DNA of 64,000 nucleotides from a virus. Below the pieces are notes generated by a model. The model did not search any database. It worked only from the letters and a program-made list of their open reading frames with translations, and was not told the origin of the DNA. This document shows, in pieces, positions 1 through 64,000 of the stretch (positions are counted from its first letter, which is position 1; every line of letters starts with the position of its first letter). Where the stretch lies: positions 64,001 to 128,000 of the IMG/VR virus record IMGVR_UViG_3300025162_000016; one strand, 5' to 3'. Position numbers and translations under genes: made by a program.

Positions 1-246
1 TATGATAGATATTTATGGTATGAAGGAAAGGGATTAAGCATTACATCTGTTGAAACTTTGTTAGATGTAATGAATGGATTAAATACTTCCGAAAATTATA
101 AATTATTAAAACAGCAATATGACAAAGACATATCAGAATATTATGATAAAGTAGTTTCTATAAAATTCTTAAGAAATGATTATAGTTATGATTTAAGAGT
201 TCCTTCAACCGAAAAGTTCCTTGCTAATGGTTATATAAACCATAAT
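1..246 (+). other. Intein 1 of TerL, C-terminal part only
   Basis: The frame from base 1 is not terminase-like until codon 83. It ends in a typical intein C-terminal region: YDLRVPSTEKFLANGYINHN (block F/G, penultimate His, terminal Asn at 244-246), followed by Thr as the +1 extein nucleophile. The N-terminal splicing domain and any endonuclease lie upstream of the window. The insertion point is just before GGKAILLS in the terminase ATPase domain. Confidence 0.85.
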
Positions 247-2706
247 ACTGGTGGTAAAGCTATTTTATTATCATGCGTAACAAAAGATACTATGGTGTTA
301 TCTTCAAACGGAATCTCGGAGATGGAAGATTTTATTGATACTTCAAAAACAGGGGGGTATCAGAGAAATGATTATGGGATTCTAGGAGTTGATAAAATAA
401 GATACAGTAATTTAATATATAACAATGGCATTCAAGATACTTTAAAAATTAAAACCAAATTTTCGGAATTAGAATGCACAAAAAATCATAAATTGTGGGC
501 ATTTAAAAAAGACACAAATTCATTTGGATGGTATAAAAGTGAAGAATTGGGAATAGGAGATTTCCTTTCAATGCAGATTGGTATGAATATTTGGGGAGAT
601 TATTGTAAATTAAACGGATTTAAACCATCCACTTCGAATAAAATTCATTCTCCTTTTTGTCCAACCGAAATAACTACAAACCTTGCATATTTGTTTGGTT
701 TATATATTGCGGAAGGCAGTTCATACAAAGTAAAAAATAAATTGGGAGAAATGGTTGGAGGCTCAATAACTATAACATGTGGAGATGATATATCTTGGGT
801 GTTTGAAACATTAGGATTATTTTATAACTGTTGGGATGGAATACATTATACTGTTTCGAACAAAAACCTACTGGAATTATTTGAGTATGTTGGGTTCGAT
901 TTGTCTTTAAAAGCAATAAATAAAAAGATACCAAAAAATTTATTGAAAATGAGCCGTGAAAATATACGGTGGATGTTGAAAGGAATATTTGATGGCGATG
1001 GGGGTGGAACAAAGAATATCGTTCAATTAACGTCTACGTCCAAAGAATTAATAAAACAAATTAGGTTTATTTTAATGAATTTTGGAATATTATCCGGAGT
1101 GTGTAATCATTCCAAAGAAAAAATGAACTCTTATCGGGGAAAGATAAAGCATAATAATGGTGCATTGGTTTTAGAAATGAATGGAAGAAATGCTTTAAAA
1201 TTTTACAATGAGATAGGATTTAATCTAGAACGGAAACAAAAAAATAAATATAAATTATCTTTATCCAATTTAAAAAGAGCATGTAGTCACGATGTCGTTC
1301 CAAATACTTTATCTTTAATTAAATTATTAATCGATAAAACGTCACTTAATGGAAAAGAACTTTATGAAAAAACGGGATTATTTTTAAATGGATATTTGAA
1401 TAAAAAAACTCCTTATAAAACATCGCACCTTTCACGTCAAGACGTCCTGTTTTTGTATTCGCTTTTTGGGAATTTCCTTTCTGATGTAGAACAAACCAAT
1501 TGGAATAGAATATTAAAAGAGAATATCGTATGGTGTGAAATTAAAAATATAGAGTCTTCAAAAAACGAAACTTTCGATTTCTCACTACCACAAAACGATG
1601 AGGATTTTTGGTGTCATTCAGTTATTTATAATGGATTTATTGGTCACCAAACTCCGAATGGCGTGGGTAATTTCTTCCATAAAATGTGGGTTCAAGCTGA
1701 AGAAAATAGAAGTAAATTCTTCCCGATTAAACTTCCATGGCATTTGCATCCGGAACGAGATAAAAATTGGCGAGATGAACAGGATAGAGTTAGTGAAAAT
1801 TTAAAAAAGACCGCACAGGAATTGGATTGTGATTTTCTGAGTTCTGGAGCGACAGTTATTGATTTGGTTCTGTTGGCATGGTTTAAACAGACCTATATGA
1901 AAGATCCGGTGGAGAAACGTGGAATTGATCAAAATTATTGGATTTGGCAATATCCATCTTACACTACGGATACTAGCTATGCAGTAGCCGCAGATGTGGC
2001 AAGGGGCGACGGAGAAGATTTTTCATCATTTCATGTTTTAAATGTCAAAACAATGGAACAATGTGCTGAATATAAAGGACATATTTCAACTAAAGATTTT
2101 GGAAATATGTTGGTTTCGGTGGCAACCGATTATAATAATGCTTTACTTATTGTAGAACGAGAAGGTCCGGGATGGGCAACTTTACAGCAAATTATTGATA
2201 GATCATATCCCAATACCTTTTATGGATCTTCGGATTTAAAATATGTAGACGTAGAACAACAAATGACCAATAAATATTATACTGAAGACAAGAAATTAGT
2301 GCCGGGATTTGCGACTACCCTTCGAACTCGTCCGACCATTATTTCAAATCTCTGTCAATATTTTGTGGATAAATCCATTACAATATATTCCAAAAGAACT
2401 TATTCTGAATTAGAAGTATTTATTTGGGAAAATCATAAGCCGCAAGCGGCTAGAGGGTATAATGATGATTTAGTTATGGCGCTGGCGATTGGAATCTGGG
2501 TAAGGGATACTGCGCTTAGACTTCAAATGGAACGAACTAATCTTACTAGAGCAACATTAGATCAAATCGTAGTTAAAAAAACATCCGAAACCCCGATGTA
2601 CAAAATAGGCCCACAGCGAGCAAAAGATACATGGTCAATGCCAGTGGGACCAACTAAATCTCCATGGGGCTCAAAAAACGAGTCCCTGACGTGGCTTTTA
2701 GATTAA
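1..2706 (+). CDS. Terminase large subunit (TerL, gp17-like), 5' partial, with two inteins
   Basis: This is the ATPase-nuclease motor that packages phage DNA into the prohead. The reading frame is open from base 1, so the N-terminal ATPase domain lies upstream of the window. Extein pieces visible are a nine-residue stretch TGGKAILLS (247-273) and then TPNGVGNFFHKMW onward (from 1651). Joined, they give KAILLSTPNGVG, which matches the coupling motif that follows Walker B in T4 gp17. The C-terminal RNase H-like nuclease shows VAADVARGDGED (about 1981-2016), VEREGPG (about 2152-2172) and GYNDDLVMALAIG (about 2458-2496), the expected acidic metal ligands. The end overlaps nothing in frame and is followed closely by the portal gene, as in T4-like head clusters. 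Function needs both inteins to splice out. The assignment is confident from motifs and neighbours. Confidence 0.93.
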   Translation, partial: YDRYLWYEGKGLSITSVETLLDVMNGLNTSENYKLLKQQYDKDISEYYDKVVSIKFLRNDYSYDLRVPSTEKFLANGYINHNTGGKAILLSCVTKDTMVLSSNGISEMEDFIDTSKTGGYQRNDYGILGVDKIRYSNLIYNNGIQDTLKIKTKFSELECTKNHKLWAFKKDTNSFGWYKSEELGIGDFLSMQIGMNIWGDYCKLNGFKPSTSNKIHSPFCPTEITTNLAYLFGLYIAEGSSYKVKNKLGEMVGGSITITCGDDISWVFETLGLFYNCWDGIHYTVSNKNLLELFEYVGFDLSLKAINKKIPKNLLKMSRENIRWMLKGIFDGDGGGTKNIVQLTSTSKELIKQIRFILMNFGILSGVCNHSKEKMNSYRGKIKHNNGALVLEMNGRNALKFYNEIGFNLERKQKNKYKLSLSNLKRACSHDVVPNTLSLIKLLIDKTSLNGKELYEKTGLFLNGYLNKKTPYKTSHLSRQDVLFLYSLFGNFLSDVEQTNWNRILKENIVWCEIKNIESSKNETFDFSLPQNDEDFWCHSVIYNGFIGHQTPNGVGNFFHKMWVQAEENRSKFFPIKLPWHLHPERDKNWRDEQDRVSENLKKTAQELDCDFLSSGATVIDLVLLAWFKQTYMKDPVEKRGIDQNYWIWQYPSYTTDTSYAVAADVARGDGEDFSSFHVLNVKTMEQCAEYKGHISTKDFGNMLVSVATDYNNALLIVEREGPGWATLQQIIDRSYPNTFYGSSDLKYVDVEQQMTNKYYTEDKKLVPGFATTLRTRPTIISNLCQYFVDKSITIYSKRTYSELEVFIWENHKPQAARGYNDDLVMALAIGIWVRDTALRLQMERTNLTRATLDQIVVKKTSETPMYKIGPQRAKDTWSMPVGPTKSPWGSKNESLTWLLD
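274..1650 (+). other. Intein 2 of TerL with LAGLIDADG endonuclease (459 aa)
   Basis: It begins with Cys (CVTKDTMVLSSNG, block A) directly after extein KAILLS and ends with VIYNGFIGHQ before Thr of TPNG. Two LAGLIDADG-type motifs are visible: LAYLFGLYIAEGS (about 688-723) and RWMLKGIFDGDGGG (about 969-1008). This makes it a full-length homing intein. The terminal residue is Gln, a known but uncommon replacement for Asn. The insertion sits at the conserved TPNG motif of terminase, a hot spot for inteins. Confidence 0.92.
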
Positions 2707-2756
2707 ATTCGCTATTTATACACAAGAAATATACACAGACAAAGAAATACAAATAT

Positions 2757-5723
2757 ATGGGAGAGCCAATTAAACAATTTGAAGATGATGTGGTAGATAT
2801 AAAGAAACAGTCTCTTTATGCTAGATTAAAACGACTATTTTCTACGGACGTAATTGTTCGTAATGTCGGCGGTAAGCAAATTAAGATTAAAGATACTGAT
2901 AACATCATGTATGCAACGGATCGCAATTCGTTGCGAGATAGATTTAATCGAATTCGAGCCACTTCGTATAATGCTTACTCAAGAGATTTTGCCCTGTCTT
3001 ATCAGGCCGCAAGAATGGATTTATTTCGAGATTATGATTGTGTCGGACCCGATACCATTATCCCATTGCCCGATGGTTCTCGTCCAACAATAAAAGAATT
3101 AACAGAAAAATATAAAGATAACCCACAGGAACGTTTCTTTGTATTTTCATATGACCACGGAGGCGACTCGATTAAATTAGGAAAAGCATATCACCCAAGA
3201 ATGAAAGGTCCACGTATTGGATTTAAAGTAACATTGGATAATGGTCAATATGTAATTGGAAGTATTAAACATCCGTTCCTAATGCGAAATGGTGAATATA
3301 AAACAATCTTTGATTTGAAAGTCGGTGAGTCAGTAATGCCATTTAATATAAATGATGATAGAATTTATAAATGTGTAAATGAGACCGAAATCGGGATGTT
3401 TTTCGTGATGTCAGCGGCATTAGAGGGAAATTATAATGTATCTCCTAAAATTGCATCCATTGAATGTATTGGAGAAATAGAAGTATATGATATGACCGTG
3501 GAAGAATATCATAATTTCGCTACTGATAGTTGTTTTGTATCAAACACAATGGATCAAGATCCCATCCTGGCATCATGTTTGGATATCGTGGCAGATGAGT
3601 GCCTTACTCTCAACGAATTAAAGGAAGTAATTGTTATTCATTCTAAAAACAACAATGTTAAGAAGATTCTTCATAATTTATATTATGATATTTTGAATAT
3701 TGAAGGTAACATGTGGTCATGGACTAGAAATTTATGTAAATACGGGGATTTCTTTTTAAAATTATATATTACTCCGGAATACGGTATTTACATGGTGGAG
3801 CCAATTTCTCCGTATAATGTTGAACGTATTGAAAATTGTGATCCCTACAACAAACGATATGTTAAGTTTCAACTTCGTCCTACGGATACTTCACAAGCCG
3901 AGATAGTAGAGAATTATGAAATGGCACATTTTCGATTATTATCGGATAGCAATTTTCTTCCATATGGAAAGAGTTATATAGAAGGCGCAAGGCGAGTGTG
4001 GAAACAGCTTTCGTTGCTCGAAGATGCCATGTTAATTCATCGTGTTATGCGGGCACCAGAACGCCGGATTTTTAAAATTGACGTGGGAAATATTCCTCCT
4101 AATGAGGTTGATTCTTATATGGAGAAATTAATATCCAAAGTACAGAAAGTTCCTTATATGGATGAACGAACCGGAGACTATAATCTTCGGTTTAATTTAC
4201 AGAATATGGTACAAGATTTTTATTTGCCGGTTCGGGGTGGAGACAGTGGAACCGCAATCGAATCTCTTCCCGGCATGGAATGGACAGGTATTGAGGATCT
4301 AGATTACGTTAAAAACAAAATGATGGCGGCTTTGAAAATTCCCAAGGCATTTTTAGGGTACGATGAGTCAATATCAGGGAAAAGTACTTTAGCTTGTATT
4401 GTTCCGGAAACAAAAATACCATTATTAAATGAGAAAATTAGTACTGTAGAAGAATTAATTAAAGATTATGATGCTGGTATTAAAAACTACGTGTATGCTT
4501 TTGATGAAGCAACTAAAAATATTGTTCCCGGCGAGATAGAATGGGCGGGATTTACTAGAATGAACACTGATATAGTTAGAGTTCACCTTGATAATAGTAA
4601 ATATATTGATTGCACACCGGATCATCGCTTTATGTTAAGAGATGGGACATGGGTAGAAGCGCAAACCTTAACCCAAGGACAATCATTGATGTCATTATGT
4701 TTATCAGAAAATATAGAAAACCATAAAGTAGTAAGAGTAGAGATATTGTCAGAAAAAAGAGATACTTGTGACATAACAATAAAAAAACATCATAATTTTG
4801 CAACATTGGCCGGAGTTATTATTCATAACTCGGAAGATGTTCGTTTTGCGAGAACGATACAACGACTTCAACGTATTTTAACTTCCGAGTTAAGTAAAAT
4901 TGCCATTGTTCATTTGTATGCACAAGGGTATAGGGATGAAGCATTAGTAGATTTTGAGCTTGAACTTACCAATCCAAGTACAATATTTGAGCGGGAGAAG
5001 GTTGAAATTTGGTCCGACAAAGTTGCAGTTGCAACTGATATGATGGAATCTAAACTATATTCTAAAGATTGGATTTATAAGAATATTTTCAATATGTCAG
5101 ACGACGATAAGACTGTAGTTGAAGATCAGATTATTGAAGATACTAAACAGAAATATCGCCTTACATCAATTGAAGAAGAAGGTAATGATCCGGCTAAACC
5201 TGCTCAAAAAATAGGGGCGGATGAACAAGATGGGGGAGGCGAAAGTGGAGGAGGTTCAGAGGGCGGATCGGATTTAGAAAGTTTAGGAGGCGGGCCTGAA
5301 GGCGGGGAGGGCGAAGGAGGAGGTGAACCTGGAGGCGGAGAGGGTGGAGGAGGTGAACTTGGCGGCGGGGCTCCTGGTGGGTTAAAAGAAGAAAAGGTTC
5401 AAGATCGAAGTGATAGAGATCAAAGCGATAGGGATCAAACTGGGTTAAAACATTCGGAGGATTATCCCTTTGGAGAGGATTATGATGGCAGATTAGGGAT
5501 GAAGTCCAAACCAGGTTCGGATCGTAGAATTCAATATAAACCACGGGATGTTCAATTCGAGGGGGTTCGTATAAAACCAACAATCGATAAAGGAGTCTTA
5601 AGCAATTTAAAGGCGTTTTTAGAAAAACCACTATTGCAAGAGCAAATCGAACTAAGGGAAGAAACCGAAAAAACCGGTAAAAGAAAAACTTTACTCGATG
5701 AAGGTAATATTCGAGATGAGTAA
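2757..5723 (+). CDS. Portal protein (gp20-like) with two mini-inteins
   Basis: This is the dodecameric portal at the unique capsid vertex, through which DNA enters and leaves. The start ATG at 2757 (MGEPIKQFEDDV) is preferred because an upstream ATG at 2664 lies inside the terL end. Extein landmarks are YD/TMDQDPILASCLDIVADE, YGKSYIEGARRVWKQL, LEDAMLIHRVMRAPERRIF and GKSTLA/SEDVRFARTIQRLQ, which match the gp20 family. Two inteins (3039-3545 and 4395-4829) interrupt it. After splicing the protein is about 674 residues, longer than T4 gp20 because of a low-complexity Gly/Glu-rich segment (about 5206-5390) followed by an RSDRDQSDRDQ repeat and a charged tail. The gene follows terL directly. Confidence 0.93.
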   Translation: MGEPIKQFEDDVVDIKKQSLYARLKRLFSTDVIVRNVGGKQIKIKDTDNIMYATDRNSLRDRFNRIRATSYNAYSRDFALSYQAARMDLFRDYDCVGPDTIIPLPDGSRPTIKELTEKYKDNPQERFFVFSYDHGGDSIKLGKAYHPRMKGPRIGFKVTLDNGQYVIGSIKHPFLMRNGEYKTIFDLKVGESVMPFNINDDRIYKCVNETEIGMFFVMSAALEGNYNVSPKIASIECIGEIEVYDMTVEEYHNFATDSCFVSNTMDQDPILASCLDIVADECLTLNELKEVIVIHSKNNNVKKILHNLYYDILNIEGNMWSWTRNLCKYGDFFLKLYITPEYGIYMVEPISPYNVERIENCDPYNKRYVKFQLRPTDTSQAEIVENYEMAHFRLLSDSNFLPYGKSYIEGARRVWKQLSLLEDAMLIHRVMRAPERRIFKIDVGNIPPNEVDSYMEKLISKVQKVPYMDERTGDYNLRFNLQNMVQDFYLPVRGGDSGTAIESLPGMEWTGIEDLDYVKNKMMAALKIPKAFLGYDESISGKSTLACIVPETKIPLLNEKISTVEELIKDYDAGIKNYVYAFDEATKNIVPGEIEWAGFTRMNTDIVRVHLDNSKYIDCTPDHRFMLRDGTWVEAQTLTQGQSLMSLCLSENIENHKVVRVEILSEKRDTCDITIKKHHNFATLAGVIIHNSEDVRFARTIQRLQRILTSELSKIAIVHLYAQGYRDEALVDFELELTNPSTIFEREKVEIWSDKVAVATDMMESKLYSKDWIYKNIFNMSDDDKTVVEDQIIEDTKQKYRLTSIEEEGNDPAKPAQKIGADEQDGGGESGGGSEGGSDLESLGGGPEGGEGEGGGEPGGGEGGGGELGGGAPGGLKEEKVQDRSDRDQSDRDQTGLKHSEDYPFGEDYDGRLGMKSKPGSDRRIQYKPRDVQFEGVRIKPTIDKGVLSNLKAFLEKPLLQEQIELREETEKTGKRKTLLDEGNIRDE
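3039..3545 (+). other. Portal intein 1 (mini-intein, 169 aa)
   Basis: It starts with Cys in CVGPDTIIPLPDGS (block A), has a block-B-like GSIKHPFLMRNGEYKTI, and ends with VYDMTVEEYHNFATDSCFVSN, then Thr. There is no LAGLIDADG or HNH domain, so it is a splicing-only intein. The penultimate residue is Ser instead of His. Removing it joins RDYD to TMDQDPILASCL, restoring the conserved portal MD.DP motif. Confidence 0.88.
4395..4829 (+). other. Portal intein 2 (mini-intein, 145 aa)
   Basis: It starts with Cys (CIVPETKIPLLNEKIST), contains the block-B motif CTPDHRFMLRDGTWVEA, and ends with ITIKKHHNFATLAGVIIHN, then Ser. It has canonical terminal His-Asn and no endonuclease domain. Removing it restores GKSTLASEDVRFARTIQ, the conserved C-terminal portal segment. 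Confidence 0.9.
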
Positions 5724-5792
5724 TCAAAGTTATAATAAATATACTCTTTTCAATGAGAAAGAGTATATTTATAATTAAGTCAAAATACTACT

Positions 5793-6698
5793 ATGCAGAT
5801 CCAGAAGAAAAAGCGGCATTCTAAGTTTAAAAATACTGGCATTCTCTTTGAACTATTGACACAGCAGTTAACCGCCGATATTGTCGGCGGTAAATCTGAG
5901 TCTAATGCAAAGAATTTGTTATTCAAGTATTTTAAAGAAAACACAGAATTAAGTCAAGAATGGAAGCTATATAGCACTCTTTTGACGCATAAACTCAAAA
6001 ATGAGGCACAGGCAGAACGAATGCTTAGTATTATCCTAGAAGCTCGAAAGAAACTTAGTAATAAAAAATTAAACCAAGAAAAATACGAATTAATAAAAGA
6101 AATAAAAGAAACCTATCCTTTGGATGACTTACTTAAAGCGCCGGTTCGAAATTATCGCATATTAGCATCCATTTATAAAATCTTCGAAGATAATATTTCC
6201 CGAAATATTAAATTCAATATCAATGAAGTATTTCAAGCTAAAACCTGTATAATAGAACATGTCATCGATAAACCAAAATCGATAATTAAAGAAACCGAAG
6301 ATGAACAACTTCTTAATACGTATAAACAACAATCTTCGGAAACTCGTCTTCTTGCATATGAATTTTTACTTGAAAAACTTAATGCAAAATACCATACTTT
6401 ATTGGACGATGACCAAAAAACAGTTTTACGTGAATATATTTATAATATAGCTAATACTAATTCTCTGGGAAATTTCATTAAAATCAAGGGGATAGAAGTA
6501 AAAACACAGTTGACTGAAATTGTTAAAAAGATTGAAGATAATGTTGCCCGAATTAAAGTAAATGAAGTAATTCATCAATTAAATAAAATAAGTCCGGAAT
6601 CTTCTAAAGTGCGTGATAGTCAGATTATGGTACTGCTTTTATCCTATGAACTTTTAAAAGAAGTTCGCAAACAATTGGGAATAACTTTACATGGATAA
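5793..6698 (+). CDS. Conserved head-region protein of unknown function (301 aa)
   Basis: I cannot name this protein with certainty. It is helix-rich, highly charged and soluble-looking, with no membrane segment or signal peptide. The N-terminal RHSKFKNTGILFELLTQQLT is of a kind I associate with proteins next to the portal in T4-like phages of environmental origin. The rest is long amphipathic helices that could form coiled coils. It sits between portal and prohead protease, so a role in prohead core or head assembly is likely by position. Its stop overlaps the next gene by eight bases, which implies translational coupling. The AT-rich sequence ATATTTATA occurs upstream, around 5764-5772. Confidence 0.75.
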   Translation: MQIQKKKRHSKFKNTGILFELLTQQLTADIVGGKSESNAKNLLFKYFKENTELSQEWKLYSTLLTHKLKNEAQAERMLSIILEARKKLSNKKLNQEKYELIKEIKETYPLDDLLKAPVRNYRILASIYKIFEDNISRNIKFNINEVFQAKTCIIEHVIDKPKSIIKETEDEQLLNTYKQQSSETRLLAYEFLLEKLNAKYHTLLDDDQKTVLREYIYNIANTNSLGNFIKIKGIEVKTQLTEIVKKIEDNVARIKVNEVIHQLNKISPESSKVRDSQIMVLLLSYELLKEVRKQLGITLHG

Positions 6699-7029
6699 AA
6701 TAAAATTTCAAAGTTTAGTTCGGGAATGTATTAATGAATATTCTTCCCCAAAAGAGACAATTACTAAAACAGAGCTTAAAACGGTCATCAAAGAAACTAT
6801 TCGAACCATTTTAAATGAAATGGCAAATAAAGCGGAGGAAGAGGAAATTTTAGATGAAATGACTACAACGTCGGCGGTTGGTCCTATCAGTCTTCCCGGT
6901 AATGTCAGAGGAGGATGGGTATCGGGTAGAGGCGGCAGTCATCGAGGAGTAGCCGGATCTGCTGCTCTTGGATATGAACTTACCTCGATTGGTAAGAAAG
7001 ATATGAAACGTAAACAAGACCCGGTGTAA
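6691..7029 (+). CDS. Small head-region protein with capsid-targeting-like N-terminus (112 aa)
   Basis: The N-terminus MDKIKFQSLVRECINEYSS resembles that of the 156-aa protein at 10309 (LKQLIQECVN) and the protein at 34025 (LKELVREIIK). This suggests a shared short targeting or assembly peptide. An acidic middle (KAEEEEILDEM) and a Gly/Arg-rich stretch (GNVRGGWVSGRGGSHRG) follow. There is no recognisable enzyme domain. It overlaps the preceding gene by eight bases and lies six bases before the next, so it is part of the portal-protease operon. It may be a prohead core component processed by the protease, but this is inference. Confidence 0.65.
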   Translation: MDKIKFQSLVRECINEYSSPKETITKTELKTVIKETIRTILNEMANKAEEEEILDEMTTTSAVGPISLPGNVRGGWVSGRGGSHRGVAGSAALGYELTSIGKKDMKRKQDPV

Positions 7030-7034
7030 ATTAT

Positions 7035-7349
7035 ATGAAGAAAAAATTATTTGAAAGTTTAGGTGGTAATCAATTTAAAATAGCATCGCCACAACCAATG
7101 GGAATGATGGATGAGGTTTCCAGTGAACCCGCCACAGTTTCTTTAATCCGAGAAATAAGCAAGCTTTCCGGAGATGTAGCAAAATTACAGGAATTGCTCG
7201 AAGCCAGACAGCATACTGCGCCTCTAGCAGATAATTTCATTCAGTATTATATTGGAGAAATAACAAAGATAGATAAATTGATTTTGAAGGCTATCAATGA
7301 TGTCGATGACCAGAAATCTACAAATGATGATTCGCTGCCGCCCGTCTAA
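7035..7349 (+). CDS. Small hypothetical head-region protein (104 aa)
   Basis: This is a short acidic protein (MKKKLFESLGGNQFKIASPQ at the N-terminus). A predicted amphipathic helix spans about residues 30-60 (SLIREISKLSGDVAKLQELLE), which could be a coiled coil. There are no membrane segments and no known motif. It lies between two head genes in the portal-protease operon with only five bases separating it from the gene upstream. I do not recognise the family. A core or scaffold accessory role would fit its position. Confidence 0.6.
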   Translation: MKKKLFESLGGNQFKIASPQPMGMMDEVSSEPATVSLIREISKLSGDVAKLQELLEARQHTAPLADNFIQYYIGEITKIDKLILKAINDVDDQKSTNDDSLPPV

Positions 7350-7423
7350 TTGATGACAAAAATAAAAAGTAGATTTTAAAATAAAACTTAGTCGCATAAT
7401 TGAACAGCAGAACAGTCAACCGT

Positions 7424-8503
7424 ATGAATGAACGAAAATTATTAGTAGAAGTCCAGACTTTCAGTGCCAATCCGAGAATGCTTCGGGAATCACTCGAAAA
7501 GCCGAATGCCCCATTTCGAGTCGAAGGTGTTTTACAACGGGCAGAAGTTCAAAACCAAAACGGTAGAGTATATCCAAAACAAGTCTTAATGCGAGAAGCA
7601 CAAAAATATGCCGATACGTTTATTCGTGAAAGACGGGCGCTCGGTGAACTCGACCATCCAGACTCCTGTCTAACGCAATCAGGTCAAATTCTGACCAAGA
7701 ATGGTTGGAAATATATTAAAGACATTGCGGACAATGAAGAGGTATTAACATTAAATCTTACTACTAATAAACCGGAGTATAACACAATAAATAAAAAGAT
7801 AGACAGTGCATATAAAGGAAAGATGTATCATATTAAAGGAAAAAATATAGATACCACCGTTACTCCAAACCATCGATTTGTTATTGAAGATAGATATGGC
7901 AAGTTAATGCTTAAAACTGCCGCAGAATTATATGATTTAAATAAGAGTGTTAATACTCATTTAAAAATTCCGAAACTTAATGACTCCAATTATATTCACA
8001 TAGACAATAGATTCATTGATATCAAAGAGATTGATTATGATGACAGAATTTATTGTGTATCCGTTTCAAATGAAACATTTTATTGTAGGGACAATAATAA
8101 ATGTTTTTGGTCTGGAAATAGTGTAGTTAATTTAAAAAACGTTTCCCATAATGTTATCGGTATCCATTGGAGCGGTAATGATCTCATCGGCACAGTCGAG
8201 GTATTAACAACCCCCAGCGGTAACATTCTTCGTGAATTATTTCGTAATGGTATTAATGTAGGTATCTCATCCCGTGCCCTCGGTTCACTAAATAAAATTT
8301 CAGAAAGCACCTCGGTTGTAGGTGAAGACCTAGAACTAATCGCTTTTGATTTCGTCAGCAATCCCAGCACAGCAGGGGCATTTATGTTTATGAAAGATCA
8401 AAATTCATTACATGAAGGCGTTCAAAAAGCACAAAATCCGGTGAATAACAAGTGGGAATCGATAAATAAGATCGTTCGGGACATTCTTTCCAACATCGGT
8501 TAA
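7424..8503 (+). CDS. Prohead core protease (gp21-like) with a mini-intein
   Basis: This serine protease matures the prohead by cleaving scaffold and capsid proteins at short L/I-x-E-type sites. The start ATG at 7424 (MNERKLLVEVQTF) is chosen over an in-frame TTG at 7400. Extein landmarks are PFRVEGVLQRAEVQNQNGRVYP, then GELDHPDS joined to SVVNLKNVSHNVIGIHW (catalytic His region), and NVGISSRALGSL (catalytic Ser region). Spliced length is about 208 residues, close to T4 gp21 (212). The intein at 7667-8119 sits next to the catalytic His, so unspliced protein should be inactive. The neighbours are portal upstream and scaffold and capsid genes downstream, though the capsid genes have been separated by about 17 kb of inserted genes. 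Confidence 0.92.
   Translation: MNERKLLVEVQTFSANPRMLRESLEKPNAPFRVEGVLQRAEVQNQNGRVYPKQVLMREAQKYADTFIRERRALGELDHPDSCLTQSGQILTKNGWKYIKDIADNEEVLTLNLTTNKPEYNTINKKIDSAYKGKMYHIKGKNIDTTVTPNHRFVIEDRYGKLMLKTAAELYDLNKSVNTHLKIPKLNDSNYIHIDNRFIDIKEIDYDDRIYCVSVSNETFYCRDNNKCFWSGNSVVNLKNVSHNVIGIHWSGNDLIGTVEVLTTPSGNILRELFRNGINVGISSRALGSLNKISESTSVVGEDLELIAFDFVSNPSTAGAFMFMKDQNSLHEGVQKAQNPVNNKWESINKIVRDILSNIG
7667..8119 (+). other. Prohead protease intein (mini-intein, 151 aa)
   Basis: It starts with Cys in CLTQSGQILTKNGWKYIKD (block A), contains the block-B-like TTVTPNHRFVIEDRYGKLM, and ends with FYCRDNNKCFWSGN, then Ser. No endonuclease domain is present. The penultimate residue is Gly rather than His. Removal joins ELDHPDS to SVVNLKNVSH, the conserved protease active-site segment. 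Confidence 0.9.
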
Positions 8504-8597
8504 ATTACCTCCAAAAAAATAAATCTCCAAAAAGATTGACATTATATCTTTATTGTAGTATGTAATTATACAACAAAGTCAAATGTAATAATGTCTT

Positions 8598-10292
8598 ATG
8601 AATGAATTAAAAGATTGGGTTATCGATAATCTTCTGGGTAAAACCAAAAAAATAATAGCTAAAAAAACGGATGAGAGTTGGTTTTTAGAAAACGGATTTT
8701 TGGAGAAGTATCATCAAATAATAAATACTACTTCATTTCTTTTTAATAATCCATCCATGTCACAACGGGTATGGCATATTATAAATGATAAACCAGCGGC
8801 GAATAAATGTAACAATCCAGAATGCAACAATTCCACTACTTTTTTATCATTTATCAGAGGATATTTGGGAACATGTTGTAATCGATGTGCTCAAAAAGTT
8901 CCAGAGACATGTGAAAAGATCAGAGCAACGAATATGAAGAAATATGGACACGCATATGGACTTCAAAGTTCGGAAGTAAAAGAAAAACGAGTTTCTACCT
9001 GTTTAGAAAAATACGGAGTGGATAATGTATCAAAATTAGACATTATAAGTGCGAGGAAAAAAGAAACTTGTCTAAAAAATTATGGGGTGTCTTGGATATT
9101 GCAGGATACTGACCGAATTCAGCATGGGGTTATGAAAAAATATGGAGTTGATAATGTACAAAAATCCGCTGAGGTTCAATTAAAAACGACGATAACACGT
9201 CGCAGTGCATTTTACGATTCATTGTTTTCCACGTTACGATTAAATGAGCGTGCGGTTCCCCTGTTTACGAAAGATGCATATATAAATGGAGGGTACTATG
9301 AAAAATATAAGTTTAAATGTAAAAAATGTTCCACTATATTTGAAGATTGTTTAGAAGATGGGGATATTCCACGATGCACCGACTGTTATAAGGGATCGTC
9401 TACGTTTGAAAAAGAAGTTACGGAATATATAAAATTAATATTGGGGACATCAGTAACAATAATCGAGAATGACAAAAAAACTCTTTCGGGAAATTATGAA
9501 CTGGATATTTTATTACCTTCTATAAACATTGCAATAGAATGCAATGGTCTTTTTTGGCATGGTGAGATGGGTGGAAATAAGTTAAGGAAATATCATCTTC
9601 AAAAGACTATTGAGTGCGAAAAGAAGAATATTCAACTTATTCATATATTTGAAGATGAATGGATAAATCATTCCGATATAGTTAAGATAAAACTTTCGCA
9701 TCTTTTGAAACAAACAAAATTAGAGACTATTTATGCAAGAAAATGTATAATAAAAGAAATTTCTTCTACTGAAAAAAATATATTTTTAAACACTTATCAT
9801 ATTCAAGGACAGGATACTAGTTCCATAAAAACCGGACTTTTTTATATGGATAAATTGGTAGGAGTTATGACATTTGGTCATAAAAGGATATTCATGAATC
9901 ATAAACAAGACAATAAATCTGAATTTGAATTAATTCGATATGCAAGCTCATCACATGTTATTGGAGGGGCCGGAAAACTCCTTAACTATTTTATAAAGAA
10001 ATATACTCCCACTAAAATAATATCATATGCGGATAGAAGATGGACATTTTATAAAAACAATTTGTATGAAAAATTGGGATTCGAAAAAGTGTCAGATGGA
10101 ACTCCGAATTATTGGTATTTCGGACGAGGAAAGGAATACAAAAGATATCATCGATTTGGGTTTAGAAAAAATGTTTTAGCGGCTCGATTGAAAATATTTG
10201 ATTCTAATTTATCCGAATGGGAGAATATGAAAAATAACGAATGGGATAGAATTTGGGATTGTGGCAATTTAAAATATGTAATGACTTTTTGA
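8598..10292 (+). CDS. Putative homing endonuclease with Zn-fingers, KYGV repeats and PD-(D/E)XK-like core (564 aa)
   Basis: It likely promotes its own spread by cutting intein- or ORF-less alleles. Visible parts are N-terminal cysteines (CNNPECNN...CCNRC), several repeats of the type KYGVDNVSK (about residues 110-200, NUMOD-like DNA-binding modules), a CKKC...CTDC Zn-ribbon, and the nuclease-like core YELDILLPSINIAIECNG followed by WHGE. The C-terminal domain has IYARKC, YHIQGQD, VMTFGHKR and RIWDCGNLKY. Two closely related copies occur at 23932-25605 and 37674-39185, both on the other strand. It is free-standing between the protease and a small head gene, a typical niche for mobile endonucleases in T4-like phages. 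Cleavage activity is inferred from the motifs. Confidence 0.8.
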   Translation: MNELKDWVIDNLLGKTKKIIAKKTDESWFLENGFLEKYHQIINTTSFLFNNPSMSQRVWHIINDKPAANKCNNPECNNSTTFLSFIRGYLGTCCNRCAQKVPETCEKIRATNMKKYGHAYGLQSSEVKEKRVSTCLEKYGVDNVSKLDIISARKKETCLKNYGVSWILQDTDRIQHGVMKKYGVDNVQKSAEVQLKTTITRRSAFYDSLFSTLRLNERAVPLFTKDAYINGGYYEKYKFKCKKCSTIFEDCLEDGDIPRCTDCYKGSSTFEKEVTEYIKLILGTSVTIIENDKKTLSGNYELDILLPSINIAIECNGLFWHGEMGGNKLRKYHLQKTIECEKKNIQLIHIFEDEWINHSDIVKIKLSHLLKQTKLETIYARKCIIKEISSTEKNIFLNTYHIQGQDTSSIKTGLFYMDKLVGVMTFGHKRIFMNHKQDNKSEFELIRYASSSHVIGGAGKLLNYFIKKYTPTKIISYADRRWTFYKNNLYEKLGFEKVSDGTPNYWYFGRGKEYKRYHRFGFRKNVLAARLKIFDSNLSEWENMKNNEWDRIWDCGNLKYVMTF

Positions 10293-10295
10293 ATC

Positions 10296-10304
10296 ATATT
10301 TATA
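10296..10304 (+). promoter_or_regulatory. AT-rich ATATTTATA element just before a start codon
   Basis: ATATTTATATTATATG ends in the start codon at 10309. The same arrangement is found before 36511, 39362 and, on the other strand, 23898. It may be a promoter or translation element. It could also be chance in AT-rich DNA. Confidence 0.25.
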
Positions 10305-10308
10305 TTAT

Positions 10309-10779
10309 ATGAAAAAACAATATCTAAAACAACTCATTCAAGAATGTGTTAATATTCTAGTCACCGAAAATTTCTTAACGGAAGATGGCGGAGCCGCAGG
10401 CGGCGGACAAGGTGGTTCTGGCGCACCGGGAACGGGAACGGGGAATGTAACTGCTAATGTGGATCCTATCCGAACTCCAAAAGCGTTCGACCATCCGAGA
10501 GACATTAAAGCGGAAGGACAGGAAGAACCACCGTTATACGTCGAATATATTGGAAAAATGCAGGGCGAAGAACCGTTTGTAATGGGAGGTCGGCGATATG
10601 AATATGTGTGGGCCAAGTATCCATCGGGGAAAAAAGACATCGGGGTTTATGTTTTTGGTCAAGATATGGTTGTTGCATATGATGTATTTCGAAAATGGTA
10701 TAATATTAATGAATCTTTCAGTCCCGGTCCTCCAATAAAACCAATCAAGTTTAGCGAACTTGTTAAAAAAATAAAATAA
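10309..10779 (+). CDS. Hypothetical protein with capsid-targeting-like N-terminus and Gly-rich linker (156 aa)
   Basis: The N-terminal MKKQYLKQLIQECVNILVTE is like that of the 6691 protein. It is followed by a Gly/Ala-rich linker (EDGGAAGGGQGGSGAPGTG, about residues 25-45) and a compact C-terminal domain (YVEYIGKMQGEEPFVMGG...YEYVWAKYPSGKKDIGVYVF). I do not recognise that domain. The layout of short helix, flexible linker and folded domain would suit a protein packaged into the head or bound to the core. It follows the endonuclease gene by 16 bases and was probably the natural neighbour of the protease gene before that insertion. Confidence 0.65.
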   Translation: MKKQYLKQLIQECVNILVTENFLTEDGGAAGGGQGGSGAPGTGTGNVTANVDPIRTPKAFDHPRDIKAEGQEEPPLYVEYIGKMQGEEPFVMGGRRYEYVWAKYPSGKKDIGVYVFGQDMVVAYDVFRKWYNINESFSPGPPIKPIKFSELVKKIK

Positions 10780-10816
10780 GTTGCTTTTCTGTATTTTTGG
10801 TATAGCCTACGTCAAA

Positions 10817-11773
10817 ATGCAAAAACAGTTACAATATAAAGACATTATTCTTCGTCCTAACAAGTCTAACGTAAATAGTAGAAATATGTGCGATATTTCC
10901 ACATATATTGGAACAAAAAAATACGCATCTCCGGTATGTTGCGCCAATATGCAGTCTCTCCTAACACCCGAGATATGTAAAATATTTGATGATCGGAATT
11001 GGTTTTATGTTTACCACCGGATTAATGGAGTGTCGGATGTTGAAAATTTTGTAAAAACCGCCAATATAGAAAAATGGAAAACTGTATCTATATCAATTGG
11101 AATAGGAGATGAATGGTGTAATCTTATTAATCGGCTGAACATAGAGGGGTTGACAGTTGATAGTTTTACAATTGATGTAGCATTATCTCATAATAATAAT
11201 ATCATAGTCACCATTAATAAAGTTAAAGAGAAATATCCAAATGCGTATCTCACAGTTGGAAATGGATGCACTCCCGAGTGGATTAACTGGTTAGAAGATT
11301 TTGGAGTAAATTGTGCAAAAATCGGAATAGGCACCTCTGCCAGTTGTAGAACTCGTCAATATACTGGATTTGGATCAACAACGGTATCTTCGTTATTGGA
11401 ATGCGTAGATGCCGCAAAAACAATTGATATTATGAGTGATGGGGGGCTGACAATAGATAAAAATGGAGAAGTGTGGATTGGGGATGTAAACAAAGCATTA
11501 TCGCTTGGAGCCGATTTTGTAATGTCCGGAGCATTATTTTCTAAATGTTTAAATTCTCCCGCCATTATAAATGGATATTATGGAAATGCATCGGAGAAAG
11601 CAAAAGGCAATAAGACTCATATTGAAGGAGTAACAATAAAAATAGAAACAAATGGACTAACAATTTCCGAAATGTGTGATTTAATAGAAGACAGCATTCG
11701 AAGTGGAATCTCATATAGTGGCGGAACTACGTTGGCGGCGTTTAAAACTGTAAAATGGAATATTGTTTTTTAG
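10817..11773 (+). CDS. IMP dehydrogenase / GMP reductase-like TIM-barrel enzyme (318 aa)
   Basis: Members of this family interconvert guanine and hypoxanthine nucleotides with NAD(P). The start ATG at 10817 (MQKQLQYKDIILRPNKS) is preferred. Visible hallmarks are YKDIILRPN (N-terminal family motif), ASPVCCANMQSL, AKIGIGTSASCRTRQYTGFG (catalytic Cys loop, where the family usually has GxGSxCxTR) and a MSDGGLTIDKNGEVWIGDVNKALSLGADFVMSG-type phosphate-binding region. The C-terminal flap has EGVTIKIETNG and SGISYSGGTTL. At about 318 residues with no CBS pair, it is closer to GMP reductase (about 345) than to full IMPDH. Such genes in phages may adjust purine pools or feed base modification. Substrate direction cannot be decided here. 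Confidence 0.85.
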   Translation: MQKQLQYKDIILRPNKSNVNSRNMCDISTYIGTKKYASPVCCANMQSLLTPEICKIFDDRNWFYVYHRINGVSDVENFVKTANIEKWKTVSISIGIGDEWCNLINRLNIEGLTVDSFTIDVALSHNNNIIVTINKVKEKYPNAYLTVGNGCTPEWINWLEDFGVNCAKIGIGTSASCRTRQYTGFGSTTVSSLLECVDAAKTIDIMSDGGLTIDKNGEVWIGDVNKALSLGADFVMSGALFSKCLNSPAIINGYYGNASEKAKGNKTHIEGVTIKIETNGLTISEMCDLIEDSIRSGISYSGGTTLAAFKTVKWNIVF

Positions 11774-11788
11774 TTATAAATAACAAAT

Positions 11789-12034
11789 ATGTATTATAAA
11801 ATATCAGGACAGTCGAAATCGACATCGAAATGGCAAGATATCGGAACATTTGCAGATAAAAAATTTGCACTTAAAAAATTTAAAGAATATTCTACGCAAT
11901 ATCCCAATTGCTGGTGGAAAGTAATTGGCATAAAAGAAGTGATTAAAGAGATTATAATTGCGGATTCTAAAACGAAAAATGGAAAAAAGAATACTTCCAA
12001 GATATATCGATCTGAAAAACGTGCCGTTGCTTGA
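11789..12034 (+). CDS. Small basic hypothetical protein (81 aa)
   Basis: It starts MYYKISGQSKSTSKWQDIGTFADK, has an aromatic centre (YPNCWWKVIGIKEVIKE) and ends in a Lys-rich tail. I do not recognise the family. It may be a short alpha/beta fold, since lines like W.DIGTFADKK.ALKKF.EY look like a helix-strand unit. A TATAAATA sequence at 11775-11782 lies six bases before the ATG. The 3' end overlaps the start of the IS607-interrupted gene at 11979 in another frame. Confidence 0.5.
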   Translation: MYYKISGQSKSTSKWQDIGTFADKKFALKKFKEYSTQYPNCWWKVIGIKEVIKEIIIADSKTKNGKKNTSKIYRSEKRAVA

Positions 12035-12162
12035 ACATGTCAATCACGGACAGAAAGTCCGATTTCAATATTTCAAGAACAATACGTTTTGGTATTATCA
12101 TAGGTAATTAATTTTATTGTTTTTTATTGTCTTTTCGTGTTTTTTGGTTATATGTATTCTAT

Positions 12163-12735
12163 ATGAAATTAAGTCACTGGGCGAAAGAAAAAGGAATACT
12201 TTACCGAACAGCATGGTTGATGTTTAATCGTGGACAATTAACAGGAGCATATAAATTACCTACTGGAACAATTATTATTCCAAATGAAATCAATAAAATT
12301 AAGGAAGAATATATTATTACTTATGCCAGGGTATCTTCTTCTGAAAATAAAGATAATCTCGAAACACAATCTAAAAGATTAATTGATTATTGTAATGCTA
12401 ATGGATGGAAAACTCATGAAAATATAAAAGAAATTGGAAGTGGATTGAATGATAAACGTCCCAAATTAATTAAAATTATAAATGACGGTAAGGCGTCAAT
12501 CATAGTGGTTGAACATAAAGATAGATTAAGTAGGTTTGGGTCTTCTTATATTGAATTGGCATGTAAACATTTTAACTGTAAAGTTATTTATATAAATAAT
12601 ATTCGAGAAGAAAAAGAAGATTTAGTACAAGATTTCGTAAATATTATAACTTCATTTTGTGCTAGAATATATGGTCAACGAAGAAGTAAACGAAAAACCG
12701 AACAACTAATCAAAGAACTGGAAACATCCAAATGA
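12163..12735 (+). CDS. tnpA: IS607-type serine recombinase (TnpA)
   Basis: It catalyses excision and integration of the element through a phosphoserine intermediate. The start ATG at 12163 (MKLSHWAKEKGILYRTAW) begins the N-terminal MerR-like helix-turn-helix that is diagnostic for IS607 recombinases. The catalytic domain follows: YIITYARVSSSENKDNLETQ, in which one Ser of ARVSS is the likely nucleophile, then EIGSGLNDKRPKLIKII and VVEHKDRLSRFG (conserved Arg). The C-terminal part is short and basic. At 190 residues it is of normal length and looks intact. It is translationally coupled to tnpB by an ATGA overlap. Confidence 0.92.
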   Translation: MKLSHWAKEKGILYRTAWLMFNRGQLTGAYKLPTGTIIIPNEINKIKEEYIITYARVSSSENKDNLETQSKRLIDYCNANGWKTHENIKEIGSGLNDKRPKLIKIINDGKASIIVVEHKDRLSRFGSSYIELACKHFNCKVIYINNIREEKEDLVQDFVNIITSFCARIYGQRRSKRKTEQLIKELETSK

Positions 12736-13946
12736 TTCGATCAACCAAAACAACTCTTAAATTCTCCAATACCACAAAATTGGATAATATCGACCTGTTC
12801 ATCAACGAATATCGTAGAGTTGTTTCTCTGTTTGTTGATAAATTATGGAATATGGATGATGTCAAATGCCTCCTCGATAAATCTCTAACTTCTACCGTAG
12901 ATAGTTGGTTGTCTGCTCGTTCCATTCAATGTGCCGGAAAACAAGCGTCTGGGATTGTTCGTGGTTGTAAAAAGAAACAATCCAAACGATTGTTCCAAAT
13001 ACGTAAATTCAAAAAATTGGGAATGCCTAAAAAAGCTAGGATTCTTCAAACAATTTATAATAATACTAAACTATCTAAACCAAATATTCAAATAATTCAA
13101 CCAGAACTGGATTCGAGATTTGTTGAAATTGACTTGAATAATATTACATCATTTGATGGTTGGTTGACTTTAACCAGTTTGGGAAATGGATTGAAAATCG
13201 TTGTCCCTTTCAAGAAAACGAAGCATTTTAATAAAATGTTGGAGCATGGAGTGTTAAAAGATGGAATTAGAATATCAAATGATGATATAACTTTAATGTT
13301 TGAATTGCCATCTCCGGTTAAAGTTGAAAGTGGAAAAACCATTGGGATTGACATTGGACAAATTACTACTTTAACTTGTTCTGACGGACAAATTGTAGAA
13401 GCAGATATTCATGGTCACACCTACAAATCTATCTGTGAAAAGTTATCAAGAAGGAAGAAGGATAGTAAGAATTTCAATAAGACTGATAGGCACAGGAGTA
13501 ATTATATACATTGGGCGGTGAATAGGATAAATTTAGATGGAGTAAAGAAAGTAAACATTGAGAATATTAAATATTTGAGGAGAGGAAAGAGATCTTCGAG
13601 GTTATTATCTCATTGGAACTACGCAGAATTATTTGATAAGTTGGAAGTAAGACTGAACGATGCTGGTGTCCAGATAAGTAAGGTTAGTCCGACTTATACC
13701 TCACAGAGATGCAACAAATGCGGATGGACTCGCAAGAGAAATAGGAAGGGAAAGCAATTCAAGTGTGATAAGTGCTCATATGAGTGTGATGCGGATTTGA
13801 ATGGTTCCCTGAACATTTCTTTTGATCTTGTTTCAATTGGGAAGCAGGAACGATTACAGCAGAAGAATAGGAATGGATTCTATTGGGATGTTGTGAGCAA
13901 GGAACCTATAGTTCCTAGTGTCCGGAAAACTAGAGTGTTGTCATAA
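12732..13946 (+). CDS. tnpB: TnpB RNA-guided nuclease of the IS607 element
   Basis: TnpB is an RNA-guided DNA nuclease, ancestor-type to Cas12, that helps retain the transposon by cutting donor sites after excision. In 404 residues the RuvC-like residues are present: Asp in TIGIDIGQITT, Glu in VNIENIKYL, and Asp in CDADLNGSLNI. A four-Cys zinc ribbon (CNKCGW...CDKCSYEC) lies between the last two. It appears catalytically intact. The guide RNA would be expected to overlap the 3' end of the gene and run into the right flank, where two small hairpins are seen (13901-13933). It overlaps tnpA by four bases. Confidence 0.92.
   Translation: MIRSTKTTLKFSNTTKLDNIDLFINEYRRVVSLFVDKLWNMDDVKCLLDKSLTSTVDSWLSARSIQCAGKQASGIVRGCKKKQSKRLFQIRKFKKLGMPKKARILQTIYNNTKLSKPNIQIIQPELDSRFVEIDLNNITSFDGWLTLTSLGNGLKIVVPFKKTKHFNKMLEHGVLKDGIRISNDDITLMFELPSPVKVESGKTIGIDIGQITTLTCSDGQIVEADIHGHTYKSICEKLSRRKKDSKNFNKTDRHRSNYIHWAVNRINLDGVKKVNIENIKYLRRGKRSSRLLSHWNYAELFDKLEVRLNDAGVQISKVSPTYTSQRCNKCGWTRKRNRKGKQFKCDKCSYECDADLNGSLNISFDLVSIGKQERLQQKNRNGFYWDVVSKEPIVPSVRKTRVLS
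13901..13933 (+). ncRNA. Candidate omega-RNA structural region at tnpB 3' end
   Basis: Two adjacent small hairpins lie within the last codons of tnpB: GGAAC-5 nt-GTTCC (13901-13915) and CTAGT...ACTAG (13915-13933). TnpB guide RNAs normally derive from the 3' end of tnpB and the element right end, with the guide in flanking DNA just beyond about 13969. The exact RNA ends cannot be determined from sequence alone. Confidence 0.4.
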
Positions 13947-14111
13947 AAGACAATAAAATTAGTAACTATAAAACAGAGAAAGGATTATTATTCCCTATTT
14001 CTCTTCAAGAAGCACAGGCAGGGAACTCTACTTTTTTAGCCGAAGATAAAGCTATTTATTTTATTCGATGGATTAGAAAATGGATTAAAACAGATAAAGA
14101 AGAAGAAAAAA

Positions 14112-14564
14112 ATGAGAATAGTAATTACCGGACATCGGATGGAGAAGATTGCTCCGTATGATTTTGGATGGATACAAACCGCCATTGACGATGTTTTAGT
14201 TGAAATAAAAACTAAAAACAAAGATTTATTAGCTTATACTGAAATGGCGAGTGGAATTGATTTGTATTTTTGCAAATCATGTATTTTGCTTGGAATTCCA
14301 TATATTGCCTGTATTCCGTTTGAAGGACAAGAAAACACTATGCAGGTGCGGGATGCCGAGTGGAGAAAGCAACTGTTGGAATCTGCCAAAGAGATAAAAG
14401 AAGTTAAAAATTCATGGATGGTGGAACACATGGATGTTGGAATCTGCGTTTTCGACGGTAACAAGGGAGGAACCGCCAATGTTTTCCAACAATTCATTGA
14501 AAAACGACGAAGTTTCTATTGGATAAATCCGGTTGGAAAAGTGACATGGAAATGTTTTCTGTGA
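14112..14564 (+). CDS. SLOG/DUF1273-like nucleotide-binding protein (150 aa)
   Basis: The pattern MRIVITGHRMEKI, then MASGIDLYFCKSCILLGIPYIACIPFEGQE, a mid-region W...LLESAKEIKEV, and MVEHMDVGICVFDGNKGGTANVFQ matches YpsA/DUF1273-type SLOG proteins. These have a Rossmann-like fold thought to bind nucleotides or nucleotide-derived ligands. They are common in phages with no settled role. The protein looks complete. It opens the gene cluster that continues to the FVSNSSSSSF array. Its 5' end overlaps the 3' remnant of the IS607-interrupted gene. Confidence 0.8.
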   Translation: MRIVITGHRMEKIAPYDFGWIQTAIDDVLVEIKTKNKDLLAYTEMASGIDLYFCKSCILLGIPYIACIPFEGQENTMQVRDAEWRKQLLESAKEIKEVKNSWMVEHMDVGICVFDGNKGGTANVFQQFIEKRRSFYWINPVGKVTWKCFL

Positions 14565-14604
14565 TTGACTTTTCAGCATATGTCTGTTAACCTGGAGTGT
14601 AAAT

Positions 14605-15132
14605 ATGAAGAAAAACGAAAAATTTCGTCGGACGGCGGAACTGACGATGAAAAAAATCCGAGAAATTTCCAGACATATTCGAAATGTCAGTGATAATTGC
14701 CTTATTTTAGGCGAAAAAATGATAGAACGGGGGGAAATCGATTTAGGAAGAAATCTTATTGCGAATGGGTATGCGCATGATTTGAGTAAGTTTACGGGAA
14801 TTGAATTTGAGTTTATGGCTCCCGGTGTAAAATATGAAGAAGAAAATGCTAAAATGAAATTAAAATTAGCAATTCATCATCATCGGCAAATAAGTCCGCA
14901 TCATGCGGAGCATTGGAATGGAATTGAAAACATGCCCGATGTATTTTTGGCCGAGATGCTATGTGATCTTAAAGCCAGATCAGAAGAATTTGGAACTTCT
15001 CTTATGGACTATATTGATAATGAAGGACTTAAACAATGGCAAATCACCAAGGAAGCCCCGATATACAAAAAAATGATTGGTTATGTAAATTTACTTTGCA
15101 CCAAACCATTTGAGAATATTGCACAGAGCTAA
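14605..15132 (+). CDS. HD-like protein of the DUF5662 type (175 aa)
   Basis: It has metal-ligand-like motifs in order: AHDLSKFTGIEFEFM (about residues 54-68), AIHHHRQISPHHAEHWNG (about 91-108) and MLCDLKARSEEFG. This matches the phage and bacterial DUF5662 family, which looks like a compact HD-domain relative with possible phosphohydrolase activity. Activity is not established as far as I know. A GGAG-like ribosome site lies about nine bases before ATG 14605, which is unusual here because most genes lack one. A possible internal start at MKKIREIS (residue 15) exists. Confidence 0.72.
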   Translation: MKKNEKFRRTAELTMKKIREISRHIRNVSDNCLILGEKMIERGEIDLGRNLIANGYAHDLSKFTGIEFEFMAPGVKYEEENAKMKLKLAIHHHRQISPHHAEHWNGIENMPDVFLAEMLCDLKARSEEFGTSLMDYIDNEGLKQWQITKEAPIYKKMIGYVNLLCTKPFENIAQS

Positions 15133-15176
15133 AATATTCCCTTGACTATTTCTAAAAAACCAATATACTCACCACC

Positions 15177-15665
15177 ATGAAAAATAGAACATCATTTGTA
15201 TCGAATAGCTCATCCAGTTCATTTATCTGCGACATTTCCGGAGAAGACATCGAGGTATATGATTTGGACTTTAAATCATCTGGATTATGCCGGTGTACGG
15301 CGGGACACGTTTTTAAGGAAGAATATCTCTTTGAATCTTATAAACATTGTATCTCACATAAGGAAATGTTCAATAAATTAATTGAGATTACTGATAGCAA
15401 AAAAGAGTGTCAATACTATCAAAAATTAAATGATATTGAATTACGAAAGGTTTATGATGAAAAAATTAAATCAAATGGAAATCCAATTGGCGGAGATTAT
15501 CCCGCAAATTGTTGCCCGATTTGTTCTATAAATGTAATTACCGATGCCGATTTGGTAAAATATTTTTTAAAGAAATTTAATGTATCCCGAGAAGATATTA
15601 TCAAGGATATTCGTGTTTTCTTCGGCGGTAGTTTTATTAAATTTCAAAGTTATATCAAGGAATAG
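15177..15665 (+). CDS. FVSNSSSSSF-motif protein 1, Cys-rich (162 aa)
   Basis: It begins MKNRTSFVSNSSSSSFICD, the shared N-terminal tag of nine proteins in this cluster. The rest contains metal-binding-like cysteines (CRCTAGHVFKEEYL... CCPICSINVI) that suggest a RING/treble-clef zinc fold, and a C-terminal KKFNVSREDIIKDIRVFF segment. Its C-terminal domain is related to that of the protein at 20177 (CDVCGNE...FCPLCQMKK...RNELEEEIKILF). It stands immediately upstream of the radical SAM gene. Its function is unknown. No signal peptide or membrane segment is seen. Confidence 0.8.
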   Translation: MKNRTSFVSNSSSSSFICDISGEDIEVYDLDFKSSGLCRCTAGHVFKEEYLFESYKHCISHKEMFNKLIEITDSKKECQYYQKLNDIELRKVYDEKIKSNGNPIGGDYPANCCPICSINVITDADLVKYFLKKFNVSREDIIKDIRVFFGGSFIKFQSYIKE

Positions 15666-15685
15666 AACTAATATAATTAGTAACT

Positions 15686-16759
15686 ATGACACTAATAATT
15701 GAAAACGGCATTAAGAAGTTTCGGTCGAAAGATTACAACTATAATTTTCGATTGGAGGACGGGTATTTTCAGCGATGGGGGAAAACAGTGGAGGATGATC
15801 CACAACAGTCTCCTGCTCCCGAAATTTTAGATATAGAAACATCGATTAATGGATGTCCCAAGGGAAAGGAATCCGGTAAAATCTGTAATTTTTGTTATAA
15901 AGGCAATTCGGCAGGTACGCCAGAGTATATGTCCTTTGAAAAATTTAAGAAAATTATCGATAAATTTCCTAAAGTGAATGGAATTCATTTTTTGACTCAA
16001 ATGGCAGCAGGAATTACGAGTTTTAATGCTAATCCGGATTTATTCAAAATTTTTGAATATGCTCGTCAGCAAAATATTATTCCTAATCTTACCATTTCGG
16101 GAAGGGATACTCTGACAGATGACGAAATTACAAAACTCGTCTCCCTTATTGGTGCCGCCGCATTTAGTATTTATAAAGAGGATAAGGATCAATGCTATAA
16201 ATTGATTAATCGTTTTCTTAAAGCAGGGTTAAAGCAATGCAATGTGCATTATATGATCAGTCAAGAAACGCTTTCATTTTTATATGAAATATTGAATGAT
16301 ATTAAAAACGATTCTCGTTTAACTGGGTTAAATGCAATTGTATTTTTGGGACTAAAACCTAAAGGCAGAGGAAATACATTTCATATTCTTCCATATGAAG
16401 AATACGATAAATTGGTTACGTTTTGTTTTGATAACAATATTCGATTCGGATTTGATTCCTGTGGATCGCCCAAAGTAGAGAAATCGGTATCCGAAAGCAA
16501 ACAGTTAAACGAAAAAGTTAAAAAATCTATTCTAATGGCATGTGAACGGTGTGAATCCAATTGTCATAGTTATTATATCAATGTAGAAGGAATTTCTTTT
16601 CCATGTAGTTTTGCTGAGGATATGGAAAAGGGAACAAATATACTAGAAGTAAATGATTTTTTAAATGACGCATGGAATTCTCCGGTGTCTTTAAATTGGA
16701 GGGAACGTTTGCATGGGCTGGACCGTCAGTGTCCACTTTATCCTCAGATTAGAATATGA
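15686..16759 (+). CDS. Radical SAM protein with C-terminal Cys cluster
   Basis: Radical SAM enzymes use a [4Fe-4S] cluster and S-adenosylmethionine to start radical chemistry. The cluster site here is LDIETSINGC57PKGKESGKIC67NFC70YKG, a spacing of Cx9Cx2C rather than the usual Cx3Cx2C. After the barrel comes a second Cys group (MACERCESNCHSYYINVEG, FPCSFAED, RQCPLYP) like the SPASM-type auxiliary cluster regions of peptide-modifying enzymes. It lies between members 1 and 2 of the FVSNSSSSSF array, 20 bases after one and three bases before the next. Modification of that motif is an attractive idea but is not shown by the sequence. Confidence 0.87.
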   Translation: MTLIIENGIKKFRSKDYNYNFRLEDGYFQRWGKTVEDDPQQSPAPEILDIETSINGCPKGKESGKICNFCYKGNSAGTPEYMSFEKFKKIIDKFPKVNGIHFLTQMAAGITSFNANPDLFKIFEYARQQNIIPNLTISGRDTLTDDEITKLVSLIGAAAFSIYKEDKDQCYKLINRFLKAGLKQCNVHYMISQETLSFLYEILNDIKNDSRLTGLNAIVFLGLKPKGRGNTFHILPYEEYDKLVTFCFDNNIRFGFDSCGSPKVEKSVSESKQLNEKVKKSILMACERCESNCHSYYINVEGISFPCSFAEDMEKGTNILEVNDFLNDAWNSPVSLNWRERLHGLDRQCPLYPQIRI

Positions 16760-16762
16760 CAT

Positions 16763-17182
16763 ATGAAAACTAGAAATGGATTTGTATCAAATAGTAGTTC
16801 TTCCTCATTTATTGTTGCAGTGAAGCAGCATTCAGATGCGTGTCCCACTTGTGGAAGAAGAGACCCAGATTTCCTTGATATGGTAGAACATATGGGCAAT
16901 TCCGATGGATATGAGACGACTAAACTTCATCATCGAACGGCACAAGATATTTGGGAGAAAGGGGAAGAAAGTAGAGGATATCAACCGCAAAACAGAGGAA
17001 AATCTCCATTATTTGGAGTGATGATAGATGCCGAACATAAAGGATACAAGGTCGCTGAGATCGAAATATCCTATCATGATACTTCTACCACAGAGATGAT
17101 GAGTCAAATGGAAGCAACCAAAAATCTTATTGTCTTATGGAGCAATCATAGAGACATTAAGCCGAAAAATATAAAATTATGA
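16763..17182 (+). CDS. FVSNSSSSSF-motif protein 2 (139 aa)
   Basis: The N-terminal tag is MKTRNGFVSNSSSSSFIVAV. The remainder has a CPTCGRRDPD motif (one CxxC pair), a histidine-rich middle (KLHHRTAQD) and a beta-rich segment (GYKVAEIEISYHDTS). The C-terminal part resembles no other member here and no family I recognise. It starts three bases after the radical SAM stop. Its own stop overlaps the next start (ATGA), which indicates translational coupling. Confidence 0.8.
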   Translation: MKTRNGFVSNSSSSSFIVAVKQHSDACPTCGRRDPDFLDMVEHMGNSDGYETTKLHHRTAQDIWEKGEESRGYQPQNRGKSPLFGVMIDAEHKGYKVAEIEISYHDTSTTEMMSQMEATKNLIVLWSNHRDIKPKNIKL

Positions 17183-17766
17183 AAACTAGAAATGGATTTG
17201 TAAGTAATTCTTCTTCATCTTCGTTTATTGTGGGATTTGATACAATACCCAAAACAGTTGAAGAATTGAAGAAGTTACTTTTTAAGAATGATGAAATTCT
17301 ATCTGCGTATGATATAGAATTGGACACCCAAAAAGCGGCAGATATAATTTTCGATGATATTAAAAATCAAAAACTTGCTACAAAAAAACGACTTTTCGAT
17401 GTAATTAGAGCAGGTGAATTAGCAGATTATCCTGAAACGGAGTCAAACCATCCGGTTTATAAATTAATGGATGAGTTTTGCAAGAAATACCCCAAACAGC
17501 ATTGGGGCACTCCAGGAGAAATAGAAAATAAAGATACAAGAAAATTCGCTCAAAAAATTTGGGATATGCAGCATGCAAAATGGAAAGCGGAGAATAAATC
17601 GAGAGATGTGGCGGCAATGAAGTATGTTAATGAGACGGTTCTTCCTAAATTGAAAGATAAGAAAGTTTTTATTTTTGAATACGAAGATCATGATCCGGTT
17701 GGAAATGTATTGGAACATGGTAATGTTTTTAACCGAGTGGTTCATTTTCATATTAGTATGCATTAA
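17179..17766 (+). CDS. FVSNSSSSSF-motif protein 3 (195 aa)
   Basis: The tag MKTRNGFVSNSSSSSFIVGF is followed by a mostly helical charged domain (VEELKKLLFKNDEIL, KAADIIFDDIKNQ) and a C-terminal strand-rich part (KDKKVFIFEYEDHDP, RVVHFHISMH). I do not recognise the family. It shares only the first 17 or so residues with its neighbours. It overlaps the preceding gene by four bases and is followed by the next after six bases. Confidence 0.8.
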   Translation: MKTRNGFVSNSSSSSFIVGFDTIPKTVEELKKLLFKNDEILSAYDIELDTQKAADIIFDDIKNQKLATKKRLFDVIRAGELADYPETESNHPVYKLMDEFCKKYPKQHWGTPGEIENKDTRKFAQKIWDMQHAKWKAENKSRDVAAMKYVNETVLPKLKDKKVFIFEYEDHDPVGNVLEHGNVFNRVVHFHISMH

Positions 17767-17772
17767 AAAATT

Positions 17773-18282
17773 ATGAAAATTAGAAATGGCTTTGTAAGCA
17801 ACAGTAGTTCGAGTTCTTTTATTGTTCGGCGGGGCGACAGGAGACCGAAGGGGTCGGTATGTGTACCAATGGTTGTTTTGACTGAGCAACAGGATACCAT
17901 ATTAGATAATTATGGTTTTCGTAAAACTACTGCTCATGTTCCAAGTGGAGTTCCTTCGTTTTATGACAAAAAAGCATGGAAATCTGAGGCGAGGATTATT
18001 AGTAAGGGTTTGAACGAACTTGGATACAATTGGGGATACGAAGTTGATTGTAATCAAGATGAAGTCATGGTATTCTTAATTGAGAATAAGATTCCATTCG
18101 TAGCAGAATGTCATTACGGACATGAATCATTTATATATGATCCTAAAAATGATACTCTATACAAGGGAATTAATTATGGAACGATGATGGAAACCTACGG
18201 ACCCAATAGTTATGAAATTAGTAGAGTAACATCCGTCACCGGTAAAGAATGGATAGAGAAAATAAACATTAAAAAATTATGA
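17773..18282 (+). CDS. FVSNSSSSSF-motif protein 4 (169 aa)
   Basis: The tag MKIRNGFVSNSSSSSFIVRR is followed by a domain containing LDNYGFRKTTAH, ISKGLNELGYNWGYEVDCNQDE and FVAECHYGHESFIYDP. The domain looks globular, with no membrane segment and only two cysteines. Its family is unknown to me. The stop overlaps the start of the next array member (18279), which is broken by a transposon. Confidence 0.8.
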   Translation: MKIRNGFVSNSSSSSFIVRRGDRRPKGSVCVPMVVLTEQQDTILDNYGFRKTTAHVPSGVPSFYDKKAWKSEARIISKGLNELGYNWGYEVDCNQDEVMVFLIENKIPFVAECHYGHESFIYDPKNDTLYKGINYGTMMETYGPNSYEISRVTSVTGKEWIEKINIKKL

Positions 18283-18377
18283 AAATAAGAATAGGATTTG
18301 TTTCAAATAGTTCGTCGAGTTCATTTATATTATTTGGCGCTTATATGGACACTACTAAAGACGAGGAATTACATCAA

Positions 18378-19514
18378 CTACCCCTGCCTGAAGGCAGAGG
18401 TTTGTAAGACTCCTAAACTCTTAGAAGATTTACATACAATAGGCTGATTGATTGCAGCCCGAGAAATATTTATACTGGCATTGTAATCCGCATTAGTAGA
18501 ATATCCACATTTCTTACAAGTAAATAATTCTTGTGTTAATCTATTGTCTTCTTCACAATGATTGCATTTACTGCAAATTTGAGAAGTATATGATGGATTA
18601 ACAAATAATACTGGTATTCCTGCTATTTTTGCTTTGTAAGTAATGAACTCCCTCAATTGTCCGAAAGACCATTTACCAAGTCTTGCGTTATTATCCCGCA
18701 ATTTCTTGTTAAACTTTTTAACCGTTTTCTTGGAATAAAAATGTAAATCTTCCAACTTAATTCCTACTTCAAGTGCCTTTGCTTTCACAACAATCTTCTT
18801 ACTTATACAATGATTTGTATCTTTCTTATATCTGTTTTCTTTTTTACTAATTTTAACTAAATGTTTTCTCGCCGATTTTGTTCCTTTTGATTGTAAATTT
18901 GATTTTAATAAAGTAATCTTTTTTCTATGAGTTTCAACCTTATCTCCCGAATAAATTTCTCCATCGGATGTTACTGCAATATTAATTATTCCCATATCAA
19001 CTCCTAAAAACTTATTGGTTTCTATTGGTTTCTTCTCAATTTCATCATAAACAAAGTTAACATAAAATTGTTTTTTTACTTTGTCATAGATCAACTCACA
19101 TTGGCCACATAAGTTCAGATCACTAAGTTTTTTATAAGATTGATATGGAATTTTAATTCTACCACTCAGAACCATTAGTGATACCATATTGTCTTTTTTA
19201 ATGGTAAAATTTCTGGTATCATAGTCTATGGAACCATATTTGTAATAATTTATCAATGTATTTCGCTGGTCTTTGTTGGCATAGGAAGAAGAAACTTTTC
19301 TTACTACGAGGATTGCCATTTGAGATGAAAGATTGTATTTCTGTTTTAATTCGTAATACACTGATTTCTGCAATAACATTTTATTAAATATTTTGGAATG
19401 GAATGCTTTTTCGGCAACCCAGTTACAGGCATTATTAAAATTCTCCATAACATCGAGTAATTGTTGATGTTGTGAAGCAGTTTCTAATAATTTACATTTA
19501 ATGGTTATTTTCAC
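18378..19514 (-). CDS. tnpB: TnpB RNA-guided nuclease (IS200/IS605 type, 378 aa)
   Basis: This is an RNA-guided nuclease relative of Cas12. It has RuvC-like residues in FLGVDMGIINIAVTSDG (Asp), GIKLEDLHFYSKK (Glu) and TNADYNASINISRA (Asp), plus a zinc ribbon CSKCNHCEEDN...CKKCGY. All key residues are present, so it may be active. It ends LQTSAFRQG across the right-end hairpin, the region from which omega-RNA is normally made. It is only distantly similar to the IS607 TnpB at 12732, so the two elements arrived separately. No tnpA is adjacent. Confidence 0.92.
   Translation of the reverse strand: MKITIKCKLLETASQHQQLLDVMENFNNACNWVAEKAFHSKIFNKMLLQKSVYYELKQKYNLSSQMAILVVRKVSSSYANKDQRNTLINYYKYGSIDYDTRNFTIKKDNMVSLMVLSGRIKIPYQSYKKLSDLNLCGQCELIYDKVKKQFYVNFVYDEIEKKPIETNKFLGVDMGIINIAVTSDGEIYSGDKVETHRKKITLLKSNLQSKGTKSARKHLVKISKKENRYKKDTNHCISKKIVVKAKALEVGIKLEDLHFYSKKTVKKFNKKLRDNNARLGKWSFGQLREFITYKAKIAGIPVLFVNPSYTSQICSKCNHCEEDNRLTQELFTCKKCGYSTNADYNASINISRAAINQPIVCKSSKSLGVLQTSAFRQG
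18384..18404 (-). ncRNA. Right-end hairpin / candidate omega-RNA of tnpB element
   Basis: Read on the minus strand, CCTCTGCCTTCAGGCAGGGG forms a short GC-rich stem-loop in AT-rich surroundings. It overlaps the last codons of tnpB. Such a hairpin marks the right end of IS200/IS605 elements and the scaffold end of the guide RNA. The guide would then be the flanking DNA below about 18376. Confidence 0.5.
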
Positions 19515-19584
19515 TTATTCAATCTTTCACCACATAACTATAATGTAAGAATACGAAAACATCAATTATTTTTATTTATTTTAT

Positions 19585-19629
19585 GGTGGCAATTCCTCCC
19601 TTACCTAAAGGAAAGGGATTCCTTGCCAC
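19585..19629. repeat. Left-end imperfect hairpin of the tnpB element
   Basis: GTGGCAA (19585-19591) pairs with TTGCCAC (19623-19629). Further inner pairing (TCCCTT with AAGGGA) gives a long imperfect stem-loop. It lies upstream of tnpB at the edge where the interrupted gene resumes. It fits the left-end structure recognised by Y1 transposases. Confidence 0.55.
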
Positions 19630-19896
19630 AAAAAGGTTGAAGAACACGGTCTCATACTTTGTGAGAGTGAGGAAGACGGCACATGTATAGGAGTAGGTGT
19701 CGAAGAAATGAAAGGAACCGAAACCCTTACCCAATTTAGAGAAAGAATTGCCAAACAATTCGCTGAAGTTGGACTTGAAGTGAAACTCTCAGATTTGCGT
19801 TTTATCGGCGGGAGTTGTCGTAGTTAATATTAAACGTTGACAAAATAATCACTATCTGATATAATATCATTATGAAAGTTAAAAAAACATTAAAAT

Positions 19897-20172
19897 ATGA
19901 AAACACGAAATGGATTTGTTAGTAATAGTAGTTCGAGTAGTTTTATTATTTACCGCAAGTTATTGACAGAGGATAACTTGGAGAAAATTCAGAATTGGTG
20001 GAATGAGAATGAGAAAAATATTCATGATGATGACGGGGCGTATTACAGTGGATATAATCGCTTCTCACATAATTTTATTTTAGCTAGATGTCATAGTCAT
20101 AGCACACAATTCTCAAAGTTATTGAAAGAATGTGGAGTGAAAGAGGAAGATTATATGATGGATTATCGTTAA
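19897..20172 (+). CDS. FVSNSSSSSF-motif protein 6 (91 aa)
   Basis: It starts MKTRNGFVSNSSSSSFIIYR. The short remainder is mostly charged and aromatic (NLEKIQNWWNENEKNIHDDDGAYY, then FILARCHSHSTQFSKLLKECGV). The pattern could be a small alpha/beta domain. I do not recognise it. It is the first intact member after the transposon and lies four bases before the next. Confidence 0.78.
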   Translation: MKTRNGFVSNSSSSSFIIYRKLLTEDNLEKIQNWWNENEKNIHDDDGAYYSGYNRFSHNFILARCHSHSTQFSKLLKECGVKEEDYMMDYR

Positions 20173-20176
20173 AATT

Positions 20177-20521
20177 ATGAAAACAAGACAAGGATTTGTA
20201 TCAAACAGTTCGAGTACATCCTTTACCTGTGACGTTTGCGGAAATGAGCAGAGCGGGATGGATATGTCTCTTAGAGATTGTAGTATGGTTAAATGTGTTA
20301 ATGACCACACGGTTTGTCGTGATGAAATGTTGAACTACGAGAGTGGGAAAACCTATGATGTTCCCGCCGAGTTTTGTCCGTTATGTCAGATGAAGAAAGT
20401 ATGTCACGATGATATTTACGGGTATGCCTTGCGGAAACTCGGAAAGACACGCAACGAATTGGAAGAGGAAATTAAAATCCTCTTCCCAACATATAAAGAG
20501 TTCAAAGATTATATTAAATAA
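20177..20521 (+). CDS. FVSNSSSTSF-motif protein 7, Cys-rich (114 aa)
   Basis: It begins MKTRQGFVSNSSSTSFTCDV, with Thr replacing the fourth Ser of the run. It has zinc-ligand-like pairs CDVCGNE, CVNDHTVC and CPLCQMKKVC, then a helical end (RKLGKTRNELEEEIKILFPTYKEF). It is related along its length to array protein 1 at 15177, although the radical SAM gene and other members separate them. A RING or zinc-ribbon-like fold is probable. Binding partners are unknown. Confidence 0.8.
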   Translation: MKTRQGFVSNSSSTSFTCDVCGNEQSGMDMSLRDCSMVKCVNDHTVCRDEMLNYESGKTYDVPAEFCPLCQMKKVCHDDIYGYALRKLGKTRNELEEEIKILFPTYKEFKDYIK

Positions 20522-20522
20522 T

Positions 20523-20798
20523 ATGAAAACAAGACAAGGATTTGTATCAAACAGTTCTTCTGCTAGTTTTATTGTAAGTCTTGAGAAGATCACCGCAAAA
20601 GATGCATTAAAGCTAATGGACTATGATAAACTTCCAGCGGATGCAATGGGACGGGAATGGAAAGACGGATGGGATATTGAGGTGGATTTTACTAAAGGAT
20701 TAATTCACGGATGTGCCATTATGGATAATGGCGATTTGAGTGAATATTTGATAAAAGAAAACGTCAATATAAGTCTTTTTGTGTGGAAACACGATTGA
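20523..20798 (+). CDS. FVSNSSSASF-motif protein 8 (91 aa)
   Basis: The start ATG at 20523 is set by the conserved tag MKTRQGFVSNSSSASFIVSL, with Ala at the fourth Ser position. The rest (ITAKDALKLMDYDKLPADA, GWDIEVDFTKGLIHGCAIMDNGDLSEYL) looks like a small soluble alpha/beta domain of unknown family. It begins one base after the stop of protein 7. In-frame sequence upstream of the ATG is the 3' end of the previous gene in another frame and is not part of this protein. Confidence 0.78.
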   Translation: MKTRQGFVSNSSSASFIVSLEKITAKDALKLMDYDKLPADAMGREWKDGWDIEVDFTKGLIHGCAIMDNGDLSEYLIKENVNISLFVWKHD

Positions 20799-20815
20799 AA
20801 AAGCCGGTAAAAAAT

Positions 20816-21127
20816 ATGAAAATAAGATCGGGTTTTGTATCGAATAGTTCGTCCAGTAGTTTCTGTATTCTCGGGGTTGATATTGATGCCGATACTATGG
20901 ATAAAATAGAAGGAATGTATATGGAGCTAAAAGGAACTCGGGTGAGAACTCAATTTTCTATATCCCACGATAATGGAAAATATGTCGGCATCGATGTTAC
21001 TACGATGAAAGATAATGAAACTCCGCTTCAACTTAAACAAGAGATTGTTGATGTTCTGCATAAATGCGGGGTGGACATTGAAATCAATAATATTAACTTT
21101 ATCGAAGATGGGGGTTATAACGGATGA
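20816..21127 (+). CDS. FVSNSSSSSF-motif protein 9 (103 aa)
   Basis: The start ATG at 20816 is chosen by the tag MKIRSGFVSNSSSSSFCILG. An earlier in-frame ATG at 20783 would add 11 residues before the tag and overlaps the preceding gene. The remainder (DADTMDKIEGMYMELKGTRV, ISHDNGKYVGIDVTTMKDNE, LKQEIVDVLHKCGVDIEINN) looks like a small alternating alpha/beta domain. Its stop overlaps the start of the nucleotidyltransferase gene (ATGA), so the array and that enzyme are translated together. Confidence 0.78.
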   Translation: MKIRSGFVSNSSSSSFCILGVDIDADTMDKIEGMYMELKGTRVRTQFSISHDNGKYVGIDVTTMKDNETPLQLKQEIVDVLHKCGVDIEINNINFIEDGGYNG

Positions 21128-21852
21128 AAACACTATGTTCATATTTGGGTGGAAGTATTAGTTATGGATTAAACACTCCCACCTCGGACAAAGATGAGCG
21201 ATTTGTGTTTTTAAACACAGATGTATCTAAAATCGTCGGGTTAAGCCGACATGAACATGAATCTAACCAAACGGACACCGAAGATAAATTTGGATGGGAA
21301 ATTAGACATTTTTTAAATTTGCTTCATAGGGGAAATACAATGTGTCTGGAAATATTGTATAACCAAAATTGGTTGGAAATTACTAAAGAGTTCATATACA
21401 TTCAATCCTTTAAAGATAAACTAATAGATTCCACTTGTTTATACAAATGCCTTCGAGGATATTGTCAATCCGAACGGGCATTAGTGTTGGGAAAAAGAAC
21501 CGGTGTTCTTGGCGGCAAACGAAAAGAACAATTAGAAAAATATGGATACTCGTATAAAAATGCAGTTCAATTTTTACGATTATGTTTATGCGGAAAAATC
21601 TTTTTTCAAGAAGGATACTTCCCGGTTAATATTCGCCAATTCGATGCGTCAGAAACGCTGTTTTCAATTAAAACCGAACCGGAAAAATATTCGAAAGAGG
21701 ACGTTATAACTCTGATGGATGACTATGAAAAAATGCTAGAACAATCATATGCCACCATTAAAATTAAACACCATTACGATGTTGACATTGCTAACCAAAT
21801 CTGCTATGATCTATATGTGCCGATATTAGTAACTGTCAATAAAAATAGATAA
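21124..21852 (+). CDS. RlaP-like nucleotidyltransferase (242 aa)
   Basis: The N-terminal LGGSISYGLNTPTSDKDERFVF matches the nucleotidyltransferase motif GS.xYG..TP.SD.D.R of the RlaP/DUF-type polymerase-beta superfamily, with the two metal-binding acidic residues in SDKDE. Further conserved-looking parts are GWEIRHFLNLLHRGNTMCLEILYN and a helical C-terminal half with RGYCQSERALVLG and YSYKNAVQFLRL. Family members have been linked to RNA repair, and relatives are common in large phages. Substrate is unknown here. It is coupled by a four-base overlap to the last FVSNSSSSSF gene. Confidence 0.8.
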   Translation: MKTLCSYLGGSISYGLNTPTSDKDERFVFLNTDVSKIVGLSRHEHESNQTDTEDKFGWEIRHFLNLLHRGNTMCLEILYNQNWLEITKEFIYIQSFKDKLIDSTCLYKCLRGYCQSERALVLGKRTGVLGGKRKEQLEKYGYSYKNAVQFLRLCLCGKIFFQEGYFPVNIRQFDASETLFSIKTEPEKYSKEDVITLMDDYEKMLEQSYATIKIKHHYDVDIANQICYDLYVPILVTVNKNR

Positions 21853-21868
21853 TTAAAAATAAACAAAT

Positions 21869-22309
21869 ATGTCAAAAATAAGCTTAGAAGAAGTTGAGGG
21901 AGTCCTGTTGCAGCATAAGATTAGCGATACCGGTTCAATTATCAAAGATTTGGAAAAAATCCTTGAGGAATTGAAAGCGGAATCGGAAGCCAATGCGGAG
22001 GATAAGCCAACGTATGAATATGTTGTCGTTATCCACGATCCAAGCGGAGAACTAAAAGCACAGAAGAAAGACGAGGTGCTTTCAGCTTACATCGTGCAAC
22101 AGGAAGAAGGACAAGATGCCGGTTTGATTCTATCCAAACTTAAGGAATGTGCGACTACTCAAAACGAAACCGCCAAACGCAAGAAATCTCGATTGGATAG
22201 TATTCGTGATATTTTCGACGGTCTAAAATCTAAGTTTGCTAAAGAGAAGAAGCTCAAAATAAAGACCAAGGAACCAGTTCGGATTCTCTTGACGGACGGA
22301 AAGTTGTAA
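21869..22309 (+). CDS. Hypothetical charged protein (146 aa)
   Basis: This is a helical, highly charged protein: MSKISLEEVEGVLLQHKISD, a helix with KDLEKILEELKAESEANAED, a central YEYVVVIHDPSGELKAQKKDE strand-like stretch, and a Lys-rich C-terminus. There is no recognisable motif or membrane segment. It is the last gene of the rightward operon and is followed within 20 bases by a strong hairpin terminator. Confidence 0.65.
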   Translation: MSKISLEEVEGVLLQHKISDTGSIIKDLEKILEELKAESEANAEDKPTYEYVVVIHDPSGELKAQKKDEVLSAYIVQQEEGQDAGLILSKLKECATTQNETAKRKKSRLDSIRDIFDGLKSKFAKEKKLKIKTKEPVRILLTDGKL

Positions 22310-22326
22310 TAATCAATAATAACATA

Positions 22327-22360
22327 AAGCCTCTGGATTAATTTCCAGAGGCTTTTTTTG
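22327..22360. terminator. Strong intrinsic terminator between convergent genes
   Basis: An 11-bp perfect stem (AAGCCTCTGGA / TCCAGAGGCTT) with a six-base loop is followed by a T-run. It lies between the 3' ends of converging genes (22309 and 22369). Its position would end the rightward operon, and A-rich flanks may let it work for the leftward one as well. Confidence 0.9.
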
Positions 22361-22368
22361 TTTTTAGA

Positions 22369-22797
22369 TTAAACCTTTTCGGCGGGAGCAACTTTGTAAT
22401 ACCGTTCGACGATATGACGAATATCATCAAATAAAATCGCACAGTGTTGTTTTTTTACGTAACATTCTTGGGCGATCTTCTGAAGTTCTTGAACTTTTTT
22501 ACTACAGTCGGCGAAATTCTTTTTGATGATATTTTCTTGAAATACATCTGGGCATTCATTTATGGCATAATTCTGAGCTAATTCCATAAATTGACTAATG
22601 ACTTTTGCTGACTCTACAATAGCCTTTTCATCCTCGAATGACTTACCATATTCTCGGAACATGTATGCCATTTCTTTCAATTGACGTTTCATTTCCGGTG
22701 TCATGGGAGGTTTTACTTGCCCCATTTTATCGGGAATAGCGCCCATATTTTCAACGATTTGTTTGAGCGAAAATTCAGTTGTCTTTGGTAAATTCAT
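22369..22797 (-). CDS. Hypothetical helical protein (142 aa)
   Basis: It starts MNLPKTTEFSLKQIVENMGA and is almost entirely predicted helix, with charged and Gln-rich stretches (PEMKRQLKEMAYMFREYG, KNFADCSKKVQELQKIAQEC). A coiled coil or helical bundle is likely. There is no membrane segment or enzyme motif. It is the last gene of a leftward group of three small genes facing the terminator at 22327-22360. I do not recognise the family. Confidence 0.65.
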   Translation of the reverse strand: MNLPKTTEFSLKQIVENMGAIPDKMGQVKPPMTPEMKRQLKEMAYMFREYGKSFEDEKAIVESAKVISQFMELAQNYAINECPDVFQENIIKKNFADCSKKVQELQKIAQECYVKKQHCAILFDDIRHIVERYYKVAPAEKV

Positions 22798-22830
22798 ATT
22801 ATTTAATATAAATAGCGTTAAATTTTCAAT

Positions 22831-23130
22831 TTAACCTCTTTCTTTATCTATTTCGGGCTGTGAATATTTATTGAAATATTCAATTATTTTTTCAAATTCT
22901 TGGAATATTTGAATTCCGTTTTTATCTTCCAGAAAAAAACACTCTCCTTTCGGTGTTTTCTTTTTATAAATTTTTATAGCAGGTTTTTCTAAAGACATAA
23001 CATAATCCCCATCAAATTCAAATTTCATGTCTTTTAAATGGGAGGCGTCATTGAATTTCCAATCATCAATATTTATTAAACCTTTTTTCTTTTCATCCCC
23101 CACAATATTTAGAAGTTCAGTAAGTTGCAT
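22831..23130 (-). CDS. Hypothetical protein (99 aa)
   Basis: This is a short soluble protein (MQLTELLNIVGDEKKKGLIN) with a strand-rich middle (KFEFDGDYVMSLEKPAIKIYKKK, GECFFLEDKNGIQIF) and a helical end. The family is unknown to me. It lies three bases after the 23134-23898 gene on the same strand and is probably translated with it. Confidence 0.6.
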   Translation of the reverse strand: MQLTELLNIVGDEKKKGLINIDDWKFNDASHLKDMKFEFDGDYVMSLEKPAIKIYKKKTPKGECFFLEDKNGIQIFQEFEKIIEYFNKYSQPEIDKERG

Positions 23131-23133
23131 AGA

Positions 23134-23898
23134 TTAAGTTTGTTTATGAAATACTGCCGCCAAGAAATTTGTTAAAATCTCAGATCCTTCTTGATCATCA
23201 ATAGGAACAGATTTTATGATTTTAATTTCATCACCGCCACCTTCCGCTTCTTTTAAAGAAGGTGGAGGGGGGGCGGGAGGCGGCTCATTGGCAGGAGGGG
23301 ATTTTGGTTCGGGTGATGGTTCCGGTTCTGGCTCATCTTTTCCAGATCTATTTTTTACAATTGCAACATATATAAATCTACCTGCCGGATCGGAACTCGA
23401 ATTTTGCGAGGGGACATCTTCCTGAAGATTCAAAGGCTCCCATAGTTTTTTTACCATAATTAGACTTGTGTTGCCATAGTCATCGGATTTATTATATCCA
23501 ACCTTAAATTTATTGTGAACAGTTGGTTCGGCATCATCGAAGTTTTGAATTGCTTGATTTTCTTTTGGAGTTAATTCGTATCCACGATACATTCCAAGAG
23601 TTTTTTTGAAATCTCCATGAAATGTTTTAGCACTTGCTATAGGGTTTGGAGAAGATTCAACTTCTTCTTCCTGAAGATTCATGGGTTCTTGAATCTCTTT
23701 AAGTGTTTTTAATAGTCTTCTCTTGGATTCTATATTACATTTTTGGAACCCATATTCTTGCATTAAAAAATCTTTAACATCCTCGGGCGTCATTGAATCC
23801 GCTGCCTTACCCGCTTGTCCGGATTTAGGAGTTTTTCCGTTTTGCATGTTATAAACTACATGCATGAATCTATTTTGCTCTGGCGATTTGCTTGGCAT
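23134..23898 (-). CDS. Hypothetical protein with Pro/Glu-rich linker (254 aa)
   Basis: The N-terminal MPSKSPEQNRFMHVVYNMQN and SMTPEDVKDFLMQEYGF resemble the start of small phage proteins. The middle (about residues 90-150) is a mixed domain with KTFHGDFKKTLGMYRGYEL and NKFKVGYNKSDDYGNTSLIM. A Pro/Glu/Ser-rich linker (EPEPEPSPEPKSPP... PPPAPPPP, about 190-215) precedes a short C-terminal domain (DEIKIIKSVPIDDQEGSEIL). Such proline-rich linkers are also seen in the scaffold gene nearby. A virion or assembly role is possible but unproven. ATATTTATA lies just upstream of the start on this strand. Confidence 0.62.
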   Translation of the reverse strand: MPSKSPEQNRFMHVVYNMQNGKTPKSGQAGKAADSMTPEDVKDFLMQEYGFQKCNIESKRRLLKTLKEIQEPMNLQEEEVESSPNPIASAKTFHGDFKKTLGMYRGYELTPKENQAIQNFDDAEPTVHNKFKVGYNKSDDYGNTSLIMVKKLWEPLNLQEDVPSQNSSSDPAGRFIYVAIVKNRSGKDEPEPEPSPEPKSPPANEPPPAPPPPSLKEAEGGGDEIKIIKSVPIDDQEGSEILTNFLAAVFHKQT

Positions 23899-23901
23899 AT
23901 G

Positions 23902-23910
23902 TATAAATAT
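23902..23910 (-). promoter_or_regulatory. AT-rich ATATTTATA element before a leftward start
   Basis: On the minus strand, ATATTTATACATATG ends at the start codon of the 23134-23898 gene, three bases from the ATG. The same arrangement occurs upstream of rightward genes at 10309, 36511 and 39362. Confidence 0.25.
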
Positions 23911-23931
23911 GAGAATATAGAAGTAAAATGC

Positions 23932-25605
23932 CTATCCACCATGTTTATTTTTCGAAGATGGAACCCATTCATGTTTTAGATTCCCACAATCCCAGATTCG
24001 ATCATATCCATTTAATTGCATATTCTGCCATTCAGTTAAGTTACTGTCGAAATTGGGAAAAATATCTTTTAAATTGTGTTTTCTAAAATTATATCGGTAT
24101 ATTCTTTTATTATAATTCTTTCCCAGATACCAATAATTAGGTCCGGTGTTTTTATTTATAGAAGTAAATCCTAATGATTTATAAATATTTTTATCAGTAT
24201 TACTCCATCTTACATCCGAATAAGATAAAATATATTCGGGATTATAGTTTTTTATAAAATAGGACAATAACTTACTGCCAATTCCAATAACTCGTTTATT
24301 TAAATGCGTACAAAACCTATACATTTCCCATTGGTTCTTTTTAGCGATATTTCCTAAAGCTATTCTCAATGCCCCAAATGTCATCACCGCCACAAGTTCG
24401 TTATTGTAATATGCTCCCACCCTCAATGATGCCATATCTTTTCCCTGAATATGATTGAGATCTAAAAACTCATTACATACATCCGCATTTAATAATCGAA
24501 TATCACATTTTCTGGCATATATTTTATCAGAAAGATTTTTATTAAATATATGAATTAATTTATTTTTGACTATTTCCTGTTTGTATATCCATTCGTCTTC
24601 AAATATATGAATTAAACGTATCTGCTTATCTTTACACGCCGTTGTTTTATTGAGGTGATAGTTTTTATATTTTTTCCCTCCGATTTCTGAATGCCAAAAT
24701 AATCCGTCATATTCAATTGCAATATTTAGAGATGATATAAAAATATCTAATTCTTTACCGCTCAATATTTTTCGATCGTTTGATATAATAGTTTCATTGG
24801 GTAATATTGATTTTATAAATTCTAATATTTTAGTTTCGGTTTGGGTTTTACTTATAGGATTGCAAATAAAACATCTTGGTATATTACCATTCAATAAAGT
24901 ATCTTCAAATTTGGATTCACAGAATTTACATTGAAACCAGTATTTAGTATCATATGATACATTCCCCCGATATTCCAATTCTGAAAATAATGGTATTATA
25001 TTTGTAAATTTACTCCCATTTACTATAAAATTATAATGATTTATCCGGCGTGCCTGTAATTGTTTTTCTTTTATTTCTAAATTTTGAGATATATAAGGCA
25101 CTCCATAAGTTTTAATGTTAGTCGCCTTTGTTTTCTTTTTATTCTCTTCCAACATCGCTACATTATTAACTCCATATTTATCCAAATTTGTTTTTTTAAC
25201 TCGCTCTAATATTTCGGAACTTTTTAATGGAATAGTAACTTTATATTTTTTATATAATGATTCTATTTGCCGGTTTCTTAATTCACTGTTTTGTTGAGGA
25301 TTCCTTACCCCATATCGCTCTAAACATGTATTAATCTGTTTATCTCTTATTACTTTGTTCTGACTGGGGGATATTACTCCATATTTTTTTAAACACGTTT
25401 TTTTAGCTTTCTCCGATATACACTCAAGTTTAGCTACATTATCAACTCCATATTTTTTTAGATTAAAATCCCGCCGACGAAGATTTGTTTTTTCAATATT
25501 CTCAGGCCGAGAACGATATTCCTCAAAACATCCCGTAGAACAATGCTGCTTATTCCGATGACGAGTATTAAATTCTTTATTACAATTTTTACATTTTTTT
25601 ATCAT
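23932..25605 (-). CDS. Putative homing endonuclease, KYGV-repeat family (557 aa)
   Basis: This is a paralogue of the protein at 8598, sharing its full domain order. N-terminal zinc-ligand cysteines (CKNCNKEFNTRHRNKQHCSTGC) come first. At least five KYGV-type repeats follow (LKKYGVDNVAKLE, LKKYGVISPSQN, LERYGVRNPQQN and others). Then come a CKFCESKFEDTL...CFIC ribbon, the PD-(D/E)XK-like core KELDIFISSLNIAIEYDG, then WHSE, and the C-terminal NHIQGKD, VMTFGALR, SYSDVRWS and RIWDCGNLKH. It is inserted just upstream of the scaffold and capsid genes, on the opposite strand. It appears intact. Confidence 0.8.
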   Translation of the reverse strand: MIKKCKNCNKEFNTRHRNKQHCSTGCFEEYRSRPENIEKTNLRRRDFNLKKYGVDNVAKLECISEKAKKTCLKKYGVISPSQNKVIRDKQINTCLERYGVRNPQQNSELRNRQIESLYKKYKVTIPLKSSEILERVKKTNLDKYGVNNVAMLEENKKKTKATNIKTYGVPYISQNLEIKEKQLQARRINHYNFIVNGSKFTNIIPLFSELEYRGNVSYDTKYWFQCKFCESKFEDTLLNGNIPRCFICNPISKTQTETKILEFIKSILPNETIISNDRKILSGKELDIFISSLNIAIEYDGLFWHSEIGGKKYKNYHLNKTTACKDKQIRLIHIFEDEWIYKQEIVKNKLIHIFNKNLSDKIYARKCDIRLLNADVCNEFLDLNHIQGKDMASLRVGAYYNNELVAVMTFGALRIALGNIAKKNQWEMYRFCTHLNKRVIGIGSKLLSYFIKNYNPEYILSYSDVRWSNTDKNIYKSLGFTSINKNTGPNYWYLGKNYNKRIYRYNFRKHNLKDIFPNFDSNLTEWQNMQLNGYDRIWDCGNLKHEWVPSSKNKHGG

Positions 25606-25824
25606 ATACTGGGTTTGCCTGTGCCATCGTTTAATAAATATATACTACTTAACTATAAAAACCAAGTTTTTTTATTTCAAAACATATTTATATTCGTAGC
25701 GGTAATTAGTACATTCTAAAACCGCAAACATGTGGCAATACGGTAACCCTTCTTATTTGCCGTCACATCGACATATTACCCACATTGTGGTTCTAATAAC
25801 TACAGAGATAAAATATAAAATATT

Positions 25825-27252
25825 ATGGATTCAAATTTATTGAAAGAGGCAATTGCAGACGCAAAGGCTGTCCGACAAACTGCTCTGGCAAATGCCAAAG
25901 CGGCATTGACAGAAGCATTTGGAGAACAACTTTCAGCGATGCTTGCCCCAACACTCGAAGAGGATACCATGGAGCAAACTCCTAATGGTCAAGATCCTTT
26001 AGCTCAAACGCAACCACCCGTTCCCGGCATGGAACAAGAATCGGTCAATGAAGCCGATATCGAAGAAATCATTCGTGAACTCGAATCTGGGATTTCACAG
26101 GATCAACAAGATCCAACTGGAATGGGTGCAAATGTTCCACCGCCAGTACCGGGAGCAGGCGCTCCGCCAGTACCGGGAGCAGGTGCCCCGCCATTGCCGG
26201 GAGCAGGTGCCCCGCCATCACCCGAGATGGGAATGGGAGCAGGCGCTCCTCCATCGCCCGAAATGGGAATGGGTGCAGGTGCCCCACCACCAGTACCGGG
26301 AGCAGGTGCTCCGCCAATGGAAACCCCGCCAGTAACACCAGATGCAACACAAGGAGATGAAGAAATGGATGAAGAATTTGATATTAATGAACTTTTGGAA
26401 TCGTTAAAAGACGAGGACGAAACGTGCAATCTCCCTCCGTGGGAAAAGAAAGGCAATGACGACGAGGAACAATTAGATGAAGGCGTTCCCGTTAAATCTT
26501 CAGGCATTGCAGGTTCTAATAATAAGATGCCGTCATCCGATGCAAGTGCCTCTTCTCATATTGAGTCGGGTGGCAGAGATAAAGTTGGCGGTGGAGAAGG
26601 CTATAAAGCCGGACCCGAAGATGCCACTACAGCTAAACGACCAAATCAGGCTAAAAATGCCAATAAAACAAATCTTTCTACTCCCGGTGGAGCATTAAAG
26701 GAAAATACCGGTGGTTCTACTCCCGGCTATCCAGAAGGTGCTAAAAAGAAATCTACCGGTAATGATCCAAGTGAAGTCAGTGATACGCCAAATGCTGGTC
26801 CAGTTACTCCAGAAAAAATGTCTACTCCTGCTCTTCATAAGGAAAATGTTGCCCTTAAAGGACAACTCAAGGAAGCCGAGGATACCCTCACTTACCTTCG
26901 TACCCAACTTAATGAGATCAACTTGCTAAACGCCAAATTGCTTTACACGAACAAGCTGTTTAAAGAATATAGCATGCATAACGATAAGAAAATGAAAATC
27001 GTTGAAATGTTTGACCTCGCCAAAAATGTTCGTGAAGTGAAAATGACCTATGCGGTTATCGCTGAGTCCCTCAATTTCGGTGCCGACTTTAAAAGAAAAG
27101 TGTCTTCTAAAGTTCAATCTATCACCGAAGGCATGGCGAGTAAACCCATAGCCGGAACTGCCCCTCGACAAATCATTGCCGAAAGTGCGAGATCCGAAAT
27201 GGTGTCTAAATTCCAACGACTCGCAGGAATTAAGACCCCATCAAATAAATAA
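25825..27252 (+). CDS. Prohead core scaffold protein (gp22-like)
   Basis: This is the internal scaffold around which the capsid shell assembles; it is later degraded by the prohead protease. The N-terminal helix ([24 protein letters not shown]) is followed by a long Pro/Gly/Ala-rich region with PPVPGAGAP and [10 protein letters not shown] repeats (about 26120-26340), acidic stretches, and the conserved C-terminal core [20 protein letters not shown]...[26 protein letters not shown]. That core matches T4-like scaffold proteins. At 475 residues it is larger than T4 gp22 (269), mainly because of the low-complexity middle. It lies 29 bases before the major capsid gene, the usual order. Confidence 0.88.
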
Positions 27253-27281
27253 TAGCGAGGAGAATTAAGGAAAAATCGTAT

Positions 27282-29000
27282 ATGGATAATGTAAAAGAAT
27301 TGTTGACCAGTGCGCTGGATCCACAAGCTCGCCTGAAGAAGGAAACCCGTGGACTCGTGTCTAAATGGGATAAAACCGGTCTTCTTGAGGGACTTAGGGA
27401 TGATATCGCCAAGAGTAACATGTCAGTGTTACTCGAAAATCAAGCAAAACAACTGATCGAAGAGTCTTCCGTCACCGGAACCTCCGCTAACAGTGAACAA
27501 TGGGCTGGCGTGGCACTGCCACTCGTCCGTCGTGTATTTGCTGAAATCGCAGCCAAAGAGTTCGTCTCTGTTCAGCCTATGAACCTGCCGTCCGGTTTGG
27601 TGTTCTACTTGGACTTCAAGTATGGATCAAACTCCGGTGTGTTCACTGCTGATTCTAGCACGAATTACTCATCGCTGTTCGGTGGAATCTCGGGTTCCGC
27701 CACTGCCGACCCGTGGAAACTCGGCTCAACCAATGCCCCAGTGGGTGGTCTCTATGGACCAGGACGTTATGGCTATACCATTAATGATATAACTTCGAAT
27801 AACCTCCCAATCACGGTTGGTACTGCATCCCTTGCAGATATTAACTTCGATACTGGTAACAGTAACGATCCCGTGAATGGAAGCATTTCATCGTCTCTCG
27901 CCGCAGGTATGTTGTTCACCGTAACCACAAATGGCTTACCGTCTGCTTCTCTTGCCCTCGCAAGTTCATACCCCGATATGAATGCAGTTCGCTCGTTCGC
28001 CCCCGCTTCTCCTACTATCTACACTTGCTTCCCCGGCTTTACTCGTATCGCCGGAACCGAAGTATTGTTTGTAGTTAGTGCGTCAAAGGCTAATGCGGCA
28101 TGGCTCGGAGCTGAATTAACGGCATCCGTTAATTATTCCATCCAGCCAAAGGATACCAGTCGTGGTGACTTTGAAGATCGCTTGGGCAAAGCCTCTGGTG
28201 ATACCGGATTGAATAAGGATATCGGTATTCCTGAAGTTAATCTTGAGTTGAAGAGCGAGCCAATTGTGGCCAAAACTCGTAAACTTAAAGCAGTTTGGAC
28301 CCCAGAATTGGCACAGGACTTGAACGCCTACCACTCGGTAGACGCTGAAGCCGAATTGACCGCTCTGTTGTCTGAATACGTGTCTATGGAAATCGATCTG
28401 GAAATCCTCGACATGCTGATTAATAACGTTCCTAATATCAATAAGGAACGTTGGAGCGCAGTGCTCAATCGTGAAATCGTCAAGACTGGCGCTAATTCGT
28501 ATGCATTCCAAGATACGACTACTGCCGGTACTGGTGGATATTACACCAAGGCAACTTGGTACCAGACCCTTGGTAACAAGGTTCAGAAAGTATCCAATAA
28601 GATTCACCAGCTAACGCTGCGTGGTGGTGCTAACTTCATGGTCGTCGGACCAGATGTCGCCACTATCCTCGAATCTATCCCCGGCTTCGTGGTCAACACG
28701 GACGGCGATAGTGCCAAATTCGCTATGGGTGTCTCTAAAGTCGGTAGCTTCGCAAGTCGCTTCCAAGTATATAAGAACCCCTATATGCAGGAAAACCTAA
28801 TCCTAATGGGATTCCGTGGAAATAATTTCCTCGAAACCGGTGCTGTGTATGCTCCATACATCCCGCTCATCCAGACCCCACTGGTCTATGACCCAGTCAA
28901 TTTTACCCCTCGCAGAGGTGTGATGACTCGGTACGCCAAGAAAATCGTTAGGCCCGAGTTTTATGGTCTAATCTATGTTTCTGACACCGATAGAGTCTAA
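27282..29000 (+). CDS. Major capsid protein (gp23-like)
   Basis: This is the main shell subunit with the HK97 fold. Family landmarks are SVLLENQAKQLIEESS, EQWAGVALPLVRRVFAEIAAKEFVSVQPMNLPSGLVFYLDF, ELKSEPIVAKTRKLKAVWTPELAQDLNAYHSVDAEAEL and the C-terminal FTPRRGVMTRYAKKIVRPEFYG. The predicted prohead protease cut near LIEE (about residue 61) would match the T4 gp23 cut at Glu65. An AAGGA ribosome site lies about 11 bases before the start. The coding sequence is clearly richer in G and C than its neighbours (for example CTC, GTC, AAG codons), as expected for the most abundant virion protein. A terminator follows. Confidence 0.97.
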   Translation: MDNVKELLTSALDPQARLKKETRGLVSKWDKTGLLEGLRDDIAKSNMSVLLENQAKQLIEESSVTGTSANSEQWAGVALPLVRRVFAEIAAKEFVSVQPMNLPSGLVFYLDFKYGSNSGVFTADSSTNYSSLFGGISGSATADPWKLGSTNAPVGGLYGPGRYGYTINDITSNNLPITVGTASLADINFDTGNSNDPVNGSISSSLAAGMLFTVTTNGLPSASLALASSYPDMNAVRSFAPASPTIYTCFPGFTRIAGTEVLFVVSASKANAAWLGAELTASVNYSIQPKDTSRGDFEDRLGKASGDTGLNKDIGIPEVNLELKSEPIVAKTRKLKAVWTPELAQDLNAYHSVDAEAELTALLSEYVSMEIDLEILDMLINNVPNINKERWSAVLNREIVKTGANSYAFQDTTTAGTGGYYTKATWYQTLGNKVQKVSNKIHQLTLRGGANFMVVGPDVATILESIPGFVVNTDGDSAKFAMGVSKVGSFASRFQVYKNPYMQENLILMGFRGNNFLETGAVYAPYIPLIQTPLVYDPVNFTPRRGVMTRYAKKIVRPEFYGLIYVSDTDRV

Positions 29001-29020
29001 CATAACTCCTTCAAATACAG

Positions 29021-29050
29021 GGACTTCTGAGAAATCAGAAGTCCTTTTTT
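29021..29050 (+). terminator. Intrinsic terminator after the major capsid gene
   Basis: A 10-bp stem (GGACTTCTGA / TCAGAAGTCC) with a GAAA tetraloop is directly followed by TTTTTT. It starts 20 bases after the capsid stop codon. Confidence 0.93.
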
Positions 29051-29147
29051 ATTTGTAGATACACGAAATAGATAACTATCTTTTTGGCATATCCACTCTC
29101 TAAGAATTTAGTTGAACTATAGACAATTATCTGATATAGTTATAACC

Positions 29148-30980
29148 ATGATAATAAATCAAAACGAAATAATAATAACGGAAGACGAGTCAAAAAAATG
29201 TAAATTATGTAACAATATATTTAGATCGGGACGAGTAATGATATGGCATGTTCGAAAAGAACATAAATTAAATTTTAAAAGTTATATTTTACAAACATAT
29301 TACAATAATGAAACTCCTAAATGTTTAAAAACAGGAAAAGAACTAACGTTTAAACCACATCAATTAGGACCATGGTTTAGTAATTATTCTAAAAACAATT
29401 TTCCGAGAAAAAATCATTCTGAAGAATCTAAAGGAAAAATACGAATCGGATGCGAGAGAACTTCAATGAATAAATTCGGGGTTAAAAATGTGTTTCAAAC
29501 AGAATGGTGCAAGGAAAAAATAAAAAATACTATTAAAGAAAAATATGGAGTTAATAATCCGATGCAAATTGATGAGTTTAAACAAAAAATGATTAATTCA
29601 TTTTTTGAAACGATAAAAAATCGTCCAATTAAAACTTATATAAAAACTAATATAGATCCTAATCGTCCATCAAAATTAGAATTTGATTTTTCAAACAAAC
29701 TGAAATGTAATAACATTGACTTTATATCTCCTTTTGTATACAATGGAAAACGTTTTGATTTTTATATTCCAATTTTAAATACAATTATTGAACTCGATGG
29801 TGAAGCATATCATAAAGATCAGTTAGAATCATTAACTCTTAAAACAATAAACGGAAGTAGGAATGATTACAATAAAAATAATATAATAGATAAATCATTT
29901 TATGATTTTTATCGAATACGATATCATATTGATCGGTTTATTTTTAACGATGTTGCATCTTTAAATAAAGCAATCAACGAAAATAAATATTTTCCGAATT
30001 ATGGAATTAAATATAAACAAAAAATTGTTGAAAGGAAATATTTCAAACGGTATATCAGTTCCAAGGGAAAAGAAAACCTTTTAAAATATTCTTATTTATT
30101 CTTAAAATTCATTAGGGCATTTCAGCCGGAGTTACCGTATCCGGATTTGGAGGAAGAATTGGGTAATATATTACAAAAGGTAGCTAATTATGATATAGCG
30201 AGGGTATATGATAAGGGCACCGGGAATTTTTCGAGTAACATATCAATGGTAGGGAACAATTATTTAAAGCATTATTTTCATTCGTATTGGGGAGCAAAGT
30301 TTTCGGGTAATTTGAGTCCAAAGGAGGCATGGTTAGATAATAAGATAATGAAAGAGGTTATAGAATATCGGGTTGGGTGTAATAACAGCAATGAGGTATA
30401 TGATTTTAGTTTACATCAAGTGGTGAGGGGATTATCAGCGAGGAGGATTACGGTATCTTTTTTTCCTTCTTTATTAGCCGCCAGCATTTATTCGGTTATA
30501 TTAGGAGATAAAGAATATCCGGTGGTATTAGATCCTTGTTGTGGGTTTGGAGGAAGGTTACTAGGATTTAAGAGTAAATATCCTAATGGGACATATATTG
30601 GATGCGAGCCAAATATTGAGACATATAATGAGTTACAGGATTTAGTTAAACGGGCGAATTGGAAGAATGTAACTATATATAATTGTAAATTTGAAGAATT
30701 TGAAGATGGAACTGACAACTATGATTTGATATTTACTTCTATTCCATATTATGATATTGAGATATATAGTAACAATACTGGGTATGGATCATTTGATGGA
30801 TGGAGGGATACATTTATTAAATCGATAGAGAAATACCGGGGAAAGAATTGTTATATTAATGTAGCGACGGAAGTGGCGAATCGGTTACAATGGAATGACC
30901 GTCCGTATAAAATTTTAAAGAATACTTCACATTTTTGTAAAAGCCGGAATCAAAGAATGGAACCTATTGTTAGGTTATGA
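29148..30980 (+). CDS. Endonuclease-like / DNA methyltransferase-like fusion (610 aa)
   Basis: The start ATG at 29148 (MIINQNEIIITEDESKKC) is used. The N-terminus has a C2H2-like finger (CKLCNNIFRSGRVMIWHVRKEH), then KFGVKNVFQ and KYGVNNPMQ modules, then a PD-(D/E)XK-like core (KRFDFYIPILNTIIELDGEAYH). The C-terminal half contains YPVVLDPCCGFGGRLLGFKS (SAM-binding motif I, DPxxGxGGR), CEPNIETYNEL and LIFTSIPYYDIEIY (a variant of the NPPY-type catalytic motif IV), so a methyltransferase fold is likely. It sits right after the capsid terminator. The fusion may cut unmodified DNA and protect its own. Alternatively, the second domain may be inactive. Both activities are inferred from motifs. Confidence 0.75.
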   Translation: MIINQNEIIITEDESKKCKLCNNIFRSGRVMIWHVRKEHKLNFKSYILQTYYNNETPKCLKTGKELTFKPHQLGPWFSNYSKNNFPRKNHSEESKGKIRIGCERTSMNKFGVKNVFQTEWCKEKIKNTIKEKYGVNNPMQIDEFKQKMINSFFETIKNRPIKTYIKTNIDPNRPSKLEFDFSNKLKCNNIDFISPFVYNGKRFDFYIPILNTIIELDGEAYHKDQLESLTLKTINGSRNDYNKNNIIDKSFYDFYRIRYHIDRFIFNDVASLNKAINENKYFPNYGIKYKQKIVERKYFKRYISSKGKENLLKYSYLFLKFIRAFQPELPYPDLEEELGNILQKVANYDIARVYDKGTGNFSSNISMVGNNYLKHYFHSYWGAKFSGNLSPKEAWLDNKIMKEVIEYRVGCNNSNEVYDFSLHQVVRGLSARRITVSFFPSLLAASIYSVILGDKEYPVVLDPCCGFGGRLLGFKSKYPNGTYIGCEPNIETYNELQDLVKRANWKNVTIYNCKFEEFEDGTDNYDLIFTSIPYYDIEIYSNNTGYGSFDGWRDTFIKSIEKYRGKNCYINVATEVANRLQWNDRPYKILKNTSHFCKSRNQRMEPIVRL

Positions 30981-31043
30981 GTAGAAATCGATAAAAGAGA
31001 GTGTTCTTTGCAGTTCATCTGATATTTATATATCAGATTAATT

Positions 31044-33482
31044 ATGCCATTACTTCGAGATATATTATTAAATGAGAAGAAAGCGGTTATACCTGATGAG
31101 GATATTAAGGAGCGTTCATGGATAATTGTTTTTCGGTATAATCCTTCATTAGAAGTATTAATTGTAAGGGATTCAGATAAGCGGTGGACATTACCTGGGG
31201 GACAATTAGACAATGGAGAAACGGCAGAGGAGGCGGCATACCGGGAATTAGAAGAGGAAACCGGTATAGTTGCTAAGAAGCTAGAATTTCTTAAAACGAT
31301 TTATCATGACAAACCTAATAAACTTAAAGTATCTAATGTTTATTATACTGAGGTTTCTAAGACTATTAAAGTAAGAGCCGGTGATGATGCAGAGAAAAGC
31401 AAATGGATTACACCATCTGAGGCCAAGAAGTTATCTGATTTAAGTGATCCTAAAGTTGATGTTATTAAATTAGCGATGGAGAAGGTTTATGATGCCGGTA
31501 AAGAGCTTAAAGAGACGATTGAATTGGCTAGGAGCATGGGTTTACCTCTTCAATTACTTACGGAGTCTAAAAAGAAGCGAAAGACAAATGAGGGGTATTT
31601 AATTGTATTTGAGGGAATCGACGGTTCGGGGAAAACGACAGCCCGTAAAAAGTTAAAAAAATGGTTGGAAGAAAAGGGGTGGAAAGTAGCGGTTAGTAAG
31701 TGGGGAAGTTCTCCCGAGATTGCCAAACTTTTAAAAGTAGGAAAGCAACAAAAGTGGCTTACTCCGATGTTATTTTCTCTTTTACATGCTAGCGATATGG
31801 TATGGAGGCATCAAAACGAGATAGCGCCATTTTTAAAAAAGGGTCATGTTGTTATTTGTGACCGATATCATTATACTAGTTATGTGAGAGATTGTTTACG
31901 GGGAGTTGATAAAAAGATTTTAGATGGGATTTATAAAGATTTTGTAGAACCGGATTTATTATTTCATTTCAAGGTATCTCCTCGCCTTGCGGTAGAACGA
32001 TTACTAAAAGACAAAGGTTTTAAATATTATAGTAGTGGGATGGATATTGGGTATCATAAAAAGATGGAAGAGTGTGCATTGGTATATGAAAAGAAAATGG
32101 ATGCCGAATACTGTAATATTCTTCCAAAGGTAAAAAGTTATAAAAGTGTAGACTCGGAGAGAAGTATAGATGAAATATTCGAAGAAATAAAGAAGTTTAT
32201 TCATGAAAAAATAAAAGAAGTAGAACGTTCTCCAAAGGAAGTGATTGAAGACAATATGATAAAAATGTCAGATTTGATGAGAGATTCCATTTCGAGTGAA
32301 GCGGGAGATTCGTTCAAAATTTTATGTGAAGAATTTCATGAACATAAAGATTGGTTTCTGTATGAGGGATCGGATAAAATAACTACGGTATTTGAAGATA
32401 ATTCTCGACAAACATTTAAGGTTCATTTTCGAGATAATCGCAATGAAAACCGAGAGAAACACCGCATGAAAGCGGCTAGGACATGGAAACGGTTAGCAAT
32501 GGAAATAAGGAAAAACGCAGGGTTAAGTGAAGGTGGGAATCCTATTATTATTCCATGGCAAGAATGTTTTTCCCGAGCATTGAAAAGCGATGGGATGAAA
32601 GAATTTGTGGATGACGGATCAGCCGCCCCGATTTTTGAAACATATATTTACGAGACAGCATCTCTCAATGAGATGACATACGATGAGTTACAACGGAGCA
32701 TGCAAAGATATCGTACCAAAGCAGATATCAATAGAGGAACTACTACGGGAGCAGATGGTAGAGAGCAAAGATCGAAAGAGGTTAAAGTTAGATCATTAAA
32801 AATTATTAGTACATTAGGTCGAGATAAAGAAGAGCATGAAACCTCCACATTTAGTTATAAATCCAATGGAAGCGATCAACGATGGAATGGATTAATCCGG
32901 TTTATAGAAAACAAAAAAGATGGGGAATCAATTCCGGTGGCTCCAAAAAAAGATGATCAGGACGTGGAAGTAAATTGTGACTGTCCGGATTATAAATATG
33001 TCTGGGCCAAAGCAAATTCGGATGTAGATGCGGGAGAGACAGGAACAAAGACTACAGGGGGATTTTCAGCAGGAGGCGCTGTATCTAAGATTGAACCTAA
33101 ATCGATGCAATATAAGACACAGGCAGCTCCAGGAAAACCGGTGAATATTTTTGAAGTTGGAGAAGGAGAAGTTGTTAATGTCGATAGGAGAGGGGGATTT
33201 CAAGGGGGAAATACTAATAATGGGACAGATGGTAAAAGAATTCGAAATCCAGATAACACTCCTGGACTGTGCAAACACTTAATTGCATTAGCGGATTATA
33301 TTGAAGGAAGAACTGTGAATCCAGTAGCTTCTACAGAACCGGGAAAAAAAGAACCATCGGTGGTTGCTAAACCATCTGCTCTTAAAAAGACAGGTAAACC
33401 GGTAAATATATTTGAATCTATTAAACAATTTGCCATGACAAATCCAACTTTTATGGTTAAATACGAGGACGAAAATGATTAA
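31044..33482 (+). CDS. Nudix hydrolase / thymidylate kinase-like / SWIM-like fusion protein (812 aa)
   Basis: Three parts are visible. Residues about 25-150 form a Nudix domain with a full box, GGQLDNGETAEEAAYRELEEETGI. Residues about 185-385 form a P-loop kinase of thymidylate kinase type, with LIVFEGIDGSGKTTARKKL, HVVICDRYHYTSYVRD and a C-terminal lid. The C-terminal 400 residues hold a CDCPDYKYVW ... LCKHLIALADYI pair (CxC...CxH), a SWIM-like zinc motif split by a long insert. The N-terminus MPLLRDILLNEKK resembles capsid-targeting peptides of neighbouring genes. Together these may form a packaged or structural protein with nucleotide-metabolising modules. The fusion is one uninterrupted frame. 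Function as a whole is unknown. Confidence 0.8.
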   Translation: MPLLRDILLNEKKAVIPDEDIKERSWIIVFRYNPSLEVLIVRDSDKRWTLPGGQLDNGETAEEAAYRELEEETGIVAKKLEFLKTIYHDKPNKLKVSNVYYTEVSKTIKVRAGDDAEKSKWITPSEAKKLSDLSDPKVDVIKLAMEKVYDAGKELKETIELARSMGLPLQLLTESKKKRKTNEGYLIVFEGIDGSGKTTARKKLKKWLEEKGWKVAVSKWGSSPEIAKLLKVGKQQKWLTPMLFSLLHASDMVWRHQNEIAPFLKKGHVVICDRYHYTSYVRDCLRGVDKKILDGIYKDFVEPDLLFHFKVSPRLAVERLLKDKGFKYYSSGMDIGYHKKMEECALVYEKKMDAEYCNILPKVKSYKSVDSERSIDEIFEEIKKFIHEKIKEVERSPKEVIEDNMIKMSDLMRDSISSEAGDSFKILCEEFHEHKDWFLYEGSDKITTVFEDNSRQTFKVHFRDNRNENREKHRMKAARTWKRLAMEIRKNAGLSEGGNPIIIPWQECFSRALKSDGMKEFVDDGSAAPIFETYIYETASLNEMTYDELQRSMQRYRTKADINRGTTTGADGREQRSKEVKVRSLKIISTLGRDKEEHETSTFSYKSNGSDQRWNGLIRFIENKKDGESIPVAPKKDDQDVEVNCDCPDYKYVWAKANSDVDAGETGTKTTGGFSAGGAVSKIEPKSMQYKTQAAPGKPVNIFEVGEGEVVNVDRRGGFQGGNTNNGTDGKRIRNPDNTPGLCKHLIALADYIEGRTVNPVASTEPGKKEPSVVAKPSALKKTGKPVNIFESIKQFAMTNPTFMVKYEDEND

Positions 33483-34014
33483 ATTAAAATCATTATTATT
33501 GGAGATGATGAAAAAGATAGAAGTGCCGGACGAACCCGGTACCGTTTCTATTCCATCCGATCATCTTCGTTTATATCACTACACAAATATATCTCCTGAA
33601 ATTATTAAAAGGGAAGGTTTATTACAATCCAAATCAAGAGGGAGCACATATGGTGAACCTAATGGGGTATGGGCTTCGTTAGAATTACCACAGAAATATA
33701 AATTGTATGCAGAGTTTTCAATGGCAATAGATGACCGTAGGTTTACTGGGGGCGGATTGGGTCCGGATGTGAGCAAGGGGGCGGAATGGTATAAAGGAAG
33801 AGGCAATGATTTTGTTATATTCGGAGATGTTAAACCGTCTGAAATTATAGCAATTCATGAACCGTGGCATCACTCATATAGATATTTAGTAAAAGATAAG
33901 AAATTAATTGCCGAGGTTTTAGCCGGAAATTTCGATGATTTGTTAAAAGGAAATAATCCCACCGAGGCGAAAGCAATTCTTGCTATAAAAACCAACTTCG
34001 GCAATAGTCACTAA
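33475..34014 (+). CDS. ADP-ribosyltransferase-fold-like protein with N-terminal MIKLK leader (179 aa)
   Basis: The N-terminus MIKLKSLLLEMMKKIEV is of the MIKLKxLLxE type shared with two leftward genes nearby. The fold signature is RLYHYTNISPEIIKREGLLQS...YGEPNGVWAS and GDVKPSEIIAIHEPWHHSYRY. The H-Y-T, short helix, EGL and YG.P.xVWAS pattern is that of small ART-like phage proteins. It overlaps the upstream fusion gene by eight bases. T4 packages ADP-ribosyltransferases (Alt) with a cleavable N-terminal peptide, and this protein could be similar. Catalytic activity is not established from sequence. Confidence 0.65.
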   Translation: MIKLKSLLLEMMKKIEVPDEPGTVSIPSDHLRLYHYTNISPEIIKREGLLQSKSRGSTYGEPNGVWASLELPQKYKLYAEFSMAIDDRRFTGGGLGPDVSKGAEWYKGRGNDFVIFGDVKPSEIIAIHEPWHHSYRYLVKDKKLIAEVLAGNFDDLLKGNNPTEAKAILAIKTNFGNSH

Positions 34015-34024
34015 TTTTTTTAAA

Positions 34025-34810
34025 ATGAAAAAAAGCCAACTTAAAGAACTGGTGCGAGAAATAATTAAACGCACGTTTTGGATGCGAGAACAGAGACTAG
34101 ATGAATCACAAAAAGGCGAGTGGTGGATTTATTCAGATGGAAGCACTCAATATGCGAATGGCGATATAGGAGATTCCGGACATGAAGGATATGTTATAGA
34201 ACATGTAGCTCGTGAAATATATGAACATTTTCTTGGAGATCTATCGGAAGAAATGGGATATCTTGGAGAATATAACGAAGATATTAAACAAGCGTTAATA
34301 TCCGATGGAAACCTTGATGAGGAAGAGTCGAATATATGGGATGACGGAAAACCAACTCAAATTTTAACTAAAAAACTTCTTGAGGATAAAGTCTATAATA
34401 ATGCCCAACAAGCATCGGATGCGGTGATTATTGCGTGGGGGCCTAGTAGTATAGATGCCCGTGAGTATGCCATGGAGTATTTAGGGTGGAAGAGATTAAC
34501 TACTAATAGAGGTGGAACGAATGTTCAGACATGGTTTTTACGGCAGGAAGATTTGGATGTTATTAAACGAGGTATTTATGATGCATGGGGAGATAGTGAT
34601 TATGGAGATGAAAAATCGGATGATAGTAAACATAAAGTTACACTTGAGGTAATAGCCAATCATAAAGTGTTTAGTGATATTCCTATGGAAGAATTAGAAA
34701 AGGCGGCAGTCGGAGATATTATAACGCATCAAAGAGGGCTAGCATGGATGCGAGAGCGTAAAAAATCGGCCCCGATAATTGATCCGATTAATTTTACAAG
34801 GATGGGTTAG
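34025..34810 (+). CDS. Hypothetical acidic protein with targeting-like N-terminus (261 aa)
   Basis: It starts MKKSQLKELVREIIKRTF, similar to the leaders of the 6691 and 10309 proteins. The next part, GEWWIYSDGSTQYANGDIGDSGHEGYVIEHVAREIYEHFL, is of a kind seen in other large-phage proteins of unknown role. The middle contains KAREYAMEYLGWKRLTTNRGGTN-like globular sequence, and the end is a polar helix pair. No catalytic motif is recognised. It lies 10 bases after the ART-like gene and overlaps the end of the leftward gene at 34807 by four bases. Confidence 0.62.
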   Translation: MKKSQLKELVREIIKRTFWMREQRLDESQKGEWWIYSDGSTQYANGDIGDSGHEGYVIEHVAREIYEHFLGDLSEEMGYLGEYNEDIKQALISDGNLDEEESNIWDDGKPTQILTKKLLEDKVYNNAQQASDAVIIAWGPSSIDAREYAMEYLGWKRLTTNRGGTNVQTWFLRQEDLDVIKRGIYDAWGDSDYGDEKSDDSKHKVTLEVIANHKVFSDIPMEELEKAAVGDIITHQRGLAWMRERKKSAPIIDPINFTRMG

Positions 34811-35538
34811 ATTTGTTTAACATATTTTATCGGAATAGAATGTTCTACGATTACAGTATATGGAGACATGTCGCTGGGCATTTCATCCTGTCCGGTTTCC
34901 CGATTCAATGAAGAACGAATATGGGTTCTAATTAGATATTCCATTATATCTGGTTCGAAATCCAGGTTTAATTTTTTGAGGTTAGATTCTTTCATGAACC
35001 GGTTTAAATCTAATTCTAAACAAATATTCCCATAAGTTCCAAGCGCATATTCTTCTGAATTGGTGCTTGTAAATATTCCACGTGAATATCGATTAGTCAA
35101 TCCAGTTCCGCCACTTCCAATAACAACGCCCTGTTTTTGAATTTCTTCGAATTTTTCTTCGGTAGTATAATGATATACTTTACCGGGATTTTCTTGTAGG
35201 CATTCAAGTGTAGATTCTATCCATGGATTGTAAATTTTAGAAGGATCAATATCCAGTGAGGCTTCTCCCTTATCATATATCCATTGATCGATATCTTTTA
35301 TTAAACTTACCGTTTCGGCATCTTTATCATATTCCACATAGATATTATGTTTTTTATCCCACAAGTTTAAAACTTTACCACTCAAATATTTTTTTCCGGC
35401 TAAATCATATTTTTTGATTAATTTGAGGAGTTCTTCTTTTTCGATGTCATATACAAAATAATCGATATAATCATACCAATCTTCCCATTGTTCGGAATCT
35501 TCGAGCTCTCCTTCGAGAAGTAATTTAAGTTTTATCAT
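34807..35538 (-). CDS. ADP-ribosyltransferase-fold-like protein with MIKLK leader (243 aa)
   Basis: The leader MIKLKLLLEGELED is followed by an acidic helical domain (about residues 15-110) and then KVYHYTTEEKFEEIQKQGVVIGSGGTGLTNRYSRGIFTS and TYGNICLELDLNRFM. The HYTT motif, a helix, a GV/GL turn and a GIF(T/S)S strand are the usual landmarks of ART-like or RNA-2'-phosphotransferase-like folds. The C-terminal MPSDMSPYTVIVEHSIPIKYV fits the last strands. It starts one base before the end of the next leftward gene, so the two are coupled. It is possibly an injected effector. Confidence 0.62.
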   Translation of the reverse strand: MIKLKLLLEGELEDSEQWEDWYDYIDYFVYDIEKEELLKLIKKYDLAGKKYLSGKVLNLWDKKHNIYVEYDKDAETVSLIKDIDQWIYDKGEASLDIDPSKIYNPWIESTLECLQENPGKVYHYTTEEKFEEIQKQGVVIGSGGTGLTNRYSRGIFTSTNSEEYALGTYGNICLELDLNRFMKESNLKKLNLDFEPDIMEYLIRTHIRSSLNRETGQDEMPSDMSPYTVIVEHSIPIKYVKQI

Positions 35539-35539
35539 A

Positions 35540-36430
35540 TTAAAATGGAGATTCTTCTATTTTTACAAATTCAAGAACACTGGGAGGAACAGCATAAACA
35601 GTATAAAATGCGTCTCCTTGACTATCCTGACTACAGATTTTATCAATATCAACATTGGGTAAATTAATTTTTTTAACTCGAAATATTGCAATGTCATGAT
35701 ATTTTTCATCATCGAAACTATGAAAAGCATGTTCGGCTATTTTATAGACCCACCAATCTAATGTGCCCAAATCCGAGAAGAATATTTTTCCTTTACTATA
35801 TTCTTTATAATTAGAAACCGTGACGGGTTTACCTCTTATTTTTAATCCTTCTTTTTGAATTAGCGGGACATATGGAGCCAGCGTTACATGGTAATAATAT
35901 TCATCGGATTTCGATCTTAATTCTTCTTCTAAACCATATTTTTGTAACTGTGTTTTAAATGAATTATCCGTGCCTTTTGCTATTTCAGGAACTTTACCGA
36001 GCCATGTTTTACTCCACTCCATCGATTTGTTAACATCAAATCCTTGATAATCATCTTTTACCCAGAGCCATTTATGGTGCCAAATGTTATTTGATTGTCC
36101 TTCTCGAATATTACCATCGGGAAAAACTGCTATATATTTTCCTACATGAGGCTCTCTGGCAGTATCAAAATCACTGACTTCATCAAATCGAATAAGATTG
36201 GTTTTGTGGTCCCACATAACCGAATTAAATTGAAAGGTAGGTATTTTTTGTTTTAATATTTCTACTGCATTTTTGAGTAAACTATTAGGAATTACTTCTG
36301 AAGCATATTTTCGGTGAACATAAAGTTGTGAACCAACTAGTTTTCCAACTTGATTTTTATATCGCTTAATTGTACTTCCCTTAAGTGTTTTCAGAGCTTC
36401 TTCAATAAGTAAGTTTTTTAATTTAATCAT
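35540..36430 (-). CDS. Two-domain protein with MIKLK leader and ART-like C-terminus (296 aa)
   Basis: The leader MIKLKNLLIEEALKTLKG is followed by a first domain with GKLVGSQLYVHRKYASEVIP, FDEVSDFDTAREPHVGKYIAV, NIWHHKWLWVKDDYQGFDV and SMEWSKTWL. This combination recurs in phage and bacterial proteins I have seen but cannot name. The second domain has YYYHVTLAPYVPLIQKEGLKIRG and GKIFFSDLGTLDWWVYKIA, resembling the ART-like fold with HVT in place of HYT. It is the first gene of a two-gene leftward unit. Packaging into the head is suggested by the leader only. Confidence 0.62.
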   Translation of the reverse strand: MIKLKNLLIEEALKTLKGSTIKRYKNQVGKLVGSQLYVHRKYASEVIPNSLLKNAVEILKQKIPTFQFNSVMWDHKTNLIRFDEVSDFDTAREPHVGKYIAVFPDGNIREGQSNNIWHHKWLWVKDDYQGFDVNKSMEWSKTWLGKVPEIAKGTDNSFKTQLQKYGLEEELRSKSDEYYYHVTLAPYVPLIQKEGLKIRGKPVTVSNYKEYSKGKIFFSDLGTLDWWVYKIAEHAFHSFDDEKYHDIAIFRVKKINLPNVDIDKICSQDSQGDAFYTVYAVPPSVLEFVKIEESPF

Positions 36431-36497
36431 GTCGATTAATAAATATAACCATAATAACTGAAATTCGGAAAACGATAGAGTTATCTTGAATAGGATG

Positions 36498-36506
36498 ATA
36501 TTTATG
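36498..36506 (+). promoter_or_regulatory. AT-rich ATATTTATG element before a start codon
   Basis: ATATTTATGTTATATG ends with the start codon at 36511. The spacing is the same as at 10296-10311 and 39349-39364. Confidence 0.25.
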
Positions 36507-36510
36507 TTAT

Positions 36511-37686
36511 ATGGATAATATACTTTCAGATCAAGATAGCATCAGATTTACCGGCAGTGGTTCTAATCCTGCTGGTAACACTCCTTATGGTTTTTACGAC
36601 AACGACGCAATTTTCCTTACGGAATGTTATAGAGGAATGTTATGGGCATCTAGAAAATTGGGTTATCCGATAACCGACATTGAAATGATTGACATTAATT
36701 TCTACGCCTGTTATGAAGAGGCAGTCAATGAATACGGTAAAGAAGTAAATCAATTTAATATTGTTAACAACATGCTCGTGTTTCAAGGTCAAAATCTTGA
36801 AACTTTAGGTAGTGTAAATGGCAGGAACGTTCAAGGAACCGGTCTTAGTCAAATGATTATGTTGGCGAAGGATTATGGTTCGGAAACCGGTGCTGGTGGT
36901 AGAGTAGATTGGAAACGAGGTTATATCCAAGTTAATGCGGGTATACAAGACTACGATCTTCAGGCATTATGGGGAGATGCTAAAGAAAGCTGTAACAAAA
37001 TGGAAATAAAACGTATATTCCATGACCGACCCCCTGCCTCGGCTCGAATTTATGACCCATTTTCGATGACAGGAATGAGTTATAGTAATGTTTTGACTGA
37101 GCTAGGATTTGGGGCATATTCTCCGGCTGTTCAATTTTTAATGACCCCAATTTTCGAAGATTTGCTTCGGATGCAATCGATTGAATTTAACGATATGGTA
37201 CGTAAATCGGCATATAGTTTTGAGATTGTAAATAATAAAGTAAGGGTATTTCCCATTCCGACATATAGCTATAAGATGTGGTTTGAATATATTCTTGAAA
37301 AAGATAGATTAGAGAGTTTATTATCGGCATCTGGGTCGAATGTAGTATCTGATTACTCGAATGTTCCGTATGTTATGCCTATATATTCCAAGATTAATGA
37401 ACCTGGGAGACAATGGATACGCAATTATTTTCTGGCCTGTTGTAAAGAGACTTTAGGACAAATTCGTTCAAAGTATCAGACTATTCCTATTCCGAATGGA
37501 GAAACTACTCTTAACGGTCCGGAGTTGATTCAGGCGGCACAAACTGAGAAAGAATCACTATTAGAGAATTTGAGATTAATGCTTGAGCAATCGGGGAAAT
37601 TTTATCAATTGGAAAAACAATCTGAATTAACCGAACAAATTAATAATACATTAAAGGGAGTTCCTTTGTATATTTACGTGGGATGA
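36511..37686 (+). CDS. Putative neck / head-tail connector protein (391 aa)
   Basis: This conserved virion-type protein starts MDNILSDQDSIRFTGSGSNP. Landmarks are YGFYDNDAIFLTECYRGMLWASRKLGYPI, DINFYACYEEAVNEYGKEVNQ, GGRVDWKRGYIQVNAGIQDYDLQ and EIKRIFHDRPPASARIYDPF. The FYACYEEAVNEY segment is typical of adaptor-like proteins. The size and position, ahead of a gp14-like gene, suggest the gp13 (neck) role of T4-like phages. I base this on arrangement and recollection of similar proteins, not on a decisive motif. Its 3' end overlaps a leftward endonuclease gene by 13 bases. Confidence 0.68.
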   Translation: MDNILSDQDSIRFTGSGSNPAGNTPYGFYDNDAIFLTECYRGMLWASRKLGYPITDIEMIDINFYACYEEAVNEYGKEVNQFNIVNNMLVFQGQNLETLGSVNGRNVQGTGLSQMIMLAKDYGSETGAGGRVDWKRGYIQVNAGIQDYDLQALWGDAKESCNKMEIKRIFHDRPPASARIYDPFSMTGMSYSNVLTELGFGAYSPAVQFLMTPIFEDLLRMQSIEFNDMVRKSAYSFEIVNNKVRVFPIPTYSYKMWFEYILEKDRLESLLSASGSNVVSDYSNVPYVMPIYSKINEPGRQWIRNYFLACCKETLGQIRSKYQTIPIPNGETTLNGPELIQAAQTEKESLLENLRLMLEQSGKFYQLEKQSELTEQINNTLKGVPLYIYVG

Positions 37687-39185
37687 AAGTTTAACTGATA
37701 TTTTGTACACCCGCAATCCCAGATTCTATCCCATCCGTTATTTTTCATATTTTCCCATTCAGAAAGAGCGGGGTTAAAATTTGGGAGTCTATTGGACAGA
37801 GAGTTCTTTTTAAATCCGTATCGATGATATCTTTTAGAGTGATCTTTAGTATAGAAATAATTGGGATTAGTTTCCAATATTTTTGAAAATCCCATTTTGG
37901 AATATATTTCCCCGGTTCCCCATCTTCTATCGGAATAGGAGATAATTTTTTCAGGGGAATAGTTTTTGATAAAGTAATTTAATAATTTTCCAAATCCACC
38001 TATCACGGAGCGATTTATTTTCGAACAGAATCTGTACATTTCCCAATGATTATTTACGGGAACTGATCCAAGAGATTTTCTTAATTTTCCAAATGTCATT
38101 ACAGATATCAACTCATTTTTATAATACAAACCGAGTTTTATTAAGGATGCATCTGATCCTTGCAGGTGATTTTCATTGAGAAATAAATTAGAGTCTACAC
38201 CGGGCACTATTTTAGTTTCACATTTTCTGGCATATATTTTTACGGGAGATGTTTTGAGTATGGATTGCAATCTACTTTTTACAATTTGTTCTTTGAATCT
38301 CCATTCATCTTCAAATATATGGATAAGCCGGATTCCTTTGGTTTGACATTGCAATGTTTTATCGAGATGATATTTCTTTGAAATTCCTCCAGTTAATTGA
38401 CTATGATAGTATAATCCATCAAATTCTATTCCTAATTTATGAGAAGGAATGTAAATATCTATTTCTTTACCGGACAAAATGGTTCTATCATTTTCCTTTA
38501 CATCTATTACATTTAAAGTGGTTTTAATATAATCTATAATATCTTTTTGGCATTTTGAAATATAGTTTGGAAAACAAATTGGACATCGAGGTATATGTCC
38601 ATCTTGGAGATGATTATGAAACAAACTTTTACATAATTTACATTCGAATTTATATGTTAATTCGACCCCCAAGTATTCTTCTTTTGAAAATAATGGGGTG
38701 ACATTTTTATATCTTACATCGGTAAAAAATCTCTCATAATTCTCTTGTAGAATATTTGACCGAATTTCTTTAGATTGAATTGGATAATCGGTTCCATATT
38801 TTTTACGATTGGTTTCTTTTATTTGTTGTTTGCATTTATCCAATTTTAGATTACAATCTTCCCCATAATGTTTTAAGCAAGTTTCTTTCTTTTTCTCTTT
38901 TATGAGAGGAGATATTGATGGATTTTTTACTCCATAAGTTTTTAAACAACTGGCTTCTTTTTTCTGTTTAACATTGGTGGAATTATTGGAACATTTGCGA
39001 GAGCAATACGATCTAAAACCGGAGAATATATCATTTAAAACGGTAATATTTCCGCATTGGATGCAGTTTCCGACATTGATTATTTCCGGATGAATCCATT
39101 TATACAATTTCTCTTTAAAGGAATTTCCGGAAAAGTTAGTTAGAATGGACGAATAACATTCGGGATAATCTCGGCGAATAATCAT
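37674..39185 (-). CDS. Putative homing endonuclease, KYGV-repeat family (503 aa)
   Basis: This is the third copy of the family at 8598 and 23932. It begins MIIRRDYPECYSSILTNFSG, with finger-like CIQCGNITVLND...YCSRKC, fewer KYGV-type repeats (LKTYGVKNPSIS, LKHYGEDCNLK, RKKYGTDYPIQS), a CKLCKSLFHNHL...CPIC ribbon, the nuclease-like KEIDIYIPSHKLGIEFDG, then YYHSQ, and the C-terminal IYARKC, NHLQGSD, VMTFGKLR, SYSDRRWG and WDRIWDCG. It separates two neck genes and is transcribed against them. The frame is intact. Confidence 0.8.
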   Translation of the reverse strand: MIIRRDYPECYSSILTNFSGNSFKEKLYKWIHPEIINVGNCIQCGNITVLNDIFSGFRSYCSRKCSNNSTNVKQKKEASCLKTYGVKNPSISPLIKEKKKETCLKHYGEDCNLKLDKCKQQIKETNRKKYGTDYPIQSKEIRSNILQENYERFFTDVRYKNVTPLFSKEEYLGVELTYKFECKLCKSLFHNHLQDGHIPRCPICFPNYISKCQKDIIDYIKTTLNVIDVKENDRTILSGKEIDIYIPSHKLGIEFDGLYYHSQLTGGISKKYHLDKTLQCQTKGIRLIHIFEDEWRFKEQIVKSRLQSILKTSPVKIYARKCETKIVPGVDSNLFLNENHLQGSDASLIKLGLYYKNELISVMTFGKLRKSLGSVPVNNHWEMYRFCSKINRSVIGGFGKLLNYFIKNYSPEKIISYSDRRWGTGEIYSKMGFSKILETNPNYFYTKDHSKRYHRYGFKKNSLSNRLPNFNPALSEWENMKNNGWDRIWDCGCTKYQLNFHPT

Positions 39186-39348
39186 TTCATAGTGAAATCT
39201 ATGTGAATTAATGATATTGATTGCTAATTCGGATGTTAATTTCGATATAATAACGTTCCATTCTTTTTTCTACCGATGTTACTATTATGTATCACGATGG
39301 GAGAAAAACACAAGTTATTTTATTGTTGAGTACTTTGATAACTCAGTG

Positions 39349-39357
39349 ATATTTATA
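39349..39357 (+). promoter_or_regulatory. AT-rich ATATTTATA element before a start codon
   Basis: ATATTTATAAGATATG ends with the start codon at 39362. The element recurs with the same spacing at two other rightward starts in the window. Confidence 0.25.
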
Positions 39358-39361
39358 AGAT

Positions 39362-39832
39362 ATGACATTTGGGCGATATTATTCTGATCGAGACCGTAGA
39401 TTCATCAATTCAGTTAACCGTGAGTTGATTGGGGACATTATACAATGTTTAGTAGACATTCACAAGTTATGTCCGGATCAGAGTAAGATAAATATGTATG
39501 GGGAGTCTGCGGTGACGGAGGGAGGGAAAGTATTTTTTCCAGGGGTATCAGTGACTACATTAGTGGACAAGAGGGATATAGAGACGACGGCGGATGAATT
39601 TGGGACGGATAGGAAGCAAATTATTCAATTTCGGTTTCGAGAACTTACATTAAAAGATTTTAATTTATTTCCAGAAGTGGGTGATATTATCATATATAAT
39701 GATAGATTACATGAAGTGGATGGAGTTATTCAAGATCAATTTTTAGGATCTATACCGGACAAATCATTTTCTATTGTGTGTGATACCCATTATAGCAGAT
39801 TAAGTAAAGCGGGCATGTTTATTAGAAGTTAA
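39362..39832 (+). CDS. Putative neck / head-closure protein (gp14-like, 156 aa)
   Basis: It starts MTFGRYYSDRDRRFINSVNRE and contains IDKHKLCPDQSKINMYGESAV-like sequence, DIETTADEFGTDRKQIIQFRF, LKDFNLFPEVGDIIIYNDRLHEVDGVI and a short C-terminal end. The combination of a YGE motif, TTxDEFG and PEVGDIIxYNxxxHEVD is like the neck protein gp14 of T4-like phages, though it is shorter than T4 gp14 (256). It follows the gp13-like gene apart from the inserted endonuclease, and precedes a structural gene by 20 bases. Confidence 0.65.
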   Translation: MTFGRYYSDRDRRFINSVNRELIGDIIQCLVDIHKLCPDQSKINMYGESAVTEGGKVFFPGVSVTTLVDKRDIETTADEFGTDRKQIIQFRFRELTLKDFNLFPEVGDIIIYNDRLHEVDGVIQDQFLGSIPDKSFSIVCDTHYSRLSKAGMFIRS

Positions 39833-39852
39833 CAGAAAGAAAATATAAAAAA

Positions 39853-41016
39853 ATGGCTTCATGGCAAGGCAATCCGAAAAATCCAACACCCAATCCGGTG
39901 CAAGAAGATATTTCACGTTCTGAAAAGAGGGTGGATGAGAATCGTTCATTTCCCGTGAGGAGAGACACGGATAAACAGAAAAACAATGTAATTACGTTAA
40001 TGGATGTAGACAGGGTAATATTCGATCATTTGGAACGTATGCAGATAACGGTGGTAGATGAAGGGAATATAATTAAAGTTCCTATATTTTATGGATCACC
40101 GGAAAAATGGGTGGCGGCTAGACGGGATGGATGTATTCGTGATCGTCAAGGGAAAATCCAGCTTCCCGCTCTTATTTTCCGAAGAACGAATTTGGAAAAC
40201 GATGATAATATGGAAATGTTTAATCGATATATTAAATATCCAGTTATTCAGAAACATTCGATAAAAAATCAATATACCCAATTTTCAATTCTTACGCAGG
40301 GTAATGCTCCAGTAAATGAAGTGTTTAATATAACGATGGCAGATCATATGATATTCACGTATTCGTTTATTGTATGGACAGAATATCATGAGCAAATGAA
40401 TCCCATTATTGAGAAGATTAAATTTAATACTAAAGATTATTGGGGGACCACTGGAGGGTTTAGGTTTCGTACTAGAGCCGAGGCATTTTCCCACACCATT
40501 GAATTGAATTCGGACGAGGATAGACTTGTTAGAACCGAGTTTAACTTGATTACTAATGGATATATTCTTCCGGAAAGCTATCAACTTCTGGATCGGCAAT
40601 ATCCTACGACTGATAAATTTTTTACTCCAAAGAAAATTATTATAGGGACGGAGACAGTAGCGGATGATTATGATATGTCACAGTTAAATAATAATGCCGA
40701 TAAATGGAAAAGTAAACTATATCCAAATATTAATATGGGAGAAGAACCAAAAGGACCGGGAATTACCTGGGAAGATGCCGGAAATGCGACTTCTCTGCCA
40801 ATTTCGGCAGTTAATGTTCTAAGGTCTTTACAGGTAGTAAATACGATCGCTGGATATGAATTTGCATCTACTACATCATCTAATGTTATGTGGCAAAAAG
40901 CTCCAAGTTTTCCAGATTCACCAGGAACTGATGGATGGATGGCGCATGATGCCAGTTATTTATATATTTATACTGGCGGAAGTTGGAAACGAGTTCCTAT
41001 AAATCAATTTTCATAA
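39853..41016 (+). CDS. Virion structural protein, tail or neck region (387 aa)
   Basis: This soluble, strand-rich protein has a polar N-terminus (MASWQGNPKNPTPNPVQEDI). The core has DRVIFDHLERMQITVVDEGN, VPIFYGSPEKWVAARRDG, RQGKIQLPALIFRRTNLEND, TYSFIVWTEYHEQMNPIIE and FNLITNGYILPESYQLL. The C-terminus ends SPGTDGWMAHDASYLYIYTGGSWKRVPINQFS, a small domain of the kind found at the ends of phage tail and fibre proteins. A tail-completion or baseplate role is possible. The precise T4 counterpart is unclear. It is four bases before the next gene. Confidence 0.7.
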   Translation: MASWQGNPKNPTPNPVQEDISRSEKRVDENRSFPVRRDTDKQKNNVITLMDVDRVIFDHLERMQITVVDEGNIIKVPIFYGSPEKWVAARRDGCIRDRQGKIQLPALIFRRTNLENDDNMEMFNRYIKYPVIQKHSIKNQYTQFSILTQGNAPVNEVFNITMADHMIFTYSFIVWTEYHEQMNPIIEKIKFNTKDYWGTTGGFRFRTRAEAFSHTIELNSDEDRLVRTEFNLITNGYILPESYQLLDRQYPTTDKFFTPKKIIIGTETVADDYDMSQLNNNADKWKSKLYPNINMGEEPKGPGITWEDAGNATSLPISAVNVLRSLQVVNTIAGYEFASTTSSNVMWQKAPSFPDSPGTDGWMAHDASYLYIYTGGSWKRVPINQFS

Positions 41017-41019
41017 AAT

Positions 41020-41616
41020 ATGGTTAATCCATACGAGATAGTTTACAGTAAACGGAATGCGAGCGGGACAGGATTTGACGAAAAAATACTTGTTCCCGCA
41101 GCGGACACACTTGTCATCGTTAATCATTGCGGAGATTTAGCAACTTCAATAGAAACAACCGCTTCGCTTAACATTACTGCATCTCAAGCTATAACTGCTT
41201 CGTATGCATTAATTGCATCTCAAGCTATAACTGCTTCGTATGCATTAATTACATCTCAAGTATTAACTGCTTCGTATGCGATAACATCTAGTACGGTTAA
41301 TAATTTTCCATTTGACACGGTATCAGCGATATTAAATATAACAGAATCGGCGGTAATGTTTTTTCAAAAATCCACTGGATCATTCAATGCGGTATTTTTT
41401 GATTATTATACTAAGAGTGGGAGCAATCAAAGAGCGGGGGTAATGTTTGGAACATGGGCGGATGTTTTATCATATACGGAGCAGACTACAATGGACATTG
41501 GGAATACAAGTGATATTGCGATATCAATGACGCTTAGTATGAGTAGTATTCAGTTTTTAGCGGTGGCACAAACTACAGAAAACTGGAACATTAAAGGTTT
41601 CATTAGATACTTATAA
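41020..41616 (+). CDS. Small tail-fibre-like protein with ITASYA repeats (198 aa)
   Basis: After a unique start (MVNPYEIVYSKRNASGTG) it has three near-identical 12-residue units (ASQAITASYALI type, 41179-41286). A C-terminal domain (FPFDTVSAILNITESAVMFF...RAGVMFGTWADVLSYTEQTTMDIGNTSDIAISM) follows. The C-terminal half is homologous to that of the next gene (41703). The Ser/Ala-rich unit is a short version of the repeats that dominate the giant fibres downstream. It is probably a fibre or whisker component on the virion surface. Confidence 0.75.
   Translation: MVNPYEIVYSKRNASGTGFDEKILVPAADTLVIVNHCGDLATSIETTASLNITASQAITASYALIASQAITASYALITSQVLTASYAITSSTVNNFPFDTVSAILNITESAVMFFQKSTGSFNAVFFDYYTKSGSNQRAGVMFGTWADVLSYTEQTTMDIGNTSDIAISMTLSMSSIQFLAVAQTTENWNIKGFIRYL
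41179..41286 (+). repeat. Three tandem 36-bp coding repeats
   Basis: Units start at 41179, 41215 and 41251 (GCATCTCAAGCTATAACTGC...). The first two look identical, and the third differs at a few positions. They encode ASQAITASYALI-type dodecapeptides. High DNA identity suggests recent expansion. Confidence 0.9.
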
Positions 41617-41702
41617 TAAGAGAATAATATTTATGGCTTATTTACTAAACATCATAAAAAGCCAGTCCAATGCTGGAAGAATTTGAGAAAGGTAATTTTT
41701 AA

Positions 41703-42278
41703 ATGAACGAACTAAAAGTAAAAAATGGGTTAATTGTAGAAGGTCCGGAGAGGATAACAGGATCGTTATATGTCTCTCAAGGAATAACATCCTCATTTGG
41801 TCTTTGTGGTACTGCTTCATGGGCGACTAACGCTGTAGATGCACTTTCCGCAACTTCCGCATCATTTGCTTCCAGTTCATTGACCGCTTCATATTTAATG
41901 AACGGCACGCATGATATAACTGCCAGTTGGGCAATTAACGCATCGACTGCTAGTTCCTTGATTGGGTTATCATTTGATACGACTTCCTCGATAAGTACAG
42001 CTCCTTCTAATATAATATCTCAACGAGATACTGGTTCCTTTATATCTGTAAATTATCAATATGCTGCTCACAGCAGTAGTAATATGAGAGTTGGAAATAT
42101 TTTTGGTGGATGGCTTCCAAACGGTTCAGAAGTCACGTATGCGGAGTTTGTTACCACGGATTTGGGAAATACCAGTGAAATGAGCATGTCAATAGCATTG
42201 ACAGATTCTTATGTTCAATTGATATCCAATGCACCATCATTATCTTGGGCGATTAAAACATTAGCAACTTATTTGTAA
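41703..42278 (+). CDS. Small tail-fibre-like protein (191 aa)
   Basis: It begins MNELKVKNGLIVEGPERITGSLYVSQG, a start shared in style with phage fibre proteins (KNGLIV.GP..ITGSL). Ser/Ala-rich repeats (TASWATNAVDALSATSASFAS) and the domain FDTTSSISTAPSNIIS...MRVGNIFGGWLPNGSEVTYAEFVTTDLGNTSEMSMSI follow, and that domain is homologous to the end of the 41020 protein. An AGAAAGG ribosome-site-like sequence precedes the start. It is probably part of the same fibre assembly as its paralogue. Confidence 0.75.
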   Translation: MNELKVKNGLIVEGPERITGSLYVSQGITSSFGLCGTASWATNAVDALSATSASFASSSLTASYLMNGTHDITASWAINASTASSLIGLSFDTTSSISTAPSNIISQRDTGSFISVNYQYAAHSSSNMRVGNIFGGWLPNGSEVTYAEFVTTDLGNTSEMSMSIALTDSYVQLISNAPSLSWAIKTLATYL

Positions 42279-42328
42279 TATAAAAGTTACAAATACAATT
42301 AAATATAATTCCGGAAAATGAAAGAATT

Positions 42329-42442
42329 ATGCCAACAATCAAATTACGAAGTAATATTACGGGGCTATGTACCTTATATAGCAAAAATGAATTTGTAAAT
42401 ACATCACTTAAAAACATCACTGTTAGTGGGAGGTATCTATGA
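42329..42442 (+). CDS. Possible tiny gene coupled to the giant fibre gene (37 aa)
   Basis: An ATG frame encodes MPTIKLRSNITGLCTLYSKN and ends TVSGRYL, with a TGA overlapping the ATG of the 2375-residue fibre gene (ATGA). The start resembles that of small phage fibre-region proteins (MPTI.L). The GGGAGG just before the fibre start lies inside it, so it may act as a leader for coupled translation. Support is modest, given its size. Confidence 0.45.
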   Translation: MPTIKLRSNITGLCTLYSKNEFVNTSLKNITVSGRYL

Positions 42443-45400
42443 GCCACGAATTTGTAGCAAAACGTGGATTAATTTCCCGAGGTGATGTACAAGTTACTGG
42501 TTCGTTAACCGCCACCGGCGTTATTTTCGGACATCATACTGGTTCTACTTTTGGAACGGCTTCTTGGGCAACTAATTCTTTAACCACGTCTTATGCAGAC
42601 TCATTAACTGTTAACAATGATTTAACAGTTGGCGGCATATTACGAGCCGGACAAATTAGTAGTAGTTTTATATATATCACCTCAAGTTATATTGTAGTAA
42701 CTGATAACATACTTACATTAAATGCACAAACTCCTCATGTAAGATACGCCGGGATTGAAGTATGGGATTCGGGTTCTACCGATCAAATGGCGAGTGTTTT
42801 ATGGGATGGCGAGAATAATTACTTCTTTATTTCATCCAGCGATGCGGGATATAGTAAAAAGATTATATTGGGACCGAGTGGTGAAGTAGATTTAACCGTC
42901 GGTAAAATACCTGTAGTAACTACAGGCGATAGTATTGGTGATAGTATAATACAACAAATTGGATCGGAAATCAATATTACGGGCAATTTAGTAGCTACGT
43001 CGGTAACTGCATCATTGATGGGGACGGCATCAAATGCTATTAGTGCGTCCTATGTTCCTAATTTATATCCACAAATTATACAAACCACCGTTGATTCTGC
43101 ATCGTGGGTGAGTGCTTCGGTATTTATCACTACTGCACAAACCGCTTCTTATATCACTTCCAGTAATATTTTTGGTAAGGTAACCGCCTTTAGTTCTTCA
43201 TGGGCAAGTGCTTCGGTTAGTGCATCCTATGTTCCGAATTTATATCCACAAACATATCAAGAATCTGGTTCATGGGCATCTTCATCGATTAGTGCCAGTT
43301 ATTTATTTGGACCTCATACTGGTTCGACATTTGGAACTGCAAGTTGGGCATTATCATCTTCGACTGCGATCAGTGCATCTTATTCGCCAGTAGAACCCGA
43401 TTATAGTTCATCGGTATCGTTACAAATAGATACTAAACAGAACAACATTGTTACCGGTTCAACCTTACCGATAACTGCAAGCTGGGCTAACTATATTTCT
43501 TCCAGCAATATAATTGGTAATGTTACCGCATTTTCTGCTTCGTGGGCGAGTGCTTCAATTAGTGCTTCCTACGTTCCTAATTTATATCCGCAGACGTATC
43601 AGGAGTCGGGGTCATGGGCCAGTGCTTCATTAAGTGCAAGTTATTCTCCGGTTCAACCGAGTTACAGTGCAAGTATTTCCGATCAATTTGCGACTAAACA
43701 AGATACATTAGTAATTGGCAATACTTATTCAATAACAAGTAGTTGGGCAAACGATGCTATTACGGCATCATATATTTCTTCCAGTAATATTTTTGGTAGT
43801 ATTACCGCATTAAGTTCTTCGTGGGCATCTTCCAGTATTTCATCATCTTACGTTCCCAATTTATATCCACAGGTTATACAAACCACCGTTGATTCTGCAT
43901 CATGGGTAAGTGCTTCGGTATTTATTACAACGGCACAGACTGCTTCGTATGTATCTTCCAGCAATGTTATAGGAATAATAACCGCATTTTCTTCCTCTTG
44001 GGCGAGTGCGTCGATCAGTGCTTCCTATGTTCCTAATTTATATCCTCAGACATATCAAGAGTCTGGTTCATGGGCATCATCCAGTATTTCGTCATCGTAT
44101 GCTACATCAGCATCTTACGTTCCCAATTTATATCCACAAGTTACACAAACAACAGTTGATTCGGCGTCATGGGTAAGTGCGTCGGTATTTATTACTACTG
44201 CACAAACCGCTTCTTATATTACGGCCAGTAATATATTTGGAACGGTAACGAGTTCATCGTATGCTTTAAGTGCGTCTTGGTCACCGCAACCGGCAATACC
44301 GACATCAGTTCCTTCCTCTTCATGGGCATCATCCAGTATTTCGGCGTCATATGCATTAACAGCGAGTTTTGCTTTAAATGCATCAGCACTTACATCGGCA
44401 AGTTGGGCAAGTAGTTCTTTAAGTGCATCATATCTTAATGCGGGGGCGAATATATATCTTTCGCAATCATATATTTTTGCTAATACCAATTCAATTGTAC
44501 CGTCATTTAAACCGGGACAATTATGGTATGATTCATTAACTCATACGTATGCGATTGATACTGATAAAACGGATGTTCGTCTTCAGATAGGACAGGAAAA
44601 TTATGTTAGAATTGTGGCGGGAGAATTAATTGCGAATGGAAACGCTGTTTATATTAGCGGGTCGAATATAAACAAACTTCCGATTGCATACCTTGCGATT
44701 GCAGATGGAACGGGATTGAAAAATCTAGTAGTTGGTTTATCAACTCAACCACTAACAATAGGAGAAGAAGGGTTTGCCACTACAGTAGGAGTTGTTAATA
44801 ATATTAACACATCTACCCTAATTGACGGCGATGTATTGTATTTATCTGACGTTACTTCTGGTTCCTTTACAAATATTATACCATTATTTCCTGCTGAAAA
44901 AGTAATTGTTGGAACGGTTTTATATTCTGGAATATCCGGAAAGATTTTAGTAGATTTGAGTCAACACACTCCTCGGGAAGATTTCAGTGTTGGGGTAATA
45001 GATATTCCTACGTTATCTAATATTGGCAGTACGATTTATATTGGGGCATCTAAAGTTAATTTCTGTATTAATTTATCCGGAAAAGGTATTATACGTTCAT
45101 TTACAGTTCCCTCCGCATCATTTACGATTACAACGGCGTTTTTGGATGTTCAATATATTCTTGCGAATTATAATAATGGCAATCCGATTTATCAGATTGC
45201 GACGGATATGTCAACGGTAGATAACATTCAAACTGTTCCGGTAGCCACATTTACATTGGGGTCGGGTGGAAATTTTTCTTATGTAGATTGGGACTCTTCC
45301 GGATTATTATTAAGCAACAAACTTGAACGTCGTATTATTGATATTTATGGTGCTCAACGAGCAAGTGGATTAGAAATAGGAACCAGCGGTTCTCATATTA

Positions 45401-48400
45401 CTATTACATCCGGAACGGGATATCTTGGAGTTAAGCAATTAACATTTACTAGTTCAAGTACTGCCAATACAAATCAATTTGCATTAGTAGCACATTCCGC
45501 ATCGATTTGGTCGGGATCTTTTATTAATGGGTATGTAACTACTCATTATGATGATGGCATCAATTTACGAACTCTTGGATCGGGTAAATATGTTGTAAAT
45601 TATGTTTATCGTGGAATTGGATCACTCAATCGATCTCAGGTATTGTTGAGCCCGCAATATGTCAATTACGGGGATGCGGTCAAGGCAATAATGCCTATTC
45701 CACCGGCTGAATTATCGAGCATTTCTATTTTTTGTGGACGCATAATAACACAAGAAGGAGATGGGGCATTATTGGTTGAGAGTGCATTTACAACTATTCT
45801 TTCGGTGGCGGGTATTACTGATCACAATTTATTAAATAATATACAAGGTGGAACACCGGGTCAATATTATCATTTATCATCGGCAAGTTACGCTCAGATG
45901 ATAAATGGGACTGCAAGTTATGCATATACTGCTAGTTATATATCTTCCAGTAATATATTCGGGAATATAACTGCATTTAGTGCTTCGTGGGCATCGGCTA
46001 GTATTTCGGCATCTTATGTTCCTAATTTATATCCACAGACATATCAAGTGTCTGGTTCGTGGGCATCATCATCGATTAGTTCGAGTTATTTATTTGGTTC
46101 ACATACCGGCTCTACTTTTGGTACGGCGAGTTATGCATATACTGCTAGTTATATATCTTCAAGTAATATATTTGGTAATGTAACCGCATTCAGTGCTTCG
46201 TGGGCATCGGCCAGTATTTCGGCGTCATATGTTCCTAATTTATATCCGCAAACTTTTCAAGCATCGGGGAGTTGGGCAAGCAGCTCTTTAAGTGCAAGTT
46301 GGGCACAATCTGCATCAATTGCATCAACAGCTAGTTATGTATCTTTCAGCAATATTTTTGGTAATGTAACTGCATTTTCCGCATCATGGGCATCGGCTAG
46401 TATTTCTTCATCGTATACTTTAAAATCATATTGGAATGATATTACTAAAGAGCCATCTGGATTTCCAAACCGGACAGATTCCACTCTTAGTTATGACAGT
46501 GCTTCGGTTAAATTAATGATATCGGGATCGAACTGGAAGGTTTATTGTAATGGCAATGAATTTATTAAAAATAATGAATCCATTGTTATTTCTACACCGA
46601 CCAAAGGACAGTTATATTATATTTATTATGATACGAATGGGGTATTACAACAAGCAGTAAGTGAATGGAGTTTTGTATCTGGAATTGCTTCCGTTTGCAC
46701 GGTATATATTGGGGCAGGGGCGGGTAATGGATTTGTTTCGGATGAACGGCATGGGGTTTTAATGGACGGGATGACCCATGAATATTTGCATGAGACAATG
46801 GGGCCGAGGTATGCTTCTGGATTTGCGTGGACGACAACGACAGCTTCGCTTGGAAAATATGCAATATCAGCGGGGGAATGGTATGATGATGATCTTGAAT
46901 TTAAGACTACCACTATTTTAAGTAGCAGTTTGATGGCATATTATTCGGGAGCGATGGTAGTATCTACAACGGAGACGAGTTCGATGTATGGGGGAGGAAC
47001 TGAAAAATATAATAACACTACATTAGGTACATTGGTAAATATTACGGGGGGTAATGCTGGGTGTTTCTTCATATATGCTATTAATGGGATTAGCAACAAT
47101 TTAGTATCGATATATGGGCAGAGGATTGACACTAGTGTTGCGAATGCTCGGACGAACAATACACCGGACACTTTAATATTTGGTAATTTCCCATTTCGGG
47201 AGGCGAAGTTATTATATCGTGTAATTGTGACGACGGCGGGTATTTCCGAGACCACGGATTACCGAACCGCACAATATGCTGGGTCTACATTTACACCTAC
47301 GTCACATGGATCGTTGACTGGGTTAAGTAATGATGATCATCCGCAATATCTTTTATTAGCGGGTAGAGATGGGCAAGCGGCGGCTACGTTTACGGGATCT
47401 ATAGTTGGCAGTTCTTCATATGCGACGAGTGCTTCGTATGTTCCGAATTTATATCCACAGACATATCAAGTATCGGGGAGTTGGGCAAGTAGTTCTTTAA
47501 GTGCGAGTTATATATCTTCCAGCAATATTTTTGGTAATGTAACTGCTTTCTCTGCTTCGTGGGCATCTTCTTCAATTAGTGCATCCTATGCTCCGGTTCA
47601 ACCATCATACAGTGCGAGTATTTCTACACAATTCGGAACTAAACAAGATACCCTTGTAACTGGTAATACTTATTTTATTACATCCAGTTGGTCGATAAGT
47701 TCAAGTTATGCACCAAATCTTTATCCACAAACTTATCAGATAAGTGGAAGTTGGGCATCTGCTTCAATAAGTGCATCCTATGCAACGATGGCTGGAACAG
47801 CGAATGCGATTTCCTTTGTTCCTCTAACATCGACTAGTGCCTCTTGGGTATCTGCTTCCGTTTTTATTACAACCGCACAGACTGCATCTTATATTACATC
47901 TAGTAATATTGTAGGAATAATAACTGCTATCAGTGCAAGTTGGTCAAGTGCCTCAATTAGTGCATCATATGCACCGGTTCAACCAAGTTATTCTTCCAGT
48001 GTATCCACTCAATTTGGAACCAAACAGGATACTCTTGTAACTGGAACCACTTATTTCATTACATCAAGTTGGTCACTTAATTCAATAACTACATCTTATA
48101 TTACGTCGAGTAATATTGTGGGAATAATAACTGCATTTAGTTCTTCTTGGGCTAGTTCTTCAATCAGTGCTAGTTACGTTCCCAATTTATATCCTCAGAC
48201 AGAACAAACATCCGCTTCGTGGGCTTCTAGTTCGATTAGTGCAAGTTATTTATTTGGACCGCATACGGGATCGACTTTTGGAACTTCAAGTTGGTCACTT
48301 AATTCAATAACTACTAGTTATATTACTTCCAGTAATATTGTGGGAATAATAACTGCATTTTCTGCCTCTTGGGCATCTTCTTCATTGAGTGCTTCATATG

Positions 48401-49566
48401 TTCCTAATTTATACCCACAAACAGAACAGATATCATCAAGTTGGGCTAGTGCATCTATAAGTGCAAGTTATTTATTTGGACCGCATACAGGATCTACTTT
48501 TGGAACATCTTCTTGGTCTAACAATTCCGTAACTGCATCTTATATTACTTCAAGTAATATTTTCGGTAATGTTACCGCATTTAGTTCATCTTGGTCAAGT
48601 GCATCAATTAGTGCTTCATATGCAATAAGTGCTAGCATCGCTAATGCAATTTCTTTTGTTCCTATTGCTAGTGTAAGTGCATCATGGGTAAGTGCATCTG
48701 TATTTATTACAACTGCACAAACTGCATCTCATATTACATCCAGCAATATTTTTGGAATTGTAACTAGTGCTTCTTACAGTTTCTCATCCTCGTATTCATT
48801 AACATCTAGTTATTTGAGTAGTTCAGTTATGGGAAATGGTGTATATAATATCGTATATCTCAATAGTGCAAGTTATGCCGCATTAAATCCTCCTGTATCA
48901 ACTACAATTTATGCGGTAATGTCCGAAAACTTTCGAGTTACAGAAATTGATGATTTAAGAATTACAGAAGATGGTGATATAAGAATTACACAATTAGGAA
49001 ATATTGTATTATATTTAGGATTGAATCCGATTTCAAGTGGTGAGAATATTATATCTTGTTCGTGGGCATCTTCTTCAATTAGTTCCAGTTATTTATTTGG
49101 ACCACATACAGGATCAACTTTCGGAACGGCATCTTGGGCAGTGAGTGCATCTTGGGCTGGTAATATTGCTGCTTCTGGATTTCCAACGATAATAGCATCA
49201 GGAAATTATAATACATATCCACAAGGAACAGATGTAATTATTATGACAGAATTAGCAACTATATCTAATACTGGGTTGTATAGAATATCTGATACTTGTA
49301 ATACTTATTTAACTTCTGCCGCCGCCATTTACTTCACTCGTAGTGTTGTTTGGTCGGATGAGACAAATACTAGACGTACTAGAAATTCAATCCAGTTTCC
49401 TACTTATGCCATTGGTGAGAGACCAGGTTTTTATGGTAATTGGGCCAATGATGTTTTTACTTTATCTATATTAACCGGAACTAAAGTATCTATAACAGAA
49501 AGTTATACTTGTAACGTACAAACAGATGCCTTTCATAGTAAGATTGCATTGGAAAGATTATTTTAA
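42439..49566 (+). CDS. Giant Ser/Ala-rich tail fibre protein (2375 aa)
   Basis: This is a very long virion surface protein. It starts after a strong GGGAGG ribosome site. An N-terminal module (LTVGGILRAGQISSSFIYITSSY...DQMASVLWDGENNYFFISSSDAGY) is duplicated in the second giant gene at about 59635-59930. Most of the rest is repeats such as SASWASASISASYVPNLYPQ, TASYISSSNIFGNVTAF and YLFGPHTGSTFGTASWA. Non-repeat domains are inserted at about residues 690-1150, about 1340-1640 and at the C-terminus (GFPTIIASGNYNTYPQG...). The repeats probably form a long thin trimeric shaft. No transmembrane segment is present. Host binding is likely but not directly shown. Confidence 0.85.
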   Translation: MSHEFVAKRGLISRGDVQVTGSLTATGVIFGHHTGSTFGTASWATNSLTTSYADSLTVNNDLTVGGILRAGQISSSFIYITSSYIVVTDNILTLNAQTPHVRYAGIEVWDSGSTDQMASVLWDGENNYFFISSSDAGYSKKIILGPSGEVDLTVGKIPVVTTGDSIGDSIIQQIGSEINITGNLVATSVTASLMGTASNAISASYVPNLYPQIIQTTVDSASWVSASVFITTAQTASYITSSNIFGKVTAFSSSWASASVSASYVPNLYPQTYQESGSWASSSISASYLFGPHTGSTFGTASWALSSSTAISASYSPVEPDYSSSVSLQIDTKQNNIVTGSTLPITASWANYISSSNIIGNVTAFSASWASASISASYVPNLYPQTYQESGSWASASLSASYSPVQPSYSASISDQFATKQDTLVIGNTYSITSSWANDAITASYISSSNIFGSITALSSSWASSSISSSYVPNLYPQVIQTTVDSASWVSASVFITTAQTASYVSSSNVIGIITAFSSSWASASISASYVPNLYPQTYQESGSWASSSISSSYATSASYVPNLYPQVTQTTVDSASWVSASVFITTAQTASYITASNIFGTVTSSSYALSASWSPQPAIPTSVPSSSWASSSISASYALTASFALNASALTSASWASSSLSASYLNAGANIYLSQSYIFANTNSIVPSFKPGQLWYDSLTHTYAIDTDKTDVRLQIGQENYVRIVAGELIANGNAVYISGSNINKLPIAYLAIADGTGLKNLVVGLSTQPLTIGEEGFATTVGVVNNINTSTLIDGDVLYLSDVTSGSFTNIIPLFPAEKVIVGTVLYSGISGKILVDLSQHTPREDFSVGVIDIPTLSNIGSTIYIGASKVNFCINLSGKGIIRSFTVPSASFTITTAFLDVQYILANYNNGNPIYQIATDMSTVDNIQTVPVATFTLGSGGNFSYVDWDSSGLLLSNKLERRIIDIYGAQRASGLEIGTSGSHITITSGTGYLGVKQLTFTSSSTANTNQFALVAHSASIWSGSFINGYVTTHYDDGINLRTLGSGKYVVNYVYRGIGSLNRSQVLLSPQYVNYGDAVKAIMPIPPAELSSISIFCGRIITQEGDGALLVESAFTTILSVAGITDHNLLNNIQGGTPGQYYHLSSASYAQMINGTASYAYTASYISSSNIFGNITAFSASWASASISASYVPNLYPQTYQVSGSWASSSISSSYLFGSHTGSTFGTASYAYTASYISSSNIFGNVTAFSASWASASISASYVPNLYPQTFQASGSWASSSLSASWAQSASIASTASYVSFSNIFGNVTAFSASWASASISSSYTLKSYWNDITKEPSGFPNRTDSTLSYDSASVKLMISGSNWKVYCNGNEFIKNNESIVISTPTKGQLYYIYYDTNGVLQQAVSEWSFVSGIASVCTVYIGAGAGNGFVSDERHGVLMDGMTHEYLHETMGPRYASGFAWTTTTASLGKYAISAGEWYDDDLEFKTTTILSSSLMAYYSGAMVVSTTETSSMYGGGTEKYNNTTLGTLVNITGGNAGCFFIYAINGISNNLVSIYGQRIDTSVANARTNNTPDTLIFGNFPFREAKLLYRVIVTTAGISETTDYRTAQYAGSTFTPTSHGSLTGLSNDDHPQYLLLAGRDGQAAATFTGSIVGSSSYATSASYVPNLYPQTYQVSGSWASSSLSASYISSSNIFGNVTAFSASWASSSISASYAPVQPSYSASISTQFGTKQDTLVTGNTYFITSSWSISSSYAPNLYPQTYQISGSWASASISASYATMAGTANAISFVPLTSTSASWVSASVFITTAQTASYITSSNIVGIITAISASWSSASISASYAPVQPSYSSSVSTQFGTKQDTLVTGTTYFITSSWSLNSITTSYITSSNIVGIITAFSSSWASSSISASYVPNLYPQTEQTSASWASSSISASYLFGPHTGSTFGTSSWSLNSITTSYITSSNIVGIITAFSASWASSSLSASYVPNLYPQTEQISSSWASASISASYLFGPHTGSTFGTSSWSNNSVTASYITSSNIFGNVTAFSSSWSSASISASYAISASIANAISFVPIASVSASWVSASVFITTAQTASHITSSNIFGIVTSASYSFSSSYSLTSSYLSSSVMGNGVYNIVYLNSASYAALNPPVSTTIYAVMSENFRVTEIDDLRITEDGDIRITQLGNIVLYLGLNPISSGENIISCSWASSSISSSYLFGPHTGSTFGTASWAVSASWAGNIAASGFPTIIASGNYNTYPQGTDVIIMTELATISNTGLYRISDTCNTYLTSAAAIYFTRSVVWSDETNTRRTRNSIQFPTYAIGERPGFYGNWANDVFTLSILTGTKVSITESYTCNVQTDAFHSKIALERLF

Positions 49567-49637
49567 ATTATATGGAATACATTTCACTGAAATATATCTA
49601 TTTATAAGAGATTACAAAAAATGAAATACGCCGAATT

Positions 49638-51035
49638 ATGTCAAATACACGAATAAGCAATTTAAATGCCGCTGGAACAATCACTGGAACCGAATTGATT
49701 GAATTAGTCCAAACCGGTACGTCAGTATATTCTACAATCAATAGTATAGCATCTACTACCACCGCCAGTTTATTGGGCGGTAATCCAAATGAATGGTTTA
49801 TAAAAGATGATATAACTCTGCCAGCTTTTGCTACCACTAATTCACAATCAATGGTCGTTAATAGTAATTTATTAATTTATATAAATAACAAACCGTATAC
49901 ATTTACTAGTGCTAGTAGCACCATTATAATGCCCGCTCTAATGCTCGCTGGAAATGATTATGGTATCTATGCTACTACCGCAAGTACTTTAATCGCTACC
50001 TATACCAATACCAGTTCCATTGAGTTAGGTGGTTATACTGCTCCTGCTGGATACGATGCCACTAACTCCAGATTAGTCGGCGGCTTCTACTTCGCTCATT
50101 CTGGCAGTGCCCCACTGTCAATGATCAGTAGATCTAGATCTGCAGGCGGTGCTGCAGCCTCCGCTTCAATCTCTATGAGTAGTGCTGCTCATGGTTTAGT
50201 TACTGGTGACTATATTGATGTAATATTGATGACCGATTTAACTTATAATACCACAAATATTCCCATCACCGCAAGTGGAACAAATATTATATTCCCAAGT
50301 TCAGGAACATCCGAAACATATGTCGGTGACACTGCCGGTAAAGTATACAAAATAAATAATCGGGGCATCATTAATCAATATAGTATCTGGGATCTAAAAT
50401 TCAAACCAAAATGCCCAGATCCCCGTGGTATGATATTAGTTAATGATTCCTTCTGGGTTGATATCTGGCTAACTGGTAATAACTATCTAACCAGTGGAAC
50501 CAGCAGAAAAGGTGAGAGAATTGCGGATGGTCAAGGCGGTGTATCGTATCCTCTAATTTCAACAAAAATGGGCGGAAATGGTACATCTAGATACGCAAAC
50601 TGCACTTGGTTCACCTCAAATGAAGTACTTGCTCACTGGGGAAAGAAACTTCTGAGTTATGCTGATTTCTGTGTTGCTGCTTTCAATGGAACAACAGAGA
50701 ATGGATCATATGGAACAGATAATCAGTATACCTGTAGACCTCCTGGTGCAATGTATACCAGCAAATGGGGAATGGAGCAATCCTATGGAATCATGTGGAT
50801 ATGGGGTGCAGATTTGAATTTTTATTCGGGAACAATTAACTATGATTGGCAGAATACTACTGAAGGCAGAGGTTATATGTACACAACATCCACAGGAACG
50901 ATTGCAGGTATATACGGCGGCAGTTGGAATGATGGTGTTGCTGGCTCTCGTAGTTCTTATTGGCATGATTATGTTTGGGATAGCAACTACAGTATTGGGC
51001 TGCGTGGTCGTTGTGATCATCTTGTTGTTCCGTAA
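49638..51035 (+). CDS. DGR target protein 1 (variable tail protein, 465 aa)
   Basis: This is a tail protein whose C-terminal ligand-binding surface is diversified by the retroelement. The N-terminal ISNLNAAGTITGTELIELVQTG is a common phage fibre attachment-type start. The C-terminal half (KCPDPRGMILVNDSFWVDIWLTG...WGKKLLSYADFCVAAF...GSRSSYW...IGLRGRCDHLVVP) has the layout of C-type-lectin (formylglycine-generating-enzyme-like) DGR target domains. The variable repeat covers residues 426-458, at the extreme C-terminus as usual. From about 50334 the DNA looks identical to target 2 except in the variable repeat. Their N-terminal halves differ. It probably serves as receptor-binding tip. Confidence 0.9.
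   Translation: MSNTRISNLNAAGTITGTELIELVQTGTSVYSTINSIASTTTASLLGGNPNEWFIKDDITLPAFATTNSQSMVVNSNLLIYINNKPYTFTSASSTIIMPALMLAGNDYGIYATTASTLIATYTNTSSIELGGYTAPAGYDATNSRLVGGFYFAHSGSAPLSMISRSRSAGGAAASASISMSSAAHGLVTGDYIDVILMTDLTYNTTNIPITASGTNIIFPSSGTSETYVGDTAGKVYKINNRGIINQYSIWDLKFKPKCPDPRGMILVNDSFWVDIWLTGNNYLTSGTSRKGERIADGQGGVSYPLISTKMGGNGTSRYANCTWFTSNEVLAHWGKKLLSYADFCVAAFNGTTENGSYGTDNQYTCRPPGAMYTSKWGMEQSYGIMWIWGADLNFYSGTINYDWQNTTEGRGYMYTTSTGTIAGIYGGSWNDGVAGSRSSYWHDYVWDSNYSIGLRGRCDHLVVP
50913..51011 (+). repeat. DGR variable repeat VR1 (99 bp)
   Basis: It aligns to the template repeat at 52921-53022 with 11 substitutions by my count, all at template adenines, plus a three-base in-frame deletion (the ninth template codon, AAT). 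It ends in the invariant GGGCTGCGTGGTCGT, the likely initiation-of-homology segment. Confidence 0.93.
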
Positions 51036-51065
51036 CGGAGCGGAAGCGAAGTGGGAGGAACAACA
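51023..51065 (+). promoter_or_regulatory. Conserved hairpin element downstream of VR1
   Basis: The 9-bp arms TGTTGTTCC (51023-51031) and GGAACAACA (51057-51065) flank the stop codon region, with a smaller TCCG-TAA-CGGA hairpin inside. The block is repeated exactly after VR2. In other DGRs, hairpins just downstream of the variable repeat help target recognition. Confidence 0.65.
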
Positions 51066-51119
51066 GTAGCATTTCTGGTAGTATAGAAGAAAAATTTGGT
51101 ATAAATAAAAATAAATAAT

Positions 51120-52499
51120 ATGGCAACGAAAAAAATAAGTGAATTAAATGTAGCTGGTACTATTGGTGGTAATGAGATGGTGGAATTGGTACAGAGTGGA
51201 TTATCTGTACGATCTACAGTTAGTAATATAATAATTACTGCCAGTGTAGTGAACGGTAATACCAACAATTTTTTTGTTAAATTAAATTATAAAACGCCAG
51301 CATTTGCTACTAATAATTCTCAATCAATGGTGGTAAATAGTAATTTATTAATCTATGTAAATAATACCCCGCACAATTTTGCCAGCGGCTCTTCTATCAC
51401 CATGCCCGCCACTATGCTCGCCGGAAATGACTACGGTATCTATGCCACCATCGATAATACCCTGATAGCTACGTATACCACTCCCAGTTCCGTGACTCTC
51501 GGAGGTTATACCGCTCCTGCTGGATATAATGCCACTAACTCCAGATTAGTCGGTGGCTTCTACTTTGCCCATTATGATAGCTCACCGCTCTCAATTCTCG
51601 GAAGATCTAGATCGTCTGGTAATTCTTCAATCTCTATGAGCAATGCTGTTCATGGTTTAGTTACTGGTGACTATATTGATGTAATCCTAATGACCGATCT
51701 AACTTATAATATCGTAAATGTTCAAATTACTGTGAGCGGTACCACTATAACTTTCCCAAATCCAGGATCAAATGAATCATATACCGCAGATACCGCCGGT
51801 AAAGTATACAAAATAAATAATCGGGGCATCATTAATCAATATAGTATCTGGGATCTAAAATTCAAACCAAAATGCCCAGATCCCCGTGGTATGATATTAG
51901 TTAATGATTCCTTCTGGGTTGATATCTGGCTAACTGGTAATAACTATCTAACCAGTGGAACCAGCAGAAAAGGTGAGAGAATTGCGGATGGTCAAGGCGG
52001 TGTATCGTATCCTCTAATTTCAACAAAAATGGGCGGAAATGGTACATCTAGATACGCAAACTGCACTTGGTTCACCTCAAATGAAGTACTTGCTCACTGG
52101 GGAAAGAAACTTCTGAGTTATGCTGATTTCTGTGTTGCTGCTTTCAATGGAACAACAGAGAATGGATCATATGGAACAGATAATCAGTATACCTGTAGAC
52201 CTCCTGGTGCAATGTATACCAGCAAATGGGGAATGGAGCAATCCTATGGAATCATGTGGATATGGGGTGCAGATTTGAATTTTTATTCGGGAACAATTAA
52301 CTATGATTGGCAGAATACTACTGAAGGCAGAGGTTATATGTACACAACATCCACAGGAACGATTGCAGGTATATACGGCGGCGGTTGGACTGATGGTGGT
52401 GTTGCTGGCTCTCGTAGTTCTTATTGGTATGATTATGTTTGGGATAGCAACTACAGTATTGGGCTGCGTGGTCGTTGTGATCATCTTGTTGTTCCGTAA
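51120..52499 (+). CDS. DGR target protein 2 (variable tail protein, 459 aa)
   Basis: This is a tandem paralogue of target 1. It starts MATKKISELNVAGTIGGNEM, and its N-terminal 225 residues are similar but diverged. From about 51795 the DNA appears identical to target 1 up to the variable repeat, implying recent duplication or gene conversion. The C-terminal lectin-like domain has the same GSRSSYW and IGLRGRCDHLVVP frame. The variable repeat spans residues 419-452. It has one more residue than target 1 in the loop (GWTDGGVAG against SWNDGVAG). TATAAATA occurs at 51100-51107, a short distance before the start. It sits next to the Avd gene. Confidence 0.9.
   Translation: MATKKISELNVAGTIGGNEMVELVQSGLSVRSTVSNIIITASVVNGNTNNFFVKLNYKTPAFATNNSQSMVVNSNLLIYVNNTPHNFASGSSITMPATMLAGNDYGIYATIDNTLIATYTTPSSVTLGGYTAPAGYNATNSRLVGGFYFAHYDSSPLSILGRSRSSGNSSISMSNAVHGLVTGDYIDVILMTDLTYNIVNVQITVSGTTITFPNPGSNESYTADTAGKVYKINNRGIINQYSIWDLKFKPKCPDPRGMILVNDSFWVDIWLTGNNYLTSGTSRKGERIADGQGGVSYPLISTKMGGNGTSRYANCTWFTSNEVLAHWGKKLLSYADFCVAAFNGTTENGSYGTDNQYTCRPPGAMYTSKWGMEQSYGIMWIWGADLNFYSGTINYDWQNTTEGRGYMYTTSTGTIAGIYGGGWTDGGVAGSRSSYWYDYVWDSNYSIGLRGRCDHLVVP
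52374..52475 (+). repeat. DGR variable repeat VR2 (102 bp)
   Basis: It is full length relative to the template repeat. By my count 15 of 30 template adenines are changed, and no other position in 102 bp differs. The ends match the template exactly (GGGCTGCGTGGTCGT on the 3' side). Confidence 0.95.
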
Positions 52500-52529
52500 C
52501 GGAGCGGAAGCGAAGTGGGAGGAACAACA
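52487..52529 (+). promoter_or_regulatory. Conserved hairpin element downstream of VR2
   Basis: This is the same element as at 51023-51065: TGTTGTTCC ... GGAACAACA arms around the stop codon, with an inner TCCG-TAA-CGGA hairpin. Sequence identity with the VR1 copy runs from the end of the VR through about 52531. Confidence 0.65.
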
Positions 52530-52551
52530 GTGGCATTTTTTGTGATTTATT

Positions 52552-52902
52552 ATGGATGAAAATATAAAACAACTTGAAATTATTGAAAAATACGAAGAAT
52601 TTGTTAATTATATTTATCCAATTTGTATAAATATTCCTAAAGGTGGGCATGTAACATTGAGGAATAAGATGACCGAATGTATATTTAACCAAGTGGAATT
52701 ATTTGTACAAGCGAAAAAATCTAATCAAATATCAAAACTTTACTTAGCAGATGCGGGATTGGCTCTGTTGAGATTTTATTTACGGTTTCTGGTTCACCCA
52801 AACCGAAAACTTATAAGCAACAATCAACATAAAGTAGCAACATTGCATTTGTGTGAGGTTGAGAATATGTTAAAGGAATGGATAAAAACTATGAAGCCGT
52901 GA
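52552..52902 (+). CDS. avd: Accessory variability determinant (Avd-like, 116 aa)
   Basis: This is a small helical-bundle protein that partners the DGR reverse transcriptase and template RNA. Landmarks are IIEKYEEFVNYIYPICINIPK, TLRNKMTECIFNQVELFVQAKK, YLADAGLALLRFYLRFLVH and HLCEVENMLKEWIKTMKP. These correspond to the four helices of Avd proteins, with conserved basic residues that bind nucleic acid. Its position between the target genes and the template repeat is standard. No clear ribosome site precedes it. It appears intact. Confidence 0.88.
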   Translation: MDENIKQLEIIEKYEEFVNYIYPICINIPKGGHVTLRNKMTECIFNQVELFVQAKKSNQISKLYLADAGLALLRFYLRFLVHPNRKLISNNQHKVATLHLCEVENMLKEWIKTMKP

Positions 52903-52920
52903 TGGGTTGATTGTGTAAAA

Positions 52921-53022
52921 AACGGCGGCAATTGGAATAATGGTAATATTGCTGGCTCTCGTAGTTCTAATTGGAATAATTATGTTTGGAATAACAACAA
53001 CAATATTGGGCTGCGTGGTCGT
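52921..53022 (+). repeat. DGR template repeat TR (102 bp, non-coding)
   Basis: AAC/AAT-rich sequence here is homologous to VR1 and VR2. It contains 30 adenines by my count, concentrated in AAY triplets at variable codons. Adenine-specific mutagenesis of such triplets can give many residues without stops. It lies 18 bases after avd and 194 bases before the reverse transcriptase. It does not lie in a convincing reading frame. Confidence 0.95.
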
Positions 53023-53090
53023 TTTGTGACGATACGATGTATTTTTGGAATTTTTTGTTTCTATATGATTACGGTTATATAGACAAGACC

Positions 53091-53120
53091 AATAATTATG
53101 TTTGAGAAATAACAACAAAT
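53091..53120 (+). repeat. Possible relic of a second template repeat
   Basis: AATAATTATGTTTGAGAAATAACAACAAAT resembles the template segment AATAATTATGTTTGGAATAACAACAACAAT with small indels. It keeps AAT/AAC triplets unlike either variable repeat. It may be a duplicated or decayed template. Alternatively, it may be part of the structured spacer RNA. Confidence 0.45.
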
Positions 53121-53162
53121 GGTCAGCATAATCATCCTGCGATAAGCAAACAAATAACGGGC

Positions 53163-53209
53163 AAATTGTGGTGAATAGTAGAGGGTGAACTCAAATTTCA
53201 CCACAATTT
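53163..53209 (+). promoter_or_regulatory. Long hairpin between template repeat and reverse transcriptase
   Basis: A perfect 13-bp inverted repeat (AAATTGTGGTGAA at 53163-53175, TTCACCACAATTT at 53197-53209) with a 21-base loop ends seven bases before the RT start. T-rich sequence follows, so it could terminate or attenuate template RNA. It could also be a structure needed for priming. Confidence 0.75.
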
Positions 53210-53216
53210 ATTTTCT

Positions 53217-54215
53217 ATGGGTAAAAAATATAAAAATCTAATACATTTGGTGGTAGATGACGATAATTTACGTAAAGCATATGAACAAGCAAGAAAAAAC
53301 AAACGATATAAGAGAGGGGTGTTAATATTCAAGGAAAGATTGGAATATAATTTACAACAGATCAAAAAAGAGATTTTAGAAAAAACATATAAAATTGGTG
53401 CATATAAAGATTTTACGATATATTATCCAAAAGAAAGAAAAATCTCGGCTCTACCATTCAAAGATAGAGTAGTTCAACATGCATTATGTAATATTATAGA
53501 ACCTATATTTGATAGATATATGTTTTCCTGTAGTTATGCTTGTAGGAAAGGAAAAGGAACGCACCGATGCATGATGAAAGCAAGGGATATAATCCGTGCG
53601 GTACCAAAAAATAAACCATTGTTCTTTCTAAAAATGGACTTTAGAAAATTCTTCCCTTCCATAAACAAAGAAATATTATATAAAGAAATAAATCGAAAAA
53701 TAAAAGATAAACATATCATGTGGTTATTACATCAAATAATACCACCTATTGGAAATGGGCTTCCTATCGGTAATCTAACCAGTCAATTATTTGCCAATGT
53801 TTACGGAACTATTTTCGACAGATATATAAAACAATTTCTGCGAGTAAAACATTATGTCAGATATATGGATGACACCGTTATTATATCCACCGATAAAGCA
53901 TATCTTATATCAACTCTCCAAAAAATAACGTGGTTTATAAAAAATATATTAAAATTAGAATTCTCCAAATGGTACATAGAAAATATTAAAAAAGGACTTA
54001 ATTTCGTGGGTTATAGAATATTTAGATCTCACATTCTTATCAGAAAATCGTCAGTGGTTAGATGTAAAAGAAAAATTCAATCCTATTTATACCACGAGAA
54101 GTACAAAGAATTGTACAGATCGCTAATAAGTTGGAGTGGACATATTAAATGGTCAAACTCATACAATTTAGGACAACATATAGAAAGACAAATACAATTA
54201 TGGCAAATGAATTAG
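53217..54215 (+). CDS. DGR reverse transcriptase (332 aa)
   Basis: It copies the template RNA into adenine-mutagenised cDNA that replaces the variable repeat. Landmarks are ALPFKDRVVQHALCNIIEPIFDRYM (RT region 1-2), FLKMDFRKFFPSI with Asp about residue 141, GLPIGNLTSQLFANVYG (residues 181-197; the DGR-type form of the motif that is QGxxxSP in retroviral enzymes), and the catalytic RYMDDTVII (YMDD at 216-219). The thumb-like C-terminal part ends HIKWSNSYNLGQHIERQIQ. Length is normal for the group. No intron maturase or endonuclease domain is present. Start codon 53217 has no ribosome site and follows a strong hairpin, hinting at control of RT expression. The end overlaps the next gene by 16 bases. 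Confidence 0.95.
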   Translation: MGKKYKNLIHLVVDDDNLRKAYEQARKNKRYKRGVLIFKERLEYNLQQIKKEILEKTYKIGAYKDFTIYYPKERKISALPFKDRVVQHALCNIIEPIFDRYMFSCSYACRKGKGTHRCMMKARDIIRAVPKNKPLFFLKMDFRKFFPSINKEILYKEINRKIKDKHIMWLLHQIIPPIGNGLPIGNLTSQLFANVYGTIFDRYIKQFLRVKHYVRYMDDTVIISTDKAYLISTLQKITWFIKNILKLEFSKWYIENIKKGLNFVGYRIFRSHILIRKSSVVRCKRKIQSYLYHEKYKELYRSLISWSGHIKWSNSYNLGQHIERQIQLWQMN

Positions 54216-54496
54216 GAAATATTACAACGTACAACCTTTTGAAATCAGAAGGTGAATTATGGCAATCCGCCGCAATAGCAGCAATGAAAGCTGCGGTAAA
54301 CATAAAAAATGAAAGTCCAGAAACGCAAAGACATACCGAAAGAATGCAATGGGCAGGTAATGTATTATCAAATCCGGATACTTGGGTAACCGCTCATAGA
54401 TGGGATATCATACAAAATCCTACTATCGCAACTAATGGACATACTTCAACTGATAGTGATATCGAATATGTCGTGGCTGGATTGGTGCCGGTATAA
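54200..54496 (+). CDS. Hypothetical small virion-region protein (98 aa)
   Basis: The start ATG at 54200 (MANELGNITTYNLLKSEGELW) is preferred over one 51 bases upstream inside the RT gene. The protein is short and soluble, with QSAAIAAMKAAVNIKNESPETQRHTERMQWAGNVLSNPDTWV and a C-terminal DSDIEYVVAGLVPV. I do not recognise the family. The middle looks like two helices suitable for a small capsomer or tail-tube-associated protein. It overlaps the RT end by 16 bases, so the retroelement is embedded in the tail operon. Confidence 0.65.
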   Translation: MANELGNITTYNLLKSEGELWQSAAIAAMKAAVNIKNESPETQRHTERMQWAGNVLSNPDTWVTAHRWDIIQNPTIATNGHTSTDSDIEYVVAGLVPV

Positions 54497-54602
54497 ATAA
54501 TTAAAACTATCAATTATTCAAAAATTCCAAATATATATACTTATAAACGATGAACTATAATTCGGTTCAGAGAAAAACTTAACTAAGAAAGATATTAAAT
54601 CT

Positions 54603-54866
54603 ATGGCAGAAATTAAAGTCGAAAAACAAACAGTAACAAGCATGTATCCAATTCAATATAAATTCACTACCTACAAAACAGTGAGCGATATTAATGGAGC
54701 CGAAGTCCAAATTGTAGATACTACCGAAATTCGAACCACTGCGGACCTGGAATCTGAAATAACCCAACTCAATTCCCAAGTCACTTCCGTCCAAGCCAGA
54801 ATTACCGCCGTTCAAGCTAAACAAACACTGATCGCTGATCTGTTAGCCGAAGAAGTTACTCCCTAA
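54603..54866 (+). CDS. Small coiled-coil protein (87 aa)
   Basis: It starts MAEIKVEKQTVTSMYPIQYK, with a beta-type front half (YKFTTYKTVSDINGAEVQIVDTT). A heptad-like C-terminal half (LESEITQLNSQVTSVQARITAVQAKQTLIADLL) is probably a coiled coil for oligomerisation. An AGAAAGA-type ribosome site is weak. The gene is followed by a terminator 30 bases after the stop. It may be a small fibre or tail accessory protein. Confidence 0.68.
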   Translation: MAEIKVEKQTVTSMYPIQYKFTTYKTVSDINGAEVQIVDTTEIRTTADLESEITQLNSQVTSVQARITAVQAKQTLIADLLAEEVTP

Positions 54867-54896
54867 TCAGAATTAGAATTAGGTGCCCATCATGAA

Positions 54897-54926
54897 CCCC
54901 GTATTTTTATGAATACGGGGATTTTT
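54897..54926 (+). terminator. Intrinsic terminator after the coiled-coil gene
   Basis: A 9-bp stem CCCCGTATT / AATACGGGG with a short loop is followed by ATTTTT. It lies between the stop at 54866 and the next gene at 55020. It ends the DGR-containing transcription unit. Confidence 0.88.
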
Positions 54927-55019
54927 GACGTACATTATTAATATTTTTAAAGAGGAATATGATTGGTGGGCGACTTTCTGTTCCTTCTCTATATTTATGA
55001 TAGAGAATAATATATTAAT

Positions 55020-55979
55020 ATGTTAACCGATGCCCCAAATAAATTAGAGTCAGTTTGGATACAACGAAACACCGGTAACCAATTTTATGAGCAGATTAAC
55101 ATTTCCGGCTCAGATCTGCTTATATATCACTCTTCCAGCGGAGAATTACAAGCCGATAAAATATCCGTTTTTATGGCGAAGTATGCGCCATCCGCTACCA
55201 CTTCATTAAGCGCATCATGGGCTTCTTCTTCTCTCAGTACTAGTTATATAGCATTCGATGGTAATAGACCGATATCTCGGAATGATCCTAACTTTTTCGG
55301 TATTAATGTTGGTGGAAATAATATGACAGATTTTTTAACTAATTTTTTCTTCCCGTTTTTATCAGCAACGGTTGCAATTAATTCAGTTGGACCCTATTTT
55401 GAAATTGGGACTAGTCAGAATATTACCATAAATGCATCCGTTACTGTTAATCAGGAAACTATATTTGGGAGCGGTAGTATATTAAAAGATGGATTAATTG
55501 TTTTAAATTCAGCTACTCCTACTGCCGGATTTTCATATGCTGACACCGGAGTTACTACCTATCATTCATATATAGCAAAAGTACAAACCGATAATAACGG
55601 TTCTCCTACGTTAATTCAATCAAGTACACAAACCGCCACTTTTATTTATCCATATTTTTATGGCACATCAACAAATCCGGCATTATCAGGAACTACACTC
55701 TATACCACCCTTACTAAAGTGGTTGCCCCATTGGGTAATCCACAATTAAATTCAATTGCGGAAGTAACTGCAACTTATCTTTATTTTGCCTTTCCTGCCA
55801 CCCATGCGGATGCAATTGACGCACTTGATCCTAACTTATTCCATGTTTTAACCGCATATAATAAAACCACAGTATCGGTTACTAGTGTAGGATTAGTCAG
55901 TAATTGGACAACAAATTATACAGTTTACCGTTGGTCAACGATAGCGAATTTCAAAGGAACCTATACGTATACTTTTTAA
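55020..55979 (+). CDS. Tail-fibre-associated structural protein (319 aa)
   Basis: The N-terminal DAPNKLESVWIQRNTGNQFYEQINISGSDLLIYHSSSGELQADK is of the kind that starts phage fibre or tail-tip proteins. A short SASWASSSLSTSY unit (about residues 62-75) links it to the giant fibres. The rest is beta-rich: NDPNFFGINVGGNNMTDFLTNFFFPFLSA, SVGPYFEIGTSQNITINASVTVNQETIFG and a C-terminal SVTSVGLVSNWTTNYTVYRW. It begins after a terminator, suggesting its own promoter, and lies 29 bases before the second giant fibre gene. The exact function is unknown. Confidence 0.72.
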   Translation: MLTDAPNKLESVWIQRNTGNQFYEQINISGSDLLIYHSSSGELQADKISVFMAKYAPSATTSLSASWASSSLSTSYIAFDGNRPISRNDPNFFGINVGGNNMTDFLTNFFFPFLSATVAINSVGPYFEIGTSQNITINASVTVNQETIFGSGSILKDGLIVLNSATPTAGFSYADTGVTTYHSYIAKVQTDNNGSPTLIQSSTQTATFIYPYFYGTSTNPALSGTTLYTTLTKVVAPLGNPQLNSIAEVTATYLYFAFPATHADAIDALDPNLFHVLTAYNKTTVSVTSVGLVSNWTTNYTVYRWSTIANFKGTYTYTF

Positions 55980-56008
55980 TGAAAAATCACCCGTAATAAA
56001 GATATTCT

Positions 56009-59000
56009 ATGCCAATCCCGATTTCAACTTTTTTCGAGTTAAGTACCGAATTACCCATTGATAATAGAATTGTTGCGGCTAATATCTCTATAAGAAATGC
56101 GATCACAGATACATGGAGATTTGAAGGATTGCATTGTTATGTAGTCGATGAACAAATAAATTATCAATTACAAGGCGGTATTTTAAATACCGATTGGGTT
56201 GTTTTAAATGCAGGTGGAACTGCGGAATCCGCATCATGGGCTAGCAGTTCTTTAAGTTCAAGTTATTTATTAGGATCACATACCGGTTCTACTTTCGGTA
56301 CAGCAAGTTGGGCAGTATCCGCTTCATGGTCTCCTGCTCAACCATCTTCAACGGCAGAATCCGCATCATGGGCTAGTTCATCTATCAGCGCCAGTTATTT
56401 ATTCGGTCCACATACCGGTTCTACTTTTGGTACTGCAAGTTGGGCAGTATCGGCTTCGTGGTCTCCTAGTCAACCATTTTCAACAGCAGAATCGGCATCA
56501 TGGGCAAGTAGTTCTTTAAGTTCAAGTTATTTATTTGGTCCACATACCGGTTCTACTTTTGGAACCGCATCATGGGCACTTAATTCGTTAACGGCTAGTT
56601 ATATTTCTTCCAGTAATATCACCGGCGATATTACTGCGTTTAGCGCCTCATGGGCATCGAGTTCAATTAGCGCATCATATGCATTATCTTCATCCTGGAC
56701 AATTAATGCGAGTACTGCAAGTAATTCTTTAACGGCGTCATATCTTACTCCTGAAAATAATTACACCGTTCATAATTTAGATATTACTAATAATCTTACG
56801 AATGGAACGGGATCAATTGCAAACAGTCTTGTTTCTCATGCGGAAGGTTATTTTACAATTGCAAATGGGTATGCATCTCATGCGGAAGGAGATTCTACTA
56901 CAACCATCGGGATATCTTCTCATGCGGAAGGCGAATCTGCCACTGCAACCGGTAATTTTTCTCATGCCGAAGGTAAAACCACCAATGCAATTGGAAATTA
57001 TTCCCATGCAGAAGGTCAAAACACACAAGCATATAAAGATTATTCTCATGCCGAAGGTTATGGCACATGGGCAAGCCAAATATATTCTCATGCGGAAGGC
57101 AATTCTACCGTAGCAATTGGAACCGGTTCGCATGCCGAGGGCGACGTTACAACTGCGGCTGGAAATTTTTCTCATACCGAAGGAGATTCTACTACTGCAA
57201 ACACAAACCATTCTCATGCGGAAGGTTCATTTACTATTACGAATGGAGTGGCGTCTCATGCCGAAGGAGAATCTACAACTACAGATGGACATTATTCCCA
57301 TGCCGAAGGTGGTTCTACAAAAACATTCGGACCGTATTCCCATGCGGAAGGTTATAATACAATTGCACGGTCATGGGGGTCTCATGCCGAGGGTGCTTTT
57401 ACGATGGTGTCTGAAATTAGTGACGGAGCACATGCGGAAGGACTAGAAACAACTGCATCGGGACAAAGTTCTCATGCGGAAGGATTTGGTTCAGTTACAA
57501 CCACAAATTTTTCTCATGCCGAGGGCGATCATACTACTGCGAATGGCCAAAGCTCTCATACAGAGGGTAAAAATACAATAGCAAATGGAAAGAGTTCCCA
57601 TGCCGAAGGTTATTTTACAATTGCCACCAATGATTTTTCCCATGCGGAAGGTATGAACACGGAGGCATATGAAGAGGGTTCTCATGCGGAAGGAGGCGGT
57701 ACATCTACACTGGGAGTTGGTTCTCATGCGGAAGGCGCTTCCACAACTGCAACTGGACATTATTCTCATGCGGAAGGTGATACTACATATGCAAATGGAG
57801 CGGCTTCTCATGCGGAAGGTGGATCTACATTCGCAAATGGAGTTAGTTCTCATGCGGAAGGTTATTATACAACTGCAATTGGAGATTATTCCCATGCGGA
57901 AGGTGGATCTACATTCGCAAATGGAAATTATTCTCATGCAGAAGGTTATAGTACAACTGCAACTGGAGAATTTTCTCATGCGGGAGGTAATAATACAGTA
58001 GCATACGCTAATTATCAAACAGTCGTAGGACGATTTAATATTGCTAATAACAGCACCGATTTATTTGTAGTTGGCGGTGGTGCAAATGATGCAAACAGAA
58101 AAGACATATTAAAAGTATCTACCACCGGTGTTATTGTAAATGGTGGCGTCACTTCTTCATTATTTGGAACCGCATCATGGGCACTTAATTGTTTAACTGC
58201 GAGTTATACTTCTGCCAGCAATATTACCGGAAACATTACCGCCTTTAGTTCTTCCTGGGCATCAAGTTCATTGAGTTCTTCCTACGCCTTATCCGCCTCT
58301 TATGCATTATCGGCATCGTATGCATTAACAAGTAGTTACGCCAATTCAGCTTCTTATGCATTATCTTCATCTTATGCATTAACTGCGAGTTATATTTCCA
58401 GTGCATTTGCGATCGTAGGAACAGCATCTTATGCTTATAATGCGGGGACGGCATCATGGGCATGGAATTTAATTGGAGGATTACCGTCAATAGAATCGGC
58501 CTCTTGGGCATCATCGAGTTTATATTCTATTGGAGCAATTTATGCATCCAGTTCAATTAGTTCCAGTTGGGCATCCTCATCGATTAGTTCGAGTTATTTA
58601 TTTGGATCACATACCGGCTCTACATTTGGAACTGCAAGCTGGGCATTTAATGCTTTAACGGCTAGTTATATTTCTTCCAGTAATATTGCCGGAAATGTTA
58701 CCGCATTCAGTGCGAGTTGGGCATCTGCTAGTATTTCCGCAAGTTATTTAAATGGATCACACACTGGTTCTACCTTTGGGACTGCAAGTTGGGCAGTATC
58801 CGCTTCATGGGTAAGTGCCTCTACATTTATTACAACAGCACAAACAGCTTCATATGTATCTTCCAGTAATATTTTCGGTAATATAACTGCATTTAGTGCA
58901 TCTTGGGCATCATCTAGTATATCATCCAGTTATTTATTTGGACCGCACACTGGTTCAACATTTGGTACATCGTCTTGGGCAATTAATGCTACTACTGCAT

Positions 59001-62000
59001 CTTATATCTCTTCCAGTAATATTTTCGGTAATATAACTGCGTTTAGTGCATCATGGGCCTCTTCTTCAATTAGCGCAAGTTATTTATTAGGATCACATAC
59101 CGGTTCTACTTTTGGTACCGCATCATGGGCACTCAATTCATTAACAGCAAGTTATATCACATCGAGTAATATTTTTGGCAGTGTAACCGCTTTTTCCGCA
59201 TCATGGGCAAGTTCATCTATTAGTTCCAGTTATTTATTCGGATCACATACCGGTTCTACTTTTGGAACGGCATCCTGGGCACTTAATTCATTAACGGCTA
59301 GTTATATTTCTTCCAGTAATATTGCCGGAAATGTTACCGCATTCAGTGCGAGCTGGGCATCATCCTCTATCAGTGCGAGTTATTTATTTGGGTCGCATAC
59401 CGGCTCTACCTTTGGAACGGCATCCTGGTCAAATAATTCAATAACCGCTAGTTATATCACATCGAGTAATATTTTTGGCAATGTAACTGCTTTTAGTGCA
59501 TCATGGGCATCAAGTTCAATTAGTTCGAGTTATTTATTTGGTTCACATACCGGCTCTACTTTCGGCACTGCCTCTTGGGCAATAAATTCCTTAACGGCAT
59601 CTTCCGCCGATTCTTTTTTTGTAAGAAACGATTTAACCGTGGGCGGCATATTGCGGGCGGGACAAATTAGTAGTAGTTTTATTTATATCACTTCAAGTTA
59701 TTTGGTAGTAACTGATAATATTCTTACATTAAATGCACAGACACCGCACATGCGATATGCCGGAATTGAAGTGTGGGATTCGGGATCGACAGATCAGATG
59801 GCAAGTATATTATGGGACGGTCAGAATAATTACTTTTTTATCTCATCCAGTGATGCCGGTTACAGTAGGAAAATTATTTTAGGTCCAACCGGTGAGGTAG
59901 ATTTAACAACCGGTAAGATACCAGTGGCTATAGAAGGAAATAGTATTGGTGATAGTATAATACAACAAATTGGATCAGTAATTACTATCACGGGTAGTTT
60001 AGTAGCCACATCAGTAACCGCTTCATTATTTGGAACCGCAAGTTGGGCATTAAACGCTTTAACAGCGAGTTATGTATCTTCCAGTAACATCGCCGGTAAT
60101 GTTACCGCCTTTAGTTCGTCGTGGGCATCGTCAAGTATCTCAGCAAGTTATTTAAATGGATCACACACTGGTTCTACGTTTGGAACCGCATCTTGGGCGA
60201 ATAATGCTTTAACCGCATCTTATATTTCTTCGAGTAATATTACCGGAAACATTACCGCATTTAGTTCTTCTTGGGCATCAAGCTCATTGAGTTCATCGTA
60301 TCCATGGTTTACTACGGGAAGTAATATTGCGTATGTCGGAGGAAATGTTGGTATTGGGATTGCTACACCGGTAGAAACATTAGCAATATATCAACCTATT
60401 GGTTCGAATTCAAGTCTATCATTGGCGGATGGAGATGTTACACATGGAGTAACAACATTAGCAGGAACAAATGTTTGGTTATTAATCAATGAACACACTA
60501 CAGATAAAGGCGGAGCACAATTAATTGGATTTTCGGATGCTTCGGATAATCCGGCATTTGAAATAAAAGGAGTTAATACTACAGATCCGGATGTAAACAT
60601 ACCGGCAATTGTATTAGATGGATATAGTGCCAATGGAACTGGAGTTAAAGCATTGGCGGCAACTAAAACGGTGGTACAGCTTCAGAACAATGGAGTTGCG
60701 CTTTTTAGTCTTTTAGGAAACGGTAATGTTGGCATAGGAATTACTAATCCAATAAACAGTTTGGATGTAGTAGGAAACATTTCTTGCAGCGTAATAACCG
60801 CCTCGTTATTTTATGGCACTGCCAGTTGGGCTCTTAATTCTAAAACAGCGAGTTATATTTCTTCCAGTAATATTTTTGGTAGCATTACCGCATTTTCTTC
60901 TTCATGGGCTTCCAGTTCATTAATAGCAATAAGTGCAATCTATGCATCCAGTTCAATAACAGCTACGAGTTCGATATTCGCATCTGCGAGTTTATATACC
61001 ACCGGCGCAATTTATGCGTCCAGTTCAATCAGTGCAAGCTGGGCATCTGCTAGTATATCGTCTAGTTATTTATTTGGATCACATACCGGCTCTACATTTG
61101 GAACATCATCTTGGGCTTTTAATTCATTAACTGCTAGTTATATTTCTTCGAGTAATATCACCGGCAATATTACCGCATTTTCTTCTTCATGGGCTTCCAG
61201 TTCATTGAGTTCATCGTATCCATGGTTTACTACGGGAAGTAATATCGCTTATGTCGGCGGAAATGTTGGAATTGGAACAACCAATCCAGCAAATATTATT
61301 GATATTTATCAGAATACAAATTCCAAACCGAAACTTTTGTTTACAAATGCATCAAATGGCACGGGGGCACAGAGTTTAATGGAGTTTGCGAATGATGTGG
61401 GTAATAGAGCGGATTTTGGAATGAATAGTTCCAATAAAACCCAATATGGTAATATTGAACCCGGTTTCGCATTTATGTATACGACTGCCCCTGGTTTCGC
61501 ATTCATGGATGATAGCGCAGGGGGTAAAATAAGTTTTTGGATAGGTTCTAATATATGGAATTCGGCACAATTAACAATAACCGCATCTGGCGTTGGCATT
61601 GGTATCACGACTCCAGTAAATAAATTAGATGTAGCAGGTAATATTTCTTGTTCCATAATCACCGCCTCATTATTCTATGGAACTGCATCGTGGGCACTTA
61701 ATTCTTTAACAGCTAGTTATGTTTCTTCCAGTAATATTATTGGTATAGTAACCGCCTTAAGCGCAAGCTGGGCTAGTGCATCAATCAGTGCTTCATATGC
61801 TCCAGTCCAACCAAATTATTCTTCGAGTGTTTCTGTACAATTTGGGACTAAACAAGACACACTTGTAACTGGAAATACTTATTCTATTACATCATCTTGG
61901 GCTTTTAATTCATTAACTGCTAGTTATATTTCTTCCAGTAATATTATTGGTAATGTAACCGCATTTTCTGCATCATGGGCATCTTCCAGCATTTCTTCTA

Positions 62001-64000
62001 GTTATTCCATAACTGCCGGAACGGCGAATGCGATTTCTTTTGTTCCTTTAACATCGACTAGTGCCTCTTGGGTAAGTGCTTCGGTTAAAATAACTACTGC
62101 TGATACTGCATCTTATATTTCTTCCAGTAATATTTTTGGTAATGTAACTGCTCTCTCAGCATCATGGGCTAGTGCATCAATCAGTGCTTCATATGCTCCA
62201 GTCCAACCAAATTATTCTTCGAGTGTTTCTGTACAATTTGGGACTAAACAAGACACACTTGTAACTGGAAATACTTATTCTATTACATCATCTTGGGCTT
62301 TTAATTCATTAACTGCTAGTTATATTTCTTCCAGTAATATTATTGGTAATGTAACCGCATTTTCTGCATCATGGGCATCGGCATCTATTTTTTCGATTAG
62401 TGCATCCTATCTATCGGGAGCAACTGCTATTATAGGAAATGGTGCAACCATTGGAGCAATATCTCTAGGAGTTCCAACTTTTTCATCTACTCAAATAGGA
62501 TATGGATTAACTGGAAATAATGATAATTCAAGAACAGTTCAAGTAGGATATCAAGCCGGTTCGGATACAACCTCCGCAACTGACGCCGTTCAAATCGGGT
62601 TTCAACCGGGACAATTCATATACAATGCAAATAGCTCCGTTCAAGTTGGGGCATATGCTGGCAGATTTGCTACTACTTCATCAAATTCCGTTCATGTTGG
62701 ACGTTCAGCCGGAGAAGGATCAACCAACTCGGAACAATCTGTTAAAGTGGGTGCCTATGCTGGCAAGAGTTCACCTACATCTATTAATGCCGTTCAAATC
62801 GGTTTTCGGGCAGGAGAATTAACTGGAGATTCCACTAACGCCGTTCAGATCGGAGTACTTGCGGGATATTCCGCAACTCACGCAGAAGGAGCAACCCAAG
62901 TCGGTGCTTTTGCAGGACAATATTCTAGCGAAATAAGTTTCTCAACTCAAATAGGATACCGGGCCGGATATGATGCAAAGTTAGCAAATTATACAACGTT
63001 TATCGGAGCATTCGCAGATGCATTCACTCGTTCATTGTCATTAGATGTTCAAAAAAGCATTGCGATAGGATATGGGGCAAAAGTTTCTGCTTCTAACACC
63101 GCTGTAATCGGAGGAACAATTGGAAGTGGAAACGAAGTTAATGTAACCATTGGCGGCACAACTGCTACAAACAGATTAGATGTAATTGGAAATATTTACT
63201 GTAATGTTATAACTGCCTCGTTCCATTTTGGAACCGCCTCGTGGGCACAATCATCTTCCGTGGCATTAACGGCATCTTATGTTTCTTCCAGTAACATTAT
63301 TGGAACCGTATATTCTCTCAGTTCATCATGGGCATCTGCTAGTTTATATGCAACGGGAGCGATTTATGCTTCCAGTTCAATCAGTGCAAGTTGGGCATCA
63401 AGTTCATTATATTCATTGGGGTCGAATTATGCATCAAGGTCAATATCATCTTCTTGGGCATCTGCCAGTTTATATGCCATTGGAGCAATCTACGCTTCCA
63501 GTTCAATTAGTTCTAGCTGGGCTAGCAGTTCTTTAATAGCAGTAAGTTCAATCTATGCATCCAGTTCAGTAACAGCTACTAGTTCGATATTTGCTTCAGC
63601 TAGTTTATATGCGACGGGAGCAATTTATGCGTCCAGTTCAATCAGTGCAAGTTGGGCATCTGCTAGTATATCGTCTAGTTATTTATTTGGATCACATACC
63701 GGCTCTACATTTGGAACATCATCTTGGGCTTTTAATTCATTAACTGCTAGTTATATTTCTTCGAGTAATATTACCGGAAACATTACCGCATTTAGTTCTT
63801 CATGGGCTTCCAGTTCATTGAGTTCAAGCTATCCTTGGTTTACTACCGGAAGTAATATCGCTTATGTCGGCGGAAATGTTGGTATCGGCATTGTTTCTCC
63901 AGTAAATAAATTAGATGTAGTAGGAAATATTTCTTGTTCAGTAATAACCGCTTCTTTATTTTATGGAACCGCAAGTTTGGCATCATATTCTTTAAGTTCA
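56009..64000 (+). CDS. Second giant tail fibre protein, 3' partial (at least 2664 aa)
   Basis: It starts MPIPISTFFELSTELPIDNR and stays open to the end of the window, so the C-terminus is missing. Domains in order are: SASWASSSLS/YLFGPHTGSTFGTASWA shaft repeats; 28 SHAEG...-type 14-residue repeats (56834-58015), a YadA-head-like beta-roll ending QTVVGRFNIANNSTDLFVVGG; more shaft repeats; the LTVGGILRAGQISSSF module shared with the first giant fibre; repeated NVGIG..NP..LDVVGN segments; and about 10 VQIG..AG repeats (62537-63020). The layout is that of very long trimeric host-binding fibres. No signal sequence is present. Confidence 0.85.
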   Translation, partial: MPIPISTFFELSTELPIDNRIVAANISIRNAITDTWRFEGLHCYVVDEQINYQLQGGILNTDWVVLNAGGTAESASWASSSLSSSYLLGSHTGSTFGTASWAVSASWSPAQPSSTAESASWASSSISASYLFGPHTGSTFGTASWAVSASWSPSQPFSTAESASWASSSLSSSYLFGPHTGSTFGTASWALNSLTASYISSSNITGDITAFSASWASSSISASYALSSSWTINASTASNSLTASYLTPENNYTVHNLDITNNLTNGTGSIANSLVSHAEGYFTIANGYASHAEGDSTTTIGISSHAEGESATATGNFSHAEGKTTNAIGNYSHAEGQNTQAYKDYSHAEGYGTWASQIYSHAEGNSTVAIGTGSHAEGDVTTAAGNFSHTEGDSTTANTNHSHAEGSFTITNGVASHAEGESTTTDGHYSHAEGGSTKTFGPYSHAEGYNTIARSWGSHAEGAFTMVSEISDGAHAEGLETTASGQSSHAEGFGSVTTTNFSHAEGDHTTANGQSSHTEGKNTIANGKSSHAEGYFTIATNDFSHAEGMNTEAYEEGSHAEGGGTSTLGVGSHAEGASTTATGHYSHAEGDTTYANGAASHAEGGSTFANGVSSHAEGYYTTAIGDYSHAEGGSTFANGNYSHAEGYSTTATGEFSHAGGNNTVAYANYQTVVGRFNIANNSTDLFVVGGGANDANRKDILKVSTTGVIVNGGVTSSLFGTASWALNCLTASYTSASNITGNITAFSSSWASSSLSSSYALSASYALSASYALTSSYANSASYALSSSYALTASYISSAFAIVGTASYAYNAGTASWAWNLIGGLPSIESASWASSSLYSIGAIYASSSISSSWASSSISSSYLFGSHTGSTFGTASWAFNALTASYISSSNIAGNVTAFSASWASASISASYLNGSHTGSTFGTASWAVSASWVSASTFITTAQTASYVSSSNIFGNITAFSASWASSSISSSYLFGPHTGSTFGTSSWAINATTASYISSSNIFGNITAFSASWASSSISASYLLGSHTGSTFGTASWALNSLTASYITSSNIFGSVTAFSASWASSSISSSYLFGSHTGSTFGTASWALNSLTASYISSSNIAGNVTAFSASWASSSISASYLFGSHTGSTFGTASWSNNSITASYITSSNIFGNVTAFSASWASSSISSSYLFGSHTGSTFGTASWAINSLTASSADSFFVRNDLTVGGILRAGQISSSFIYITSSYLVVTDNILTLNAQTPHMRYAGIEVWDSGSTDQMASILWDGQNNYFFISSSDAGYSRKIILGPTGEVDLTTGKIPVAIEGNSIGDSIIQQIGSVITITGSLVATSVTASLFGTASWALNALTASYVSSSNIAGNVTAFSSSWASSSISASYLNGSHTGSTFGTASWANNALTASYISSSNITGNITAFSSSWASSSLSSSYPWFTTGSNIAYVGGNVGIGIATPVETLAIYQPIGSNSSLSLADGDVTHGVTTLAGTNVWLLINEHTTDKGGAQLIGFSDASDNPAFEIKGVNTTDPDVNIPAIVLDGYSANGTGVKALAATKTVVQLQNNGVALFSLLGNGNVGIGITNPINSLDVVGNISCSVITASLFYGTASWALNSKTASYISSSNIFGSITAFSSSWASSSLIAISAIYASSSITATSSIFASASLYTTGAIYASSSISASWASASISSSYLFGSHTGSTFGTSSWAFNSLTASYISSSNITGNITAFSSSWASSSLSSSYPWFTTGSNIAYVGGNVGIGTTNPANIIDIYQNTNSKPKLLFTNASNGTGAQSLMEFANDVGNRADFGMNSSNKTQYGNIEPGFAFMYTTAPGFAFMDDSAGGKISFWIGSNIWNSAQLTITASGVGIGITTPVNKLDVAGNISCSIITASLFYGTASWALNSLTASYVSSSNIIGIVTALSASWASASISASYAPVQPNYSSSVSVQFGTKQDTLVTGNTYSITSSWAFNSLTASYISSSNIIGNVTAFSASWASSSISSSYSITAGTANAISFVPLTSTSASWVSASVKITTADTASYISSSNIFGNVTALSASWASASISASYAPVQPNYSSSVSVQFGTKQDTLVTGNTYSITSSWAFNSLTASYISSSNIIGNVTAFSASWASASIFSISASYLSGATAIIGNGATIGAISLGVPTFSSTQIGYGLTGNNDNSRTVQVGYQAGSDTTSATDAVQIGFQPGQFIYNANSSVQVGAYAGRFATTSSNSVHVGRSAGEGSTNSEQSVKVGAYAGKSSPTSINAVQIGFRAGELTGDSTNAVQIGVLAGYSATHAEGATQVGAFAGQYSSEISFSTQIGYRAGYDAKLANYTTFIGAFADAFTRSLSLDVQKSIAIGYGAKVSASNTAVIGGTIGSGNEVNVTIGGTTATNRLDVIGNIYCNVITASFHFGTASWAQSSSVALTASYVSSSNIIGTVYSLSSSWASASLYATGAIYASSSISASWASSSLYSLGSNYASRSISSSWASASLYAIGAIYASSSISSSWASSSLIAVSSIYASSSVTATSSIFASASLYATGAIYASSSISASWASASISSSYLFGSHTGSTFGTSSWAFNSLTASYISSSNITGNITAFSSSWASSSLSSSYPWFTTGSNIAYVGGNVGIGIVSPVNKLDVVGNISCSVITASLFYGTASLASYSLSS
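56834..58015 (+). repeat. 28 tandem SHAEG repeats (42-bp unit, coding)
   Basis: 28 copies of a 14-residue unit SHAEGxxTxAxGxx were counted, one longer (17) and one shorter (13). The last has SHAGG. The unit is the Hep_Hag/YadA-head type seen in trimeric adhesins. Codons vary between units, so conservation is at protein level. Confidence 0.95.
62537..63020 (+). repeat. About ten VQIGxxAG repeats (coding)
   Basis: Repeats such as VQVGYQAG, VQIGFQPG, VQVGAYAG, VKVGAYAG, VQIGFRAG and TQIGYRAG are spaced by about 15-17 residues. They suggest a second beta-roll or beta-helix within the fibre, distinct in sequence from the SHAEG block. Confidence 0.88.

Follow-up and report, generated by a model that had tools for sequence, protein, structure and literature searches.

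A BPP-1-type diversity-generating retroelement with two tandem Mtd targets in a jumbo T4-type phage

The stretch of 64,000 nucleotides analysed here (the window; positions 64001-128000 of a 368,758-bp virus record) almost certainly harbours a diversity-generating retroelement (DGR) of the BPP-1 type belonging to a jumbo T4-type phage. Bordetella phage BPP-1 alters its host-binding protein by this type of mutation machine. The components lie on the plus strand in the order mtd1 with its variable repeat (VR1), mtd2 with VR2, avd (accessory variability determinant), the template repeat (TR), the spacer RNA (Sp) and the reverse transcriptase (RT), with all reading frames intact. Every part claimed by an earlier sequence-only reading (a YMDD reverse transcriptase, an Avd-like protein, a 102-bp TR and two tail genes carrying variable repeats) has been recovered. 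The anatomy of the DGR, the confinement of changes to adenines, the homology of each part and an identity block common to the two targets are established at the level of sequence. The DGR appears complete and most likely functional, and is a genuine yet ordinary representative of a well-studied class. Neither a second RT nor an additional VR above noise has been detected in the 368,758-bp record, and scans for promoters and terminators returned site numbers no higher than in shuffled sequences. The ORF after the RT (54149-54496) was considered as a counterpart of BPP-1 bbp4, and no homology was found.

Template and variable repeats

A repeat search recovered a three-copy family starting at 50911, 52375 and 52922. 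The last copy is the TR, with a 102-bp core (52922-53023) containing 29 adenines, while the others are VR1 (50914-51012) and VR2 (52375-52476), located at the 3' ends of mtd1 and mtd2. In the gapped alignment, TR 52922-53026 pairs with VR2 52375-52479 without gaps and with VR1 50914-51015 with one 3-nt gap. Against the TR core, VR1 is changed at 10 of the 27 compared adenines and at 0 of 72 other positions (P 5.4e-7, hypergeometric), and VR2 at 14 of 29 adenines and 0 of 73 other positions (P 1.3e-9, hypergeometric). Scoring of the alignment by template base, as had been proposed, thus places 10/10 and 14/14 substitutions at A and 0 at C, G or T. When the VR2 register is extended (TR 52918-53023), 16/16 substitutions fall at adenines. 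The adenines are replaced most often by G, followed by T and C. The sequence-only reading was right about the adenine-only pattern, but its counts of 11 (VR1) and 15 (VR2) become 10 and 14 over the 102-bp core, probably owing to an upstream edge set slightly further out. Nine of the adenine-site changes are exactly common to VR1 and VR2.

VR1 is one codon (3 nt) shorter than the TR and VR2, a deletion absent from the earlier reading. Loss of this codon would be in line with slippage on the template by multiples of three, as given for AAC repeats (PMC12875486), but could just as well reflect a later slip in GGTGGT. The first mismatch at a non-adenine position (T103 to G) marks the 3' limit of TR/VR homology, and the IMH/IMH* feature is a 20-nt TR/VR identity at the 3' end (TATTGGGCTGCGTGGTCGTT), with divergence beyond it.

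Elsewhere in the record, the TR occurs only as VR1, VR2 and a 28-nt fragment. A search of IMG/VR for population variants of the VRs or TR with the A-to-N pattern yielded only a near-identical contig (L012), which is identical over 7,953 bp from 52260 (covering VR2, avd, TR and RT) and may share a sample with the window record. Among ten relatives, 119 of 120 TR/VR differences fall at A. In the relatives L013 and L014, the VRs differ at TR adenines only, within the 32 nt that are comparable. The TRs of these two contigs (L013 2236-2337 and L014 470-571) are identical at 102/102 positions, while avd is 87% and the RT 82% identical; such identity despite avd and RT DNA being 13-18% apart indicates either strong conservation or a recent exchange of the TR.

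The two Mtd targets and their common block

Both targets are homologous to the receptor-binding tail protein Mtd, which the sequence-only reading had missed along with the 734-bp block that they have in common. The first, mtd1 (49638-51035, 465 aa), matches Pfam mtd_2nd at 40.5 bits and tail protein family phrog_11262 at E 2.5e-72, while mtd2 (51120-52499, 459 aa) matches the solved BPP-1-family Mtd structure 1yu2 at E 1.4e-53 (phmmer) and BPP-1 mtd at 37.5% identity (tblastn; about 37% for both targets). Both match the Mtd second domain (with a target match over the cut-off of model PF21916), the tail-protein family and, over the lectin domain, Mtd crystal structures. The two proteins are 84% identical to each other, and each VR ends at most 8 codons from the stop of its target. 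Since an AlphaFold2 model of mtd2 built from four sequences was uninformative (pLDDT 29), the C-type-lectin fold of the target rests on homology.

The positions open to variation correspond to those of BPP-1. Residues were paired by the ungapped phmmer alignment with BPP-1 Mtd, in which the window residue minus 78 gives the BPP-1 residue. The AAC/ATC codons of the BPP-1 TR, at Mtd residues 344, 346, 347, 350, 357, 359, 360, 364, 366, 368 and 369, align in 11/11 cases with adenine-bearing TR codons here (422, 424, 425, 428, 435, 437, 438, 442, 444, 446 and 447), and variation therefore falls on the lectin-domain face that BPP-1 also varies.

The block common to mtd1 and mtd2 (50334-51067, with its copy at 51795-52531) shows zero differences outside the VR. 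Within it, 3 substitutions and 1 codon indel are all located in the VR, and the substitutions all lie at TR-adenine sites (P about 4e-4 and 6e-5 for confinement to the VR and to TR-adenine sites or a codon indel). Upstream of 50334 the two genes diverge strongly, their N-terminal halves having about 68% protein identity. Retrohoming exchanges nothing but the VR, so identity over the 590 bp upstream of it calls for ordinary recombination, either by gene conversion or by partial duplication in the recent past. The block suggests that the mtd paralogues underwent gene conversion, followed by fresh adenine mutagenesis, since differences found only inside the VR imply that mutagenesis postdates homogenisation; the nine changes common to VR1 and VR2 would be expected if the block was copied along with its VR. 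The VR differences that appear to have arisen after this event are the best sequence evidence of recent DGR activity.

These observations bear on whether the DGR is decayed or inactive, with its parts kept and its VRs frozen as relics, which we consider improbable. The sole near-identical contig does have an unchanged VR2, the majority of VR substitutions are common to VR1 and VR2, and Sp and the hairpin are weak in scoring against the BPP-1 model. Nevertheless, the frames and the YMDD motif are intact, conservation of the TR (97/102 to L014) exceeds that of the RT (82.6%) or avd (87%) DNA, and the recently homogenised block differs solely at TR-adenine sites apart from the codon indel.

That the double target is an artefact, one mtd having been duplicated by the assembler, is less probable still. 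The long identical block common to both copies would suit such an error, as would the ends of five contigs (L012, L014, L015, L092 and L094) in the corresponding part of the target, where assemblers stall; these ends are consistent with near-identical copies breaking assemblies. Assembly from short reads, if that is how the record was made, could account in part for the exact sharing of the C-terminal block. Against duplication by the assembler stand the N-terminal halves, only about 68% identical as protein, the difference between VR1 and VR2, and the 82.9-kb contig L092, which independently carries two tandem mtd genes, with a target 72% identical to that of the window. In that contig, the two genes agree with each other at 94% in their C-terminal part but with those of the window at 87% across the same 103 residues; for the N-terminal parts the corresponding figures are 75% and 70-75%. 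Such a signature of concerted evolution suggests, on a short comparison stretch, that the pair is old.

The double target had been put forward as the novelty of this system, a claim that proves weak. DGRs with several VRs make up about 28.6% of those in one survey (PMC6642488), and therefore doubling by itself is not new. Unusual here are an Mtd-type target within a jumbo phage, concerted evolution between the paired genes and a candidate target hairpin with G-A mismatches. As a speculative proposal that we hold to be rather doubtful, the Mtd pair may be coupled, the DGR diversifying either VR and recombination copying a successful C-terminal domain across, with a hairpin of this clade using conserved tandem G-A mismatches instead of a Watson-Crick stem. 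If so, the phage would explore new receptors with a working copy retained. Tandem targets with a common block allow the interplay of mutagenic homing and ordinary recombination on one receptor-binding repertoire to be addressed.

Enzymes, template RNA and target-site hairpin

The RT (53217-54215, 332 aa) contains the YMDD and GNLTSQ motifs, belongs to phrog_1423 (E 4e-110) and matches BPP-1 Brt (PDB 8ub7) with 281.6 bits and 43% identity (phmmer). The next class is that of group II/retron-type enzymes, at below 60 bits. A class search of the kind recommended by the sequence-only reading thus favours a DGR enzyme. An RT from a retron, group II intron or defence (DRT/Abi) system, with the TR/VR likeness as an incidental duplication, can be dismissed: the generic RT and several DRT models of PADLOC do match, as they would for any RT, but the enzyme scores 281 bits to Brt versus 58 to group II intron RTs and lies under the NCBIfam cut-offs for group II RTs, retron St85 and Drt proteins, and 24/24 changes at adenines, not expected from incidental duplication, already refute this origin. 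The accessory protein Avd (52552-52902, 116 aa) is assigned by bAvd (97.4 bits, cut-off 40), NF033474 (91.9 bits, cut-off 80; the NCBIfam DivGenRetAVD model), PF22296 (also above cut-off) and phrog_3206, and is 45% identical to BPP-1 Bbp7/Avd.

The spacer part of the template RNA (Sp, 53027-53216) matches the Rfam family Phage_DGR with 26.2 bits, under the gathering score of 50. RNAalifold on 15 Sp sequences yielded only 6 pairs, the sequences being too divergent for a consensus fold. Nevertheless, the octamer TGGTCAGC (53120-53127) is invariant in an alignment of 15 DGR spacers, BPP-1 included. A56 of the BPP-1 spacer, the adenosine that primes cDNA synthesis, lies inside this octamer; its exact counterpart here, and the predicted priming site, is 53125. 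Priming of cDNA synthesis by an internal spacer adenosine has been described (PMC12875486). Apart from the octamer, a 28-nt fragment of Sp (53091-53118) resembles TR positions 54-79 (E 9e-4 by BLAST against the whole record; p 0.005 in the window and 0.02-0.065 in three homologues) and is weakly kept in L013, L014 and L015. Its candidacy as a functional second template found weak support, as it is absent from more distant DGRs, and the fragment is left unexplained.

A candidate hairpin, folded as DNA, lies 3' of each VR. At VR1 (51023-51065), the outer stem is formed by 51023-51031 and 51057-51065 around a GGAA loop at 51042-51045; at VR2 (52487-52529), by 52487-52495 and 52521-52529 around a loop at 52506-52509. 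The 9-bp outer stem (TGTTGTTCC/GGAACAACA) surrounds a short inner stem that bears tandem G-A mismatches and is capped by the GGAA loop; z-scores of -1.8 and -1.5 put the fold only modestly ahead of shuffled controls. In 11 of 53 DGR loci (the window, L015, L017, L018, L019, L021, L029, L030, L032, L039 and L092), a GAxy-GRNA-y'x'GA motif lies no more than about 60 nt from the VR end, versus 0.00125 expected per stretch; these are not 11 independent events, because the loci are related, although RT identity among them falls as low as 42%. At 14 other loci, BPP-1 among them, plain Watson-Crick stems with GRNA loops are found. According to PMC3240598, the hairpin that BPP-1 requires 3' of the VR combines a GC-rich stem with a GRNA loop; no description of the G-A form was found in the consulted passages of that paper or in a further literature search. 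The G-A hairpin is thus put forward as a lead, a candidate target-site element.

In the favoured reading, a transcript spanning avd, TR and Sp would serve as template, on which the RT and Avd would initiate cDNA at the predicted Sp adenosine. The TR would then be copied into cDNA with its adenines misread, and by homing the cDNA would take the place of the 3'-terminal VR of either mtd gene; the common 3' end GGGCTGCGTGGTCGTT, and probably also the hairpin just 3' of it, would guide this step. As an outcome, two tail-tip proteins, both presumed to act in binding, would acquire a C-lectin domain whose receptor-binding face is altered. Homologous recombination between the mtd copies would also swap the C-terminal block, so that a VR selected in one copy could pass to the other and mutate anew.

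Host phage and known systems

The description of the phage as T4-like holds at the level of capsid and portal: the major capsid protein is of the gp23 type (PF07068, E 5e-58; phrog_138), the portal of the gp20 type (phrog_213) and the protease matches phrog_207. The nearest capsids, at about 52%, belong to a Microcystis phage, to Flavobacterium phages and to an uncultured phage of 484 kb. A search of 50,697 phage records recovered Mtd homologues in 13 only, all of about 30-43 kb, and a review of jumbo phages did not find such lectin domains (PMC7824862). A tropism-switching cassette of the BPP-1 type that targets Mtd itself is now placed in a 368-kb T4-type phage.

Directly upstream of mtd1, a protein of 2,375 residues (42439-49566) is composed of repeats such as ASASISASYVPNLYPQ and is almost unmatched in named phages; it is probably a tail fibre and could carry the Mtd proteins. 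Another fibre-like gene contains short tandem repeats (56791-58018), with SHAEG-like units resembling trimeric adhesin head repeats. Furthermore, three large ORFs of the same homing-endonuclease families (phrog_3339/phrog_559; 8598-10292, 23932-25605 and 37674-39185) are dispersed among the structural genes, and a transposase-like ORF (12732-13946, phrog_506) is flanked by head genes.

Among uncultivated relatives, the IMG/VR contigs L013, L014, L015 and L092 carry the same cassette or paired mtd genes (RT 82-84%, target 72% identical). They are fragments, and the target of L013 has an extra insertion of about 100 residues. Compared by the Mtd gene, Synechococcus phages S-CBS1 and S-CBS3 and Marinomonas phage P12026 have an Mtd-type tail protein (34% over the C-terminal half) in small genomes, unlike the window phage. 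Multi-target DGRs of Treponema denticola, Stenotrophomonas and the gut phages nd4 and nd12 (with tentaclins) combine one TR with at least two VRs, as here (PMC6642488, PMC10743442); however, nd4 and nd12 diversify two unrelated target proteins, whereas here the two targets are paralogues in tandem whose C-terminal block has been homogenised.

For the RT, Avd and the targets, BPP-1 is the nearest among named phages and solved structures. The two systems have in common the order and orientation mtd-avd-TR-brt, the Mtd target, the variable positions and the predicted Sp priming motif, with identities of 43% (RT), 45% (Avd) and 37.5% (Mtd). They differ in that the window carries two tandem mtd genes with a longer N-terminal region against one in BPP-1, a TR of 102 bp against 134 bp as annotated, and a candidate downstream hairpin with G-A mismatches against a perfect GC-rich stem, and in that the DGR described here resides in a low-GC jumbo T4-type phage instead of a 42-kb phage.
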